A stretch of DNA of 64,000 nucleotides. It comes from Stentor roeselii. Taxonomy: Eukaryota > Ciliophora > Heterotrichea > Heterotrichida > Stentoridae. The translations under genes were made by a program, and so were the position numbers. The stretch is taken from NCBI GenBank assembly GCA_006503475.1, contig RSEH01000168.1, positions 1-64,000 on the forward strand, in the 5' to 3' direction. The first letter of the stretch is position 1, and each line of letters starts with the position of its first letter. Of this stretch, positions 1 through 64,000 are shown one piece after another. Below the pieces are notes generated by a model. It saw only the letters and a list, made by a program, of their open reading frames with translations. It had not been told where the DNA came from and searched no databases.

Positions 1-2346
1 GTGAATTTGATTTTTTTTGGTTGTTTTATATAAACATTTATATATAATTATCAACAATTACAACCAGAGTATATAACCATATAGCAATAGCTATTAGTCT
101 ACATTATAAAACCCTGCAGTAAATTTATTAGAATCCTTTAAAATTTGTTGATTGTGACCAAGGCCACTTTAAAATCCTTTAAACTAATAATTAAGCAGTT
201 TTTGAAATATCTAAAGATTTAGAACTTTTTCATGAACGGACGCCCAGTAGTGTTGACGTAAGCAAGTGACCAGAGGTGATAAGTGCTGACGAGATCACAA
301 CCAGTTAGTGAACTAAAGTATAACAATAGATCTCAAAGTCTCTGCAAAACTAGTGTCTTTACACTAAAGTATTTCACTGAAAGCTAATGTAAGCTTAGCG
401 ATTTCAAATGTTCAAGTTTTTGTTTGAAGTTGAGTGTTCAATGCAAAGTAGATACCGATTCATTACTTTCCTCATTTTCTTAGGTCCAGAATATTACCCA
501 TAGCCGCTGAAGACGATATATCAGTAAAGAACCCAATTCAAGTTGATCAGTGATGGGTCTAAGTTATAGTTATAATCTAACTCATCATAAGATGTGCTAG
601 AACAAGTCTATGCGATTTGTATTTTTTTAATGTTTTTGGTATTCTTTATAGATGTTTCAATTTCTTCTAGTCTTAAGTCCTTTATCAAGTTGTAGTGTGT
701 ATAGTCATTCATTATTTTATCCAATGTGAATATAATCTGTGGGTGTTGTTGAATTAGCTTTCGATGAGATTTTTCATTCAATCTTTAATATTCATAAAAT
801 TGAGCAGATATCTCTATATTTGAATAACATCCCTGCTATAATTTACTTGTTTCCGTTGTCGATGATATGCATAATAATGCATCAGACAATAAAAATATTG
901 ATTAATAGTTTCATCTAAGTGTGTTGGAATGATTTTGTAAATGGATTCTGAACTAATTCGCCGAAATCTATTTGAATACAACTTAAAATTATGATTTGAC
1001 TCGAGTATGAGACACTTAAAATCTCAAAATGAAGAATTTTAGAAAACTTTGATTAGCCTTTTCTATTGAAATTTGAGTAAAACACAGAGATTGAGGTTTC
1101 TCATCCTATTCCCAATGTCGGGGTGGAGATAAAATTATAAATAATTATGATAATTAAAGCAGCATGGATAATTATTTTTTGCATGATTTTCTTTTTTGAT
1201 AGGTAAGTAAAATGTAATTGAAAGTTTCTGCAGTTCATTCCTTATAGAGAGGACGATATTCTTCGTTGAAGATGTTTTAAAGAAATGTTACTTTGATAAT
1301 TATCTGATAGAAATCATTATTTAGATTTATGACTCACTAAATTTCATTTTTAAGCCTGATTTATATTAAAAGTTGATAACTTGTTGAACAAATATTGTTG
1401 GGTATATATCTATCACTTTATGTAATTTGTAATAATTTCAAGTATTTAATATGATATTTTAGTAAGTTCAAGAGAATCACTCTGATATCATCTAGAACCA
1501 CGTCAGCTTGCCAAAGAAAGTGTTGAACCAATTAGCATAAAGAGATTGATTATGAATATTTACTCTCCTAAGATCATTATTTTTCTGATTAATCCTGTTT
1601 TACTTGTTTTCTATGATATTTAAACAAAATCTTAGAGGTGATTTCATAGAAGTAATTTAGAGATGATGAAAATGGACTGATTAATATATTGGGTAGTTTC
1701 TTCCAACATAATTCAGAAACTTTACTATTAAAAATGTTAATCTCAAGATGAAAAGACTCGAAGATTAGTCTTCAAACAGAAAATCAACTTTGGCAAACTT
1801 TAAAATTTGGTTGATTAGTAGAAACATAAAAATATTCAGAGATTTGATTTAGGTTCAAATTTCTTGAGTGAATGATTAGTCAATGATTAGCTCGATTGAA
1901 GTAGGATCAATCCTTTTTAGTAGCCCCAGGGTAAATTTGATTCGATTTCTAGAGTATTTTGATATCGAGGATAAACCTATATTAAATCATTTGGTGATGA
2001 TTTAAAACACAATTATTAGAAATAATCTCAATCTAGAAGCGAATGCAAAAAATGATGATAAGTCATAAAAACTAGATAAAAGAAACCATTTCTAAATTTG
2101 AATATTTTTTAGTAAATTCAAGTAATGAGTCGATCTGTAAACTAATTGTTGAATTTTTTTCAAGTTACCTTAAAACTTTAAATCACTTTCAGTACAGGAG
2201 AAAAATTCAAAAGAATTATAAAGATAACATAGTTAAAAATATATAGATTAATTTAATCTTTATTCAAATAACTGTCAACTATTTAATTATTTTTTTCATC
2301 CGAAGATGATTTCTAATAAAATTTATTAACTTCCTAAGCCTTAAGA
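1..2346. other. Long non-coding stretch
   Basis: This AT-rich stretch has stops in all frames and no open frame of useful length. I saw no tRNA-like T-arm, no rRNA similarity and no telomeric repeat. A slightly GC-richer patch at about 235-315 stands out by eye but has only a weak 5-bp hairpin. It lies 3' of the receptor gene that ends at 2347, so part of it may be that gene's downstream region. No degenerate copy of the neighbouring receptor was recognised. Confidence 0.6.
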
Positions 2347-5300
2347 TTAATTAGAAGAATAAACCTTATCACAATAACTTTCTTGATCCCTCGAAGGCTT
2401 ATTGTTCATTTGGTAGATCACTTTCGAATTTTTGAAAAATTGAAAAATAAACCATTCAGAAATTTCAATTTCAGGTTCTTCAGATACCAAGAAGGAAGGA
2501 ACTTTAGATGTAAGTAGCAAACCAATCAATAAAATCAATGAAAATCCAGCAAATTCAACTGCAATTAATGTAGTGATCATTTCTTTATCCTCTATAATCG
2601 AAGCAATCAACACTCCCCAGAGAGCCATGGCAAGGACCGTAATTTGGAGTATTTCAGCTCTTTTATAATTGAAGGGTTTGAGTTTAATAGTAAAAAAAAT
2701 CATGAGAATAATTATTCCAGACTGTGTTAGTCCAGCAGCTCTCTGATTGAAAACTTTTACACATTTATTTAGAATCACTAAGCATACCTGAAAAACGCTT
2801 CTTATAGAGTAATAAGAAGTTTTAGTTGAAATATTCAAGAGTTTCTGAATCCTTTCACATTGAGGTCTATTAAAAGTAGAAGTGAATAGATATCCCGTTA
2901 TAAGTAAAGTAGAAATAATTGCAATCGTTTTATGCTCTGATGTATAACAAAAAGTTGTGCAGTCTCGATAAAGATAGGTATCTTCAATCCTGGATCCAAT
3001 AGACTTTCGACAGTCATAAATATTCATCATCATTGAAAATGTCGGTAAAAATGCGAAATGAGCACTAAATATGAATAAATATTCTAAAATTTCTTTTATT
3101 TTTTGTCCTATACTTGATCTGTTCAATAGAAATTCAGCGCAAAACACAAAATTCGAAGCTATTCCTACACAAGCGATTGTCAATGAGACATAGTAAATTT
3201 TCCAAAAAGTCTCAAACGTAACATCGTAGTACATCATGAAATCCATCGACAAAAATATTTGAAAGTTTTGTATCAGGTACTTGTAACCCTCTTGATCTGG
3301 TCCAACAGTCAAAATCTGAAAAAATTCGATGAAGTAATAAAAGTAAAAAAAGTAGTCAGATAACGTTATTATTCTTTCTTCATTTAAGGGAACCACTGGT
3401 ATTGAATATTTTTTATATGAAAAAAATGCTGAGACAATCACCAAGAGTAAGAAAAAACTTGAAAGAATGTAGTTAACCATCTTTCCTTTATTGGAATCTC
3501 TTATTTCTCTATCTTTAAATGGACACTCTCCTTTTTTTATCATGTCGGATGGAGCTTCACTTAACCCAGTAGGCCACTCAACAGGATTAGCAACAACAAA
3601 AGACTTGATGCTGTAACGATCAAGATAATAAACTTTATTCAAGTAATATTCTTGAGTTGTTTCATTTTTAGTTACCTGCGTCCAGGAGAACTTCATATTT
3701 GCCCTGTTGTTTGAATCTGGATTAAAATAAAGAGATCCAGAACATCCAGTAAATTTCAGATTTCTGATAGTTTTCATTATTTTTTCATAATCTTCGTAGT
3801 CATCTCCTTTTGTTATTAGGTACTTAAAGGTTTCTTTAAAGATGAAAAAAGTGTCAAAGGTAAGTCCCATGAACTGTGTTGATGAGAATCTATTGGAAAG
3901 GTAGCTGTAAATTTCTTGACCATAGTCACTCACAAATTCTTCAGCCAAGAAGGTGAATCCTCCTATAAGCAACTCTTCTCTTTTATATATAAAAGTATCA
4001 TTTTCATCAGTTTTTTGAAAGTTTTGGAGAATTGTTTGATCTGATATAATGATTGCTTCTCCTTTTCGTACTCCGGCATCATAAAGACCTTCAATGATAT
4101 AAGATGCTGCAGTTGATAATATAATATAAAGTCGGCAATTGAAATTTTTCAGTTCTTCATAATACGACCTGAACTCTTCAAAATCTTTTCTTGTATAATT
4201 TGCCCTTAACAGCATATTCTGTTCATTCAAAACTTTAATATCCAAAGAATGAATGTAAACCAGTACATTCTCATACAAAGGTTGGTAAGCAGTATCATCA
4301 GAAAAAATAAGTATTACGTTTTTCCAGTCCAGAGCGAAGAACAATGAAAAAGAGATTGCAACCAGTTCATTATAAGCAAGAGTAAGTTTTGTAAATTCAG
4401 GAACTTCTGTCTTATTTTCGAATTTCACATCTTGAGCATAAGGAGATATCTGAGCAATTTTTTTTCCTACTTTTCTCAACGCAAGTAAATTTCCCAAAGC
4501 CCCTGAAGGCCAAATGCCAGTTAAATACCCGAGACCAGTTTCATTAGCAATCAAGGAAAAGCAGTAGTTATACCAAAACTCATCATAAAGTGCATTTCCA
4601 CAGTCTGTACTAAACAATTCTATCTCAAAATTAGGAATTTCATTTAAGGAATTACTTAAAGATTTCGCGTAATTCGCACCTTGGTACCAATATGAAAATG
4701 TGGGAAAGTAACCGTAATGATAAATTTCTGAAGTGCCATTCGCTATCCAAAGCCGAATTTTCGATTTTTCAGTTAAAGATGTCGTTGAAGCCACATTTCC
4801 TGGAAAGATTATTTGAGAAGTGATTGAGATTTTTTGATTGGATTCTCCCACAATAACTTTACGACCTGACTGGATGTTCAACAATTGATAGCTGTTGACA
4901 CAGATACCATTAGGGCAAACATCTTCGATTTTATTAACATTTTTTAGGATTTTTGATAAAACTGAATCAATTGAAAAAATTTCGTATTCTGAAGCTGTTG
5001 AAGAATTTAAAGTATCTTTTTCTGATAAGATTAAAGACCCTTCAAGACTTGATGAGTAAACAGCTGAACTTTTTAATATAAAGTAAGACCCTTTGCTATT
5101 AAGATTTTGACTTTTTATTTCTTTTTCAAGTTTTAATAAGGCTTCACCCTCTGCAATAATAATCAATTTTCGAAGGCCAGCTGTTTTTATTCTTTTTTTT
5201 ACAATGTTTGAGATGCTTTCTTGAGGCATAATGACATCAAAGTGAATTAAAGATGAGGCATTAGATGAAGAAAAAATAGACTGGGCCAGGTCTATATTTT

Positions 5301-5721
5301 CATCTGTTCCACTTGAGACAATGCCAAAATCTTCCCATTTGAGATATTCTGCAATATTTTGTAGATGAACTGACTCAGTCTTCAGCTCTCCATGTACATA
5401 GAATCGATTTTTTGCGGCAAAATCATCAGTTTTTTTAGTGATTGTCAGATAAGCAGCTGAAAGGTACTCAGAAATACGGTTTAATATAAAAAAGTACCTT
5501 CGATGAAGGGTTAAGTCGATGATTAGGTCTATCGAGTTTTCATCATATTCAATCAAATCGTCCAATGAGAAATTCGAGTCAATCTCAAGACTATTCGGAA
5601 ATTTGGTGTAATAAAACCTTAAGTCACTTGGAGTAGACTCAGAAAACACAATCAGCAAAGATGACTCATCAAATGCATAGACGAGTATCAAAAGACATTG
5701 AAGATAAAACATTATAACCAC
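2347..5721 (-). CDS. Double Venus-flytrap multi-TM receptor, copy 1
   Basis: This 1124-residue protein has a signal-like N-terminus (about residues 1-17, ending before FDESSLL). Two successive type-I periplasmic-binding (ANF_receptor-like) modules follow. The first, about 20-300, is shortened at its N-terminal lobe but has the SAAYLTIT strand. The second, about 325-690, is complete, with QISPYA, the DWKNVILIF strand and a GCSGSLYF motif near its end. A juxtamembrane CPFKDREIR motif (about 734) leads into 7-9 hydrophobic segments (about 747-1065) and a short cytoplasmic tail. The layout is that of a cell-surface ligand receptor. The membrane region contains conserved DCTTFCYTS and KPFNYKRAE motifs and cannot be assigned with certainty to class C GPCRs or to a channel fold. 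M4 could be the real start instead of M1. It is a close paralogue of the gene at 6638-9964, and the ligand is unknown. Confidence 0.8.
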   Translation of the reverse strand: MVIMFYLQCLLILVYAFDESSLLIVFSESTPSDLRFYYTKFPNSLEIDSNFSLDDLIEYDENSIDLIIDLTLHRRYFFILNRISEYLSAAYLTITKKTDDFAAKNRFYVHGELKTESVHLQNIAEYLKWEDFGIVSSGTDENIDLAQSIFSSSNASSLIHFDVIMPQESISNIVKKRIKTAGLRKLIIIAEGEALLKLEKEIKSQNLNSKGSYFILKSSAVYSSSLEGSLILSEKDTLNSSTASEYEIFSIDSVLSKILKNVNKIEDVCPNGICVNSYQLLNIQSGRKVIVGESNQKISITSQIIFPGNVASTTSLTEKSKIRLWIANGTSEIYHYGYFPTFSYWYQGANYAKSLSNSLNEIPNFEIELFSTDCGNALYDEFWYNYCFSLIANETGLGYLTGIWPSGALGNLLALRKVGKKIAQISPYAQDVKFENKTEVPEFTKLTLAYNELVAISFSLFFALDWKNVILIFSDDTAYQPLYENVLVYIHSLDIKVLNEQNMLLRANYTRKDFEEFRSYYEELKNFNCRLYIILSTAASYIIEGLYDAGVRKGEAIIISDQTILQNFQKTDENDTFIYKREELLIGGFTFLAEEFVSDYGQEIYSYLSNRFSSTQFMGLTFDTFFIFKETFKYLITKGDDYEDYEKIMKTIRNLKFTGCSGSLYFNPDSNNRANMKFSWTQVTKNETTQEYYLNKVYYLDRYSIKSFVVANPVEWPTGLSEAPSDMIKKGECPFKDREIRDSNKGKMVNYILSSFFLLLVIVSAFFSYKKYSIPVVPLNEERIITLSDYFFYFYYFIEFFQILTVGPDQEGYKYLIQNFQIFLSMDFMMYYDVTFETFWKIYYVSLTIACVGIASNFVFCAEFLLNRSSIGQKIKEILEYLFIFSAHFAFLPTFSMMMNIYDCRKSIGSRIEDTYLYRDCTTFCYTSEHKTIAIISTLLITGYLFTSTFNRPQCERIQKLLNISTKTSYYSIRSVFQVCLVILNKCVKVFNQRAAGLTQSGIIILMIFFTIKLKPFNYKRAEILQITVLAMALWGVLIASIIEDKEMITTLIAVEFAGFSLILLIGLLLTSKVPSFLVSEEPEIEISEWFIFQFFKNSKVIYQMNNKPSRDQESYCDKVYSSN

Positions 5722-6637
5722 TGAATTTCAAATCAGATTTTTTCTGAATTTAAATTCATTCAAGATGAAAAAATTTAATTTTTGATTGGAATTTTTCGGG
5801 CAAAAAGTTAATTGAGGTTGATTCATCTTTGCTTGAGATAAGACTTAAGTCATTTCTTGAGGTAGGAATTGTTAGGGATTGTTTGGGATTGACTTGGACA
5901 TATTTTGAGGATGAAAATTAATTAGCATAGAGTTTTTAGTCGAATATGTTTATAAGATAAATTTATTAAGATGAAATATTTAATTATATGTAATTAGGAA
6001 CTGCATAAGTAAAAGTAGGATTTATTAGTCAGAAAAGATTTAAATTTATCTTGAATACCTTGATGATAATTTTGGATCAAAATCAACCTAAAAGATTAAT
6101 TAGACTGATTTTATAAATTATTTTTTATAATATCAATTGCTTATAGCTAAGCATCCATCAAAGATTTATGATTCAAATTAGTTTGAAGCTCTATATAGAT
6201 AATCTCACTGACATATTACTAATATATCAAGGTCTTAAGAATAATTAATATGTCAAAAAAATGCAACAGCTAAGCATAACTAATCAAATATACTTTAATA
6301 AGTCTATAATATAATGCGATATTTGAAAATATTGTATTTATATTGGATAAGCTGTGTGAATATGATATTTTTTTGTATTATATAAAAGGTAAAATCTATT
6401 ACTACCCCCTTTCTTTGAAAATTGAATACTTAAAATAATTGATTAATTCATAACAAGATGAGGCATAAGTTAATCTCAAATAATATACAAAGTTTAAATC
6501 AAAAGAATTCGAAGAGTATATATGTTTAAAGGAGTCTACCTATTTAACATCTTAGGGTTAATGCAATTCCTTCAGATAAATTTTCTGTAGGCACATATGA
6601 AAACTCATTAATATTTTTATATCTCTAGCTTAGCTAA
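5722..6637. other. Intergenic region between tandem receptors
   Basis: About 0.9 kb of very AT-rich DNA separates the two paralogous receptor genes. It holds the promoter of copy 1 and the 3' end of copy 2. No open frame, RNA gene or clear copy of coding sequence is visible. Confidence 0.5.
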
Positions 6638-9600
6638 TTAATCGTGGGATGATCGTTGGCTTATCTGATATAATATTTTTGAACTATTAAAAAACTGGAA
6701 TATAAACCATTCAGAAATCTTGATCTGAGGTTCTTCAGAAACCAGAAAAGCAGGAACTTTATTGATAAAACTATACCCAATAAAGAAAATCACAGCAAAT
6801 CCAGAAAATTCAACAGCAATCAACAACTTAATCAACTCTGAGTCTTCAATGACAGCAGATAAGAAAACCCCCCAAAGAGCCATTGTCAAGGCAGTGATTT
6901 GAGCAATTTCAGCCCTTTTATAATTATAAGGTTTCATCACGATAGTTAAAATAATCATGATCAAAATGAAAAAAGATTGAAAAAGTCCAGCAGTACTTTG
7001 ATTAGAAATTTTTAGACACTTGTTGATGATGACTAAGACAACTTGAAAAACACTAAAAACTGATAAATAAGAAACTTTTGTTGAAATGTTTAAAAGATTT
7101 TGGACCTTTTCACATTGATACCTGCTGAAAGTTGATGCAGCAAGGTAACCAGTTGTGAGAAGAGTTGATAAAATTACTATAGACCTGTGATGTGAAGTAT
7201 AACAAAATGTGGTGCAGTCTCGATGTAGGTAAGTATCTTGAAGACTTGAACCAATCGAATTCCGACAGTCGTAAATATTCATCAGCATTGAAAATGTTGG
7301 TAAAAATGCGAAATGAGTAGTAATGATAAATAAAATCTCGAAAAAATCTTTGATTTTTTTACCTATAATTGATCTATTCAGCAAAGGGCTGATGAAAAAG
7401 GTCAGATTTGAAAGAACTCCAAGAAAAGCTATTGAAATTGAAATATAGTAAATCATCCAAAAAGTATCAAAAGTAACATCATAGTACAAAATAAAATCCA
7501 TTGATACAAATATTTGGAAGTTTTGAATCAATGACTTATAGGCTTTCTGATCTGGTCCTATTGTTAAAATCTGGAAGAACTCAATGACAAAAAATAAGAA
7601 AAAAGAATAATCAGATAAAGTGATTGTTTTTTTTTCTTCAAGCATCATTGTCACAGATGAGTGTTTTTTGTATGACCACCAAGCTGATAAACTGACAACG
7701 ACTAAGAAGAAACTTGATAAGACATATACAATGATTTTCCCTTTATTCGAATTCCTTATTTCTCTATCTTTAAAAGGACATTTTCCTTCTTGAATCATAT
7801 CAGAAGGAGTTTCATGCAACCCTGTAGACCAAACAGCAGGATTGACAATAGTAAAAGACTTCATATTATACCTGTCAACAAAATAAATCTTTTCTAAGTA
7901 GTACTCATGAGAAGTTTCATTTTCCACTACCTGAACCCAAGAAAACTTCATATTTGCTCTGTTATTTGTATCAGGACTAAAAGAAAGCATCCCCGAGCAC
8001 CCAGCAGTCTTCAAATTTCTGACACTATTTAAAATCTTTTCATAGTCCTCATAATCATCTCCCTTCATTATCAAAAACTTAAAAGTCTCTTTAAAGACTA
8101 AAAAAGTGTCATAAGTCAGTCCCATGAACTGTGTAGATGGAAAAATCTTCGAAAGTTTCTGCTTCACCTCAAGTCCAAAGTCTCCATTAAACTCTTCAGT
8201 TAAAAAAGTGAACCCTCCAATCAACAGCTCTTCTCTTTTATACAAAAAAGTATCATTTTCATCAGTTTTTTTGAAATTTTCTAGAATTCTTTGATCTGAA
8301 ATAATGATAGCCTCTCCTTTTCGCACCCCGACATCATAAAGAGCTTCAATAATATAAGGTGCAGCAGTAGAGAAAATAATATAAATCCTGCAATTAAGTC
8401 TTTTTAGCTCTTGAAAGTATTTTCTGTAGTCTTCAAATTCATTCCTCGTATAATTTGCCTTTAAAATTCTTTCTTCATTTAAAATTTTCACTCCAAGAGA
8501 TGTCAAGTAAGGACCTATCTGATCAAACAACGACTGATAAGCTGCATCATCTGAAAAGATCATCACTGAGGTCTTCCAGTCCAATGCGAAATACAATGAA
8601 AAAGACAGTGCTATGAATTCATCTAAGGCTAGAGAAAGTTTCATGATTTCTGGAGTTTCTTTCTTGCTTTCAAGTCTGGTGTCCATCGCGTATGGAGAAA
8701 TTTGGACTATTTTCTTACCTGCTTTTCTTAATGCATATAGATTACCATAGGCTCCTGACGGCCAGATACCCGTCAAGTAACCAAGACCCATTTGATCGGC
8801 GATTAGGGAAAAACAGTAGTTGTACCAATTCTCATCATATGAGGCATTTCCACAGTCAGTTGGGAAAAATTCGAATTCGAATTGAGGGATTTCATTTAGG
8901 GTGTTTGTGAGTATTTTTGCATAGTTCGCTGCTTGGTACCAGTACGCAAAGGTCGGATAAAACCCAAAGTGATATATCTCTGATGTGCCATTCGCTATCG
9001 AAAGTCGAATTTTCGTTTTTTCTGCCAAAGGTAAAACAGAAGTCACATTTCCTGGAAATACAATCGCCCCTGTAATCCTTACACCCTCATCCAGATCTCC
9101 CACAATCACCTTTCGACCAGACTGAATATTAACTATCTGATAACTTCTCAAACAAATATTTTTCGGGCAAATTTCTTCAATTTTTCCAACTTTTTTCCTT
9201 ATTTTATCCAAAATTTCAGAAATGGCTGAAATTTCGTATTCTGAAAGTGTTGAAGAACTCGATGTATTCGGCTCTGATAAAACCAAAGAACCTTCAAGAC
9301 TCGCTGAATAAACAGCTGAACTTTTCATAATAAAAGAAGACCCTTTACCATGCAGGTTTTGTTTTTTAATTTCAAGTTCAAGTTTTGAAAGAGCTTTATT
9401 TTCTGCTAGGATCATCAATTTTCGGATACCTGCTGCTTTTATTTGCTTTTTTATCAGTTTTGAAAGACTTTCTTGTGACATGTTTTCATCGAAGTGAATC
9501 AAAGAAGAAGCATTTGAATTTAAAAAAATTGAATCGGCAAGAATTGAGTTTTCGATTGTTCCACTTGAGATGATGGAAAAACCTTCCCAGTTTAAATGAT

Positions 9601-9964
9601 TTGTTAAAATTTTTAAACTTGTTGATTCTTGGTTCATGTTTCCATGGACGTAAAATCGACTTTTGGAAGAGAAGTCATCAGGTTTTTGGGTTATTGTGAG
9701 GTAAGGAGAAGATAAATGCTCAGAAATACGGTCTAACTTGAAAAAGTTTCTTGGATGAAGGGTTAGGTCGAGTATTAGGTTGATTGAACCTGGATTATAA
9801 GAAAATAATTTTTCGGTGGAATAGTCTAAATCGATTTCAAAGGTGCTTTGATGTTGGCTGTAATAGGACCTTAAATCACTTGGAGTTGAATTTGAAAAAA
9901 TGACCAGCAGAGAAGACTCATCAAAAGCTTTGGCGATCACAAATAACAAATGGATCCAATGCAT
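6638..9964 (-). CDS. Double Venus-flytrap multi-TM receptor, copy 2
   Basis: This 1108-residue protein is collinear with copy 1 from the signal peptide to the tail. The same landmarks appear: AFDESSLL after a hydrophobic start, GRKVIVG, LTGIWPSG, ISPYA, GVRKGEAIIISDQ, a GCSGML motif, CPFKDREIRNSNKGK before the first membrane segment (about 740), then DCTTFCYTS and a KPYNYKRAE motif. Two type-I periplasmic-binding modules are followed by 7-9 membrane segments. Long shared peptides and a shared orientation show that copies 1 and 2 arose by tandem duplication. Divergence is spread over both modules, with the membrane domain and the second module better kept. The likely role is a plasma-membrane receptor, with ligand and signalling mode unknown. 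The single open frame shows no need for introns. Confidence 0.8.
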   Translation of the reverse strand: MHWIHLLFVIAKAFDESSLLVIFSNSTPSDLRSYYSQHQSTFEIDLDYSTEKLFSYNPGSINLILDLTLHPRNFFKLDRISEHLSSPYLTITQKPDDFSSKSRFYVHGNMNQESTSLKILTNHLNWEGFSIISSGTIENSILADSIFLNSNASSLIHFDENMSQESLSKLIKKQIKAAGIRKLMILAENKALSKLELEIKKQNLHGKGSSFIMKSSAVYSASLEGSLVLSEPNTSSSSTLSEYEISAISEILDKIRKKVGKIEEICPKNICLRSYQIVNIQSGRKVIVGDLDEGVRITGAIVFPGNVTSVLPLAEKTKIRLSIANGTSEIYHFGFYPTFAYWYQAANYAKILTNTLNEIPQFEFEFFPTDCGNASYDENWYNYCFSLIADQMGLGYLTGIWPSGAYGNLYALRKAGKKIVQISPYAMDTRLESKKETPEIMKLSLALDEFIALSFSLYFALDWKTSVMIFSDDAAYQSLFDQIGPYLTSLGVKILNEERILKANYTRNEFEDYRKYFQELKRLNCRIYIIFSTAAPYIIEALYDVGVRKGEAIIISDQRILENFKKTDENDTFLYKREELLIGGFTFLTEEFNGDFGLEVKQKLSKIFPSTQFMGLTYDTFLVFKETFKFLIMKGDDYEDYEKILNSVRNLKTAGCSGMLSFSPDTNNRANMKFSWVQVVENETSHEYYLEKIYFVDRYNMKSFTIVNPAVWSTGLHETPSDMIQEGKCPFKDREIRNSNKGKIIVYVLSSFFLVVVSLSAWWSYKKHSSVTMMLEEKKTITLSDYSFFLFFVIEFFQILTIGPDQKAYKSLIQNFQIFVSMDFILYYDVTFDTFWMIYYISISIAFLGVLSNLTFFISPLLNRSIIGKKIKDFFEILFIITTHFAFLPTFSMLMNIYDCRNSIGSSLQDTYLHRDCTTFCYTSHHRSIVILSTLLTTGYLAASTFSRYQCEKVQNLLNISTKVSYLSVFSVFQVVLVIINKCLKISNQSTAGLFQSFFILIMIILTIVMKPYNYKRAEIAQITALTMALWGVFLSAVIEDSELIKLLIAVEFSGFAVIFFIGYSFINKVPAFLVSEEPQIKISEWFIFQFFNSSKILYQISQRSSHD

Positions 9965-10537
9965 ATTTATATATGAGATATGATAATTTATTACTTTAGT
10001 GAGTTTAAGTAATTAATTTCAAATGCTTGAGGTTTTCTTGAATAGTCCCTATAAATTTATACATTCAATTTTTTTTATATTACTTCATAAATATGGGAAA
10101 ATTTATTTATATTTTTGAGGTATAATCATCTTAAAATAATGAGTTTTTCATAAAATAAGGTATATTCATAGCCGATATATCACATATATTGAAGAATATC
10201 ATTAATGTAATTAAAAGCTTAAAGTTTATAAACTAGACCTTATAATTATATCTTACTAAAAATATAGCATAAAAATCTACTATTTTTAGGACAGATTTTA
10301 GCAACTATCGTTAAAATGATACTTATAATTATATTATCTAGGAAGTTTATAATTGATCTTCGTTAGTTTGTATATATTGATCAATTCTACATTGCATATC
10401 ATAAAAAACCAAAAATTCATCCAAAAAATAAAAAAACCATTCCTTGAAAATCACTGAATAAAGACTGAATAAAACTCAATTCCAATAAACCAAAATCACC
10501 TATTCCATGAACTAATAAATCCTTACATAATTATTAT
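9965..10537. other. Intergenic region
   Basis: AT-rich DNA between the start of receptor copy 2 and the 3' end of the histidine kinase gene. Nothing coding or RNA-like was recognised. Confidence 0.5.
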
Positions 10538-12661
10538 TCACATAAACTCATAAGATTTAATCCAATACGAAACCTTTTCCAAAATCTGGTCCCGAGTGCA
10601 AGGTTTAACTAAAACATCATTCATTCCAGCTTGAAGTAAGTCTTTTTGAATGAACTCGATTTCATGTGCAGTAGCTCCAATGATAGGTGGCAATTTTTCA
10701 ATTTTCTTATCAACTAGCATCTGATGTAAAATAATGGTTGTGTCGATTCCGTTTAAAACTGGCATTTCACAGTCCATTATTATACAGTCAAAGTTTTCAC
10801 TAAGGACTAGTTTAATTGCCTCTTCACCATTCAAAGCATAGCTACACTGAAAACCTTCAGGCTCTAAGGCTTGTAATAGTGTAAGATAGTTAAAATAAGT
10901 ATCATCAACAATCAACACTTGTGATTTGTTTAAATTTTTCTTTGGGAAATTAGGATTATTTGCAAGGTTTTTAGTTGGGTGTGATGAATTCAAGTGATTT
11001 TTTAAAGCACTAGTTTCACCAAGTTCCACAGGAATAGAAAACGAAAACTTTGAGCCAAATCCTTCAGTTGACTTCACTTTGATCTGATCACCTCCTAATT
11101 CCTTAACAAGCATATTCGAAATATAAAGTCCAAGTCCAGCTCCCTGTGGATTATTGACCTGATCATCAATTTTCCCAAAAACTTTGAATAACTTTTCAAT
11201 TTCCTTCTCCTTGATTCCAATTCCAGTATCTTTACAATCAATTCTGAGCACCCCTTGAAAAATCTTAACAACAAGTGAAATTTTTCCAGCTTTAGTGAAT
11301 TTCCTCGAGTTATTCAAGAGGTTAATTAAAATTTGTTTTAATCTGTAAGGATCAGTTTTAATTTCCATCGGAATCACAGATTTAACCAAAAGTTGAGTAG
11401 AGATATTAGAGCGAGTCAAGTCAAGTTCAAAGATTTTCAAGCATTCTTTCATTAATTTAATCAAGTTGAATGAAACTCTAACAGTTTTCAAACAACCTGT
11501 GACGATTTGAGAGTAATCAAGTAAGTCATTGATAAGGCATAGAAGGTAATTACAAGATGAGCTGATTATTTCTACTTTTTCTTTATTTTCCAATGTAATT
11601 TCCGGGGATTCTAGTAAAAATTGTGACATGCTAAGCATGGCATTTGTGGGACTTCGAAGTTCATGAGTGACAGTTCTAAGCAGGGCAGTTTTATAATGAC
11701 TTTCTTTGCTATCTTGTTTCAATTTCAGCAGTGACGTGACATCTCTTCCGATGAGTATTAAAACGTTTTTTCTATCCCAAGCCTCAACTTTTCCTTCCCA
11801 TTCAATAAACAGGCCATTTTTTTCAGTGATTCCAAAAACGACCCTTGAACCTTCAGGTTGATTGAAAGTTTTTAAAATGTCTTCATTTAAACTAGACTTA
11901 TTTTGGACCTGGTTGTATCTTTGGAAGTACTTCAACTTGTTCAAGTAAATGAAAAAATCTTCTTTTTTTATCAAGGATTGCATCATTGAGTTGCTGAAAA
12001 GCTTTTGTTGGGTTGAACTGAGGACTATCATGTAACTTTGAAGACTTTCGAGAACTGAAGTGAGTTTTTTGTGTGATTCTTTAAGTTTTTCTTTAGAAAA
12101 GCAGAGGTCGAGGTCCTGTAAGTGGTTGAGGTAAATACAGCAAAACATCATGATGCAGATTCCACTTGAACTTGAAGCGAATAGTGGAACTTCATTTATG
12201 CTGAATAAGGAAAAGTAATATCCGCTTACTGTCCAGACCAGGGTGTGTTTAACACTTAAAATTAAAGCCCCACCAACACTTTCAATCAAATATCCCTGAT
12301 AATAAATCGCTACAAAAGGAGCCAACTGAGTCCACAACACACTATAATTCTTCTCTTTAATATAAGCAAAGTAAATAAGCACCAAATTAATAAACTCTCC
12401 ATAAATCAAAGAAACATACTTCGAACTCCCTTTATTCTTTTCTATATAACTGTTTATATAAATCATCGTCCCATATGATAATAAATTTGTCAACTTTTCC
12501 TCAGCATTGCAAAACACTCCCTGATATGCAAGTTCAGAAATCAAGTTGAAAATTCCAAGAACTATTGATATTCGATAAGCGATTTTCAGTCTTCGCATCG
12601 CTGAGTCAATTTTCATTGATTTCAAGTCTTCCTTCAGGTCAAAACAGTTTGATTCTGTCAT
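10538..12661 (-). CDS. Membrane hybrid histidine kinase
   Basis: A hybrid two-component sensor. Five or so hydrophobic segments fill the first 170 residues, then comes a PAS-like stretch (ending in VLILIGRDVT). The dimerisation/phosphoacceptor helix has the H-box THELRSP at about residue 332. The ATPase domain has DTGIGI and GAGLGLYIS, and the C-terminal receiver domain has IIMDCEMPVLNG (phosphoacceptor Asp about 629) and a conserved Lys in VLVKPC. It should autophosphorylate on His and pass phosphate to its own Asp; an Hpt partner is not in the window. The open frame reaches up to 12685, but that start lies inside the divergent AP-1 sigma coding region (start 12677). The Met at 12661, followed by TESNCFDL, is therefore preferred. 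The gene stops with TGA, which supports TGA as a true stop here. Confidence 0.88.
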   Translation of the reverse strand: MTESNCFDLKEDLKSMKIDSAMRRLKIAYRISIVLGIFNLISELAYQGVFCNAEEKLTNLLSYGTMIYINSYIEKNKGSSKYVSLIYGEFINLVLIYFAYIKEKNYSVLWTQLAPFVAIYYQGYLIESVGGALILSVKHTLVWTVSGYYFSLFSINEVPLFASSSSGICIMMFCCIYLNHLQDLDLCFSKEKLKESHKKLTSVLESLQSYMIVLSSTQQKLFSNSMMQSLIKKEDFFIYLNKLKYFQRYNQVQNKSSLNEDILKTFNQPEGSRVVFGITEKNGLFIEWEGKVEAWDRKNVLILIGRDVTSLLKLKQDSKESHYKTALLRTVTHELRSPTNAMLSMSQFLLESPEITLENKEKVEIISSSCNYLLCLINDLLDYSQIVTGCLKTVRVSFNLIKLMKECLKIFELDLTRSNISTQLLVKSVIPMEIKTDPYRLKQILINLLNNSRKFTKAGKISLVVKIFQGVLRIDCKDTGIGIKEKEIEKLFKVFGKIDDQVNNPQGAGLGLYISNMLVKELGGDQIKVKSTEGFGSKFSFSIPVELGETSALKNHLNSSHPTKNLANNPNFPKKNLNKSQVLIVDDTYFNYLTLLQALEPEGFQCSYALNGEEAIKLVLSENFDCIIMDCEMPVLNGIDTTIILHQMLVDKKIEKLPPIIGATAHEIEFIQKDLLQAGMNDVLVKPCTRDQILEKVSYWIKSYEFM

Positions 12662-12676
12662 TTTTTTTATAAAGAA

Positions 12677-13152
12677 ATGATTCATTTTTTACTTTTGATT
12701 AGTCGGCATGGTAAAATCAGACTTTCCAAGTATTTTACGATGTTTCCTTTGGCAGAAAGGGAAAAAATGCAAAAAGAAGTAAAAGTAAATAGATAAAAAC
12801 TATGTGCATTGGAAGAAATAGCAAAATGTGCAATTTTTTAGAATATAAAGATATGATTATTGTTACCAAACGATATGCAAGTCTTTATTTTGTTGCTGGG
12901 ATTGATAAGGATGAAAATCAACTCATGGTGTTGGAGGTCATTCATACTTTTGTGGAAATTCTTGATAAACATTTCAAGAATGTTTGTGAACTTGATATCA
13001 TTTTTAATTTTCAGAGAGCGTATTATATTTTGGATGAAATGATCATTGCTGGGTATATGCTGGAAACTAGTAAGACTCATCTTTTGAAGTATATTAAGAC
13101 TCAGGATGAACTTATGGATGAAGGAAATGAAGAGATAGTTAAAAGTAAATAG
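12677..13152 (+). CDS. AP-1 complex sigma subunit (clathrin adaptor small chain)
   Basis: The small chain of the AP-1 adaptor, which sorts clathrin cargo at the trans-Golgi and endosomes. The C-terminal part (KMCNFLEYKD, KRYASLYF, VCELDIIFNFQRAYYILDE) is unmistakable. The expected N-terminus (MIHFLLLISRHGKIRLSKY) is encoded just upstream in another frame. Joining them needs removal of 12779-12792 (14 nt). The result, exon 1 12677-12778 plus exon 2 12793-13152, gives 153 aa, close to the family's usual ~158, and the junction aligns without a gap to AP1S (E-I-K-T-M-C-I-G-R before the SKMC). The Met at 12802 is internal. The start lies only about 15 bp from the divergent histidine kinase start. 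Confidence 0.88.
12779..12792 (+). other. Probable 14-nt intron in AP-1 sigma
   Basis: GTAAAAGTAAATAG begins with GTA and ends with the AANNAG seen in the 15-nt introns of this window. Only a length of 2 modulo 3 restores the AP-1 sigma frame, and this is the only GT...AG that fits. It is one base shorter than the others, so an assembly error is the main alternative. Confidence 0.65.
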
Positions 13153-13514
13153 AAAAATTAGGGTTTAGAATTAGTAATATTGAGAAGTTCGAGTAGTCAA
13201 TGGATATTCACAGAGATTAAAAATAGCTTGCATTTATTATGAATATTAACTTAAATTCTATTTATCACCGTAAACTATAATTATTGATAATCCCAATAAT
13301 ATTATAAGTATTACTTAATTACAAGTTATCCCTAAAATAAACTTATTTCCAGCTACTATCATCATATCTATTTTCAAAATCCCAACCACTCTAAAAAAAC
13401 ATTTTCATCCAATCTCAAACCATAAAAAAAGACAATCCAATCCCAAAACCTAAAATTCTCAACATTCCCCAAAACAATCCTCATGAAAATCCCCAATATT
13501 CCAAATAATTAACA
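13153..13514. other. Intergenic region with G-poor leader
   Basis: This joins the 3' end of AP-1 sigma to the start of the coiled-coil gene. The sense strand is relatively G-containing up to about 13215, then almost G-free and C/A-rich up to the ATG at 13515. No gene was seen. Confidence 0.5.
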
Positions 13515-15902
13515 ATGGAACCCACCGTTTGGCTCCAAGTTGAAACCAAAGCGCGAGTATTAATAAAAGAGTTAATCGAGCCTACAATCCGGCGAGTTTC
13601 TGAATCAAACAAGCAAATCGAAGAGCTAAGCCAATTCCAACTAACCTTAAAATACAAACTGGAAGACATGGAATCCGTAGTCTCCAACATTGAAAAGCGC
13701 CTTCTGATAATCGACGAGTTTTCCAAGAAAATGAACGAGTTCGAAGCCTTCCAAGTAATCGCAGAAAGCAAGTTCAACAGAAACTTAGAAGAAATAAAAT
13801 CACTTGTTTACAGTTTCAGCAAAAAACAGATAACCTTTGAAGAAGACTTGCAAATCCTTCAAAAACAACGAGAATCACTTAAAGATGATGTGATGTCTGT
13901 TTCTAGCGTGGTTCTTAACAACAGATTCGAATTAGAAGAGCAAATCGAACAGGTCAAGCAAAAGGCCAGAGAAGAAACCTGGAACAATGCAAATCGATTC
14001 GAAATGATAGAAAAAAATTCAGGAAAACTCGAAAAACAATTGACGAGTTTCTCAAATAATCTCGCTCAAAATGAATCAACAGCTAAAGAAGCTTTGAGAC
14101 TTAATGTTGAAAATGGAAAACATCTGAAAAAAGTTGAAAAAAAAATCATTGAACAAGGTGAAAAAAGTGCTAAAGACTTGGAAAAGGTTAGAAATATTGC
14201 TATTGTCAATACCAGTGAAATTGTCAAACTGAAAACTGACTTGAAAAAAACTCAGGAGAAAGTAAAACTTGATGAAAATGGAACTGCTGTTAAAGTTTCT
14301 ATCACTGAACCGCTTTACTTACTGTTCAAGGACTTGCCAACGTTGAAAGTTCTTGCGGAATATGATAAGGATCGACTTTCAATGATCAATACCAATCTTT
14401 ACTCGCAAAGTCTTAGAGAATCTGCGGCAAGGTTAAAGGTTAAAGCTCAGGAAATCATTGATACTCCTCTTCCTGTCAAGAGACATGACTCCAACTCCAG
14501 CTCAGTCAAAAGAAAACGCAAGGAAAGAGTCAAAAACCTTAAAAAACAAATGGCTGCTAGTATCGCTCGTAATACTTTAAAAAATCAAAAAGAAGAACCT
14601 GTCTCTAAAGCAAAAAAAAAACCGAATATTGCAAAAACTATTCAAAATTCAATTAAATCGTCAGTCGCTGAAAATCAGGCAAAAGTTGAAAAACCTGAAA
14701 AAATTGAAAATAATAGAAAAAATTTTGAAAATGTTGAAAAAAATGAGAAAAATGTTGAAAAAAATGAGAAAAATGAAAAAAATGTTGAAAAAAACGAGAA
14801 AAATTTCGAAAAAACTGAAAAAACATTTTTCACTCAACCCAATATTTCAACCCTCGCATCATCCACCCACGCAACAAACCAAAGTCTTCCAAGCACATCG
14901 CGTGTATTAGATTCCAGTTTTGATTTAAAGTCAGATCCCGAGGTTCTTTTTCCAAATTTAAAAAAAGAAGAAAAGCCATTTTCCTCAATAATCAGCGAAG
15001 CAATGAGTCAAGTGGCATCAGAAGCCAGTGAAAGCGATTCAGAACTCGACAATTTCATAGACTTCACCCCGATGATCAACATGGTGAAAGAAACTCTTGA
15101 AACCCGAATCTCTTCAATCCACTCAGAGTTAAAATCTTCAATTTCTTCAACAGACTCATCATTAACCCAGTCAATAATCGATGTAAAGAGCCATTTATTA
15201 AACACAATCCTTTCAATCAAGTCAAACCACGAGCTCTACACAGAAAACATCGACAAAAAAATCTCAGAAGTCGAAGTTTGCATCCAACAAGCGGTTTACG
15301 AATGTAACTCAGCATCAGCAGCAAGAAAACGCGACCATTCCGATTTTTTTTCCCAAATCAAGCAGTTCCTAAGCAGTTTAGACGAGGTGACTCGGCAAGA
15401 AGCAGTAATAAACGAAAATATTGAAAATATGAATAAAACTCTTGATTCTATCATCGACTTATGTAAAATCACTGTCGCACTTCAAGGACAAGACGAAAAT
15501 GACCGAGAGTCAATCTTTTTGATGGGAACTCGAGAAGGAAAAAAGGGGAAAACAGTGACACTTGACAAGAGATGTCTTTCTTGTGCAGGGCAAAGTTCTT
15601 CAGTTATTTCAGCTTTTAAAATAGCTTGTTTGGCTTATGAACCTTCAGCAGTGTTGTTTCAAGATAAAAGGTTTAGTCGAAAGGAACTTTTCGCAGTGCA
15701 GAAGAATTTATTGAAAAATTTTAATAAGTCGGTTTCAATCGATACTTCTGATGAGCGGGAAGGGACTAAAGGAGTTATGACAAGTCGACATTGGCGCCCG
15801 TTGTCAGTTCCTGTATCGAATTTCAGTACTTTGACCTCGCCTTACTTGCGCACGCCTGATACAGATAATCTTCCTTTTATTCGAAAGAGTTTGAACAACT
15901 AA
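13515..15902 (+). CDS. Large coiled-coil protein, unknown
   Basis: This 795-residue protein is not assigned to a family. Residues ~15-270 and ~520-670 are heptad-rich coiled coil. The middle (~320-460) is very basic (KRKRKER, KKQM) and runs into a low-complexity stretch of repeated VEKNEKN units (~400-440). A Ser/Thr-rich linker and a C-terminal segment with a CLSC pair (~690) follow. It could be a cytoskeletal or basal-body structural protein, but nothing proves this. The 5' end is C/A-rich and the 3' end G-rich on the coding strand. Its stop is 13 bp from the convergent peroxiredoxin stop. Confidence 0.8.
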   Translation: MEPTVWLQVETKARVLIKELIEPTIRRVSESNKQIEELSQFQLTLKYKLEDMESVVSNIEKRLLIIDEFSKKMNEFEAFQVIAESKFNRNLEEIKSLVYSFSKKQITFEEDLQILQKQRESLKDDVMSVSSVVLNNRFELEEQIEQVKQKAREETWNNANRFEMIEKNSGKLEKQLTSFSNNLAQNESTAKEALRLNVENGKHLKKVEKKIIEQGEKSAKDLEKVRNIAIVNTSEIVKLKTDLKKTQEKVKLDENGTAVKVSITEPLYLLFKDLPTLKVLAEYDKDRLSMINTNLYSQSLRESAARLKVKAQEIIDTPLPVKRHDSNSSSVKRKRKERVKNLKKQMAASIARNTLKNQKEEPVSKAKKKPNIAKTIQNSIKSSVAENQAKVEKPEKIENNRKNFENVEKNEKNVEKNEKNEKNVEKNEKNFEKTEKTFFTQPNISTLASSTHATNQSLPSTSRVLDSSFDLKSDPEVLFPNLKKEEKPFSSIISEAMSQVASEASESDSELDNFIDFTPMINMVKETLETRISSIHSELKSSISSTDSSLTQSIIDVKSHLLNTILSIKSNHELYTENIDKKISEVEVCIQQAVYECNSASAARKRDHSDFFSQIKQFLSSLDEVTRQEAVINENIENMNKTLDSIIDLCKITVALQGQDENDRESIFLMGTREGKKGKTVTLDKRCLSCAGQSSSVISAFKIACLAYEPSAVLFQDKRFSRKELFAVQKNLLKNFNKSVSIDTSDEREGTKGVMTSRHWRPLSVPVSNFSTLTSPYLRTPDTDNLPFIRKSLNN
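14705..14830 (+). repeat. In-frame Lys/Asn/Glu minisatellite
   Basis: Imperfect units of about 21 nt, shortened in places, read as (V)EKNEKN and lie inside the coiled-coil gene. The reading frame is kept throughout. Such A-rich arrays change in length readily, so the copy number may vary between strains. Confidence 0.8.
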
Positions 15903-15915
15903 TCAACTTAACTAA

Positions 15916-16545
15916 TTAATGGCCTTTTCCATGCTCATTTTTCCAGAAGGTTGAAAGTTTTTCACTCTCGTGATCGGTGACCATGGTGGCAGCGCCTGGA
16001 GTCCAGGATTCAGGGCAGACTTCTCCGTATACATCAGTGTATTGGAAGGCTTGCACTAGTCTTAAGATCTCTTTTGAGTTTCGTCCTACTGGTAAGTCAT
16101 TTATTGAAATGTGGCGAAGGATTCCTTCACGGTCGATTATGAAGGTTCCTCGAAGATGGACTCCTTCATCTGCTGAGTGGTCGAGGTAGACTCCGTAGTC
16201 TCTGCCAATCGCACGGTTCACGTCAGCGATGATTGGAATTTGCATCTTGCCAAGTCCTCCGTTTTCACGTGATTTCAAAGTGTATTCTCTGTGAGCGAAG
16301 ACTGAATCAACTGAGCATGCCAACACCTCGCATTCAATTCCTCGGAACTCGGGGGCCAAGTCATTGAAATTGCAGATTTCTGTGGGACAGACGAAGGTAA
16401 AATCAAGAGGGTAAAAGAAAAGAACTACGTATTTGCCTTTGTAGTCAGACAGTGATACCTGTCTCATTCTGTTACCGTCCCAAGCGGTAGCTGTAAAAGC
16501 TGGAGCTGGTCTGCGAATTGTTGCCTTTGGGGTGTAGGTAGCCAT
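15916..16545 (-). CDS. 2-Cys peroxiredoxin (AhpC/Prx1 type)
   Basis: A 209-residue thiol peroxidase that reduces hydrogen peroxide and organic peroxides with thioredoxin as the usual donor. The peroxidatic cysteine is C53 in DFTFVCPTEI and the resolving cysteine is C177 in GEVCPESW. A GGLG motif typical of the overoxidation-sensitive eukaryotic type is present, but the usual C-terminal YF motif is replaced by STFWKN, so sensitivity is uncertain. There is no targeting peptide, so it is probably cytosolic. The length is normal for the family. The start is preceded by TTAATAAATG, a context shared by several genes here. It shares a 210-bp divergent promoter region with U2AF35. Confidence 0.96.
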   Translation of the reverse strand: MATYTPKATIRRPAPAFTATAWDGNRMRQVSLSDYKGKYVVLFFYPLDFTFVCPTEICNFNDLAPEFRGIECEVLACSVDSVFAHREYTLKSRENGGLGKMQIPIIADVNRAIGRDYGVYLDHSADEGVHLRGTFIIDREGILRHISINDLPVGRNSKEILRLVQAFQYTDVYGEVCPESWTPGAATMVTDHESEKLSTFWKNEHGKGH

Positions 16546-16755
16546 TTATTAACCTTACATTCTAGAATTTTCTTATTAGACTGAATCAACCATTAACCTG
16601 TTGAAAAAATGAATTTTAAATGATCAACCTGAAGTGACAGTAAATAATTTTTCTCAAATTAAACAACCTCAAACCCCCTGCAAATCCTTCAAACCTTCTA
16701 AATCGATCCAACCTCTTCAACCTCTCCAAAAAACTAATTCCATCAATTCCTTAAA

Positions 16756-17493
16756 ATGGCTGACAGACTCTCTCGTATATACGGAACAGAAGAAGACAAA
16801 GTAAACTGTCCTTTTTACTACAAAATCGGAGCCTGCCGTCACGGTGACCGTTGCACTCGTCTTCACAACAAGCCGCTCTGTTCCCAAACGATCCTGATGC
16901 CTCACATGTACGAGAACCCAGCAGTGGCCCTTGCAATGTTCGAAGGAACGAAAGTTCCAGAAAAGGCGATTCGAGAAGCGATTCGTCATTTTGAAGACTT
17001 CTTCGAAGAAGTCTGGCTCGAGCTTTCCAACTACGGAGAACTTTTAGAACTGAGCGTTTGTGACAACATCGGCGACCACTTAATCGGAAATGTTTACGCC
17101 AAGTTCGCAGGAGAAGAAGAGGCGGAACTTGCAGCGAGAAGTTTGAATGGAAGGTACTACGCTGGAAGAATCATTTCTACTGAGTTTTCACCTGTCACGG
17201 ACTTTAAAGAAGCCAGGTGTCGACAGTACGATGAAGGAAATTGTGACAGGGGAGGGTACTGCAACTTTATGCATCTTAAACATATTTCTAGGTCTTTTAA
17301 GAAAAGCTTGCAGCACCAGATGTATTATGAACACCCTGAATATAAACAGAAAAGAGCTGTCAGGCTTAAGGAGGAAGCGAAAGCTAGGAAAATGCTTGAA
17401 GCTCCTAGAAAACCTTCACCGGAATATAAAAGACAGTCGAGTGCTGAAAGAAGGGCTATGATTGATAGTTGGAATAGAAGGGATGGAAGGTGA
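16756..17493 (+). CDS. U2AF1: U2AF small subunit (U2AF35), splicing factor
   Basis: This recognises the 3' splice site AG as part of the U2AF heterodimer. The order is conserved: first CCCH finger starting at C18 (CPFYYKIGACRHGDRC), a U2AF-homology RRM, then a second CCCH finger (CRQYDEGNCDRGGYC). The stretch RLHNKPLCSQTI matches the human region around Ser34, with Thr at that place (CTRLH). The protein is 245 aa and ends in a short basic tail (RRAMIDSWNRRDGR) without a long RS domain. It is notable in a genome whose introns are 15 nt and have almost no room for a polypyrimidine tract. The gene ends with TGA. Confidence 0.96.
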   Translation: MADRLSRIYGTEEDKVNCPFYYKIGACRHGDRCTRLHNKPLCSQTILMPHMYENPAVALAMFEGTKVPEKAIREAIRHFEDFFEEVWLELSNYGELLELSVCDNIGDHLIGNVYAKFAGEEEAELAARSLNGRYYAGRIISTEFSPVTDFKEARCRQYDEGNCDRGGYCNFMHLKHISRSFKKSLQHQMYYEHPEYKQKRAVRLKEEAKARKMLEAPRKPSPEYKRQSSAERRAMIDSWNRRDGR

Positions 17494-17679
17494 ATAATTA
17501 GATGTTTGTTTATTTAGGGTTCGAGATTCAGGGTAGACTCTAGAAGAGTTGTGATGGTTCAGTTTGAATTTGGAAATTAGAGGATTTTAGGGATAGTTTG
17601 TTGAATGGGGTTTAGAATAAGTTATTATTTTACTAGAAAATTTCAATAGGAGATTTACAGATTTTTATTGTAGACTATA

Positions 17680-19671
17680 ATGTTAAACTATTTTTGTCAG
17701 TTTTGCCTATTGAGAAAAATCTGCCCAGAAGAGCATGAATCTAAATATACTTGTCATAAAAGCTCTGAATTTTGTGGAATGAAAAATGAACTGCAAGAAA
17801 AGAACTGCTTTGTTAACAGCGCTCTTCAGGGAATGTAATCTTTAAAAAGCTTTTCAATAAAAGACTTCCAAAAACAAGCATTGGGACTCTTATCATCATC
17901 TCATGAAATTAACAGTTTCACAGAAAAACTCTTGAACATTCAGAAAAAAGTAAGAGAAGCTATAAAAAATAAACAAGAAAACCCAGTCGATATAACAGAA
18001 ATACGACAAGCACTTCGATCTTTTAACAAAAATTCATTTGAAATCAATGAAGAAGCTGATTCAATGGAAGCTTTCCATGCGATTCTAGATCTTCTTCACA
18101 AAGATCATTCAAATCAATATGAAGATAATTGTGAATGCCTTGCTCATAACATATTCGGACTGTTGACCTCAGAAACTTATTTCTGCAAATGTGGAAATGA
18201 GACTCATTTTCAAGAAGAACTATTTTCTCAGCATATCATAGCGAAAAATCTTTTCAAGGTCACAGATATGAAAACGAAAATTGATATGACTTTAGGAATT
18301 TACTCTGAAAATGAATTGGTTGAGAAGTCAAACCTTTTTAAACTACAGCCTTTTAGCCAACTTCTCATCAAAGGAATCAAAAAGAGAAGAAAAGAAAAAC
18401 GATGTGAAAAATGTAGCTCAAAGTTTGATGATGTTAATTTTAAACTAAGAAGAGTTCCTAAAGTTTTCACGATTCAGCTTGTATGGCCTATCCAAAATCC
18501 GAATAGAGAAAAAATTTTGCAACTTTTAAAGAATATCAGCCAGTCTTTAGATTTGAATGAACTTCAATTGACTGATGTTCCTACTTTTCATGTACTTAAA
18601 GGAATGATCGTTAGACTTGCAAACCATTATATCTACATCGTCAGATCTGAAAAAGAAGGATGGGTGATAATTAATGATGGATTCAGCAAGATCTTCTATA
18701 CAGGCGACTATTTTTACTTACCTCACTTTTTTTTAGAATTTTCAGCTTATCCTGTTGGCCTGTTTTATGAAGAATCTTCCGAAATAACACCCAGTCAAAT
18801 TGGAGATAATTCCATCTGGTTAGAATATGAAAAAAAGCTAAACATTAATGAAATCTATAGTAAATTAGAAATTGACTACTCCGAATACGAATGGATCTGT
18901 TTTTACTGTTACTGTCCCAACACAGATAAAACATCTGATACTTGTTTTTCATGCCAATCCCAGCGAATATTTCATCTTGAAGACTGGAACTGTGAACTCT
19001 GTGGAATTCAAAACAATTACGATATAACCATTTGTGATTACTGCAGAAATCGTCGATTCTGGAAAGATGAAATTCCAGTTTTTCACCAGTCGCGATACCC
19101 TTCATCAAAATTAACTCGTCTTAAAAAGGAATCAATTTTAGAATGTTTTCTCTGTGATCGAAGATTATCATTAGGAATGACTTTAACTTGTATAAACTGC
19201 AATTCAAAGATTTTAGGATTTCGATGTGAATGCGATATTCTGGATTCAGATGTTGTCTGCAGGTTTTGTTATGAAAAATTTACAAAATGCTTTAATTGTA
19301 GTAAAAACATTTTGAAAACTGATAAAATTTGCAGAAATTGTGGGATTTTCAGAGAAAATACTCAACCTTGCAATTTTTGTTTTAAACTTGGAAGTGAGAT
19401 GACTTGTGATGATTGTGTCAATAACGGAAAGGTTTTTTGTGCTTTGTGTAAGGATGAAGTTCATGTCGCAGTTACTTTTATTTGTCCTATTTGTGACTCG
19501 GAAATTGTTGAAGGGTATTGTTGTGAGTGTGATTATGATGTTGATTATAAGAGATTTGTGTGTGGAAACTGTAGAAAAAAGGCCATGAGGTGCTTTTGTT
19601 GTGAAGCTGGGTTGATTTTGCAGGGGGATTCTAGATGTCATCTCTGTAAGACGAAAAAGTTAGAGGATTAG
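17680..19671 (+). CDS. USP-like ubiquitin hydrolase with zinc fingers
   Basis: The gene starts at ATG 17680, after an in-frame TAG at 17671. It has a 15-nt intron at 17835-17849, giving 658 aa. An N-terminal Cys/His cluster (FCQFC...CP...TCH) precedes the catalytic Cys box EKNCFVNSALQ (C43). Splicing produces GIFSIKDFQK, which aligns with the W-H-L-K-S-F-R region of USP proteins. The His box is RLANHYIYIV (H311), followed by the possible third residue in VIINDG (N327/D328). The C-terminal third has two RanBP2-type fingers (WICFYC..., WNCELC...) and several more CxxC pairs. It is probably a deubiquitinase of the USP53/54-like kind; whether it is active is not shown, because the catalytic domain is small and divergent. 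Confidence 0.75.
17835..17849 (+). other. 15-nt intron in the USP-like gene
   Basis: GTAATCTTTAAAAAG carries an in-frame TAA. Its removal joins GGA-AT to C and restores a continuous USP-type Cys box. Confidence 0.88.
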
Positions 19672-19976
19672 ATAAGTATTAAACTTTTAAGGTTTAATTA
19701 GAAAATTGATATAAAGAACTATAAAAAGTTAAGAATTATGTTTAGAAGTGAAGGCCATTTCAAATTATTTCAATAGAATCTCAGATAATAAACAATTACT
19801 GAATTCAATATCAACTTTTAATTAATCTCACTTATTTATGTGGGAGTTATCATAATGATAGAAAACTTCTATTCTTTATACAATGACTGATCTCAAAGAC
19901 TTTCAACTCAACCATCATCTTAAAAAAAACCAAAAAATCCTCAAAAATTCACTAACCTTAAACTAACCCATCCAAA
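19672..19976. other. Intergenic region (convergent genes)
   Basis: About 305 bp of AT-rich DNA between two 3' ends. No feature was recognised. Confidence 0.5.
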
Positions 19977-21119
19977 TCATTGAATTAACTCAATCTTCCC
20001 CTCTTTCTGTAAAATTTCTTCAACTTTTTCAAACTCTTTAAAACTTCTAATCATCTCATAATCCTTAATCGAAGCGTAGAGTTTTTTCCACAAATCTTCA
20101 AACTCAAAAATTCTAGCAAGAGCCAATCCCCACATGATGTTCGCAACATCTTTATCATCCCCATCTCTCCAAGCCTCTTTATTTTTAACCAAATACTTGC
20201 TAATATCAATTAAAAAAGCTCTTCTTTCAGTTTCTTTCTTAATCGACACGGGCATGTGTTTCGCGTAAGCGAAGAAAATATTTCCTATCAAGTGAAGATT
20301 TAGTCTGTTGTACCAAAGTTTCACACATTTTTCAATGTCATCGGTATTGTCTCCTTTGCCGAGTCTCACAAATGACACTAAGGTGGTGACTGCTGAATAC
20401 CAGTCCATACGGAATAAACAACTTTTAGCATGTTTGCAAAGCTTATCTGTTGTTTCTTGACAATCTAGCTTTGAGTGAACGAAAATATTCAGAACTTTGC
20501 TTACTTCGATCCCATCGAAACTGAGATAAACTCTTAAGACTTGCTGTTCTAAAACAGTTAAGAACTTGTCATTAAGCAATCCCAACTTCGAGTAAGTAGA
20601 AAGTATCATACAAACCACAGTAGCTTGAATATTATGCTTCGGGCAGAACTTTTCAGTAATAATTAATTCCAACTCTTTCCAGAATTTCAAGTCAATTTGT
20701 TCCTTTTTGCTGAAACAAGAGATCAAATCATAAAGTTGCCTTTCTTCCAGTTCATAAATATTATCTAAAACAGCCAACTCGATTTTTTCCCAGAGGCCAG
20801 GCTCAGCGATTCCAAGTTTATTACAAGATTTCATGATACTCAGAATATTTTTCAGTGAATAAGACTTGATTTTCTTTGATAGTTCATTATTTAGAACCTT
20901 GATTTCAGAGTATCTCTTCCAGTTCATCGTATTTAAATCAAGTCTTCTTTTGCTGGTTTTATATAAAAGCTCTAAAGAATTTACTGCTTTTTCGCCTTGA
21001 AGGGATTTGTAAGTGTTTAGGTCGCCGAGGATTCTCAGGTATTTTGCAACATCACTTGGAAGTTTGCCGATCTCTTGAATGTTGGCGAATTTCCCGAACA
21101 TTCTGAAAAGTCCGAACAT
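19977..21119 (-). CDS. Helical-repeat protein, possibly mitochondrial RNA-related
   Basis: This 380-residue protein is not firmly assigned. From about residue 90 it consists of helical pairs repeated every 35-40 residues (for example SLKNILSIMKSC, QLYDLISCFSK, VVCMILSTYSKLG, VSKVLNIFVHS). The last is NIMWGLALARIF, a pattern seen in FASTK, OPR and heptatricopeptide proteins that handle organellar RNA. The first 20 residues (MFGLFRMFGKFAN) are basic and amphipathic and could be a mitochondrial presequence. No RAP domain is evident at the C-terminus, which argues for caution. Confidence 0.7.
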   Translation of the reverse strand: MFGLFRMFGKFANIQEIGKLPSDVAKYLRILGDLNTYKSLQGEKAVNSLELLYKTSKRRLDLNTMNWKRYSEIKVLNNELSKKIKSYSLKNILSIMKSCNKLGIAEPGLWEKIELAVLDNIYELEERQLYDLISCFSKKEQIDLKFWKELELIITEKFCPKHNIQATVVCMILSTYSKLGLLNDKFLTVLEQQVLRVYLSFDGIEVSKVLNIFVHSKLDCQETTDKLCKHAKSCLFRMDWYSAVTTLVSFVRLGKGDNTDDIEKCVKLWYNRLNLHLIGNIFFAYAKHMPVSIKKETERRAFLIDISKYLVKNKEAWRDGDDKDVANIMWGLALARIFEFEDLWKKLYASIKDYEMIRSFKEFEKVEEILQKEGKIELIQ

Positions 21120-21416
21120 TATAAATGAGGATGGAAATTATTTAGAAGGTAAAATGATCAGTTGAAACTTGGATAATTAGAGTAAATAATCTTTTGAAAT
21201 TTTAGATAATTAGAGTAAATAATATGTTGAAATTTAGAGATTATATCAGGTGTTGATATGGGTGGGCTTAGAAAGAAAGTAAAATTAAGAGTTTGATGAA
21301 GTTAGAATATTACCACAATGGCTTCTAGAATTAAATCTTTCACAATCAAATAAATCAACACCCTTCAGAGATTAAAATAAAAAAACCAAAACCATCTTCT
21401 TCAAACCTTACCTAAA

Positions 21417-21893
21417 TTAATTATCAACTCTCTGCAACTCCGCTTGCAAATGCAAATACTCATCCTTCTCCAGCACTTTCAAATAAAGCTCATACTTAAG
21501 CCTTTCGCCCTCAACCCAAAACTTCCTCCTGACCCCTTCAACAACAGCATGAGCAGCAGTAGGAGACCTAGCAATATTCCAAGTCCTCATCTCAAGTACC
21601 CCATCCCTAAATTCTCCGTTTTCAATTTCAGTCATCCCAAACGGATGAGAAACAAGCAACTCAGCCAAAACAACTCCATTATCCAAAAACCCGATTTTCA
21701 TCATTCCAAGTTCAGTATGAAGAGGACTTTCTTCATAAGAACTTCCAGCTTTCCAAGTCTTCGAAGAAAAAAGTATCTGTTGAGCGACAGGAGTTCCAAA
21801 CAAGCTAAGTTTTAACTCTTCTTCATACCGAAACTCGGGCAAGACAGTCCCAGAGCCTTTCCAAACTCCAAGCAAAGGAAAAGATTTAATCAT
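21417..21893 (-). CDS. Nitrobindin-like (THAP4 C-terminal) beta-barrel protein
   Basis: About 158 residues of the FABP-like nitrobindin family. The family motifs are in order: LLGVWKGSG at the N-terminus, EELKLSLFG, SSKTWKAG, HTELGMMKIG, ELLVSHPFGMTEIENGEF, and the C-terminal RKFWVEGERLKYEL. Nitrobindins bind heme b with a His in the C-terminal part and react with nitric oxide or peroxynitrite. The His usually used is in the region of the AAHAVVEG segment, but I cannot confirm it by alignment. The open frame reaches 21929, but that overlaps the divergent C2H2 gene starting at 21919. The Met at 21893 (MIKSFPLLGVW) directly before the domain is therefore preferred. Confidence 0.85.
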   Translation of the reverse strand: MIKSFPLLGVWKGSGTVLPEFRYEEELKLSLFGTPVAQQILFSSKTWKAGSSYEESPLHTELGMMKIGFLDNGVVLAELLVSHPFGMTEIENGEFRDGVLEMRTWNIARSPTAAHAVVEGVRRKFWVEGERLKYELYLKVLEKDEYLHLQAELQRVDN

Positions 21894-21918
21894 TATAAAA
21901 AAATTTCTACTCAGGGGG

Positions 21919-22374
21919 ATGAAATTCAAAAAAAGGGTCTATCCATCGAAATTTGAATGTGAAATCTGCCTTCTTATCTTCAACAAACGTGAAGATTTCG
22001 ACTCTCATAACTATTTCCATGAAAATCCTCCGATTTACTCTTGCTATTTATGCCAGAAGTCCTTTGCCTTCAAGCGAGGACTAGGCCGACATTACCAAAA
22101 AAATCACTTCGAAGTCCTCAATAAAAGGATCTCGGCACGAAAGCACCGGAAATGGCTTCGAAGCTATCTCAGAACTTCAGTCACTGAAGACGACTTGAGT
22201 CTTGGCGAGATGGACGAAAGCAACATCGACTACGTCGAGTCTCTTAAAAGTTTCCGTCAAACGCGTTTAAAACAAGAGGCTGAATGGCTTGCTCGAGAGT
22301 ACCTCTCTGATGACCGCCTTGTTGTTGAGGACTTCTACCTGGCTTCAAGTGAATTATCTAATTACCTGAGTTAA
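21919..22374 (+). CDS. C2H2 zinc-finger protein
   Basis: A 151-residue protein with two adjacent C2H2 fingers near the N-terminus: FECEICLLIFNKREDFDSH ending in HNYFH, and YSCYLCQKSF ending in HYQKNH. A basic linker (ARKHRKWLR) and an acidic C-terminus follow. It probably binds DNA or RNA. The target is unknown. The last 17 bp overlap the 3' end of the convergent DPH6 gene, and its start is 25 bp from the divergent nitrobindin-like gene. Confidence 0.82.
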   Translation: MKFKKRVYPSKFECEICLLIFNKREDFDSHNYFHENPPIYSCYLCQKSFAFKRGLGRHYQKNHFEVLNKRISARKHRKWLRSYLRTSVTEDDLSLGEMDESNIDYVESLKSFRQTRLKQEAEWLAREYLSDDRLVVEDFYLASSELSNYLS

Positions 22375-24226
22375 TAAATTGATAGGTGTTGATCTGCAAA
22401 AAGTCTTGAAGTTTTATGAAAATCGCTGATGTTGATGAATGCAAAAAGATTGTTGGCCCCTCGTCGATCCAGGTCTTGAACCCTTTGAACTTATCAGGAC
22501 AGGGGTCGTAAATTCTGATTTCATTTAAGTAGTCTTTGAAGGAAAGTTGAATGTCTTCACTTCCAAGTAGCTGTCCTTTGGTCACTGAGGACTTATGCTT
22601 GACAGAGTTGAAATAATCCTGTAATTCACTTTCAAGAGAATTGAGAAGTCCTTCTAGATGACTCACTTCATCAATTTCAACAAACCATGTCAAGTTCACC
22701 AGGTCAATGCAGTGTTTTTTCAGTAGTCGCCCGGACCACTCCGTGGTCCGGTGTTGAAAAGTTTCATTTACAGAGGCAGGAAGGTTTTTTTCCAAGTGCA
22801 TCTCAAGTTCAACAGGAGCGCCTCTGGGAAGACTAGTGACTTTTATGTAAAAAGGGAAGAAATCCTGCCTTACAACAGGTTTTTCACTTGTATAATAAAC
22901 AAGGCACACATCACTTGATTCCAACGAGAAATCATTGATCCGGGCAACAGCGGCACAGTTATTCACGCATTGATCAACAGAATCTTCAGATTTCGCTAAA
23001 GTCATTGATTCAGGAACTAGAGGAATACTTCCAGCGAGATGAAGAGAGTTGTTGATCAGGTAGGACTGACTGTAAGGCCCGATGCTCGCTGGTGCCCAGC
23101 TCGAGATGCTTTGGACGTGGGTGCATTTTTTCTTGTTTAAAGTACCTTTAAAGGCGATTTTCAAGCCACAGTCTTGATCGGCTAATTCAACACAAACTCT
23201 TGATGGCGGGTTCGGGAATGAGAAGAACTTTGAGTAGACTCCGTTGAACTTCTGGAAACTTTCCATGGTTTTCACGTAAGCTGTCAAGTAATAAATACAT
23301 GTCAGGTCTAGGCCAGAATCTTCTAATAGTTCTTTTATGCCTTTTAGTACCACGAACACTTCGTGTTCGAAGTTGTTTACTGCATATCCTAAAGATTTCG
23401 CAGTTACTTCTGATGAAAATACCTCGGCGTATCTTTTGAGGAGTTTGGGTTTTTTTGGGTTTTCGATAGAATAATCTTGCTTTTCTGAAGAGATTTTATC
23501 GATAAGTGATAGTTTTTTTACTTTCAGGTAGGCACAGGGTGAATAAACTGACTGTCCAGTAACCACATTTTCACTTTCTTCAATAAAAACCCTCTTCCTA
23601 AATATAGGAGCATCTAAAATAAGTGTCTCATACTCCCCTCCTTCCCCAGCAACATTAAACCCAAACTTTTTCTGAAGTGATTCAAAATACTCCACAAGTC
23701 CAGTCACCGATTGACCAAGATGTTTCTCCTGTAACCCCATCGAAGATATTTTGACAACAACAGCTTCATATCCTTCTTTTTTCATATCTTGAAGAAGTTC
23801 CTTCTGATCCTTCCTCCAAAGTGGAGAAATGCTTGACAATCCAAGTCGACTGCAAACATTTTCAACTCTAATTCTTTGATAATCACTAAACACTGCTCCA
23901 CTGACAACAGCCTGAAGTTCAGGGAACTGAAATTTAGCTTCAAGAAGAAGTTCATACAAGTCTTCCACCTCGTCTTTCTCCGTCACTGAGTAACTCAAAG
24001 TCTTACAGTTCGAGGCCCCTCTCAAACGTCGCTGCACGAGAGGAAGTCCCAAACAATCAGCGATCGCTGGGAGGAACTCGGTGCAGACTGTTTGGAACAT
24101 GAAACTGTCAGCTTCTTCTGCACTGTACAGGTTCGCTGTGCAGATCGCCTGATGACCCATGGCGATTGCCTTGCCCACTGCGAAGAGAGAGTCTTTTCCA
24201 CCGCTTAGAAGACCAACAAATTTCAT
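22358..24226 (-). CDS. DPH6: Diphthine-ammonia ligase with RidA domains
   Basis: This 622-aa enzyme catalyses the last step of diphthamide formation on eEF2: ATP-dependent amidation of diphthine. The N-terminal PP-loop ATPase has LSGGKDS at residues 8-14 and the family motif GEGGEYETL (about 196-205). Two YjgF/RidA-like domains follow (about 275-350 with NPPSRVCVEL, and about 375-480 with ASIGPYSQ), as in the yeast and plant enzymes. The length and architecture are normal for the eukaryotic fused form. The upstream gene on the same strand ends only 4 bp away, and the 3' end overlaps the C2H2 gene by 17 bp. Confidence 0.95.
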   Translation of the reverse strand: MKFVGLLSGGKDSLFAVGKAIAMGHQAICTANLYSAEEADSFMFQTVCTEFLPAIADCLGLPLVQRRLRGASNCKTLSYSVTEKDEVEDLYELLLEAKFQFPELQAVVSGAVFSDYQRIRVENVCSRLGLSSISPLWRKDQKELLQDMKKEGYEAVVVKISSMGLQEKHLGQSVTGLVEYFESLQKKFGFNVAGEGGEYETLILDAPIFRKRVFIEESENVVTGQSVYSPCAYLKVKKLSLIDKISSEKQDYSIENPKKPKLLKRYAEVFSSEVTAKSLGYAVNNFEHEVFVVLKGIKELLEDSGLDLTCIYYLTAYVKTMESFQKFNGVYSKFFSFPNPPSRVCVELADQDCGLKIAFKGTLNKKKCTHVQSISSWAPASIGPYSQSYLINNSLHLAGSIPLVPESMTLAKSEDSVDQCVNNCAAVARINDFSLESSDVCLVYYTSEKPVVRQDFFPFYIKVTSLPRGAPVELEMHLEKNLPASVNETFQHRTTEWSGRLLKKHCIDLVNLTWFVEIDEVSHLEGLLNSLESELQDYFNSVKHKSSVTKGQLLGSEDIQLSFKDYLNEIRIYDPCPDKFKGFKTWIDEGPTIFLHSSTSAIFIKLQDFLQINTYQFINSGN

Positions 24227-24230
24227 TTAT

Positions 24231-24710
24231 TTAACTTTTCATTATTTGGTGCTTTTCTTTTAGACTTAGAAGATAACCACAAGGACAAACGTCGATCCCT
24301 GAATTGATGCAGTCTAAGAGACATGATGTGCAATGAAACCTTTCACATTTCAATGATTTTGATAACTTATCACCGTGTGCAAGACATATGAACTGCTTGT
24401 TACCGATTTCTAGAAAATGCTGAGAAAGGCCTTCAATTTTAAAAAAACACTTTTCTATTACCCCAACTATTAACGTTGGGAGTTCCCAGCTGGTCACATC
24501 AGGAGTTTTTCCTCCAAACAAGGAATTTCCTCCGTTTTTCACATCTTCTATTAAAACCTTGCATCGATCTTCAATTTCCTTCAAATGTAAAAGTGCCATG
24601 ATCGCCATCTGATTAACTTCCTGCATGACCCTCGCAAGATTTCTCGAGATTTCCATAGAAATCTTCCCCAGTTCCTCAACAAATCCTTCTAAAAACCTGC
24701 TGGCATCCAT
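24231..24710 (-). CDS. Small Cys-rich protein, RING-like C-terminus
   Basis: A 159-aa protein not assigned to a family. The first 100 residues are predicted helical (repeated hydrophobic heptads). The last 50 hold a Cys/His cluster (CLAHG, CERFHCTSCLLDC, CPCGYLL) with the spacing of an incomplete RING or treble-clef finger. It stands 4 bp upstream of DPH6 on the same strand and 13 bp from the divergent Rab2 start. That tight packing supports it being a real gene, because the start and stop fit exactly between the neighbours. Confidence 0.72.
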   Translation of the reverse strand: MDASRFLEGFVEELGKISMEISRNLARVMQEVNQMAIMALLHLKEIEDRCKVLIEDVKNGGNSLFGGKTPDVTSWELPTLIVGVIEKCFFKIEGLSQHFLEIGNKQFICLAHGDKLSKSLKCERFHCTSCLLDCINSGIDVCPCGYLLSLKEKHQIMKS

Positions 24711-24723
24711 AATCCTTTAATAA

Positions 24724-25350
<627 letters not shown>

Positions 25351-25360
25351 TTAGGTTAGA

Positions 25361-26095
25361 TTATGTATCTCGGCTATTTATTTTGAATGCTGTTGGGATG
25401 AAGTTTATTATGTTCTGGTAGCGGGTGTAAAGGTCACCTTGGGCTTGGATTCGTCTTTTTGATTGAGATGATTTTATAGCTTTTTTTAGGAAATTACGGT
25501 AGTGGGATATTGACTCTGCTGTTACTTCTGGTAATGGAGATGATTGAGATACTTCTCCTAGAAGGGAGGAGTCGGAAACTATTGTGTTACGCTTTTGATC
25601 TTTGGATTTTATTGGGAGACGGATTAGGTTAGTGTGTCTTCGGGTTGAATCTGGAGACTTTTTTAGATGGTCTTGACGATCGGATGGGGTCTTGGATGGA
25701 TGATCTGCGTTTGGTACTCGGTGTTTAGAAGAAGTATTCTGAGATTTTTCCTTACTTGTAAAGTTGCGCATCGATTCTAGATTCCCAGAGTTTGGTTCCT
25801 GATTATAACTTTTAAGATTCGAAGGAGGTCGAATAACATTAACAAAAAACCTCGATTTAGATGAGTAAAAGTGCTCATCAGGTTTATCCTTCGAATACTC
25901 ATCTTCCCTCAAAAAATCATCAGAGCCTTTGGTCAATTTTTCATTAAAAGTATATCTTTTAGGTTTTAAAAGGCCTTCCTGCAAGTCTCTAGACTTATTC
26001 CCATCACTTTCACAAATCGAATCACTAGACTTAAAAACCTGTATTTTGCAATTTTTCATGACAGTTCTAGACCTGGTCCTATTCTCATAACTCAT
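25361..26095 (-). CDS. Basic, Ser-rich probably disordered protein
   Basis: A 244-aa protein with no recognised domain. It is rich in Ser, Arg, Lys and Asn, with runs such as SKTPSDRQDHLKKSPDS that resemble kinase targets and disorder. A short C-terminal stretch (ISHYRNFLKKAIKSSQSKRR) looks helical. It lies between Rab2 (convergent, 10 bp) and the Arf-like gene (same strand, 12 bp). Confidence 0.7.
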   Translation of the reverse strand: MSYENRTRSRTVMKNCKIQVFKSSDSICESDGNKSRDLQEGLLKPKRYTFNEKLTKGSDDFLREDEYSKDKPDEHFYSSKSRFFVNVIRPPSNLKSYNQEPNSGNLESMRNFTSKEKSQNTSSKHRVPNADHPSKTPSDRQDHLKKSPDSTRRHTNLIRLPIKSKDQKRNTIVSDSSLLGEVSQSSPLPEVTAESISHYRNFLKKAIKSSQSKRRIQAQGDLYTRYQNIINFIPTAFKINSRDT

Positions 26096-26107
26096 AAATA
26101 ACTGTTA

Positions 26108-26641
26108 TTACTCTATATTCTTAATAAGCCACTTAAAGGCTTTTTTCGATTGTTCATCATAACTCTTGAAATCAATCTCATAGCACTTAATCTTCGTATT
26201 CAAGTGCATATCTTCTCTTCTAATAACATCTCCCAATTCTTTATTCGCTCTCATCCTCATTCCTTTTTTAGCCCCTTTCGCATTAAACAAAACTAAAAAC
26301 GCCGAATCCCTTAATTCTTCCTCATTCGTCAAATAATGCAAATCTCTAACAGTATTATCAATTTCCTGCGAACTTGAGTCAATCACGAAAATAACAGCAG
26401 AAAAATAGATATTTTTGTAATAAGAGCTCCATAAAGGCTTCAAAGCTTCTTTTCCACTGACGTCCCAGATGCTGATTCTTTTAGAAATAGTTGAAGTCTG
26501 ATAAGTCTTTTCAAACTGGCTGTATCCCTGAGTAGGAGCAGGCGCTTCAGCCTTTTCCCCAGCGACCAAAGTGGTTTTCCCGGCACCTTCAGCTCCAACC
26601 ACGAGGACCTGAGGAAGTCGCCTAAGTCTTCCGTTTCCCAT
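26108..26641 (-). CDS. Divergent Arf-like GTPase
   Basis: A 177-aa protein of the Arf/Arl fold: P-loop GAEGAGKTT (about 17-25), PTQGYSQ in switch I, WDVSGKEALKPLW in switch II, and the following helix and strand (SSYYKNIYFSAVIFVID). Three hallmark positions are changed. WDVGGQ becomes WDVSGK, so the catalytic Gln is lost. The guanine-specificity NKxD becomes NAKG. The Met-Gly-Asn start could allow myristoylation, though the +6 residue is not Ser/Thr. It may bind nucleotide weakly or not hydrolyse it. A cilia-related Arl role is possible but not shown. Confidence 0.82.
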   Translation of the reverse strand: MGNGRLRRLPQVLVVGAEGAGKTTLVAGEKAEAPAPTQGYSQFEKTYQTSTISKRISIWDVSGKEALKPLWSSYYKNIYFSAVIFVIDSSSQEIDNTVRDLHYLTNEEELRDSAFLVLFNAKGAKKGMRMRANKELGDVIRREDMHLNTKIKCYEIDFKSYDEQSKKAFKWLIKNIE

Positions 26642-26664
26642 AAACTATTACCATATAAATATAC

Positions 26665-28431
26665 TCAGCTCTTATCTTTTTGAAACTTCATAATATGCTC
26701 AACCAAATCCTTTTCCCTCTTCTGCAGAAATTCAATTCTTTTTTGCAACTGGGTGTTCATCTGCTTTAACTGCATCGCGTCGCCTACTTCTGAAGCAGGT
26801 CTTGAAGTAGATGATCTTGTTTCATCTTTAGTCTTCATGATTCTATCTTGTTCTAGTTTCGAGATCTGTCTTTTAATATTCGCGTTTTCATTTAACAGCT
26901 GCTTAAATTTTACATTCGTGATTGAATATTGACTGGTGGCTTTTTCGCTCACGTCAGAAACTCCAGCGAAGACATGCTCGAGATTATTGAGTTTTCCGGC
27001 TAGCATTTGATTTTCAATTATCAGGTTCTGAGCCTGTCTTTCTGAGTTTTCTTTGCTGAGCTTTAACTGCAGGTTCTCATCTTTTATCCTGATGATGTCC
27101 TTGCTGTACTCCTCGGCTAATGCTGAAGAACCTGTCGCGTGGGGCGGGTTGGATATTGGAGGAAGTTTGCTGTTGTTGCTTTTGGCTGAAAGTGCTCTGC
27201 TCTTGGCAGGGTCAAGGGGAATAGGAGTCATTCCTCCGTTGATCCTGGTCAAGTTTTCCTTCAGGTACTCGTTTTCTAGCTTTAAAAGAGCGATTTCTCT
27301 TTTAAGGTTGAAAATTATCTGTTCTTTACCGTCTACTTGAATTACTGGCTTGTTTTTTATGTTCATTGCACGGGTTGCGTAGTTTAAAGTGCTCATTGTT
27401 TCTTCTGCATAGGCTGAGGCAGGAGAAATATTAGCGATCATAAGTCCTTTCGAGGTGCCTCCAAGAGAGTCCATCAGAAGTTTCGTGAGTTTCGAGTCCC
27501 TATAAGGAATATGACTTTTTGCCTTTTTTTTATCCCCTAAGGCAGAGATAACTTTTCCTAAAATAAACAAACTTTTATTGATATTTCCTGTTTCTTTAAT
27601 CATCACTCCCTGAGATTTACTTTCTTTCAACCTTTCACTTCCAGCAAGGTCAACAAACGAGATTTTCCCAAACTTTCGATAAGAATGTCCATCTTCATTT
27701 TTTTCTTCACTAATCGCATGAATCAAAAGCATCGAATGCGACCTTGACGAGTCTTTATTCAACTCATGACTGCTTGTTTTCCTATTACGTATCCCTTCAT
27801 GAAGAACCATGACCAAATCATCAATATTTGTGCAGTCAACAATCATCATATTTTCCACATAAAATCCTGACTTCACATTCCATCGACAATGAAGTACTCC
27901 ACTGGCAGGGTTAAGCAAGTCCTTGATTTGTTCATTATAAATTTCTAGAAAAGCAGCTTTAACATAATACTGCTCTTTTCTACGTGTCATATTTTGCCAT
28001 AAATAACTGATACTACGAGGAATGATCCCGTCAGTCTCATTGGAGACGTAGTCTTGACGGCCTAGGTTCTCTTCAATGCCCGTCATTGTGTAGGTCTTTC
28101 CACTGCCTGTCTGCCCATAGGCGAATACACATGCGGAGTACCCTTCAAGTACTGAGTCAAGCAAGACATGCACCCCGCTTTCGGAGAACATCTGGCCTTG
28201 TGTGTGTTTTTCGCCCATCACTTGATGAAATCGATAGTTTTTCGTTCCTGACTTCAGAGATAATTGCAAGGATTGAGGATTTGTTACAGAAACGCAACAC
28301 TCGTCACCTGATGAGGACTCTTTTTCGTTTAGTGGACGACATCTCACGCAAACTCGCACACTTTCTCCCATGTCGGTCTCGGATGAAGTCAGGGCTGACG
28401 CTTGGCTTCTGGGAGTATTTTTTCTTTGCAT
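26665..28431 (-). CDS. Kinesin motor protein, N-terminal motor
   Basis: This 588-aa kinesin has an N-terminal motor (about 24-360): RVCVRCRPLNEKE, P-loop GQTGSGKTYTM, switch I NKDSSRSHS, switch II VDLAGSERL and the microtubule-binding IPYRDSKLTKLL. The neck is KEQIIFNLKREIALLKLENEYL, reminiscent of KIF12 or kinesin-2-like motors. A linker rich in Ser/Pro and two coiled-coil stretches (about 455-500 and 510-585) follow. There is no tail cargo domain, and the protein is short for a transport kinesin. A role in intraflagellar or cortical transport is possible, and the subfamily is uncertain. Confidence 0.93.
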   Translation of the reverse strand: MQRKNTPRSQASALTSSETDMGESVRVCVRCRPLNEKESSSGDECCVSVTNPQSLQLSLKSGTKNYRFHQVMGEKHTQGQMFSESGVHVLLDSVLEGYSACVFAYGQTGSGKTYTMTGIEENLGRQDYVSNETDGIIPRSISYLWQNMTRRKEQYYVKAAFLEIYNEQIKDLLNPASGVLHCRWNVKSGFYVENMMIVDCTNIDDLVMVLHEGIRNRKTSSHELNKDSSRSHSMLLIHAISEEKNEDGHSYRKFGKISFVDLAGSERLKESKSQGVMIKETGNINKSLFILGKVISALGDKKKAKSHIPYRDSKLTKLLMDSLGGTSKGLMIANISPASAYAEETMSTLNYATRAMNIKNKPVIQVDGKEQIIFNLKREIALLKLENEYLKENLTRINGGMTPIPLDPAKSRALSAKSNNSKLPPISNPPHATGSSALAEEYSKDIIRIKDENLQLKLSKENSERQAQNLIIENQMLAGKLNNLEHVFAGVSDVSEKATSQYSITNVKFKQLLNENANIKRQISKLEQDRIMKTKDETRSSTSRPASEVGDAMQLKQMNTQLQKRIEFLQKREKDLVEHIMKFQKDKS

Positions 28432-28561
28432 TTTTAAGAGATTGTAACTGATATGGAAGAAGTTTTAATGAGGGTCATTTTAAGAGTCATGTGGGATTGC
28501 TGGGAAGATGATTTTAATGAATTTTGATAGGGATTATCGATTTCTAACAGTAGATAACTAA

Positions 28562-29827
28562 TTAGTGACTGTATAAGTCTGAGGGTGAACAAGTGATTTT
28601 TCCATTGACGACACGATGGACGTATTGGTGAGGAATAGGGATTTCAATGTAATCGTCATCAGGTCTTGCTCCAGGAGTGACAATGTTCATATCAGCACTT
28701 TTTGAGGTACTGAACATCATTTCAGCGAGAGCTTCACGAGTGACATACACCTGGATTCCATCAGTCTTGTCAATACTTACTGAAGGCACCATTCCAGTTG
28801 ACTGAACCTGCATCTTACTGCAATTGATGAATTCAACTCCTGAGACCACATCAGAGCAAACAAGTGAAGTCCCTTTACACCCACTTAAAACAATACTCTT
28901 CACCTTTCCCTTGATCTGAATGACACAATTCAAACAATTATCAATCATGACCGCTTTTTTCATTCCAGAGTCCTCAACTGATAGTTCTAAAGTTTTATCA
29001 TTTTCATAATGTTCAAAAATCCAACTGATTCCTCTTTCAAACTTTTTCGGTTCTTTTTTCTTAACAACAGGTGCTTTGGTCTCCTCCTTTTCCTTAACTG
29101 CGGTCTTCACCTCTTCAGTCCTTCCTGGCGCATTCGTTGAAAGTGCATTTGCGAAAGGCTGGCCATTCGAATTCCAAGTGAGTCCAGTAGTAAAAAACTC
29201 TTTCACGAAATTCAAATTCGCCCTGACCAGTTCATTAAAGCCCTTGACCCATGCGACCTGGTGTTCTTGTTTCTGAACCAAAATCTTATTTCCATAAAAC
29301 GCAGAAGTTTCAATGAAACTCTCAGCAGTCGGCGCCGGCATCGGCGAGATGACCCACAACGTGGCTTGAATGACTTCCACACTAAACAAGAAAAAGTTAT
29401 TCAAAGGATTTCGAGAGTCTTTTAAATCCGCTATTTTCTTCACAAATGATGAAAGTTTAGCTTGTAAAGCTTTTTGTTCATCTTCTGAAGGCTTTTTGTG
29501 AGTCAAGGTCCATTCAAGCACGCTGCGATTGAAGGTGTAAGCTTCTTGAATCGATTTGGTCTAGTTAAATGTTACGAGAGATGTGATCTGTCCGTCTATT
29601 TTTGAGGAAAAGTCCAGAAGTGCTCCGAATTTGCTTAAAACGCTTGAGTCGTAGGCTTGAAGTGCTGGAGAAGAAAGTGCTGGAGAAGAAAGTGATGCGG
29701 GAACGGGCGATGGACCTGCTGGTGAAGGAATCGCTTTTGTTGAAGGGGATGGGTTGAAGACCAGGCCTTCGAAGTGTTGAACCACGTGCTCCAGTCTTTG
29801 GACTAGATCTTGCAGGTTGGTAGCCAT
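28562..29827 (-). CDS. CAP: Adenylyl cyclase-associated protein (CAP), spliced
   Basis: An actin-monomer recycling protein. Exon 1 (29576-29827) and exon 2 (28562-29560) are joined by a 15-nt intron and give 416 aa. The N-terminal helix LQDLVQRLEHVVQ and a Pro/Ser linker are followed by the helical folded domain (LLDFSSKIDG, PAPTAESFIETSAFYG, KEFFTTGLTWN). A charged linker leads to the beta-helical CARP domain (about 245-400, with NCLNCVIQIKGKVKSIVLSGC). The proline-rich WH2 region seen in animal CAPs is only weakly present. The start follows CTAATAAATG. It is tandem with the downstream kinesin on the same strand. Confidence 0.93.
29561..29575 (-). other. 15-nt intron in CAP
   Basis: On the coding strand GTAACATTTAACTAG, phase 0, contains the stop TAG that ends the first open frame. 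Removal gives ...ITSL-TKSIQEAYTF..., continuous with the CAP helical domain. Confidence 0.92.
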
Positions 29828-29851
29828 TTATTAGAACTGCTAACTTTTACA

Positions 29852-30469
29852 TTAGTCTCTTCTTGTCAATGGACGAGATGCGAAGTAATGCAAGGGGTTG
29901 TAAATTTCTTGACACACTGGCTTCACGAAATGCTCCGGACGTGATGATTTACCGAATAAAGCGATAGGTGTCTTGTCTTTATGAACTGATGATGGGTTGT
30001 AGGTACCTGGACCTGGAGCTATGTTGTAGTTTGGAGGGTCTCGAGGAGCTTTAGCGAAACAATGGCCTTTACTCTGGCTGAACTCAGACTACTTAAATCA
30101 TACCACTACCTCTGCACTTGGCCTTCTTGTTATGAATGAAGCTCTGCTAAATTCACACGATCGAGCACTTGTAAGCATTTGCGTGCTTCTTGCAGTGATA
30201 CTTCGTCCTGGTTCTTCAGAAATCTGTTCAGAAAGACGTAGTTTTTTAATTGATTTAGAAGATTTTTGTGCGGAGATTTCATCAATCATTAAAGACATCA
30301 GCACTTTTAACTGATTTTTGCTTTCTGATTCCGTTTTTTTGACTTCTTGAATCACATCACTAAGGATGTCAAGGGTTCCAGATTCAATAAGTTTCTCAAG
30401 GACTTCATCAGTTCCTCGAAGTTTCAAGGCTGCTGAGTAGACTTTTTCTTCCTAATTAGGATGTACCAT
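29852..30469 (-). CDS. PG-rich (SHIPPO) repeat protein, axonemal candidate, 3 exons
   Basis: This gene can be read only after splicing: exon 1 is just the ATG (30467-30469), exon 2 is 30104-30451 and exon 3 is 29852-30088. Two 15-nt introns separate them, and the product is 195 aa. Exon 2 gives an acidic/helical part (LRGTDEVLEKLIESGTLDIL) and a basic Ser-rich stretch. Exon 3 gives APRDPPNYNIAPGPGTYNP, a sperm-tail PG-rich repeat, with a conserved YNP-LHYFASRP ending. Proteins with such repeats sit in or on axonemal microtubules. Neither exon alone shows this. It is flanked by CAP (24 bp) and the calcium channel (62 bp). Confidence 0.8.
30089..30103 (-). other. 15-nt intron 2 of PG-rich gene
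   Basis: Coding strand GTATGATTTAAGTAG, phase 0, with in-frame TGA and TAG. Removal joins ...SAEVV to SEFSQSK... and leads straight to the PGPGTY repeat. Confidence 0.85.
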
Positions 30470-30525
30470 GTATTAAGTATTTATTACTAATCGCCTCATT
30501 AGGATTTTACCATATATTAACTATT
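30451..30525 (-). repeat. Duplicated start-codon/intron module
   Basis: Two imperfect direct copies of about 28 bp lie side by side. The used copy (about 30451-30478) reads TACTTAATACATGGTACATC. The upstream copy (about 30496-30525) reads TAGTTAATATATGGTAAAATC, followed by CTAATGAG. The second would be an ATG followed by a 16-nt intron-like GTAAAATCCTAATGAG. Splicing there leads to a quick stop, so it appears to be a decayed duplicate. Confidence 0.6.
30452..30466 (-). other. 15-nt intron directly after the start codon
   Basis: Coding strand GTACATCCTAATTAG, immediately following ATG (30467-30469) and ending in an in-frame TAG. After removal the frame runs MEEKVYSAALKLRG. Without it there is no ATG for this gene. 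Confidence 0.75.
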
Positions 30526-30531
30526 ACATTA

Positions 30532-33500
30532 CTATTTGCTTTGAATTGATGATGAATGAATTTCAGAATTTAGTGAAATTTCGCCTGGGTACTCAATAAT
30601 CGAATCAGCTGGAGTAACGCTAACACTTTTCCTATTTTTCATCATCTTCCTGTTTTTCGTCCATTTTTTCCAGCTTTTAAATAAAGTCTTGACATTCAAA
30701 ATATCTAAAAAGAAATTCATTTTTTTATTATTTCTGATTTCATTCATCTGCCCATCACTATAATACCTCTGCTGATAAATACCTCTGATTTTCGCAAGTT
30801 TCCTAAGAGTTTCCTGCTCCTCTCTCTGAATCACATTTTTATTTAAATTTTCTTCTTTTCCTTTAGCTTTTTTGCGATACTTGTACTTCATAATCGCAAA
30901 CAAGAAGTCATTATAATAAATAAAGCCAAAGACATCGATTTCCATTTGAATAGCCGACATTTTTTTCATCATCTGGTCATAGTCAAGATGAGTAAAATCC
31001 CCAAAATCACTTGAAAGTTCTTTCATCATACGAATTAATTCTCGAAAATGAATTCTATGAATGACTTGCTTATCAGCAAATTGAGCCCAGACTTTCTTTA
31101 TCATTTTAATATCATGAGTGAACTTCTTAAATATATTAAAAGGGTTTTTTTCAAAGTCTTCATAAGTCTGAATGATGACCATGATGAAAAAGTTCAGCAT
31201 CACAAAAGACGTGATCGTCACAAATGACATGAAAAAAATTCCAGAAACAGTCAAATTAATCGCGTTTTTACAGTCATACATAATTAAATACCAGTCTTCT
31301 CCAGTAGAAACCCGAAATAAAGTAATCATCGCTTTGCCGAAATTGTGAAAGTTGTTATAAGAATTGATGACTTTTCCTGAATGAATGCTGTGAAAAAGAT
31401 TCACCCCGAGGACTGAATAAATAAAAAATATGAGCGTGAGAAGAGACAGGACATTAAGAATAGCTGGAAGGGAATACCCAAAAATAGTTATCAAAGTTTC
31501 TAATGTCTTCAGCGCTTTAAAAATCCGGATCAACTTCGAAATCCTGAAAATTCTCAACATTTTAAACATTTGCGGGCCTAGCCGGAGTAAGATAGTCCTG
31601 GTGCCAATAAAAAACGATAAAAAAATATCGATCGCTGAAGTTGTCACAACGAAAAAGTCAAATCGATTCCAGCTATTATAAAAATACGCCTTGAGTCCAG
31701 ACCCAATGATTTTAAGCACAGCTTCTAAAATAAAGACAAGAGTGATTGCAAGGTTGATATTTTCAAGAACCATTAAATACTCATTAGAAGCTTCATTATA
31801 AACCATGGCCATTTGCAAGATATTCACAATGATAATAAAAATAATGAACAGTTCAAACAACCTACTTTTATAAATCCTTGTACAAAACCTTCGAAGATAC
31901 GATTTTTCTGTTTCCACTTCAATATGAGGCCTAGCCCTAGGCAAAAGATGCTGAATTTCAACCCACAATGCCTGTTCTTTCGTCAAGACCAGCGCTGCTG
32001 TCGACATTTCATTTCTTTTTGCCCAGTTAAACTTGTCGAAAACGACTCCAATAAAAAAATTGAGGAAGAAAAAAGACCCGATAAGAATAAAAACCACGAA
32101 ATAATAAGCCAGATAAGGAGAAGAGTCTCGTTTCGGAGAAAGGCCGACTCCTCGGACGTCGACTGCCTGGTACATGATATCAGGCCATCCTTCTTCAGAG
32201 CTGAGGATAAACAAAGTGCTAATCGCGTTGATCACATTGTCGTAGTTCGGCTCAATCACATTCCAAGTAAAGCCAGAACTCAAACAATCATCTTGATTTT
32301 CTATTAAAATATTTGAACAAGAGTAAAGCTTTCCTCCAAGAAGTGAAACTCCAAGAATAGCGAAGATAAGCCAAACGATTAAAAGTACAACAATTACATT
32401 GAAAATTGCGATCAGAGAGTCGAATAATGCGACTATCACGATTTTCATTGAAATGTTGTGGCTTATAAAACGTAAAGGCCGAAGTGTTCGAAGGATGCGA
32501 AAGGATTTAATCACTGAGAAGTTGATGTCGATCAATGAGAGGTCAATGATAGAAAAAATCACTATCAAGAAGTCTAAAACATTCCAAGTATCCCTGATGT
32601 ACCCAGTCCCTCCCTCGTAAAATCCAAGAGCCACTGACTTCAACAGGAACTCAAGGAAGAAAAGGACTGTGAAAGAAAGGTCTAAATTATTCATCACCTT
32701 CACTAGTTCAGTTGAATCCGGCTCGTTAATCAGATAAGTGTCCACCGCGACTTTCACTGTACTACAAGTAATGATGAACAAAACAAAATAATCAAAAAAT
32801 TTGTTGTTTATTGTATCATATGAAAAAATCCTTAACTTTGAATCCTTTTCAAATAAAAAGAAACTCTTCTCACAGACTATCCCGTCATAAGTCGTCTTTT
32901 TCATCGTTGTTTGTCGGTCAAGTTCAGTTTCAGAGCCACTGTCATCAATTTCAAAATTCATCTCTTTCATCATCTGCTTTTTCGCCTCTTGTTTTTTACG
33001 TATTCTTCCTTCAAAATTCCCAAAAAGCGTTCTTTTAGCCAAAGAAGCTCTTCTTTCAGGCTGAACATTGACAATCGCTTCATTATCATCATATTTTCCA
33101 TTAAACCCTTCAAGTAAGATAGCAAGAAACAAATTCAAAAGAATGAAATTTCCTAAAATAATCCAAGAAATCAACAAAATTGCTCCAGAAGGGCCAGCAG
33201 GAGACCTCATCGCATTATAAAGAATATTCTGCCAGTTCTCAATAGACAAGACCTGAAAAGTGCTAATAAAAGAATTATGAAAAGTATCAAAATTCGACCT
33301 AGGTTTACCTTCAGGAAAGTCGAAACCATCTCGAAAGGCCTGCATTCCGAGCAGGGTGTAGATAAAAGTGAACAATAAAAGCAACATCGCGATATAAATG
33401 AACTTTGACATTGACCCGCTGATTACTCTCATGATAAGTTTCATTGAGTTCAGGTATCTGAAGAGTCTTGCAACTCGCACTACTCGAAAAATCCGAAAGA

Positions 33501-35976
33501 CTCGAATGATCCGAAAAGCGCTGAGAGTCGATTTTTCCCCAGATAAAAAAATCAATTCAATGATACTGACGATGACGACAACAGCGTCGAAGAGGTTCAT
33601 GTAGTCCTTGAAGTAACTACGGATACCTTTTGTTATTAGTTTTAAAGTCATTTCAGCTAAGAAGATGTAAGTAAAACAGGAGTTCGTCAGAGACAAGGCT
33701 GAACTCAGTGAGTTTGAAATCCCGAAATGGTCAATTGAAAGAACTATTGTGTTTAAAATCACACAAATTATCATCAAAAAGTGAAACTTCGTTGAACGAG
33801 TTAATAGAGCGAGTTTTCTAATGATTTGATTTTTAATGAACTGAAACCGTGAGTGAAAGTTGATTTTATTTATAGAAATAATCAAATCTGCATGGTATTT
33901 CAACTCGTCTACTGAAAAACCTGACCAGATACCTGTCGTTGTTTGAGACATCAAGTCACGTTTTAATATCGACTCGATTATCTGACGTGAAGGGGTGAAG
34001 AACTGGGAAAAGGCTGATTTTTTGTTGGACTTTATTGAAAATTTAAAGAAAAGTGCTAGTTTTGAACGGGAGCCGTAGTCTTGACTGAGTTTTTCTCTTT
34101 GAATTTCATCTTGTTCTTCGAAATAATCTGAATTTTTATCTGAAAACAAGAATTTTTCCTTTGAAAGTCTTTCTATCATTGGCTCTTGTGTGGGCATCAA
34201 GTCATTTAAAGATGTGTTGTGCAGTTCAAAGTCATTTATGAAGAACTTGAACTCGTTGATCTCTTCAGTCAAGTCGTATTTGTCAGTAAGTCCTCGAAAG
34301 AACAGCAAAGACTGAGGAGCTAGTTGATAAGGATTCGGCTCTTCAATGAAACTTCTGGCGCTCATCACTTTTCCAAGACTTGGCGAGGTGCAACTTTTAT
34401 TATCTTCAATGATTTGGTCTTCTTTAGCCATGTCTTTATTTACTCGAGTAGTGACGATTTGTTCTGGTGCACTTTTCAGTCTGTCGATTTCAGACATTAA
34501 AGAAAGACTTTCATCGTCATCTGGCTTCTGTGAGTCAACCTCGAACATCACCTGATGACTCATGAACCCTTCGACATTCATATTGATTCCTCGATTTTTC
34601 AATGTAAGGTTATTATAAGTGATCTTTTCACAGTCATTTTTAAAGTTTTCCTTTTCTTTTTCCACTTCTTCCAAGTCCTCCTGAGAAATTTCTTGAATTT
34701 TCGGCCGGGTTTGACTTTTTCTAGGATTTTTTTCCTGAATGACTTTTTCACTTCCGTTAACAGCTTCTTTAATAGCCTTGCTAAAGGAGTTCTTGATGAC
34801 AGCGAGTGTGATACTAAGAAGTAAAAATGCTCCAATAAAAACCAAAGGCAAGAAGTACAAAACAACATAATCTCCAAAAGACTTCTGCGCATTGACCATG
34901 ACATTCGTCCACCCCTCAAGCGTGATGCACTGAAAGACAATCAAAAGTGCAGAAAAAATATTATCAAAGTTTGTAACTCCAAAGTTAGGATTGTCTAAAG
35001 TATAAGCGCATTCTTCATCAATTCCACAATTATAAACTCCACAAACTCCTCCTTGAATAACACCTGTGCTTGTCTTCAGACATTGGTATCGGAAACTTCC
35101 AGACCACAGCTGAATTCCGGCAATAGCGAAAATAAGTAAGAAAAAAAAGAGTACTACTAAAGAAGCGAAAAGAGGAATCGCGGATTTTATAAGAGCTACA
35201 AAAATAACTCGAAGACCTGAAATTGAAGAGATACTGCGAAGAGGACGGAGAATTCGAAGGGTCCTCACTGATGAAAAATTCACTGAGTTGTAGGATAAAT
35301 AGCTAAGCCACCCTGTTATTACTATTGCAAGGTCCATTTTGTTCCAGTTGTCTCGGATGTAAGATGAATGACTTGTGATGAATCCTAATGCGAAGATCTT
35401 CAAAGAGGCTTCAATTGTGTAGATTATTAGAAAAATCTCGTCCATTGCAGAAAAAATCATGTTTTGCTCATTTGGGTTTTCCAGAGATAGGACTAGAATA
35501 TTAAAGATAATCACAAGAATAATCAAGTATTCAAAAGATGATGTTGATATTATCAATCTGCATAATTCTGAAACTCCATTCGCAACTCTTAAGCAAGCTT
35601 TTTGAATATCAACAAAAATGTTAGAATCTTCAATCTCGTCAATTTTTTCATATCGATTTTTTAACCTGATGTCGACACATCCTTGAGAATTTTCTATTTT
35701 AATATCTTCATATCGCATATTCCCTTGTGTCGGTTTTTTTTGAAAAAAGTCAGGACTTAAAATAGATACCCAGACATTTCCATCTACTCCTTGAACTAGG
35801 TCTTCCATTTCACTTTCACTGTCAGTGAGCAGCTGGAGCATGAAATGTCTTTTGTCGAGTCTTGTCTTCTTTTTTGGAAGGACACAAGTCGTCTTGCGCC
35901 GAGGTTCGGGAGACTTGAAGACGGAAGATCTGATTTGTTTTAGGCTTGGTAAGGAATTTCGGTGAGTTCGACTCAT
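30532..35976 (-). CDS. Four-domain voltage-gated calcium channel alpha subunit
   Basis: An 1814-aa pore-forming subunit with four six-TM repeats. Each has an Arg-rich S4: SVRTLRILRPLR, AFRIIRVFRIFRVVRVARLFR, KSFRILRTLRPLR, KMLRIFRISKLIRIFK. The selectivity filters are TLEGW (about 357), SIENW (about 917), SSEEGW (about 1264) and STGEDW (about 1560). Each repeat has a Glu, the EEEE pattern of calcium channels. Long cytoplasmic loops join repeats I-II (about 410-720) and II-III. After repeat IV there is an EF-like/pre-IQ region (KKFTHDIKMIKKVWAQFADK). In ciliates such channels carry the depolarising calcium current of the ciliary membrane and control contraction or reversal; that role is inferred. 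The gene has no visible introns. The next gene upstream on the same strand ends 11 bp away. Confidence 0.95.
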   Translation of the reverse strand: MSRTHRNSLPSLKQIRSSVFKSPEPRRKTTCVLPKKKTRLDKRHFMLQLLTDSESEMEDLVQGVDGNVWVSILSPDFFQKKPTQGNMRYEDIKIENSQGCVDIRLKNRYEKIDEIEDSNIFVDIQKACLRVANGVSELCRLIISTSSFEYLIILVIIFNILVLSLENPNEQNMIFSAMDEIFLIIYTIEASLKIFALGFITSHSSYIRDNWNKMDLAIVITGWLSYLSYNSVNFSSVRTLRILRPLRSISSISGLRVIFVALIKSAIPLFASLVVLFFFLLIFAIAGIQLWSGSFRYQCLKTSTGVIQGGVCGVYNCGIDEECAYTLDNPNFGVTNFDNIFSALLIVFQCITLEGWTNVMVNAQKSFGDYVVLYFLPLVFIGAFLLLSITLAVIKNSFSKAIKEAVNGSEKVIQEKNPRKSQTRPKIQEISQEDLEEVEKEKENFKNDCEKITYNNLTLKNRGINMNVEGFMSHQVMFEVDSQKPDDDESLSLMSEIDRLKSAPEQIVTTRVNKDMAKEDQIIEDNKSCTSPSLGKVMSARSFIEEPNPYQLAPQSLLFFRGLTDKYDLTEEINEFKFFINDFELHNTSLNDLMPTQEPMIERLSKEKFLFSDKNSDYFEEQDEIQREKLSQDYGSRSKLALFFKFSIKSNKKSAFSQFFTPSRQIIESILKRDLMSQTTTGIWSGFSVDELKYHADLIISINKINFHSRFQFIKNQIIRKLALLTRSTKFHFLMIICVILNTIVLSIDHFGISNSLSSALSLTNSCFTYIFLAEMTLKLITKGIRSYFKDYMNLFDAVVVIVSIIELIFLSGEKSTLSAFRIIRVFRIFRVVRVARLFRYLNSMKLIMRVISGSMSKFIYIAMLLLLFTFIYTLLGMQAFRDGFDFPEGKPRSNFDTFHNSFISTFQVLSIENWQNILYNAMRSPAGPSGAILLISWIILGNFILLNLFLAILLEGFNGKYDDNEAIVNVQPERRASLAKRTLFGNFEGRIRKKQEAKKQMMKEMNFEIDDSGSETELDRQTTMKKTTYDGIVCEKSFFLFEKDSKLRIFSYDTINNKFFDYFVLFIITCSTVKVAVDTYLINEPDSTELVKVMNNLDLSFTVLFFLEFLLKSVALGFYEGGTGYIRDTWNVLDFLIVIFSIIDLSLIDINFSVIKSFRILRTLRPLRFISHNISMKIVIVALFDSLIAIFNVIVVLLIVWLIFAILGVSLLGGKLYSCSNILIENQDDCLSSGFTWNVIEPNYDNVINAISTLFILSSEEGWPDIMYQAVDVRGVGLSPKRDSSPYLAYYFVVFILIGSFFFLNFFIGVVFDKFNWAKRNEMSTAALVLTKEQALWVEIQHLLPRARPHIEVETEKSYLRRFCTRIYKSRLFELFIIFIIIVNILQMAMVYNEASNEYLMVLENINLAITLVFILEAVLKIIGSGLKAYFYNSWNRFDFFVVTTSAIDIFLSFFIGTRTILLRLGPQMFKMLRIFRISKLIRIFKALKTLETLITIFGYSLPAILNVLSLLTLIFFIYSVLGVNLFHSIHSGKVINSYNNFHNFGKAMITLFRVSTGEDWYLIMYDCKNAINLTVSGIFFMSFVTITSFVMLNFFIMVIIQTYEDFEKNPFNIFKKFTHDIKMIKKVWAQFADKQVIHRIHFRELIRMMKELSSDFGDFTHLDYDQMMKKMSAIQMEIDVFGFIYYNDFLFAIMKYKYRKKAKGKEENLNKNVIQREEQETLRKLAKIRGIYQQRYYSDGQMNEIRNNKKMNFFLDILNVKTLFKSWKKWTKNRKMMKNRKSVSVTPADSIIEYPGEISLNSEIHSSSIQSK

Positions 35977-35987
35977 ATTTATTTCTA

Positions 35988-36809
35988 TTACCTGTCTTTA
36001 AACTCTGGATTTCGTTTATTTGCGAAGGCGTTCATCCCTTCTTTTCGGTCATGAAGTCCGAAGGTTGAGTGGAATACTCGCTTTTCGAAGATTAACCCTG
36101 CCTGCAAATTCATTTCAAAAGCTGAGTTCACACATTCTTTCGCCAAAGCAACAACCGGCTGAGAAAATCCAGCAATTTTCTTTCCCAAGGCTAAAGCTTC
36201 AGGTACAAGTTTATCAACAGGTTCAATCCTAGATACGAGTCCTCTTTCTTTAGCCTCAGCAGCTCCAATGAAATCTCCCGTGAGTACTAATTCCATAGCT
36301 CTACTTTTTCCAATTGCTCTAACAAGTCTCTGAGTTCCTCCACCTCCAGGAATAGTTCCAAGTTTTATTTCAGGTTGTCCAAACTGTGCCTTTTCGCCAG
36401 CCAGAACAATATCACAGAGCATTGCAAGTTCACATCCGCCTCCAAGTGCATATCCATTCACAGCAGCGATGATCGGCTTGCGGATTTTAGCGATTTCTTC
36501 CCAGTTCATCAAGAAATTGTCCTTCACAACACTTGACAAGTCCCTTTCTTCCATTTCCTTGATGTCAGCTCCAGCGGCAAAGGCCTTTTGAGAGCCAGTG
36601 ATGACGATGCAGGCCACATTTGAGTTCTCATCAGCGGACTTTAGAGCTGTTAGTAGTTCTTTCATTAGATTGGAGCAAAGCGCGTTAAGCGCTTTGGGCT
36701 TGTTTAAAGTAAGCAGAAGGACCTTCTCGTTGATTTCTGATAAGACTAAAGGCGAAGAAGAGAAGAATCGCGTTGATTGTTTCCAAAGTTTAACACCACG
36801 TAAAAACAT
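35988..36809 (-). CDS. ECHS1: Enoyl-CoA hydratase, mitochondrial
   Basis: A 273-aa crotonase that hydrates 2-enoyl-CoA in fatty-acid beta-oxidation. The N-terminus ([19 protein letters not shown]) is a typical mitochondrial presequence. The CoA/oxyanion motif [10 protein letters not shown] is followed by the two catalytic Glu motifs, [15 protein letters not shown] and [20 protein letters not shown]. The length matches the mitochondrial short-chain enzyme. It sits 11 bp from the CaV gene downstream and 11 bp from the SAC gene upstream, all on the same strand. Confidence 0.95.
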
Positions 36810-36820
36810 TACAAAAATGA

Positions 36821-38500
36821 CTAGCTAAGTTTTAAAGGCTTTTCAATCAGTCTGCCGCCGATAAGCGGCAGAAGAGTTTTATAGAAGACGAGAATGATTA
36901 GAAAGAAAAGAACTGTCTGAAGAAGTCCAGTCGTTATTTTTCCAGCGAGTGTGAAAGATGAGATGATGACAATCATCAGTAGAACGATAAAAGTAAAGAC
37001 CTTCAAGCGACTTTCACTTTTAATAAACCCATGAAGCCTTCCAAGAAACAGTTCTGAGTCATTTTGACGGCTTCCATCATAAAAGTTGTTGATAAAGTAC
37101 CGAGTCAGGCCATATTTCGAGTCCTGCAAAGCCCCTGCAGTGGTTCTTTTTCCAGTCCGGGTGTAATCAGTTTTCATAGCTTTCGTCCCTGAGTACATCA
37201 GAGAAATAGCGTCAGTGTTATTTGCCCAGAAGTTCCTGAAGCAATACTCAAGACTCGCTGGAAAGGCGCCCATCGGATCAGAAGCGCGATGCCCGGCACC
37301 CAGAAGCTGCTTATGAAGAACTGCTCGGGCAAAGACACTCTGAACAACTCCAGTCCTATCAAGACAATCAACACAATTCGTGCGAAAAACTCCATTTTGT
37401 ACTTTTTTCTGAATTCCATCTTGAATCTGATGATTTTTTTCAAGTTCTACTTCAGTCCATGAGAAATCTTCTAGATATTCATTGAGTTCTTCAAGAAGTT
37501 TAGATAAATTTTCATATTTCATGTTTTTACATTCTTTGTGGAAGTCAAACCAGATGATTTTCTGATGAGTTGAGTTGACCAGTGATGAAAAAGCTTCTCC
37601 AAGTCGCTTCTGGGTTCCTTTTTTATCGATAAGGTTAACATAAACAAGATTTTTGTAGATTTTTAAAGTTTCCTGGTTGTGTTTCAGTCCTGGTTCCTTT
37701 TGAGGACTGATGACGACTTTTGGGTTCCAGGAGAGGTTTGGACTTTGAGTCCAAATCAGAGGAATAGAACCTCGAATCTGCAAAAAAGAACTCAAAACTT
37801 GTCGACCTGAGTCATTCCAAGCCAAGATCTGCTCAGTTTCCACGAAATTCGCTGCATTCCCCGCATTGTCCAAGCCACGAGTATGATACCGGGTCCCTGC
37901 TCGGCGACAGTCTCTTCTAGAAATCACTCCAAAGTCCACTGTTTGCCCTTCAAGGCTCACATGTTCCACCTGGACAAAGCCACTGATGACTGGCACGATA
38001 AGCTCCTGTACTTTAAACTTGTTAAAAGCCTCTGAATGCTCCAAGTTCCAACAAAATCTCGCATCTGAACTCTCTAAAGTCATCGGGTCACGGTATTGCC
38101 CGATGCGACTCACTGCGTTCGTCAGGTTTAAAGTGTAAGAAAAGTAAAAATACGAGGAATTGATGAAAAAACGCAAGGATGTTAAAGCCTCTTGGTCTTT
38201 TATTGAAGTTAAAGGAAGGAAGTCCACGTCTGATACTTGGAAAATGTTGTTTTCCAGAAGAGATCCGATGTATTTCGCTTCTTTTATGCTGCAGAGATAT
38301 GAAGCGTGCTGAAGATGAAAAAAACCGAGGAAGCCGAAACTTTCATTCACTTTGCCTGGGAAGGATTTTTTTGCTTTGGAGATTTGATGGTCTGATTTAG
38401 AAACTACTGCCATTGATGACCAGCCTTCCTTTGATAACAGGTACTCGGAAGGAGTGGTGCTGTATTGAAAAGGTGGAGTAAAAATCTTCTTGGCATCCAT
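36821..38500 (-). CDS. SAC-domain phosphoinositide phosphatase (Sac1-like)
   Basis: A 559-aa lipid phosphatase, probably acting on PI4P in the ER/Golgi. The catalytic CX5R motif is [10 protein letters not shown] (about residue 377). The preceding SAC motifs are present ([29 protein letters not shown], here in shortened form; [12 protein letters not shown]). The last 60 residues contain two hydrophobic segments, as in Sac1 of yeast and animals, which anchor it with the catalytic part in the cytosol. It is convergent with nothing and divergent from the Myb gene by 253 bp. Confidence 0.94.
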
Positions 38501-38753
38501 TTACACTGATTAGAAGAAAGAAGTTGATTTAGTTTGAACAAGGTTCAGAGTCTTTCAAAGAATCATCTTTGATATGGTTTATCAGTGAAAGAATCAATAT
38601 TAAACAAATTTTGAAAAGTTTAGAAAAATTCAGCTTTTGGCGAAAAAAAATTAAAATCTTGCTTGGGGTGGCTTCATATTTGAAAAAAATCAGGAAATTC
38701 TGCAATTTTCATATAGTTTCAGGTAAATTTAAAGACTTTTATTCTAGAATATT

Positions 38754-39158
38754 ATGAGTGATGAATGCGAAGATTTTAATTTGCCGAAAAAACGAGGGCA
38801 TTGGTCCAAGGAAGAACATGGCAGGTTCTTAGAAGGACTTCAAAAGCATGGAAAAGATTGGAAAAAAATTGTGGAGTGTGTTGGAACCAGGTCTAGTAAT
38901 CAAGTTCGTTCGCATGCCCAGAAATATTTCTTGAAACTCGAGAAAAAAAGTAAGAGTCAGAGTGTCCATGGGCAAAACAACTCAGATGCTTATTTGATGT
39001 ACTTGCAAACCATGAGCTACAACGCTTACATGAGGTTCATGTTCGAAATGCAAAAGATCTTCTCAACTCCATTCATCCCCGAAACAAAACCTGTTAAAAT
39101 TGTTTCAGGACAGGAGGACTTGCCAGAAGACCAGAAGAAAAACATTAGAGTCTCTTAG
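38754..39158 (+). CDS. SHAQKYF-type single-repeat Myb protein
   Basis: A 134-aa protein with one Myb/SANT repeat (KKRGHWSKEEHGRFLEGLQKHG, then DWKKI) ending in VRSHAQKYFLKLEKK. This is the class found in plant circadian and Dictyostelium/ciliate regulators and telomeric-site binders. It binds DNA, and the targets are unknown. The rest is short and acidic/hydrophobic. The start at 38754 is immediately before the repeat. A 62-codon open frame just upstream ends at the ATG and is more likely leader sequence. Confidence 0.85.
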   Translation: MSDECEDFNLPKKRGHWSKEEHGRFLEGLQKHGKDWKKIVECVGTRSSNQVRSHAQKYFLKLEKKSKSQSVHGQNNSDAYLMYLQTMSYNAYMRFMFEMQKIFSTPFIPETKPVKIVSGQEDLPEDQKKNIRVS

Positions 39159-39456
39159 TAATAAGGTTTAGTGTCATTTGCGGTCATCTGCCAAACAATA
39201 AATCAGTGAAGATTAATGGAAGAAGGCTACTTAAATCTTAATAAGGATCAAGTATTTATTTTAGTTTAACAACAGGAACTGTAAATTGAAGACTTTCTTT
39301 TACAATGTTTCAAAGATTTAATTGACTAAGAAACTTTCATATTGAACCTTGCCTGAAGTTTCATCATTCAAAACTTGTGAATATCGAATCTTGATGCAAG
39401 GATCTTTTCAGACTCCTAAATTTTCTTACCATTTATTATTAATTCACTGATCTCAG
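39159..39456. other. Intergenic region (convergent genes)
   Basis: About 300 bp of AT-rich DNA between two 3' ends; nothing recognised. Confidence 0.5.
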
Positions 39457-40500
39457 TCATTTTGCTAACTTTAGCCTGTTCTTGCTGAAATTTTGAGTAA
39501 ATTCGAATTCTTCAGGTTTTAACTTAATTCCTCTGAAAATCCTTTCAACGCTCTTACGGGTCTCTTTCGGGCTGCTTACTTGTCTGATATTAGTTCCTGA
39601 TAGTTGAATTTTCAAAGGTTCTAAACTTCCAGAGTGTCTTAAAGTATTCAGATTTTCATTTTCTACTTTTTGTTTGTTTGAGAAATACCTGGGACGATTT
39701 CTCAGTATTTTTTCAGAGCCATAATTAGAATTGATTTTTTTTGTTAAAACAGGAGAAAAGATCTCTTTAAACTTAAGTTTTTCATCATTTTTCCTCTTTT
39801 CTAAAGTTCTGATCTCAATCAAGTACTTTTGGTTCATTTGTTCAAGAACAAGAAGTTGGTTCTGCTTGGACTTCAACGTTTCATTCACGATTTCCAGTTC
39901 TTGCTTCAGTCTTTTTTCCTTGTCGTAAATGATGTCTAATGACTTCTCATGAGAAAGTTCCGGGAAATACGCTGTTTTCATCCCGAAACTAGGAGTTTGA
40001 GGAGTTTCTGATGAAATATTCGCGATTTTTTCGTTTAGGTAGTTTATTCGGGTTTGATTTTCTTTAAAGTCTGAATCGATTTTATTTAAAATGCATTCGG
40101 CTTTCAAGATTTTTGTCAGGAATTTCGAGTGTCTTTGGAATAAAGGCTGAAGTTGCTTATTTAGAATAGAATTTTGGTTTTTTTGGATTTTTTGTTTTAA
40201 TGATTTGTTTTCTTGTTCGAGGATTTCAATTTTCTTTTCTAGTGACTTGTGCAAGGGCAGGCTGAATGCCAGGGTTAATAGCGGTGAAGAACTGCTTGAA
40301 CGGGGGCTTTTTGGACTTTCGACTCGGTTTAGAAAAGTTGGGGGAAGTTTTTTTAGAGCTTTGTCGAGCTTTGAACTGATTTTTTTTAGCTCTTCTCGAA
40401 GAAGAGTGTTTTCATGGTATAAGGACTTTAGTTTGTAATCTGGGTGTTCTTGATTTTGACTTGTTTCTATAAAAGAGTCAGCTTGGTAGATATCTTCCAT
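39457..40500 (-). CDS. Coiled-coil protein, unknown
   Basis: A 347-aa protein with three coiled-coil stretches (about 20-50, 85-165 and 190-250). Between them are a Ser/Pro linker (RVESPKSPRSSSSSP) and a proline-containing linker. The C-terminus is basic (RKSVERIFRGIKLK). No family was recognised. A structural or basal-body role is possible but cannot be read from sequence. Confidence 0.75.
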   Translation of the reverse strand: MEDIYQADSFIETSQNQEHPDYKLKSLYHENTLLREELKKISSKLDKALKKLPPTFLNRVESPKSPRSSSSSPLLTLAFSLPLHKSLEKKIEILEQENKSLKQKIQKNQNSILNKQLQPLFQRHSKFLTKILKAECILNKIDSDFKENQTRINYLNEKIANISSETPQTPSFGMKTAYFPELSHEKSLDIIYDKEKRLKQELEIVNETLKSKQNQLLVLEQMNQKYLIEIRTLEKRKNDEKLKFKEIFSPVLTKKINSNYGSEKILRNRPRYFSNKQKVENENLNTLRHSGSLEPLKIQLSGTNIRQVSSPKETRKSVERIFRGIKLKPEEFEFTQNFSKNRLKLAK

Positions 40501-40789
40501 CTAAGAATATTAAGAATTAGAATAAATTCAAGTTTAATCATTACTGAAAGGTGAGGTGCTTAAACTTAGTTTAAATTAGAATTAAATTTAAATCTTTTGG
40601 GATTAAAGGAATTATATAAAGAACTGTAAACAAAGAAAGAGGATTTTAACAATAATTTGAATTGATATTTTGAAGAAGATATCAAAATGTTTTTAATATT
40701 AAGACTCTTAGAATGAATTAAGTCTTTAATGATTTGTCTTTCTTAGTATTCAAACGACTTATTTCAGGTATCCATTTATAATTGTATTA

Positions 40790-41524
40790 ATGTTTGGTCT
40801 ATTTATGGTCACATTACTCGTGGAGATAAGTGCTGAAGAAATGCCTTTTTGCGATTTAAGTAAACAAATAAACATTACTGGCTCTAAGGAAACTATCAAT
40901 GAAGAAGACTCAAAATATTTTTACTTCGATATAGAAGACTACGATAAAGTAAAAATTAAAAACCAACAAAAAGAATCAAACTTTATAATTACAGGGGATT
41001 TTGGATTAATCAGGAAAATCTCAGCAGATCAAATCGAAGAATATGAAGCTAAACAAATTTCAATACATATCCCTCCTGAGCATCAGATTAATGGACTTGG
41101 TGATTTAGAAGTAATGATTCATCACGAAGGCAATAAAAAAACTTTGATCTTATCTTTTTTGTTTAGTAAATCAAAAAGCGATTCAATAGAATCAAGTAGT
41201 AGAATGTTTTTTAGTGATTTGATAGATTCTAAGAAACAGTCGGAAGAAATCGACCCAATTGATATATCAGGAGGATTTTACGAAATCAAAGAGTTTTATT
41301 ACAGTGATAAAAATAGCTACGGGTGCAATGATGCAGAATGGGTGATATCAAAGGAAGTTCAGTATATAAGTAAAGGTGACTATGATGATATTAAAGAATT
41401 TTACATCGAGGATAGAGATAAGAAGGGCAGCGTAGAACTAAAAGACTACTACGATCTCTACAGTGGTGAACAAGATGACCTATCTCTTTTCCTCATGATC
41501 AGCCTAGGCATCTTCATCCTTTAG
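40790..41524 (+). CDS. Small acidic secreted or GPI/TM-anchored protein
   Basis: A 244-aa protein with a hydrophobic N-terminus (FGLFMVTLLVEISA) typical of a signal peptide and a C-terminal hydrophobic end (DLSLFLMISLGIFIL). The ending could be a GPI signal or a transmembrane anchor. The body is acidic (many D, E) and predicted beta-rich. Only a few cysteines are present. No family was recognised. A surface role is inferred. Confidence 0.65.
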   Translation: MFGLFMVTLLVEISAEEMPFCDLSKQINITGSKETINEEDSKYFYFDIEDYDKVKIKNQQKESNFIITGDFGLIRKISADQIEEYEAKQISIHIPPEHQINGLGDLEVMIHHEGNKKTLILSFLFSKSKSDSIESSSRMFFSDLIDSKKQSEEIDPIDISGGFYEIKEFYYSDKNSYGCNDAEWVISKEVQYISKGDYDDIKEFYIEDRDKKGSVELKDYYDLYSGEQDDLSLFLMISLGIFIL

Positions 41525-41557
41525 TTATCAATAACCTAGATTCCTTACTAATCCTAC

Positions 41558-42478
41558 CTAAATATCAGGAAACTTCCTAGTTTCCTTCACAACAACCTCC
41601 TGTCCAACACTAAGTTCCCCATCACAAAGTCTCAAACAATACATTCCAAAATACCCTTTCGTTCCATTCCCATTCATTTTCCTCAAAGTATTAACAGGTT
41701 CAAAGTTATCCGAGTACTCTAAAGTCCTCTGATTAACAGTAGTGACTTTACATCTCGGACACTTAGCAAGTCCCATAAACTCAACAGTCCCAATTCGAAA
41801 CTTACTCCAAGTCTCTTCTTCAAACTCACTGCATCCTTCAACAACGACATTTCCCCTAAAGCACTCAATAGAAAAGTCCTTTTTCATATTTTCCGGCACC
41901 CAAGATTTGACCTTTGCAAAACTGGCAGTTGAAACAACCAAACATTGAGAAGCGTCAGTGAAGTTCGCCTTGAAATCATCAGGAATAAGTGATTGGAAGT
42001 TTTTATCATGATTCACTTGTTTGTGTTTACGGATTCTCATTAGTTTGTAGGTCTTTCCGAAACACTTCTTGAGAAACTGTTGAACTTCTTCACCCTCGTC
42101 AGAACCTTCGCAGTCGACTTTCTGACATAAGAGCTTGAAAATGGTTTCAGAGGGTTTGGAGATTAGGTTAAAAGTGTTACCTTCGTATTCGAGGTCCATA
42201 GAGACCAGCTGGTCACCGTTTAGGTTTAGTTTCGGGTTCAGTCTGAGAAGACGGCTATCATCCCTTTGAGTGACCATCTGATTATCGCCATCAACAATCA
42301 TCCACTCCCGGTCAAACAAAAATCCCGTCGAGTTCATCTTAACAGTCTTCAAACTAACCTCTCCACAAGACTTAATAGGAAATATCCTCAAAGCAGAAAC
42401 CACAAGTCTTCTCTTCCTTCTCGTAATCCAAACAACAACTAACACAAAAACAGCAACAAAAGCTATCCAAGCGTTCAT
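41558..42478 (-). CDS. MOSC-domain mARC-like protein
   Basis: About 306 aa from the preferred start at 42478 (MNAWIAFVAVF), with an N-terminal membrane anchor and a basic flank (RRKRRL), as in mitochondrial amidoxime-reducing component. The beta-barrel part has FPIKSCGEVSL, GFLFDREWMIVD and the MOSC core (FRGNVVVEG, KCPRCKVTTVN). The Cys of CPRC corresponds to the molybdenum ligand. The C-terminal part has GYFGMYCLRL. It reduces N-hydroxylated compounds with electrons from cytochrome b5 and its reductase (family knowledge). The longer open frame reaches 42535, directly next to the MOK stop, so the internal Met is preferred. Confidence 0.88.
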   Translation of the reverse strand: MNAWIAFVAVFVLVVVWITRRKRRLVVSALRIFPIKSCGEVSLKTVKMNSTGFLFDREWMIVDGDNQMVTQRDDSRLLRLNPKLNLNGDQLVSMDLEYEGNTFNLISKPSETIFKLLCQKVDCEGSDEGEEVQQFLKKCFGKTYKLMRIRKHKQVNHDKNFQSLIPDDFKANFTDASQCLVVSTASFAKVKSWVPENMKKDFSIECFRGNVVVEGCSEFEEETWSKFRIGTVEFMGLAKCPRCKVTTVNQRTLEYSDNFEPVNTLRKMNGNGTKGYFGMYCLRLCDGELSVGQEVVVKETRKFPDI

Positions 42479-42535
42479 TATAATCCATTCCTCCAAACAT
42501 GATTTAATAATCGAGTTAAATAATCCAATTACCAA

Positions 42536-43750
42536 CTAATAATACGATTTGTACGTCTTCGAACCATAAGCTGGATTCTTGATAGAAGAAGCATAGTTCT
42601 TTCCCAGCTGATTCTTATTTTCAAAGGTCAATGAAATTTTAGTATAACTCGGGTTTTTTGAGTGAGGGTTCTTCGCAATCATTGGCAAAAAGTGACGATT
42701 TTGCGTCTTGTCTTCTTTTTTCTTAGCTTCCCCCGCACCTGAGTCCCCAGGTGGAAGTTTAACAGTAGGACTGGGTGCTCTTCTATTTTCTTCTACGAAG
42801 TCTTTAAAGTAAGGGTGGTTAAGTGCTTCTTTTGCAGTGATTCTTTCTTCAGCGTTGTAAGTAAGCATTTTATTTACCAGGTCTCTCGCTTCTGCTGATA
42901 AATGCATGATGTGCCTGTCGATTCCACTGCCTTCTTTCGGAGGAAAGTTGATTTCCATGTGAGAAGCATGGCTTCGGAAGTCATCTAAAATTCTTTGAGG
43001 AGGAGTCCCGAGGATGTTGTGGATCTTGTTGATCTGGTCCAACTCGTTCTTACCTGGAAACAACGGGAATAATGCAGAAATCTCAAAAAATACGCAGCCA
43101 ACACCCCAGATGTCCATCTTGTAGTTGTAGAACCCGTCTGTTAAAAGGCACTCGGGTGAACGGTACCAACGGGTTGAGATGTACTCAGTGTAGGGCTGCT
43201 TTGAGTGGATTCCTCGGCATGATCCGAAGTCTGCTAGCTTTAGGTTCTCCTCTGCCAGGAGCACGTTTTCGGGCTTTATGTCTCGATGGAAGATACCGTT
43301 CGAGTGCATGTGTTCCAGGCTTTTCAGCAACTGGTGCATGTAGCTCTTTATTTTAGTTTCGGGAAGATGGTTCTTCCTGCCTCGGATCCATTCGTACATG
43401 TTCAGCTCCATCAACTCGAAGACCAGTGCTAGTCGCCCCGTTGGCTCGTCGCTGTTTGAAACTTACTATAGAACTTCGAGAAGCTTCACTATGTGAGGAT
43501 GAGGCGAAAGACGACGTAAGGCCTGGATCTCACGCAAGTTGTTCACTTGCTCTAGGCTATCGAAATGATTTTTCATACATTTTATGGCCACGTATTTGCC
43601 TGTTTTGATGCTCTGTGCCTTAAGCACCTCTGAGAATGTTCCTTCACCTTTCTTGGATATGAGACGGTATTCTGAATTAGCGGTTACTGTGCATGAAGAT
43701 ATTTTTATTAGAGATTCCTCTGTTCGACTTATAGAATTCAAAGATTTCAA
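42536..43750 (-). CDS. MOK: MOK-family (MAPK-like) protein kinase, spliced
   Basis: Exons 43467-43750 and 42536-43451 are joined by a 15-nt intron and give 399 aa. The N-lobe has GEGTFSEVLKAQ, VAIKCMK and SLEQVNNLREIQALRRLSPHPHI. After the splice DEPTGRLALVFELMELNMYEWIRG follows. The catalytic loop is HRDIKPENV and the metal site is DFGSC (DFG). The activation segment is TEYISTRWYRSPE, carrying the TEY motif, and GVGCVFFEI follows. These features match the MOK/RCK kinases, which in animals and algae act on ciliary length and traffic. The C-terminal tail (about 315-399) is basic and proline-containing. Confidence 0.95.
43452..43466 (-). other. 15-nt intron in the MOK-like kinase
   Basis: Coding strand GTAAGTTTCAAACAG, which splits codon TA|C. 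Its removal gives LLEVL-YDEPTGRLALVFELM, continuous with the MOK family. The first open frame otherwise stops at TAG over the junction. Confidence 0.94.
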
Positions 43751-45513
43751 TAGTTTTAGAATTTGTGATTTGGAATCTGTGGAAGTCGTTAACTATTGAG
43801 AATGAAGAAAGAGGATTATTTGATTTAGGCTATTTACGTTAGATCGGATTTCTTGGAAGTATGGCAGAGCAAAGATTTTTGCAGAGATTTAAAATGGTTT
43901 ATTGTTTGAGTCGCTGTTTCACATTAGTAAGAGTTTTTCGCTAATTACTCAAATGTTAATTTCGAAAAGGTTATAAATTTAGAGTTTTTTATCATTGGTT
44001 GAAGGGTGGTTTGGATGAGCTTTGAAAAGATTAGAAATTTTTTTTAGGTGGTTGAAATTGAAGAGATATTAAATGTGAAGATAATAAAACGTTAGGAAAG
44101 GTTATAAATTTAGAGTTTTTTAACATTGGTTGAAGGGTGGTTTTGATGAGCTTTTGAAAAGATTAGAAATTTTTTTGTTTAGGTGGTGGAAATTGAAGAG
44201 ATATTTAAATGTGAGGATAATAAAACGTGATAAAGTTTTTAATTCTTGAGTTTCTGTTGGTTAAAAATTTATTTTTTCATAATTACAGTAAGTTGATGGT
44301 TGAAGACTAATTCCAAAGAAGAAAGGATGATTTATGTTATTTTAATTTATCTGATTAGACACGAAATCTATAAATATTTAAGACCAGAGAGATACAGATC
44401 TCGTTAAGTAGAGGCTATAATGAAATTAATTTCATTCATTCTTTTATCATGAAATATCGATTGATGAACTTTCTCATAGTTTAATCAGAATTTGAAGTCT
44501 TTAAACAATACAGATTATTAAGAGAATCTTAAAATCAAATTTCTAAGGGCTTATTATTAAGACCATACATATGAGTATATATTATCTTAAATAACCTAAA
44601 TTATAAGATGATAGGAATAAGAAGTTATTTTACAGAATTAGAATTTGAAATTGTTGTGATAATCAGTTACCCTTATTCTTGATTCAAATCTGACGCAAAG
44701 AACTTTCTATAATTTCAAAAGTTAAAATTTTTATAAATTTGATTTAGATCACAAAAATACAATTTGAGTAGCCCACCATCTAGTGTTTGAAAAGTATTCT
44801 TATATCTAGAGCTGAAAGGGTGAACAATCTATCTTATTTTTTCGATTAATTTGAAGGAAATTCGTGAAAAAAATATCATTCATTTTCATAATGTTAATCA
44901 ATTAAACATATTTAAGTAATATTTTAAATGAATATCTATTCAAAATCAACCAAAGACTTAAAGCTTTTCAAATAAAATATAAATAATTTACTTAAATTTT
45001 GTATTGAGTCTTCATAGCTCTTTTCTAGAAGAATGTATCCCCAAACCTTTCTATTAACGTATAAAATAAAACTTCCAAGTAAATTTCTCCAGCCCAAATA
45101 AACCATTGAATAAGTAATTTACCTTATCCATGTTAGAATTTATAAAATATTCCTTTTTCGTAAATCAAATTCGAAAATTTCAGCTAAATTAAGACTGATC
45201 GCAGTATTTCAACAACTTTGAGATACTTGAGAATCGTTTCAAAAAAACACTGAAACCGCAAAAAAAATTTGTAAATTAGAACATTAAACCTCTGAAAACC
45301 TGCTGAACTTTTATCGATATTCTTGCTGAATTTCAATGAAAATCAATTTAAAAGGATTTAATCTTTATAGAAAGGAATATCCTTGATTAGGTTCAAACTT
45401 TCATGAAGATTTTTTATGATTTATGAGTGATTTCTCTTGAATTATTTTAAAAAAGCATAGATTATCTAAGCCTTATTCAAATGGATGCTTTCTTCTAAAA
45501 TAGATGGATATTA
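43751..45513. other. Gene-poor region
   Basis: About 1.76 kb without an ORF, containing the promoter of MOK on the left and of the secreted protein on the right. It holds the tandem duplication at 43964-44230. No RNA gene was recognised. Confidence 0.5.
43964..44230. repeat. 131-bp imperfect tandem duplication
   Basis: Copy 1 is about 43964-44095 and copy 2 about 44096-44230. They share the run from TTATAAATTTAGAGTTTTTT through ATTGGTTGAAGGGTGG, TGATGAGCTTT, AAAAGATTAGAAATTTT and the GATAATAAAACGT end. Copy 2 has a few single-base indels. Neither contains an ORF. Confidence 0.85.
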
Positions 45514-46065
45514 ATGTTAGGACGAATTTTATTGTTTACTGGAGCTATCTCGGTGTTTTCAGCAGTTTGCCCAGCCCCAGTAACACCTACTTGCCCGAAG
45601 GGACAGGTTTTGAACTTTTTCAGTGATACGACCACTTTAGCAAAAGGCCCAGCTCAGCCCGACCTCGGTCAAGCTTCACTGGTACAATTCATCCACAGCG
45701 CATGGATGAAAAGTATTCCAAATTCACCAGCTAAATGGATTTCAGACGATATAAACACTCTAGTGAGAACGGCTGAAGACAACTACCGATATTTCGTCAA
45801 AACAGTGAATCTGGAATGTACTCCGACAAGAGTCCTGCTAGATATCGGAGCAGACAACTCTTTTTTCACTTCAGTCAATTCAGTCTCTACCCCAGCTTTT
45901 GACCCGACAGAAAGAAATTTTGGATCGTACAAGACTTACGATCTGACAAGCTTCTTCGTTGCTGGGGAAAATGTTATATCTTGGAGGGTTCGCAATATGG
46001 CTGGGTCAAGTGACTACAGGAGTAACCCAACTGGATTGATTTACAACCTTAGAGTTACTCTTTAA
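45514..46065 (+). CDS. Secreted protein, beta-sandwich-like
   Basis: A 183-aa protein with a clear signal peptide (LGRILLFTGAISVFSA, cleaved near VCPA) and no membrane anchor. The mature part is beta-rich with aromatic-containing strands. It resembles carbohydrate- or cell-surface-binding beta-sandwich domains (YRYFVKTVNLECTPTRVLLDIGADNSFFTSVN, a stretch starting at about residue 90, and NVISWRVRNMAGSS). Four cysteines, three near the N-terminus, could form disulfides. No exact family was recognised. It is isolated between two gene-poor stretches. Confidence 0.65.
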   Translation: MLGRILLFTGAISVFSAVCPAPVTPTCPKGQVLNFFSDTTTLAKGPAQPDLGQASLVQFIHSAWMKSIPNSPAKWISDDINTLVRTAEDNYRYFVKTVNLECTPTRVLLDIGADNSFFTSVNSVSTPAFDPTERNFGSYKTYDLTSFFVAGENVISWRVRNMAGSSDYRSNPTGLIYNLRVTL

Positions 46066-47634
46066 TTAGATAAGATAGTGATTAGGTTAAGGAGTGTTGA
46101 AGACTTGATATTGTAAATTTTGAAAAATTTGAAATTTTATTAGATTTGAATATTTGTTTAATGTTGTTAGGAAAGTTTTATATTTTAGGGTTTTTATTAT
46201 GATGGTTTGATTATTTTCTATGGTTTCACTTTTTAGGGAGTAGGAATTAGGAGAAATAGTAAATTTAGGGTATTTGAGCCAGAGTGATGTAATTTTTATT
46301 ATTTCTTTAGACTTATGTCATGTTTTAATGAATTTAATTCTTTTCAAAATTGTGATGATGAAATCATATGAATAATTGTTTTGATATGTAGTCAGCTATT
46401 GGGATGCTTTCTTTTAATACAAGAATACTAATCCAAATTGAAACATTCAAGTTTAGAAACTGTTAGTTTTAATATTGAATCAGAATTAAATTAAGTAGGC
46501 TAAGGGGTATTACTTCATTTGGTTTTTAATGATTCATAAATATTAGACAGTTTATCACATACATATATAACTTAATTTATTTATACATTGAATTCTTTGA
46601 GTTTAATTTTACTAATTCAATCAGTAATTAACTTATGGCTTTAATTCGCAATAGATTTGGAGTTTTTGATAATCAATATAGTCATTAGTTTATTATTTTT
46701 TCGTAGTCTTAATTTGACTTAATAGTAATTTGAGTTAATTTTCTGGTAATTTTGACTAATTTTGGAGATTTTTTCAAATTCTCATATGATTGAGACGCTT
46801 AAGGCGACTGATATGCACTATTTTGATACTTTTATAGCATAATTAGGGAACATCATTCTTGTGTTATATTCATGAAAAAACTTGATTTCTTTGAATGGTT
46901 ATCTTGTTAAGAGTAAATTTAATTCAGAACATGATTTTGATAGATCTAATATATCCTTAAAAAATTATAACTAATTAGGATGAGGTTAAGTTCTGAATTT
47001 CTTATCGGCTATGACCGAAAACACATCATGTGCACCAATTATATTTTTGAATAATTCATGCTTATATAAATATCCCTATATTTATTGATTTAAATAAGAG
47101 AAGAATCAATCAATGTCAGAAATAAGAAATTAAATGTTAAAAGATGAATAAGTTTGATAGTGAATGAAAGCATTATGTGTTGAAATAAAATAATTTCTAA
47201 GATATCTTCAAATTATTCAAATTCATGGATTAATTAGAATTCAGAATGCTAAATGCATTGGGTACACAGAAGTGTTGGCTTTGGATATTGATTTGGGAAA
47301 ATCTGGCACAATAATTTGAATTGATTAATCATTTACTGGAGACCATTATATAAATCTTGTATTATACATAATCAAAGTGAATATGTAAAGATCAAGCTGA
47401 ATTAGAATACTTTTAGCTGAAGTATTATAGAATATGAGATTTTAAAGAGATAAGGAAATAGAAAAAAATTCATTTTTGGTTATGATAGAAATGGGAAATT
47501 CTGATTATATTTTAAAACCTATTGAAACTCGAATCTCTTTAAGAATTTTATATCTTCAATCGAGTCCTCTTTTCAAAACTTGATCCATTGACTAACTAAA
47601 AAATATATCCCATCTCTCAAAATAATTTAATTAC
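46066..47634. other. Gene-poor region
   Basis: About 1.57 kb of AT-rich DNA with stops in all frames. The stretch next to 46066 is G/T-rich and C-poor on the + strand. I found no tRNA, no repeat and no spliced coding pattern. Confidence 0.5.
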
Positions 47635-48129
47635 TTAAGTATTATTATCATAACTAACTCTCGTAGATACCCCTCTAGATGAAAAGTTGCGAAACCTTCT
47701 CTGAATAACAGTAGCAGCCCAATTTCTCTCTAATTCCTTTTGCCTAAGCAAAAACTGTTTTTCCCTAATATTTTCTTCAAGTCTAACATTTTCCAACATA
47801 ATCAGTCCTTCCTCCATTCTAAGTCTCTCTTTTTCCATCGCTTTTTCCTCTTCTTCTAAATAATGATCATAAAGCATTTCTTGGTACTTTTTTCTTGCAA
47901 GAAAACCTTTAAAAACTTTCTGAATCTTTTTCGCGCTAAGGTTTTTTTGACGATCCTCTGAATTTTCTTCTTTTTTCGGAATGAAATTTTCAAAGACTTC
48001 ATCAGCCAGGTTTGCGTTGAAGAGTTGAAGGATTTCGTAAGTTCTTTTCATTCTTTCAGTGAATTTCTGCTGGATTCTTGCGTTCATTATGTCCACAGTT
48101 TCTTGCGTGAGTAGGTTTCTAGCTGACAT
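47635..48129 (-). CDS. IQ-motif coiled-coil protein
   Basis: A 164-aa helical protein with two IQ-like calmodulin-binding motifs: AKKIQKVFKGFLARKKY (about 65-85) and AATVIQRRFRNFSSR (about 137-152). A charged helix rich in E, K and R lies between them. The N-terminal part is a short helix. It probably binds calmodulin or a centrin-like light chain. The partner is unknown. Confidence 0.78.
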   Translation of the reverse strand: MSARNLLTQETVDIMNARIQQKFTERMKRTYEILQLFNANLADEVFENFIPKKEENSEDRQKNLSAKKIQKVFKGFLARKKYQEMLYDHYLEEEEKAMEKERLRMEEGLIMLENVRLEENIREKQFLLRQKELERNWAATVIQRRFRNFSSRGVSTRVSYDNNT

Positions 48130-48635
48130 GGTTTATTATTATTGATTAGAACGAAAAGGGAGGGAATTAAGTGATTTGGGTGATGAGGGCTTTGTTGTGA
48201 CTGGTAGATGATGGATTTATTTTTTTGTGTTAGGGTTTTGGAGAGGTTTGGGGTTTAGAGGTTTAGGAATTGGAGAATGGTGGTTTTTGGGATTGGATTC
48301 TTTATGGTTTGAAGAATTATGGATTAGGCTTCTGGGTTTATATACTTTGATGATTAAATATTGTTTTGTTTAATAGGTTGGTTGAGATGATCACTCATTG
48401 AAATCGATAAACTAAAATCTTCAATCCATTCTTAAAAAAATGAATCTAATTTAAACCTAAAATATCCAATCGTAAAATTCAAAAAATGACACCTACTCCC
48501 ATAATTCTTCTAAAACTAAATAACCAAAAATCTAAAGATTCTCCAACAATCCCAAATTTCCATCTCTAAACCCTAGTCCTTCTACTCACATAATTTAAAC
48601 CTAATTCAAATCCACACACCTGATCATAAATCACA
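48130..48635. other. Divergent promoter region
   Basis: A 506-bp region between the IQ gene and the ORP gene. The left half is G/T-rich and the right half C/A-rich on the + strand, with a change near 48385. Each gene therefore has a G-poor leader. No ORF was seen. Confidence 0.55.
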
Positions 48636-49898
48636 ATGGAGTCCACAATCATTCACCCTTCAAAGTTATCCCCAAGACTATCCTCATCGCTACTATCCTC
48701 CATGAAATCCCTCCTTTCCTCTCCAGATCTCTCCAAAGAAAAATCCACCGACTCAGACCCTGACTATCTTTTCACCCTCTTCTCAAAACTCCCAGAAACC
48801 GATCAAAATGCCTTAATATCCGAGTACAAATCCCAACTTCCAGAACTTCCCCTCAAGTACCTTCTTCAACAGCAAAGTTATATCGAAAGTGCATTACGCT
48901 GGTCCCCTCTTGCCCAATCAGACGACTATCGAGTAGAAGCCGCTTCGAAATACGGAGGTCTGACCCTTTTAGACAGTGAAGTCGTGAGTAAGATCCGAAG
49001 CGTAGGTACCGAGATTTTAAAACAACTAGGAAAAAAACTCCTAAGTGGAAACTTCAACTTGACACAGATTTCCTTTCCAATCCGTTGCATGCAAGCGAGT
49101 ACTGCACTTCAGAACACCCTGAACACATTTATGATGGTTCCCTTTTACATAACGCGAGCAGTTGCCATGAACGATCCTGTCGAAAGACTGAAGCTGGTGA
49201 TGATTTCAACTTTATCGTCCTTCGTGCACACCTCGACGTTTGAAAAGCCTTTAAACCCGATATTAGGCGAGACTCAACACGGTCTGTTAGAAGACGGAAC
49301 TGAATTATTCTCCGAGCAGACTTCTCACCACCCGCCAGTCTCTCACTTCTACATCGACGGGAACGGGTACAAGATCCACGGGTACTTCAACTACACCGCA
49401 AAAGCAGGACTTAACTCAGTCACCGTCACAAACATCGGCAGGAGAAACTTCGAGTTCTTCGACGGGTACACTGCTCAGATCACTTGTCCAGAAGAAGTCT
49501 TTTCAGGCACTTTTTTCGGCGCTATGAGGCATGAAAGTCTTGGAACCATGACCGCTAGTGACAATGCCGGAAACCACTGCTTGATAAACATCGGAAAAAT
49601 AAGAGGAAAACCTTCTGATTACTTGGAAGGCGACTTGAAAAACGCCTCAGGTGAAGTAATTTCAAAATTATTCGGAAGTTACTTGGGATACCTGGAGTTT
49701 GATGGAGTACGTTATTGGGACGTGCGAAGTACTCATCCTTTTAAAATCGCTTACACCCGGCGCCTGTTGTCAGACTCTGAAAGCCGAAGAGATATCATCA
49801 CTTTAAGAGAAGGGAACATTGGTGAGGCCCAGTCGGCGAAAGAAGAACTTGAGAATCTTCAAAGATTAGACAGAAAACTACGAGGAAAGCACTCTTAG
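48636..49898 (+). CDS. Oxysterol-binding protein-related protein (ORP)
   Basis: A 420-aa lipid-transfer protein of the OSBP family, without a PH domain or ankyrin repeats. The signature EQTSHHPPVSHF begins at about residue 228. The lid/PI4P region (FNLTQISFPIRC), NPILGETQHG and GYLEFDGVRYWD are present. The N-terminal Ser-rich 35 residues are low complexity. It moves PI4P and sterol or phosphatidylserine between membranes at contact sites (family knowledge). Confidence 0.95.
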   Translation: MESTIIHPSKLSPRLSSSLLSSMKSLLSSPDLSKEKSTDSDPDYLFTLFSKLPETDQNALISEYKSQLPELPLKYLLQQQSYIESALRWSPLAQSDDYRVEAASKYGGLTLLDSEVVSKIRSVGTEILKQLGKKLLSGNFNLTQISFPIRCMQASTALQNTLNTFMMVPFYITRAVAMNDPVERLKLVMISTLSSFVHTSTFEKPLNPILGETQHGLLEDGTELFSEQTSHHPPVSHFYIDGNGYKIHGYFNYTAKAGLNSVTVTNIGRRNFEFFDGYTAQITCPEEVFSGTFFGAMRHESLGTMTASDNAGNHCLINIGKIRGKPSDYLEGDLKNASGEVISKLFGSYLGYLEFDGVRYWDVRSTHPFKIAYTRRLLSDSESRRDIITLREGNIGEAQSAKEELENLQRLDRKLRGKHS

Positions 49899-49910
49899 AT
49901 AATACGTAAA

Positions 49911-52481
49911 CTAGTAAGAGGGTTCAACTGAGAACATGATATTTTGAAGGGCTAAGGAAACGTTGCCTTGAGACATCATGTGAATGCCGGCAATGTCTGA
50001 CTCTGACATCTGGAAACCAGTCCATCCGAAGAAATAAAGATACTTCACCATTTTTCTCAAGTCATCAAGAGGAATTTTATCGATTTCTACACAACAGTCA
50101 GGACCTGCGTTCACTGGGTCGCCTTTCCAACGTCTTACATGGTAGTTCATCTCTTTTTCACTCACTGCAACGATTTTCACTCCATTCCTGATCATATGGC
50201 CGTCAAAACGCATGAAAAGATGACACAAGGCAATGTCAGCAGGCGCTATTGCTTCTCGACAATGACGGAAATTCATGTATTTTATACTGGGAAAGTCAGA
50301 ATTCTTGAAAAAAGCGTCGAATTCGTCGACTAGAACCATCACGTTGCACTTGTCGGTGCGGTAGAGTTGGTCCATTAGCTCGTAAAGGACGTTTATTGAA
50401 TGAACGTGCTTTGAAAGGCCGAAGTCGACTAGTTCTTTTAGGTTTTTAGGAGATGGAAGAACTTTTGATAGTTGAGGAACTACTTCTTCGAGGTCTCCAA
50501 TATTTGGAGTGCCGATCACTAGGTTCTGGGGATGAATCGTTTTTTCTCGGATTCGGAAGTTTAGGTCTTCTCTGCTCGTCTTTGGGTCCATTCGCTTTTT
50601 TGGCTTACGTTTTGGTATGTCGAGGTTGAAGGCTTTATCTGTGTCCATCGAGTCGTATAGAAGGGGACCTTCTTCAAATAAGTCGGTGAATGATTTGGGA
50701 ATTCTCTCTTTGGAAAGAAGATTTTCCTCGTATTCGAAACGGGACATCCTAGGAAGAAAATTATAATACCTCGGCCCTTTCATAATCAACTCTAAAGATT
50801 CTTCATCATAAAACTGTTTCCAATGATCAGTCCAAAACTTTTCCTCCCTCATATAAACATGTTTTCCAACCAAGGGTTCATTTCCCTTATCATAATCAGG
50901 ATGCATTCCAGAGACATTAAACTTTCCATAACTTTTCAAATCAACAGGTATTTTTTCAAGTTTATCCGAGTTCAATTCAGAAATTTCCTTCAACAAGTCC
51001 CATCCAATTTCAGGTTGAACATACATTCCAACAGGATCATAAAAATAAGGAGAAGCTCCTTTAGTGAAGTCACTTCCCCTTGGCACCTTAATAATGACCC
51101 AATTTCCTTCTTTATAACCCCAAGCAGCAACTCCAGCCAAGACCTGACTTTTTCCAGTTCCGCGATGTCCGGAGATGACTGCCCCGACGCCAAGTGACCC
51201 TGGCTTGTCAACTTCCTCTTCCAGACGAGGAGGAACTCGAAATCTTATTTTACGATCCGTGTACTGCTGAAGTGGAATCACGATTTCTTCTCCATTAAGT
51301 GAAAATCGGAACTCCTTCGCTAAGAACTTGACAAAAGGTTCAAAATGAATGACTGAGTTGATATCTTTTGGGTCAGTCACTACTGATGAGTAGTTCTCAA
51401 GAATTCCTTTTACTACTGCTTTCAAAGAGTCACTTTCAAGTACTTCTGATAAGAAACTCACAGGGTCTGTGAAGGTGAAAAGATTGGAAAAGTGATGAAA
51501 AAGTTGAGATTTGCTTAGTTCGTGAATGATTATTGCTATTGTTGAGTTGAATAACTCGGCACTGTTTCGCATTATCTGGAAAAGTGAAAGGTCTTCAGTT
51601 GAGTAGAGATGGTCAAGCATGAGAGAAGAGATTTTTTTATGAAGTTCCAGGTAAGTTGCCTTGTGATTGAAAATCATCCATCCAAGAGCCTGCAAAGGTT
51701 CCTTTCCTTCAATGGCAGAGTAATCCATTTTTTCTTCTTGTTCTTCTTGTTCTCCTTCTTCTTTTTCTCCTTCTTCTTTTTCTCCTTCTTCTTGTTCTCC
51801 TTCTTCTTTTTCTCCTTGTTCTCCTTGTTCTTCTTCTTCTTCTTCTTCTTCTTCTTCTTCTTTATTCGGAATGAACTTCTGAGTGTTTCTCGCATTATTG
51901 ATAAGTCTCCAGGTCTCTTCCCTCATCATAATATCATAACTTCTGCAGTAAACCACGTGATTCTGCCAGAAATCTCCAAAATAACCGTTTCTAAATAACA
52001 CCCTCACATCCTCTTCTTCTAAGTCGAAGTACTGTCCGATATCCTCTTCTTTCGGATGCTCCTCGTCATTGATTAAAAATAATGGCAACCTACGAGGCAA
52101 AGGCCATTCGTAGACTTCAGGCTCTTGGGCCTTGAGGAAGGAGATATAAGCCAATCTGTCAACCCTTTTACGTCGAAATTTGTAAGTCGCGTCCACAGCG
52201 TCTTTTTCGATGTCATCCAGCTTTTCTTTGATATCTTCAACGAAGGTTTTTTCGACTTCTTTTTCTACTCTGGGCAAGAAATAAACCGCGTTTTGGATTT
52301 CTTCGAATGCTGTCTTGATCTCTAAGGATTTTAAACGCTTGGAGACCTCGTAGTAAGGCTCGTGCATCACTGTGTGACGCTTTCCGAGGACTTTTTCGAT
52401 CTGGGTTTGATCGAACTTGGAAGCTCTCATGACTCGTTGAACAGGGTGTGCGTCTTTGAGTAGAACGAGAGACCGTCTCAT
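49911..52481 (-). CDS. Mitoribosomal mS29 (DAP3)-like P-loop protein
   Basis: An 856-aa protein. The central P-loop is GAVISGHRGTGKSQVLAG (about 427-445). The Walker-B-like VMVLVDEFDAFF (about 715) and the surrounding helices resemble mS29/DAP3 of the small mitochondrial subunit. The N-terminal 210 residues are basic and helical. A low-complexity acidic tract of EEGEK/EEGEQ units (about 206-250) separates this from the ATPase part. The large size fits ciliate mitoribosome proteins, which are often extended. Assignment rests on the P-loop fold and context and is not certain; it could be another STAND-like ATPase. Confidence 0.6.
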   Translation of the reverse strand: MRRSLVLLKDAHPVQRVMRASKFDQTQIEKVLGKRHTVMHEPYYEVSKRLKSLEIKTAFEEIQNAVYFLPRVEKEVEKTFVEDIKEKLDDIEKDAVDATYKFRRKRVDRLAYISFLKAQEPEVYEWPLPRRLPLFLINDEEHPKEEDIGQYFDLEEEDVRVLFRNGYFGDFWQNHVVYCRSYDIMMREETWRLINNARNTQKFIPNKEEEEEEEEEEEQGEQGEKEEGEQEEGEKEEGEKEEGEQEEQEEKMDYSAIEGKEPLQALGWMIFNHKATYLELHKKISSLMLDHLYSTEDLSLFQIMRNSAELFNSTIAIIIHELSKSQLFHHFSNLFTFTDPVSFLSEVLESDSLKAVVKGILENYSSVVTDPKDINSVIHFEPFVKFLAKEFRFSLNGEEIVIPLQQYTDRKIRFRVPPRLEEEVDKPGSLGVGAVISGHRGTGKSQVLAGVAAWGYKEGNWVIIKVPRGSDFTKGASPYFYDPVGMYVQPEIGWDLLKEISELNSDKLEKIPVDLKSYGKFNVSGMHPDYDKGNEPLVGKHVYMREEKFWTDHWKQFYDEESLELIMKGPRYYNFLPRMSRFEYEENLLSKERIPKSFTDLFEEGPLLYDSMDTDKAFNLDIPKRKPKKRMDPKTSREDLNFRIREKTIHPQNLVIGTPNIGDLEEVVPQLSKVLPSPKNLKELVDFGLSKHVHSINVLYELMDQLYRTDKCNVMVLVDEFDAFFKNSDFPSIKYMNFRHCREAIAPADIALCHLFMRFDGHMIRNGVKIVAVSEKEMNYHVRRWKGDPVNAGPDCCVEIDKIPLDDLRKMVKYLYFFGWTGFQMSESDIAGIHMMSQGNVSLALQNIMFSVEPSY
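51732..51863 (-). repeat. Acidic GAA/GAG-type codon repeat in the mS29-like gene
   Basis: On the + strand this is a long TTCTTC/TCCTTC tract; in the gene it reads as runs of E with K, G and Q (EEEEEE, EEGEKEEGEQ). The frame is preserved across it. It is a likely slippage site. Confidence 0.85.
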
Positions 52482-52508
52482 ATTTATTCTAATGGAGTTT
52501 ATATTTTA

Positions 52509-54149
52509 ATGAAAAATACGAAAAAGGACCATGCAAATTATCAGAATTCTGAAGTTTCTTTATACGACTGTAGTTTTTCTTCAGATTCTGATGTTTTACT
52601 GTTAAAAGCACTGTCTTTAAGACTTTCTAATACTTTTGGACTGCCTATTCCTTTTAAAAATTTCGAGGTTTTTTGCAGGACTATTGAAAATTTAACTGTT
52701 GGGACTTGTAATTTGATGAGTCATGATATTGAGTGCAGTCTTTCTGAACTTTATGGACTTAGAGAGAAAATTTGTAGAATTATTCAGTGTAATAATCAGC
52801 AGAGCTTTTTTAGGACTAGAATCAAATTTGGAGCTTTAAGGTTTAATTTGAAAATTAATCGAAATGATGAAGGACTTGGATCAAAAGATGAAATTTCTCA
52901 GATGTTTTCAGATGTTTTGTTTAGAAGGGATAGGTTTGAACGGGATGAGTATTTGCAAAAGTTGGAAAAGAATGTTATTGACTTGGAATTTGAATTGGAA
53001 AAAGCGAAAATCTCTGAGTATTTAAAGAGTTTTCCGAAAGAAACTGATAAACAGGAGGTCTTGATGCATGAAACTAAGAAAAATGTCAGGTTGCAGTTTT
53101 TTTCTCAAGAATTTTTTAATTTGAAAAAATTCGCTGCTATGCAATGTCGCATCATTAATGAAAAAGAATTTGATGCCTTTGATACGAAAATTCTTAAAGC
53201 TAAATTTCAAAAGAAGCTTAAGAAGATGTCAATAAAAAAATCACGTCTAATCGACATAGAAAACCAGCTAAGAAAAAAAAACCTAGAAATCGAAAAAGAA
53301 AAAACAACATTAGAGAAAAACTTCGAAACCTTCGAATCCCAAAAATCCAAGCAAAACTCTCTAATGCAACAAAAACTCAGTGCATTAAGCAACTTCTTAA
53401 ACGACCTAGGAATTTTTTACTATTCCCAAGAAGACCAGTTATCAATATCCTTAAAATCGCCAGGCCAAAGCATGGAGATATCAAACATCGACACAGAACT
53501 AAAAGACCTCTCATCAGAGTTAAAAACTTTAGAATTTCAATACAAATCGCGCAGATCCTTAAACAAAAACACTCTCGAGTCCCAAATCGAAAAAGTAAAA
53601 AACCGTATTTCAACTTTAAAGTCATTTAAAGTGATTCAAAACGTTTCAAAGCCTTCACAATCAACTTCATCTTCTTCTTTTCTCGATAAAAACCTGAGTC
53701 CTCGGCATTTCCAAGGATTTCAATCAAAACCTGAAGACTTTCATAACCGACCAGAACAGAACGATTCTGAACTTCGAAGACAACTTCGAGTGAAAGAACT
53801 GAGAATCAAAGAAAAAGAAGAAGAAATTCTGGATCATGAAGCAAGAATCATTGAGTACTGGAAAGACTCTCTTCAACCCAATGAAGTCCTTTCAAGTGCG
53901 CTTAAAGCTTTAAATGATTTCAAAGAATATCGTGATAAATACGAGAGACGAGTCGATTTCGTTGAAAAGAAACGTCTCGAGTTGCAAGACACTCTCAACG
54001 AAATCACGAAAAGAGAAAATCAACTTGAAGAACTAAGAAAAACAGTTGAAAGTGAACAGGAACAACTTGACTCAAACAAATTCGACCTCTCATCGAAAGT
54101 TAAAAATTTGATGCAAATTCTTGATAAGAAACTGGACCAAAGTACTTAA
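52509..54149 (+). CDS. Long coiled-coil protein, unknown
   Basis: A 546-aa protein. Residues about 150-260, 270-370 and 415-545 are heptad coiled coil (for example [35 protein letters not shown]). The first 110 residues are less helical and Cys-containing ([10 protein letters not shown]). No family was recognised; a role in the cortical cytoskeleton is possible. The last 4 bp overlap the convergent R2R3 Myb gene. A sharp change from G-rich to C-rich coding strand occurs at about 53225, inside the gene. Confidence 0.78.
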
Positions 54150-55039
54150 TTTACATTAATACTAAAGGGCCGAACTACTTTCGGAGTATCATCTAAATTT
54201 AGCATAAAACTCGGACTTTCAAATAAAAATTCACTTCTGGTGGATTTTTCTGATGAACTAAGATGCTTCTTCGCTGGCGGTGTCGGTTTTAGTATTTGGC
54301 CAGGGGTACCTGCAGGGGTGTTAAAACTGGAAAAATTCCAACGAAATGGCGACAAGTAGTCTGATTTTTCGTCATCTAGAACTGAATAATCATTTAAAGT
54401 ACTTTTAGGAGTCAAGTCAAAAAAAGTCTGTTTTTGTTCAGTTTCTTCTTTATGAGTCACTTTTTTATAAGCTGTACTTGCCTGGTTCATTAGTTTTAAA
54501 TGAACTTTACTGCAGATAACTGAAGTAAATGCCGAGCTTGTCGAGGTTTTCCGCCCTCGCTTTTTCAAAACTTCTTCTTTACATGGACTGGCGCAGGTAT
54601 GAGAATAGTCAAAGTGACTTGAAAGGAAAGAGTTGTACTTTTGTTGGTAACTCGGCAAGTTCTTCTTCATCGCTGAGTTCCAATGATTTTTTATTGAATT
54701 ATCCGTTCGACCTTTCAATACTTTCGCGATTTCCGCCCATCGGTTGCCGATTTGCAAGTGATACAAAAACAACAGCCACTCTTCTTCTTCAGTCCAAGAG
54801 TCCTTCCTTATATTCGGGTTTAAATGGTTATGCCAACGTTCTCTGCATTGTTTTCCAATACGTCCTGGCAGTTGTCTTGCAATGTTACTCCACTTTTGTG
54901 GACCATGTCTTTGAACGAGTCGAGTAATTAACTCATCTTCTTCAGAGCTCCAAGGACCTATTTTAATGTCAAGGCAATAATTCTGGGTGTACTTTGAATG
55001 CGATTTTTTATGCTTTGAAAGATGAAGCTTTTTCACCAT
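54146..55039 (-). CDS. R2R3-Myb transcription factor
   Basis: A 297-aa protein with two Myb repeats: [19 protein letters not shown] then [15 protein letters not shown], and [18 protein letters not shown] then [15 protein letters not shown]. These match the R2R3 arrangement of c-Myb-like factors, whose third helices contact DNA. The C-terminal half is Ser/Thr-rich with SPFRW and PTPPAK patches suited to phosphorylation. A nuclear role is expected. It is convergent with the coiled-coil gene (4 bp overlap). Confidence 0.93.
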
Positions 55040-55073
55040 TTTAAAAATTTTCAGCTAAGAATTGATTTTATTA

Positions 55074-58000
55074 TTAACCTGAAGCTGAATCGTCGTGTGA
55101 CCTGTTTTCGAAGTCGATGTTACTGCTTTTGTTGACGTAGAAACTTTCTGCTTGGCTTTTTCTACCGAAGGAAAACATCACCAGGTCTTTGATTTCTGGA
55201 CCTTTTTTGGAGACTAGAAGGTTTGGAGTGAGTTTTGATTGGAGAATCACGGTTATTGTGAAGAAGAGGAACCAGCCTCCTAGCTGGACTCCGATTAGGA
55301 TGAATGGCTTTATATTGCTTTTTTGGCTTATTATGCAGACTATTGTGTTCCAGATCACGCTTATTGACATTGTCTTGCACCAGAGATTTGCACGGTCGTA
55401 GTTGAATGGATGCTTTAGAGCTAAAATGAAGAGGAGAACTGATATTTGGATCATTAGGTAGATTATACTGTGGGTTACTGGGTAGTCTTCTTTTAGGATT
55501 TTGCTTATTACTACTAGGATTACCACATTCATATTTCGGACTACTAGGTATAAGGAATCTATTTTGATGTTTATATTTAACTGCTCAGTTTGCCATAAAG
55601 TCCTATACAAAATCGCAATAGGTACATACGAAACCACCTCAATACAAGCAACAATAACATAAATAAGATGTGGCATTTTCCAGCATCTAACTGTGCAATC
55701 ATAATTCAAATAAGAGTCAGTCAAATGCTTGCCAATACTTTTATCACACATCAAAATACTGAACAAACTGACAATAATAGGCAAAAACAGGTAGTTCGAC
55801 ATGATGGGAATCGTATAAGGCTTAATCGCATTGAGTTTCCTTTTAATCGACTTGATCCCACAGTAAAACTTGCTGAAACTTGATAAAAGAAACACCAACC
55901 AAAAGGCAGTCACTGAAAGCAAAACCAAAAAAATGACCCAAAAAGCCCGTTGTAGGTAGTTCAATGAAATTACCTCAGAAATATTGCTGAGGACTTCATT
56001 AAAGTCAGAAAACGATGGACCGATCGATATAATTTGAAGCGACTCGACAAATATGAAGCCCAATGTCAAGTAATCTTCAAACATCGCATAACATTTTTCA
56101 TGCATCATCGATAATTTGTAGTACTTTAGCCTTTTAATCGTGTAAAGAGTGAGAACGATAACAATGGCTAACAAAATAATAGAAATCACGATTTTTATAT
56201 TCTTTCCAACTCGGGACTCTTGTATTTCTTTTTCCATGAATCCGCAATTTTTGTAATCTTTTTTCATGTCTTTTGGAATACCACCAGTGGGCCAGACCCC
56301 TTCTTTCAGTGACTGGAAATAAACACTTCCAAGAGGACTTATAAGAGCGATTTCGTCATCATGCCAGTTTCCCTGGTCATCTTCATAGAAGTTGAACAAG
56401 TTAAAATAAAAAATATTCCTATCATTCGAAGACGAGTCAAAAGAAATAACTCCAGTAGCACCCTGAAACCGAATAAGTCTCATAGCACTATTAAAAACCT
56501 GATGATCCTCATAACTCTTCCCTTGATCAAGCAAGAACTGAGTAGTTTTAGCAGCAGTATAAACCGCATCAACATTATAACTTCTACACCAACTAACATT
56601 CCTACTCTTTAAAAATTCTTCCCTGATCCCTTTTCCATAATCCCCAACCCAAGCAGCATTATAAACAACAAAACTTCCATGCATGAGTTCTTTTCTCTTC
56701 ATTGAATTTCCAGTGGGCTGTGAAAAAGCATCAAGTCCCGTTGTAGTAAAGAATATAAAAGTGAAATCTCCTCTTCTAGCACCCATGTCGTACATTCCTT
56801 CAAGCCAAAAGAATGCTGAAGGGTCTCCCATTCCCAAAAAGATAATATTGCAGCCTAAACTGATAGTTTTTTTCATATGTTCGTAGTACTGAGCGATGGA
56901 CTCATTTGACAAGATATTATTAATCATCCTGTACTTCTCCTCATTGATGATTTCATATCCTTGTGTCAATGCACTTTTATTCAAAGTTTCATAAGAAGCG
57001 ATCCCGAATGAGTCATTCGCGTAATGCATGACGATTTTTTTCCACCCATAAATATTTATCAAATTCGACCAGGCCCTTGAAAACAAAGAAGCTGGCGAAA
57101 CAATTCTTACAAATGTCGGAAACCGGGTCTTGTTGGACAAAGGAGCCGCGCTGAGGATACCTGCTATAAAAGGCAGGCGAAGCTGCATAGAAGCCATTTG
57201 GTCTAAAAGGTTTGTATTGATGAAAGTCACAGTTGGGATATAAGCGTGACCCATCTTCGGGTAGTGCTTCAAAATGCACGTCTTCGAATAGTTGAAGTCA
57301 AAAACGCTCACTCCACAGTCAACCTCGTCATATAAAAAAAAATCGTGATTCGGGAATAAAGACTTGTCACGGTTTATCTTTTCCACTCCGAAGTAAGTCC
57401 CTTCGTGGTATCGCTTGTTGTGGAAGACTGGAGGCGCGTTTGGGTTAAAGGTCCCTGTATTCGCTGAAATCGTTATTCGTGACTCAGGGTAAAGTGAACG
57501 GTTTGAAACACCTGAGTAGTAAATTATTGGAAGTGTTAGGGATAAGGAGGTGGATGAAATTTTTCCTACTTGTTGAAATGTAGAATTTTGGATGTTTATA
57601 AGTGAATAACTTGAATTTTTTGATAGTTCTGAGTAAAACTGTTGAATCTGAAAAGAAGTCAGACCTTTTTTGTTGAAAACATTGAAAAAGGGCTGAAGTT
57701 GTTTTTCTAGGTAGTCTGTTTTTGAATTTGATGACTCGAGGCCAGCTGGGACTAAAAACAATGAGCCTTCTGTTTGAACTTGATAAATGCATTCATCTAA
57801 GTAAAGACCCATACTGCCTTCTTTGTTCATTTTAGAGTCAAGGAATCCTTGATGGACTTTCAGGCAAAGGTCCTCGTGTCCTAAAAACACAAAACTTTGA
57901 AGTCCTTGACTTTTGAAAATTCTGATGAAAAGACCAGAAACCTGGTCAACTGGCATGTCTTGACTTATTGATAAATGATTAAAACTAATAGAGTGATAAT

Positions 58001-58427
58001 CCTTGAATTTTTGATAAAACCTTTCATTTTCATTGGAATATGGCCAGGTAAATGCGAATGTCCCTATTCTTAAATATTGAAGAAGCCGGCTTAGAGCTTC
58101 GGCTTTGAGGCCTGGAGATTGTTTTAAGTAAAAAGTTGATTCTGATGGTTCACCTTGACTTAGAAATAATGCCGGAATTCCTCTTTCTGATGATAAGGTC
58201 TTGATATAGAAAGATTCGATCTCGGTGGATTCACAGACTATAATTAAATCTGCTGATTCCAATGAGAGGCTGCTAAGTGAAACTACTGAGTCTAGTATTG
58301 TTATGTCCACCTTTGATTTTAGTTTTTCTAAATTTGTTTGAATTGCTGTAGATATGGAAGCATTTGGCTTATATGATATCAGGTGGTAGCTTGTGGCTAT
58401 TGTAAGAAGATTCACTAATAAAAGCAT
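55074..58427 (-). CDS. Double Venus-flytrap multi-TM receptor, divergent third member
   Basis: This 1117-aa protein has the same layout as the pair at 2347-9964. A hydrophobic signal (LLLVNLLTIATSYHL) is followed by a first periplasmic-binding-like module (about 20-300, with LKAEALSRLLQYL) and a complete second one (about 315-680, with VRIVSPASLFSRAW, YGWKKIVMHYA, GARRGDFTF and a GVISFD motif). A juxtamembrane DYKNCGFMEKEIQESRVGKN precedes the first of 7-9 membrane segments (about 746). KHPFNYDRANLWC corresponds to KPFNYKRAE of the others. Identity is low outside these motifs. It is probably a surface receptor, with ligand unknown. Confidence 0.78.
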   Translation of the reverse strand: MLLLVNLLTIATSYHLISYKPNASISTAIQTNLEKLKSKVDITILDSVVSLSSLSLESADLIIVCESTEIESFYIKTLSSERGIPALFLSQGEPSESTFYLKQSPGLKAEALSRLLQYLRIGTFAFTWPYSNENERFYQKFKDYHSISFNHLSISQDMPVDQVSGLFIRIFKSQGLQSFVFLGHEDLCLKVHQGFLDSKMNKEGSMGLYLDECIYQVQTEGSLFLVPAGLESSNSKTDYLEKQLQPFFNVFNKKGLTSFQIQQFYSELSKNSSYSLINIQNSTFQQVGKISSTSLSLTLPIIYYSGVSNRSLYPESRITISANTGTFNPNAPPVFHNKRYHEGTYFGVEKINRDKSLFPNHDFFLYDEVDCGVSVFDFNYSKTCILKHYPKMGHAYIPTVTFINTNLLDQMASMQLRLPFIAGILSAAPLSNKTRFPTFVRIVSPASLFSRAWSNLINIYGWKKIVMHYANDSFGIASYETLNKSALTQGYEIINEEKYRMINNILSNESIAQYYEHMKKTISLGCNIIFLGMGDPSAFFWLEGMYDMGARRGDFTFIFFTTTGLDAFSQPTGNSMKRKELMHGSFVVYNAAWVGDYGKGIREEFLKSRNVSWCRSYNVDAVYTAAKTTQFLLDQGKSYEDHQVFNSAMRLIRFQGATGVISFDSSSNDRNIFYFNLFNFYEDDQGNWHDDEIALISPLGSVYFQSLKEGVWPTGGIPKDMKKDYKNCGFMEKEIQESRVGKNIKIVISIILLAIVIVLTLYTIKRLKYYKLSMMHEKCYAMFEDYLTLGFIFVESLQIISIGPSFSDFNEVLSNISEVISLNYLQRAFWVIFLVLLSVTAFWLVFLLSSFSKFYCGIKSIKRKLNAIKPYTIPIMSNYLFLPIIVSLFSILMCDKSIGKHLTDSYLNYDCTVRCWKMPHLIYVIVACIEVVSYVPIAILYRTLWQTEQLNINIKIDSLYLVVRNMNVVILVVISKILKEDYPVTHSIIYLMIQISVLLFILALKHPFNYDRANLWCKTMSISVIWNTIVCIISQKSNIKPFILIGVQLGGWFLFFTITVILQSKLTPNLLVSKKGPEIKDLVMFSFGRKSQAESFYVNKSSNIDFENRSHDDSASG

Positions 58428-58985
58428 TTATAAGTATTAGATTTAGATGAATTATTGAAAAATCTAAAACTTAATCAATCAAGAATCGTATATAATATTT
58501 ATAATCTAATAATTGATTGATTTCTTTAGAGTTTATTAGGATTATAATTCTAAGTGAAGTAGTAAAAACTGTAAGTTTTTCAATGATTGTAAAGTTTTAT
58601 GATCATTTTAGTGTCATTTCCTTGATTGTTCTCATTTTTATCGATTCGATAATTTAGCCAGACGGTCATTTCATGGTTTATTATTCACTAGTTTTAACCT
58701 CCTACAAAGAATATCATTTAATACGAAATCAAGAATTGCAATTATTAATATTTTAGAGATCCTCATTCAATGAATTAATTAATAGAAAATCTGAGAATGA
58801 AATATTTGATCGACGAAAAAGATTCAGAATTAAATTAATCTCTAAACCTTCAGATTCCAGTCAAATCAGAAGTATCAGGAAAACCATATTAGAACTAATA
58901 TATTTACACAAAAAAATGGAAGTAATTTTAAAACCCAAAAACATTCTAGAAACTTTTAACACCTAAAACTTTAAAATTTCTATAA
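58428..58985. other. Intergenic region
   Basis: About 560 bp of AT-rich DNA upstream of the third receptor and downstream of the calcium-release channel. No gene was recognised. Confidence 0.5.
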
Positions 58986-61900
58986 TTATCTATTTTTCAA
59001 GCATTCCTTAACCAAAATAGCCTCTTCAATATTTCTAATTCCGAGATCGATCTCATTGATCAAATCATTTTCTTCTTTCCCATGTTCATTAAAGCACATT
59101 GCAGTTTTAGGTAAAAAACTGACATTATCATCTCCTATTTTTATTTTAACATACTTCTCAAGCCCGTCACATTCATTAAAAGGTTTCCTCCTAATATAGA
59201 TGATATAAGCCAAGTATCCAAAGAGGTTATGTTCCAAATGAATATGTTCATTCCACCCAGACCCTCTAAGTTCAAATTCAAATTTTTCCCTTCCACAAAT
59301 GATGCAAACATTATTCACATCTTCTTCAATTTTTTTCCTCTTATCTCTAAGTTCTCCAAAGGTATCAATGATAATTCCGAATATGATGTTAAGCAGAACA
59401 ATAATCACAATGATAAAGAAAAGTAAATCAAAAAGATGTCTCCAGCTGTAAAGTTTGTCATTTCGATGTGAAATCAACAAGTTTTCACCAATTCCACCCC
59501 CTGCCCTGATCCCATAGTAAAGTGTGTAAGTTACACAAGTGACAAGCGAGTCGCAATAATAAAAAGAGTTTTCATCGCGGTAATAATCGTAAAAAGCTAC
59601 AAAGCCAATCACCCCGAATAAGTAAACAAAAATCAGTCCTAGTAAAACGGTGAGTCCCAGTTGTCGCTTGTTTTGAGTCACGGCTTTTAAGATGTATCTC
59701 AAGTTTTCATTTCTTCGAACTATGTCGAGTAATAAGAAGGGATACACGAATATCCACTTTAGGGCAAGGCAGACTAAAATTATGTAGCAGATGTTGTAAA
59801 AGTTCTCTGGGTAAAATAAGATGTACCATAGATGTTCTACCCATAATGCGTTGTAAAAACTACCTGAAAGTTTGGAGAGGGTTGAATAGTATTTTGATAC
59901 TATTGAACCTTTTAGTCTTTGGCTTATCTCTTTGTTGGCTTCTTTATCTTTTAACTTTTTTTGGTGCTCATAAATAATGATCGGATAATTCTCAATTATA
60001 TGAAAACTATAAATAAGCAGTGAAAGACAAAGCAATAATATTCCTAAAATTGTCACAAATACTATTCCTGGAAAATTCCCAATATTGAAATTGGTATCAG
60101 TTCTTGAACTAACTGAAAAAAGCATGATGATATTGATGAGTACAATTATAATGAAAGATATATCAGCAAGAGACTTGTACTTGCTTGCCCACCAGGACAA
60201 AACTCGATATCTGGAAAGTTGTTGAAGATGAAACATGTGAATTTGAACCAATTCACTTTGTTGGTAAATACTTTTCACTTTTTCTTCATGTGAGTTTCGG
60301 TTTACTTGATAAAGAAGCTGGTCTCTCATGTCATTACTTAAATAAATGATCATTGCTGGAACACGAAAGTAACTTTTTTCTAGTTTACCGTCTCGATCTA
60401 TTTCAACAGAGCCTAGCAATGAGAGGTAAAAATCATAAGCAGTCCGTTCATCTAAAACTTCTTGTTTCAAAAAATATTTTTCCATAAACTTAAAAATTCC
60501 TTGAAAAAGATTTTCCTCTCTTCCTCCAATATTCTGAATTCTTTTAATCAAAGGTATAGCCTGATCCTTTCGATACCTTAAAGCCATATCCTTCAACTTA
60601 ATAGCTTCAGGGAATTTCTCAATAAGTTTAAGCAAAATAATCACAATATCAAAACCACTTGAAACCCTTTTCCAATCCTCTACTTTCATCGGCCTTGCCC
60701 TTACATTCAAAGCAGGCAAGAAGGACTCCTCATCTTTTCCAATAAATTCCCTAATAATCTGATCCTTATTCTCATGAATTTTTGTTTCATAAATCTCAAA
60801 AGCCTCAACAGCTAAATTTTCAAAGTTAATTTCTTCAATCATAACATTAGCAATAGCAGGAAGACATTCTCCATCAAGTAAAACCTTTAAAAATCGAATA
60901 GAACAATCAAAAAATTCACTATCAGCCTTCATAGCAATAAGATTATCAACAAATTTGTAAAGTTTTCGTCGTTGTCCAAGTAAAAGTTGATTTTCAACAC
61001 AAGGTCCTCTGCAGAGATCAATTAAAGTTTCAAAGCACTGAGGAATGATTTTTTTTGCTTCAGGGTCATTAACCAGTTCATGTCCTACTTCTTTGATATT
61101 GATGAGGTACTGTGCGATTTCATTCACCATGTTGATTGAAATTGCTTTTTTTCCATAAGACTGGTACTCCTGTGAACGGATAAAGTGCTGGAAGTCTAAA
61201 AAGCAGTCCTCACAGCAAAGTTGCAAAAGTTGAATCAATCTTTGAATATGAGAAGACTTATACTCACTTTTCTCATTCCCAGACTTCACCTCTCCAGACT
61301 CAACAGGGACTTCAGCTACAGGAGGGACTTCATCTGAAGTGATAATAACAACAGGAACTTTTTTACTCTGCATTTGTCGACCAATTTTTTCTGGATTTTT
61401 TTCATAAACAATTCTCGCTCTTTCAACGATCCTATCTCTCGACTGCCGTAGTTTAAGTCGAATATAAGAAAATAAAAAAGAGTTTTCAGAAGATTTAAAA
61501 GTTTCTAAAAGTTGCTGCTGGACTTTCAAGTTTCCAAATCTCAAAAGTCGAATAAGCAATTGAATGGCTTCATCAACAAGTTCAATTTCATGTTCAGAAG
61601 TGATGATGTCTAAAGCTAGTTCTAATACTCCTGCTTGGCTTAACGTCTCTTGTGTGTATCTGATCATTGCGAGTTTTGCTAGCTTTTCTTTCGAGTTTTC
61701 ATCGAAAATCTCGTCGAGCTCCAGGTCGTTTGGGATTAGAAGCTTTAGGATCTGTAGAAGGTAGATTTTGTGAGCTTTTTTCTTGAAGGCTGTGCCGAGT
61801 TTACTTACAAATTCGCGTAAATTCGTGAATTCGTTTGATTTTATTGAAGGGTCGATGAAAGAGGTTTTGATTTTTCTAACAAGATCTTCTATGTCTTGGT

Positions 61901-64000
61901 CTTTGCAGGTACTTTCGAAAGTTGAGATGAAATTTTTAAAATCTTGGGAAAGTTCTGAATTTTCTTTGTAACTTTCAGGATTGTTTACAAATTTTCCTGA
62001 TGTTAGATGTTTTGTGTTCCGACGAGCTTGAATGTTTGGACGGTTGTTGTAGAAGTATTTTCTGAGTTTCGAGGTGAAAATGTTGATGTCAATAGTATCT
62101 GCAGATCCAGAAAAATAAAAAAAACTATTATCCAAGTCAAACTGCTCAGTATCCATCAAGCACCTGATTCCAATCTTAAACTCCGTTTTACTAATAAACC
62201 CATTTTTATCAGCATCAAAAACAGCGAACATTTCTTCAAGGGACATTTTCCTATCAATGATATTATCCCTAAGGCCAATAACAAGTGCTTCAACTTTTTC
62301 ATCAAGTTTTTCAGCTTCAGCATCTTCATCCTGAAAGACCATCGCTTCTCGACAAGCATTGATAATCATGATAATATTCGAGAAGTCCAAAGCAGGAGTT
62401 TTTTTCTGAACTTCCTCAAAAGCCTTAGAAAGAGTTTTCAATTTTATTTTAATTTCTTCGACCAGGTCCTGAACTTCGCCCTTTGGCTTTCCATTTGAGA
62501 AGATTTCTCTTAAAATATGAAAAAGTCCATCTTTTGATGAGTGCCAACTGGTACCTCCTGAGAGATACTCCCAAAGTTCTAAAACTTTCTCTTCCTGCTC
62601 GTTTAACCTGATTTTTTTTTGACTTTTCTTTTGATTTATTTTGTTTTCTTCGAAGTCACTCGGTTTGGCACTGTTGATCACGTTTAAAATAGTGATAAAT
62701 TTTAAATTACTCACTTTTCTACAGACGATGTTTTCGTAAAAGCCTTTTAAAGAGATGTTTACTAAAGTTTCTACTGTTCTGATAGCTTCGTCAAGGTCAA
62801 GAATGACGACATTTCTGAAGATGTCTTCTAAATGATTGATTTCAAGAGCTGGTGTGATTTTATCATCGATTTCTGTCATATATACTTCATATAGAAACTT
62901 AAAATACGCTTTTTTCAGGTACTTGTTAAGGTCCTGTTTTTTAAGAGTTCTAAAAAGATTATCAATTGGAATCAGTTTCCGGCCTTGTTGTATTCCAAAC
63001 CGATTACGAAAAGTGCAGATATTAAGAGTTTTCATCACTTCGCAATGAAACTTCAAAGCTGCCCTGTACTCTTTCGGAAAAGCATGTTTGTCAGGTACTT
63101 TCGGGTCGAGATAATCATAAATAGACCCATGTTGAAAGTGCATTTCTTTTATTTTCTCGTTGTTGAAGATCCACTTCAACATGTCCACCTGCATCTTGGG
63201 GATAATCTGCATGTTTTCGTCGTATACCAACGTTCGTAGCAGCTGAAGAAGGTGAAACTCGTAACTGTGCTTGTTCATGCTTTCTGAGATTAACTTTATC
63301 ACTTTGTTGCCCTTTCGATGTCGCCCGCTTCGCTTTAGGATTTGAGCTAAAAGCTTGGCCACGCCGTGGCCGATGTCGATTTTTTCTAGGAATAGGTCTA
63401 CGTAGGGAAGGAGAACTTCTTGGTTTGTTGAGTTCTCGTATGATAGGTTGAATAGAAGGTCGATGCAGTTCTTGTAGATTATTTTGTGAGTGTCTTCTGT
63501 TAGGTCGAATATCTTTAGGATGTACTCGTGGATGTTGGAGTGACGGAGGAAGGATTGGAATTTGTTTCGTGAATAAGAGTTGGTCGATTCAGTTCTATAC
63601 ATTTGCAATAATTCTAAAATCTCAACAGACAAGGCTTTAATAGTCTCTGCAATAAAATCAATCCCAGCTTTTTCAGCTTGATAATTAACCAAATTTTTAA
63701 TAAGTCCATAAATTTCCTTAGACTTACTCGAAATCTTAGAAAACATTTCCTGGTCATTTCTGTCCACCAGAAACTCAATATTTCCAAGTTCATTTTTCAG
63801 CATTTTCCTCATATTCATATCAGCTAAAATCATTTCAAGTGCTTTTTTCCTAACTTCTTTGCTAACATTTTTATCAGAATTGAACAACAACTTCAATAAA
63901 TAAATTTCCAAATGAAAAGACCTGTTGCCTTCAAAGCACTGCCATTTAAGAACCTCTAAGATTTTAGTGAAATCATCAGCCATGCCACTTCGAAGGCTTA
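58986..64000 (-). CDS. IP3R/RyR-superfamily calcium-release channel, 5' part missing
   Basis: The C-terminal part (at least 1665 aa plus the upstream open frame) of an intracellular calcium-release channel. The frame stays open past the Met at 63983 to the window edge, so the real start lies outside. A helical ARM-like region fills the first ~1200 residues. It contains one canonical EF-hand loop DADKNGFISKTE (about 587-598). Six membrane segments follow (about 1280-1540), then the pore AGGGIGENL (about 1491). The C-terminal cytosolic domain has the zinc motif CIICGREKFEFE with HIHLEHN, as in IP3 receptors. The N-terminal ligand domain is not in the window, so IP3 binding cannot be judged. Confidence 0.92.
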   Translation of the reverse strand, partial: SLRSGMADDFTKILEVLKWQCFEGNRSFHLEIYLLKLLFNSDKNVSKEVRKKALEMILADMNMRKMLKNELGNIEFLVDRNDQEMFSKISSKSKEIYGLIKNLVNYQAEKAGIDFIAETIKALSVEILELLQMYRTESTNSYSRNKFQSFLRHSNIHEYILKIFDLTEDTHKIIYKNCIDLLFNLSYENSTNQEVLLPYVDLFLEKIDIGHGVAKLLAQILKRSGRHRKGNKVIKLISESMNKHSYEFHLLQLLRTLVYDENMQIIPKMQVDMLKWIFNNEKIKEMHFQHGSIYDYLDPKVPDKHAFPKEYRAALKFHCEVMKTLNICTFRNRFGIQQGRKLIPIDNLFRTLKKQDLNKYLKKAYFKFLYEVYMTEIDDKITPALEINHLEDIFRNVVILDLDEAIRTVETLVNISLKGFYENIVCRKVSNLKFITILNVINSAKPSDFEENKINQKKSQKKIRLNEQEEKVLELWEYLSGGTSWHSSKDGLFHILREIFSNGKPKGEVQDLVEEIKIKLKTLSKAFEEVQKKTPALDFSNIIMIINACREAMVFQDEDAEAEKLDEKVEALVIGLRDNIIDRKMSLEEMFAVFDADKNGFISKTEFKIGIRCLMDTEQFDLDNSFFYFSGSADTIDINIFTSKLRKYFYNNRPNIQARRNTKHLTSGKFVNNPESYKENSELSQDFKNFISTFESTCKDQDIEDLVRKIKTSFIDPSIKSNEFTNLREFVSKLGTAFKKKAHKIYLLQILKLLIPNDLELDEIFDENSKEKLAKLAMIRYTQETLSQAGVLELALDIITSEHEIELVDEAIQLLIRLLRFGNLKVQQQLLETFKSSENSFLFSYIRLKLRQSRDRIVERARIVYEKNPEKIGRQMQSKKVPVVIITSDEVPPVAEVPVESGEVKSGNEKSEYKSSHIQRLIQLLQLCCEDCFLDFQHFIRSQEYQSYGKKAISINMVNEIAQYLINIKEVGHELVNDPEAKKIIPQCFETLIDLCRGPCVENQLLLGQRRKLYKFVDNLIAMKADSEFFDCSIRFLKVLLDGECLPAIANVMIEEINFENLAVEAFEIYETKIHENKDQIIREFIGKDEESFLPALNVRARPMKVEDWKRVSSGFDIVIILLKLIEKFPEAIKLKDMALRYRKDQAIPLIKRIQNIGGREENLFQGIFKFMEKYFLKQEVLDERTAYDFYLSLLGSVEIDRDGKLEKSYFRVPAMIIYLSNDMRDQLLYQVNRNSHEEKVKSIYQQSELVQIHMFHLQQLSRYRVLSWWASKYKSLADISFIIIVLINIIMLFSVSSRTDTNFNIGNFPGIVFVTILGILLLCLSLLIYSFHIIENYPIIIYEHQKKLKDKEANKEISQRLKGSIVSKYYSTLSKLSGSFYNALWVEHLWYILFYPENFYNICYIILVCLALKWIFVYPFLLLDIVRRNENLRYILKAVTQNKRQLGLTVLLGLIFVYLFGVIGFVAFYDYYRDENSFYYCDSLVTCVTYTLYYGIRAGGGIGENLLISHRNDKLYSWRHLFDLLFFIIVIIVLLNIIFGIIIDTFGELRDKRKKIEEDVNNVCIICGREKFEFELRGSGWNEHIHLEHNLFGYLAYIIYIRRKPFNECDGLEKYVKIKIGDDNVSFLPKTAMCFNEHGKEENDLINEIDLGIRNIEEAILVKECLKNR

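Follow-up and report, generated by a model that had tools for sequence, protein, structure and literature searches.

Stentor roeselii encodes a large family of candidate chemoreceptors with two type-I Venus-flytrap modules per chain

Introduction

Ciliate chemoreceptors are poorly known. In ionotropic glutamate receptors (iGluRs), the second flytrap is of type II and is split by pore helices. Class C GPCRs (CaSR, mGluR, taste receptors and GABA-B) have an extracellular type-I flytrap that adjoins the membrane. The flytraps of the bacterial sensor kinases BvgS and EvgS are of type II and sit on a kinase. The accessible part of one report puts two such flytraps, in tandem, outside a single membrane protein (PMC4352136). 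Fission yeast Pkd2 is described, in the accessible part of another report (PMC11277609), as a protein that passes Ca2+ and has an ectodomain, nine helices in its membrane domain and a tail in the cytosol.

The receptors described here resemble each of these systems in part. Like GluN1 and GLR3.4, they carry flytrap on flytrap on membrane domain, with module 1 closest to the amino-terminal domain (ATD) of GluN1 and module 2 to GLR3.4, but in contrast to iGluRs both flytraps are of type I and uninterrupted, and 30 members lack any Lig_chan match. They share the membrane-adjoining type-I flytrap with class C GPCRs (module 2 versus CaSR, E 3e-16); unlike those receptors, they have a pair of flytraps in each chain, lack a 7tm_3 match and show nine hydrophobic segments, with no accompanying G-alpha over the cut-off. 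BvgS and EvgS likewise carry a tandem pair of flytraps in the outer part of a single membrane protein, although those proteins are bacterial and the receptors here are without a kinase match. Finally, they may resemble the Pkd2/FLC family (PF06011) and this genome's cysteine-rich TRP-like proteins in a predicted layout of extracellular N-terminal domain, probably nine membrane segments and cytosolic tail, with a possible distant profile homology; they differ in their ectodomain, in the lack of a direct PF06011 match and in that the homology signal is carried by the second half of the domain. Our literature searches, which reach few subscription journals, found no tandem type-I flytrap receptor; we read the matches concerning CaSR, taste receptors and mGlu receptors as reflecting the two flytraps of a dimer.

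Results

Receptor genes in the window

The window, that is, the whole 64,000-nucleotide stretch of Stentor roeselii DNA analysed, contains two uninterrupted minus-strand frames at 2347-5721 (1124 aa, receptor gene 1, with its start ATG probably at 5712) and 6638-9964 (1108 aa, receptor gene 2), whose products are 65% identical and which are tandem neighbours. The initial annotation of 2347..9964 referred to three such proteins; two lie there, and the third lies outside, being most likely receptor gene 3 at 55074-58427 (1117 aa), a divergent family member elsewhere in the window (24% identical). The features are as follows.

203..604, minus strand: decayed relic of another copy, with VFT2 and membrane-domain pieces, stops and frame changes (tblastn E 3e-7 and 6e-4; pieces left unmended and unjoined)
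2347..5712, minus strand: receptor gene 1, 1121 aa from the ATG at 5712; hydrophobic N-terminus, VFT1, VFT2, membrane domain and short tail
2407..3519, minus strand: gene 1 membrane domain; nine hydrophobic segments, conserved Cys at 904, 921 and 925
3538..4767, minus strand: gene 1 module 2 (VFT2) with part of a short stalk; PF01094 E 1.9e-8; no cysteine-rich domain seen in this region
4768..5670, minus strand: gene 1 module 1 (VFT1), a shortened type-I periplasmic-binding module, from family profiles and Pfam scan
6638..9964, minus strand: receptor gene 2, 1108 aa, next to gene 1
6662..7774, minus strand: gene 2 membrane domain
7793..9019, minus strand: gene 2 module 2 (VFT2); PF01094 E 1.1e-4, under the cut-off
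9020..9922, minus strand: gene 2 module 1 (VFT1); PF01094 E 0.0084, under the cut-off
55074..58427, minus strand: receptor gene 3, 1117 aa
55134..56240, minus strand: gene 3 membrane domain
56262..57485, minus strand: gene 3 module 2; PF01094 E 2.7e-16
57486..58391, minus strand: gene 3 module 1, placed by family alignment

A neighbouring hybrid histidine kinase (10538-12685) was set aside as a receptor partner because gene neighbourhood is weak evidence in a ciliate.

Two flytrap modules in each chain

Profiles bear out the earlier proposal that two successive type-I periplasmic-binding modules precede a multi-helix membrane domain, and that the first is shortened: in a profile match (98.6%, E 5e-16), module 1 of 30 members, window proteins included, proves to be a shortened relative of module 1 in four canonical members, where this module is full-length. 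Separate scans against ANF_receptor (PF01094), the check suggested with that proposal, succeeded for module 2 (genes 1, 2 and 3: E 1.9e-8, 1.1e-4 and 2.7e-16, the second under the cut-off) but not for module 1 alone, which fell under the cut-off in genes 1 and 2 (E 1.4e-4 and 0.0084) and gave no match in gene 3; judged from single sequences, then, the case for module 1 is weak. PF01094 was matched at E up to 0.1 by all 30 aligned whole members. The canonical subfamily (L031-L034), which has two full-length flytrap modules, matches PF01094 in two stretches each at E 5e-65 to 1e-49; its VFT1 matches the GluN1 ATD (E 1.2e-16) and its VFT2 matches plant GLR3.4 (E 1.3e-28) and CaSR (E 3e-16), and because of these matches the predicted flytrap fold of the modules is near certain. 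The 30-member module-1 profile also aligns with the GluN1 ATD (E 1.9e-4), over its C-terminal strands. At the family level, the profile evidence for module 1 is strong and goes against a failure of the first 300 residues to adopt a periplasmic-binding fold. The two modules may, as proposed earlier, imitate a dimer or bind two ligands. The nearness of module 1 to the GluN1 ATD is no less in keeping with a regulatory cap than with a second site for ligand. A recent origin of module 1 by duplication of module 2 is unsupported, as the two modules are remote from each other (6%, E 0.006 in the 30-member group; 67%, E 5e-5 in the canonical group).

The membrane domain and its distant relatives

The motifs DCTTFCYTS and KPFNYKRAE, previously described as conserved, both occur in gene 1, and gene 2 reads KPYNYKRAE in place of the latter; D920, C921, C925, H930, P1016 and N1018 are invariant in all 30 aligned members. 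The domain has nine hydrophobic peaks, the second of them weak (one window of the hydrophobicity scan above threshold), and the three Cys columns fall in one loop. The domain probably comprises nine helices, a topology that the charge pattern favours mildly and no more. An eight-helix count would place the tail outside.

This membrane part had been regarded as unplaceable in a known family, which holds for direct matches and gives way to a partial placement through relatives in the same genome and Pfam-TRP-like proteins. The receptors' own membrane domain has no match in Pfam and none in the PDB at E up to 10; PF06011 (Pfam TRP), searched at E up to 1, gave no direct match to the membrane domain of any of the three window proteins, and none of its 26 rows in the genome lies within a family frame. 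The domain is, however, common to other large protein families of the genome, both cysteine-rich (some in frames of up to 2,611 aa) and polytopic. In hhalign comparisons it matched the cysteine-rich TRP-like proteins at 94%, E 1.7e-7, and in a second comparison at 87%, E 3.9e-6, against controls of E 0.08-0.69 (five column permutations), 0.11 (reversal) and 0.15 (an unrelated polytopic stretch). Under four of ten circular shifts of the linking alignment, E stayed the same although only columns 158-330 were matched; the homology signal therefore sits in the second half of the domain and lends the first helices no independent support. Two further PF06011-matching proteins (L038 and L040) were negative against the domain (E 0.21). 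Of the ten linking cysteine-rich proteins, five have a PF06011 match with E no higher than 0.01, and one of these scores over the cut-off; such matches are by selection, since the ten were picked from the genome's PF06011 rows; the link of the receptors to PF06011 is transitive, since their own domain lacks a Pfam or PDB match. A distant homology to the membrane part of the cysteine-rich Pfam-TRP-like proteins, mainly through the second half, is what these comparisons suggest. No pore residues or pore signature were identified in the domain. PF06011 relatives include, according to the accessible literature, a flavin carrier.

Family size and selection

The membrane domain is carried by 76 loci in the genome (87 rows, 11 set aside), partly clustered, and 64 of the rows lie in frames of 1,091-1,287 aa. 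In these 64 long frames, PF01094 detected both modules in 23, module 2 alone in 31, module 1 alone in 2 and neither in 8. All three modules (VFT1, VFT2 and membrane domain) are under purifying selection: among the 16 closest pairs listed, 14 have dN/dS of 0.07-0.42, whereas the two near-identical pairs give 0.17-0.95 or undefined values. The receptor frames are therefore not chance open frames. No relatives of the family were found in viral and prokaryote contigs, each scanned once with a single peptide pattern.

Discussion

The best reading of these sequences is an expanded chemoreceptor family, perhaps of ligand-gated TRP-like channels. In each chain the two type-I flytraps would be extracellular, with a short stalk connecting them to a membrane domain that probably has nine helices. 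This domain would belong to a superfamily also present in the cysteine-rich and polytopic proteins of the genome and be distant kin of Pkd2/FLC. We infer that VFT2, which adjoins the membrane and is best conserved, binds the ligand, and that VFT1, the fastest evolving and shortened module, acts as a regulatory cap like the amino-terminal domain of NMDA receptors. Closure of VFT2 may tug on the first helix and so gate or modulate a putative cation (Ca2+) path in the membrane domain, signalling presumably proceeding without a heterotrimeric G protein, while the diverged pockets of the paralogues could tune them to different dissolved chemicals. As a whole, this account of a large, partly clustered ciliate family of two-flytrap chemoreceptors, with VFT2 gating or modulating a putative cation path and no heterotrimeric G protein, is one that we favour only tentatively. 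Its stricter form, a ligand-gated channel class in which tandem type-I flytraps stand on a Pkd2/FLC-like nine-helix channel domain and dozens of paralogues form the ciliate's chemosensory repertoire, with no heterotrimeric G-alpha detected, is possible but doubtful.

The membrane domain could instead be a non-channel anchor or assembler, the two-module sensor binding peptides, surface molecules or mating signals and partner proteins doing the signalling. The occurrence of related membrane parts in proteins as different as the cysteine-rich and the polytopic ones is what a general scaffold predicts, and the missing pore signature agrees with it, but a domain of many helices that has invariant residues and evolves under purifying selection exceeds what a plain anchor requires; we regard this explanation as rather unlikely, though it deserves to be taken seriously.

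A divergent class C GPCR, with a heptahelical bundle plus extra helices that signals through G proteins or similar partners, is highly improbable. Module 2 is closest in sequence to the flytraps of plant GLRs and class C GPCRs, and the cysteine-rich domain was not seen, as in GABA-B (PMC12716839, accessible part). Against this identity, 7tm_3 (PF00003) is unmatched in all 30 members at E up to 0.1, and across the genome it matches a single, unrelated frame of 450 aa, below the cut-off; the membrane domain has nine hydrophobic segments and profile homology to other membrane modules. Nor does G-alpha speak for it: a scan of the genome gave 20 rows, none over the PF00503 cut-off, although introns or gaps could hide a gene. 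Seventeen of these rows fall at profile positions 159-277, in frames 132-246 aa long; among the others are a 468-aa frame (on C74) that is another GTPase (MMR_HSR1) and a 647-aa frame (on C507), also under the cut-off. A GPCR survey of 24 ciliate genomes reports zero class C members in its accessible part (PMC9960496); because its Pfam list there consists of 7TM families, it would probably have missed receptors with the present membrane domain.

Bacteria use the periplasmic-binding fold for uptake, and the flytraps might likewise hand nutrients to a transporter-like membrane domain. The PF06011 relative Flc1 is indeed reported, in the accessible part of the source, to regulate flavin transport (PMC9600462), but the best matches are receptor flytraps, even though the 53 matches listed for module 2 include one branched-chain amino-acid binding protein from a bacterium (4gnr, E 4e-12), and the size and clustering of the repertoire look like those of a sensory family, which makes uptake receptors or transporters very unlikely. 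The two window proteins (E up to 10) and 30 members (E up to 0.1) match neither a Lig_chan pore with its split type-II ligand-binding domain nor a kinase domain; an ionotropic glutamate receptor identity is rejected for want of a Lig_chan match.

If these dozens of flytrap receptors are a chemosensory family, they would help to explain how a ciliate tastes its surroundings, and the family may be the set of receptors with which the cell tastes the water. The family would represent a second eukaryotic mode of flytrap stacking, beside the NMDA receptor, and would supply natural two-module sensors for testing. The ligand-gated channel interpretation, if true, would add a further way to wire a flytrap to a membrane, beside iGluRs and class C GPCRs.

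Some features of the genome itself were also observed. Looked at as a sign of tiny introns, the 15-base GTA..TAG spacing is unenriched in the window (17, versus 6-30 for other lengths of 10-39). TGA terminates 5 of the 26 window frames; in Blepharisma, TGA is reported to be read as tryptophan, in the accessible part of the source (PMC9942806). Telomere repeats CCCTAACA occur at 3 of the 12 contig ends read, and CCCTAACA is the telomere unit that the same part reports for Blepharisma (PMC9942806).

Receptor genes and family

The window (bases 1-64000 of contig C80, in a genome of 44.4 Mb and 522 contigs) holds three genes and one relic of a receptor family in which two predicted type-I Venus-flytrap modules, VFT1 and VFT2, precede a membrane domain:

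2347-5721, minus strand: open frame of receptor gene 1
6638-9964, minus strand: open frame of receptor gene 2
55074-58427, minus strand: frame of receptor gene 3, outside the interval covered by the initial annotation
203-604, minus strand: remains of a further family copy, broken by stops and frame changes

Genes 1 and 2 share 65% identity across 1109 aligned positions and are sisters in a FastTree tree of 34 members, in which the four canonical members (L031-L034) also form one group (support 1.0 for both). A genome search with gene 1 returned 41 matches, and searches with the membrane domains of genes 3 and 1 returned 87 and 78 rows. Excluding 11 of the 87 rows (polytopic proteins or second pieces of a locus) leaves 76 loci on 48 contigs, some of them fragments or at contig ends; 34 have another locus within 15 kb. 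The decayed copy adjoins genes 1 and 2, and together with the gene clusters it points to birth-and-death turnover of the family.

Frames of 1,091-1,287 aa contain 64 of the 87 rows, one of them (on C502) with a stop. When ANF_receptor (PF01094) stretches in these 64 frames were assigned to modules by distance from the membrane domain, both modules matched in 23, only VFT2 in 31, only VFT1 in 2 and neither in 8; because the last group includes gene 2, which matches when scanned whole, the genome-wide scan undercounts. For 14 of the 16 closest pairs reported, dN/dS was 0.07-0.42 in every module, and for the two near-identical pairs it was 0.17-0.95 or undefined. Mean pairwise identity among 30 members was 29% for VFT1, 36% for VFT2 and 32% for the membrane domain, which makes VFT1 the fastest-changing part. 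In the adjoining loci L005 and L006 on C476, the membrane domains are 91% identical (dS 0.13) and VFT1 is 55% identical (dS 2.45), which suggests that the membrane part underwent gene conversion while the sensors diverged.

Identity of the two predicted flytrap modules

The initial annotation had read both modules as periplasmic-binding-like. Separate Pfam scans bore this out for VFT2 (PF01094, E 1.9e-8, 1.1e-4 and 2.7e-16 for genes 1, 2 and 3, the second under the cut-off); VFT1 gave E 1.4e-4 and 0.0084 for genes 1 and 2, both under the cut-off, and no match for gene 3. Single-protein scans alone thus leave the identity of VFT1 open, and family evidence closes most of the gap. The canonical members (1202-1243 aa) have two full-length modules each and match PF01094 in two stretches per protein (E 5e-65 to 1e-49). 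Their VFT1 matches the GluN1 amino-terminal domain (E 1.2e-16, profile positions 105-365), and their VFT2 matches plant GLR3.4 (E 1.3e-28) and CaSR (E 3e-16). Because the VFT1 profile of the 30-member family can be aligned over its full length to canonical VFT1 (98.6%, E 5e-16, columns 3-295 against 4-366), the family VFT1 is, on this alignment, the same module shortened from ~365 to ~300 positions; it also directly matches the closing strands of GluN1 (E 1.9e-4). We strongly infer, rather than demonstrate, a flytrap fold for the first 300 residues. Two PF01094 stretches also occur in a 710-aa frame (G000, C307, 32456-34237) that is in neither membrane-domain list; it may encode a twin-flytrap protein that is secreted or truncated.

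Membrane domain

When hydropathy is averaged over 34 sequences, nine peaks appear, at about residues 756, 798, 854, 890, 942, 976, 1002, 1035 and 1062 of gene 1, the second being the weakest and barely passing in a second analysis; conserved Cys 904, 921 and 925 lie between the fourth and fifth. With a signal-like N-terminus, nine helices would put both flytraps and the cysteine loop on the outer side of the membrane and the tail on the inner side, a topology with which the charge pattern agrees only in part. The two membrane-domain motifs singled out previously, DCTTFCYTS and KPFNYKRAE, both occur, and their key residues do not vary across the 30-member alignment.

A PDB search with the membrane domain gave nothing at E up to 10, and the membrane domains of the three window proteins had no Pfam match. 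Across the whole genome, 7tm_3 (PF00003) gave a single match, under the Pfam cut-off, in an unrelated 450-aa frame (L045, C446). By profile comparison, the domain is related to the C-terminal part of large polytopic proteins (97.7%, E 2.5e-12). The polytopic proteins with such a C-terminus, L035-L037 and L041-L044, are about 1,240-1,550 aa long; full or partial Pfam scans of L035, L036, L041, L043 and L044 gave only a weak TMEM100 match (E 0.034) in part of L035.

The domain also matched ten cysteine-rich proteins, six of which carry DUF7630, in their membrane part (93.8%, E 1.7e-7; 87%, E 3.9e-6). Controls were low: E 0.11 for the reversed alignment, 0.08-0.69 for five column permutations and 0.15 for an unrelated polytopic stretch. 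In four of ten circular shifts, E stayed at 1.7e-7 although columns 158-330 were the only ones aligned, and in the rest it ranged from 1.6e-6 to 0.0019; therefore, the signal comes from the second half (cysteine loop to last helices), and the first half is aligned too, but without independent support for homology. With a limit of E 0.01, five of the ten proteins match TRP (Pkd2/FLC; PF06011), one of them above the cut-off. As the ten were picked from PF06011 rows, these matches reflect selection, and the independent evidence is the profile similarity between them and the receptors; when the receptors were compared directly with two other PF06011-matching proteins, L038 and L040, the result was negative (E 0.21). 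The connection with TRP/Pkd2 is thus transitive and stays a lead. Fission yeast Pkd2 is described as passing Ca2+ under tension and as consisting of an extracellular part, a membrane domain of nine helices that is essential, and a tail in the cytosol (PMC11277609), a layout like that of the receptors but with a different ectodomain. Cysteine-rich/TRP-like membrane domains form a second large family (58 rows; C178, C515, C132, C356 and other contigs), with 23 rows in frames of 2,352-2,611 aa with long ectodomains.

Possible mechanism

VFT2 would be the ligand module, since it adjoins the membrane and is best conserved. Canonical VFT2 keeps residues aligned with CaSR 'SYASSSRLLS' and 'PNDEHQATA', a region that we take to contain amino-acid-contacting residues. 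In genes 1 and 2, the Ser-Ser position reads Gln-Asp and Met-Asp, and the Asp position carries Asn in gene 1, with Asp retained in gene 2; both paralogues may therefore bind something else. By analogy with the GluN1 amino-terminal domain, VFT1 is likely to be a regulatory or assembly cap.

The output would most likely be a gated cation path, with slightly lowered odds because half of the membrane domain carries the homology signal; the main rival is a membrane domain serving as a non-channel scaffold. A genome search for G-alpha (PF00503) gave 20 rows, none over the cut-off: 17 in frames of 132-246 aa at profile positions 159-277, as expected of small GTPases, a larger one on C74 that is another GTPase (best Pfam match MMR_HSR1), a larger one on C507 and a 64-aa piece with stops on C392. 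G-alpha is likely absent, which falls short of proof because introns or gaps could hide a gene.

Relation to known receptors and genomic surroundings

We found no tandem type-I flytrap receptor in the open-licence literature, the search lying outside subscription papers and deposited ciliate annotations, and the family is undescribed within that scope. Tandem flytraps or periplasmic-binding domains are described in bacterial sensors such as BvgS, EvgS and CdgH. A survey covering 24 ciliate genomes lists no GPCRs of class C or D (PMC9960496), and a choanoflagellate receptor study applied 7TM models to ciliate proteomes (PMC12716839); neither study was set up to detect a twin-flytrap family. We see these receptors as a novel form of flytrap receptor, the channel reading being the bold case.

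A hybrid histidine kinase (HisKA, HATPase, receiver; 10538-12685, minus strand) adjoins the receptor genes. The window also encodes a 1814-aa channel with four Ion_trans stretches (30532-35976, minus strand) and an IP3R/RyR-like protein with RIH_assoc, Ion_trans and EF-hand matches (58986-63983, minus strand). Telomere repeats of CCCTAACA, a unit also reported for Blepharisma (PMC9942806), were present at three of the 12 contig ends read: C384, C429 and the right end of C80 (L056, L066 and L062).
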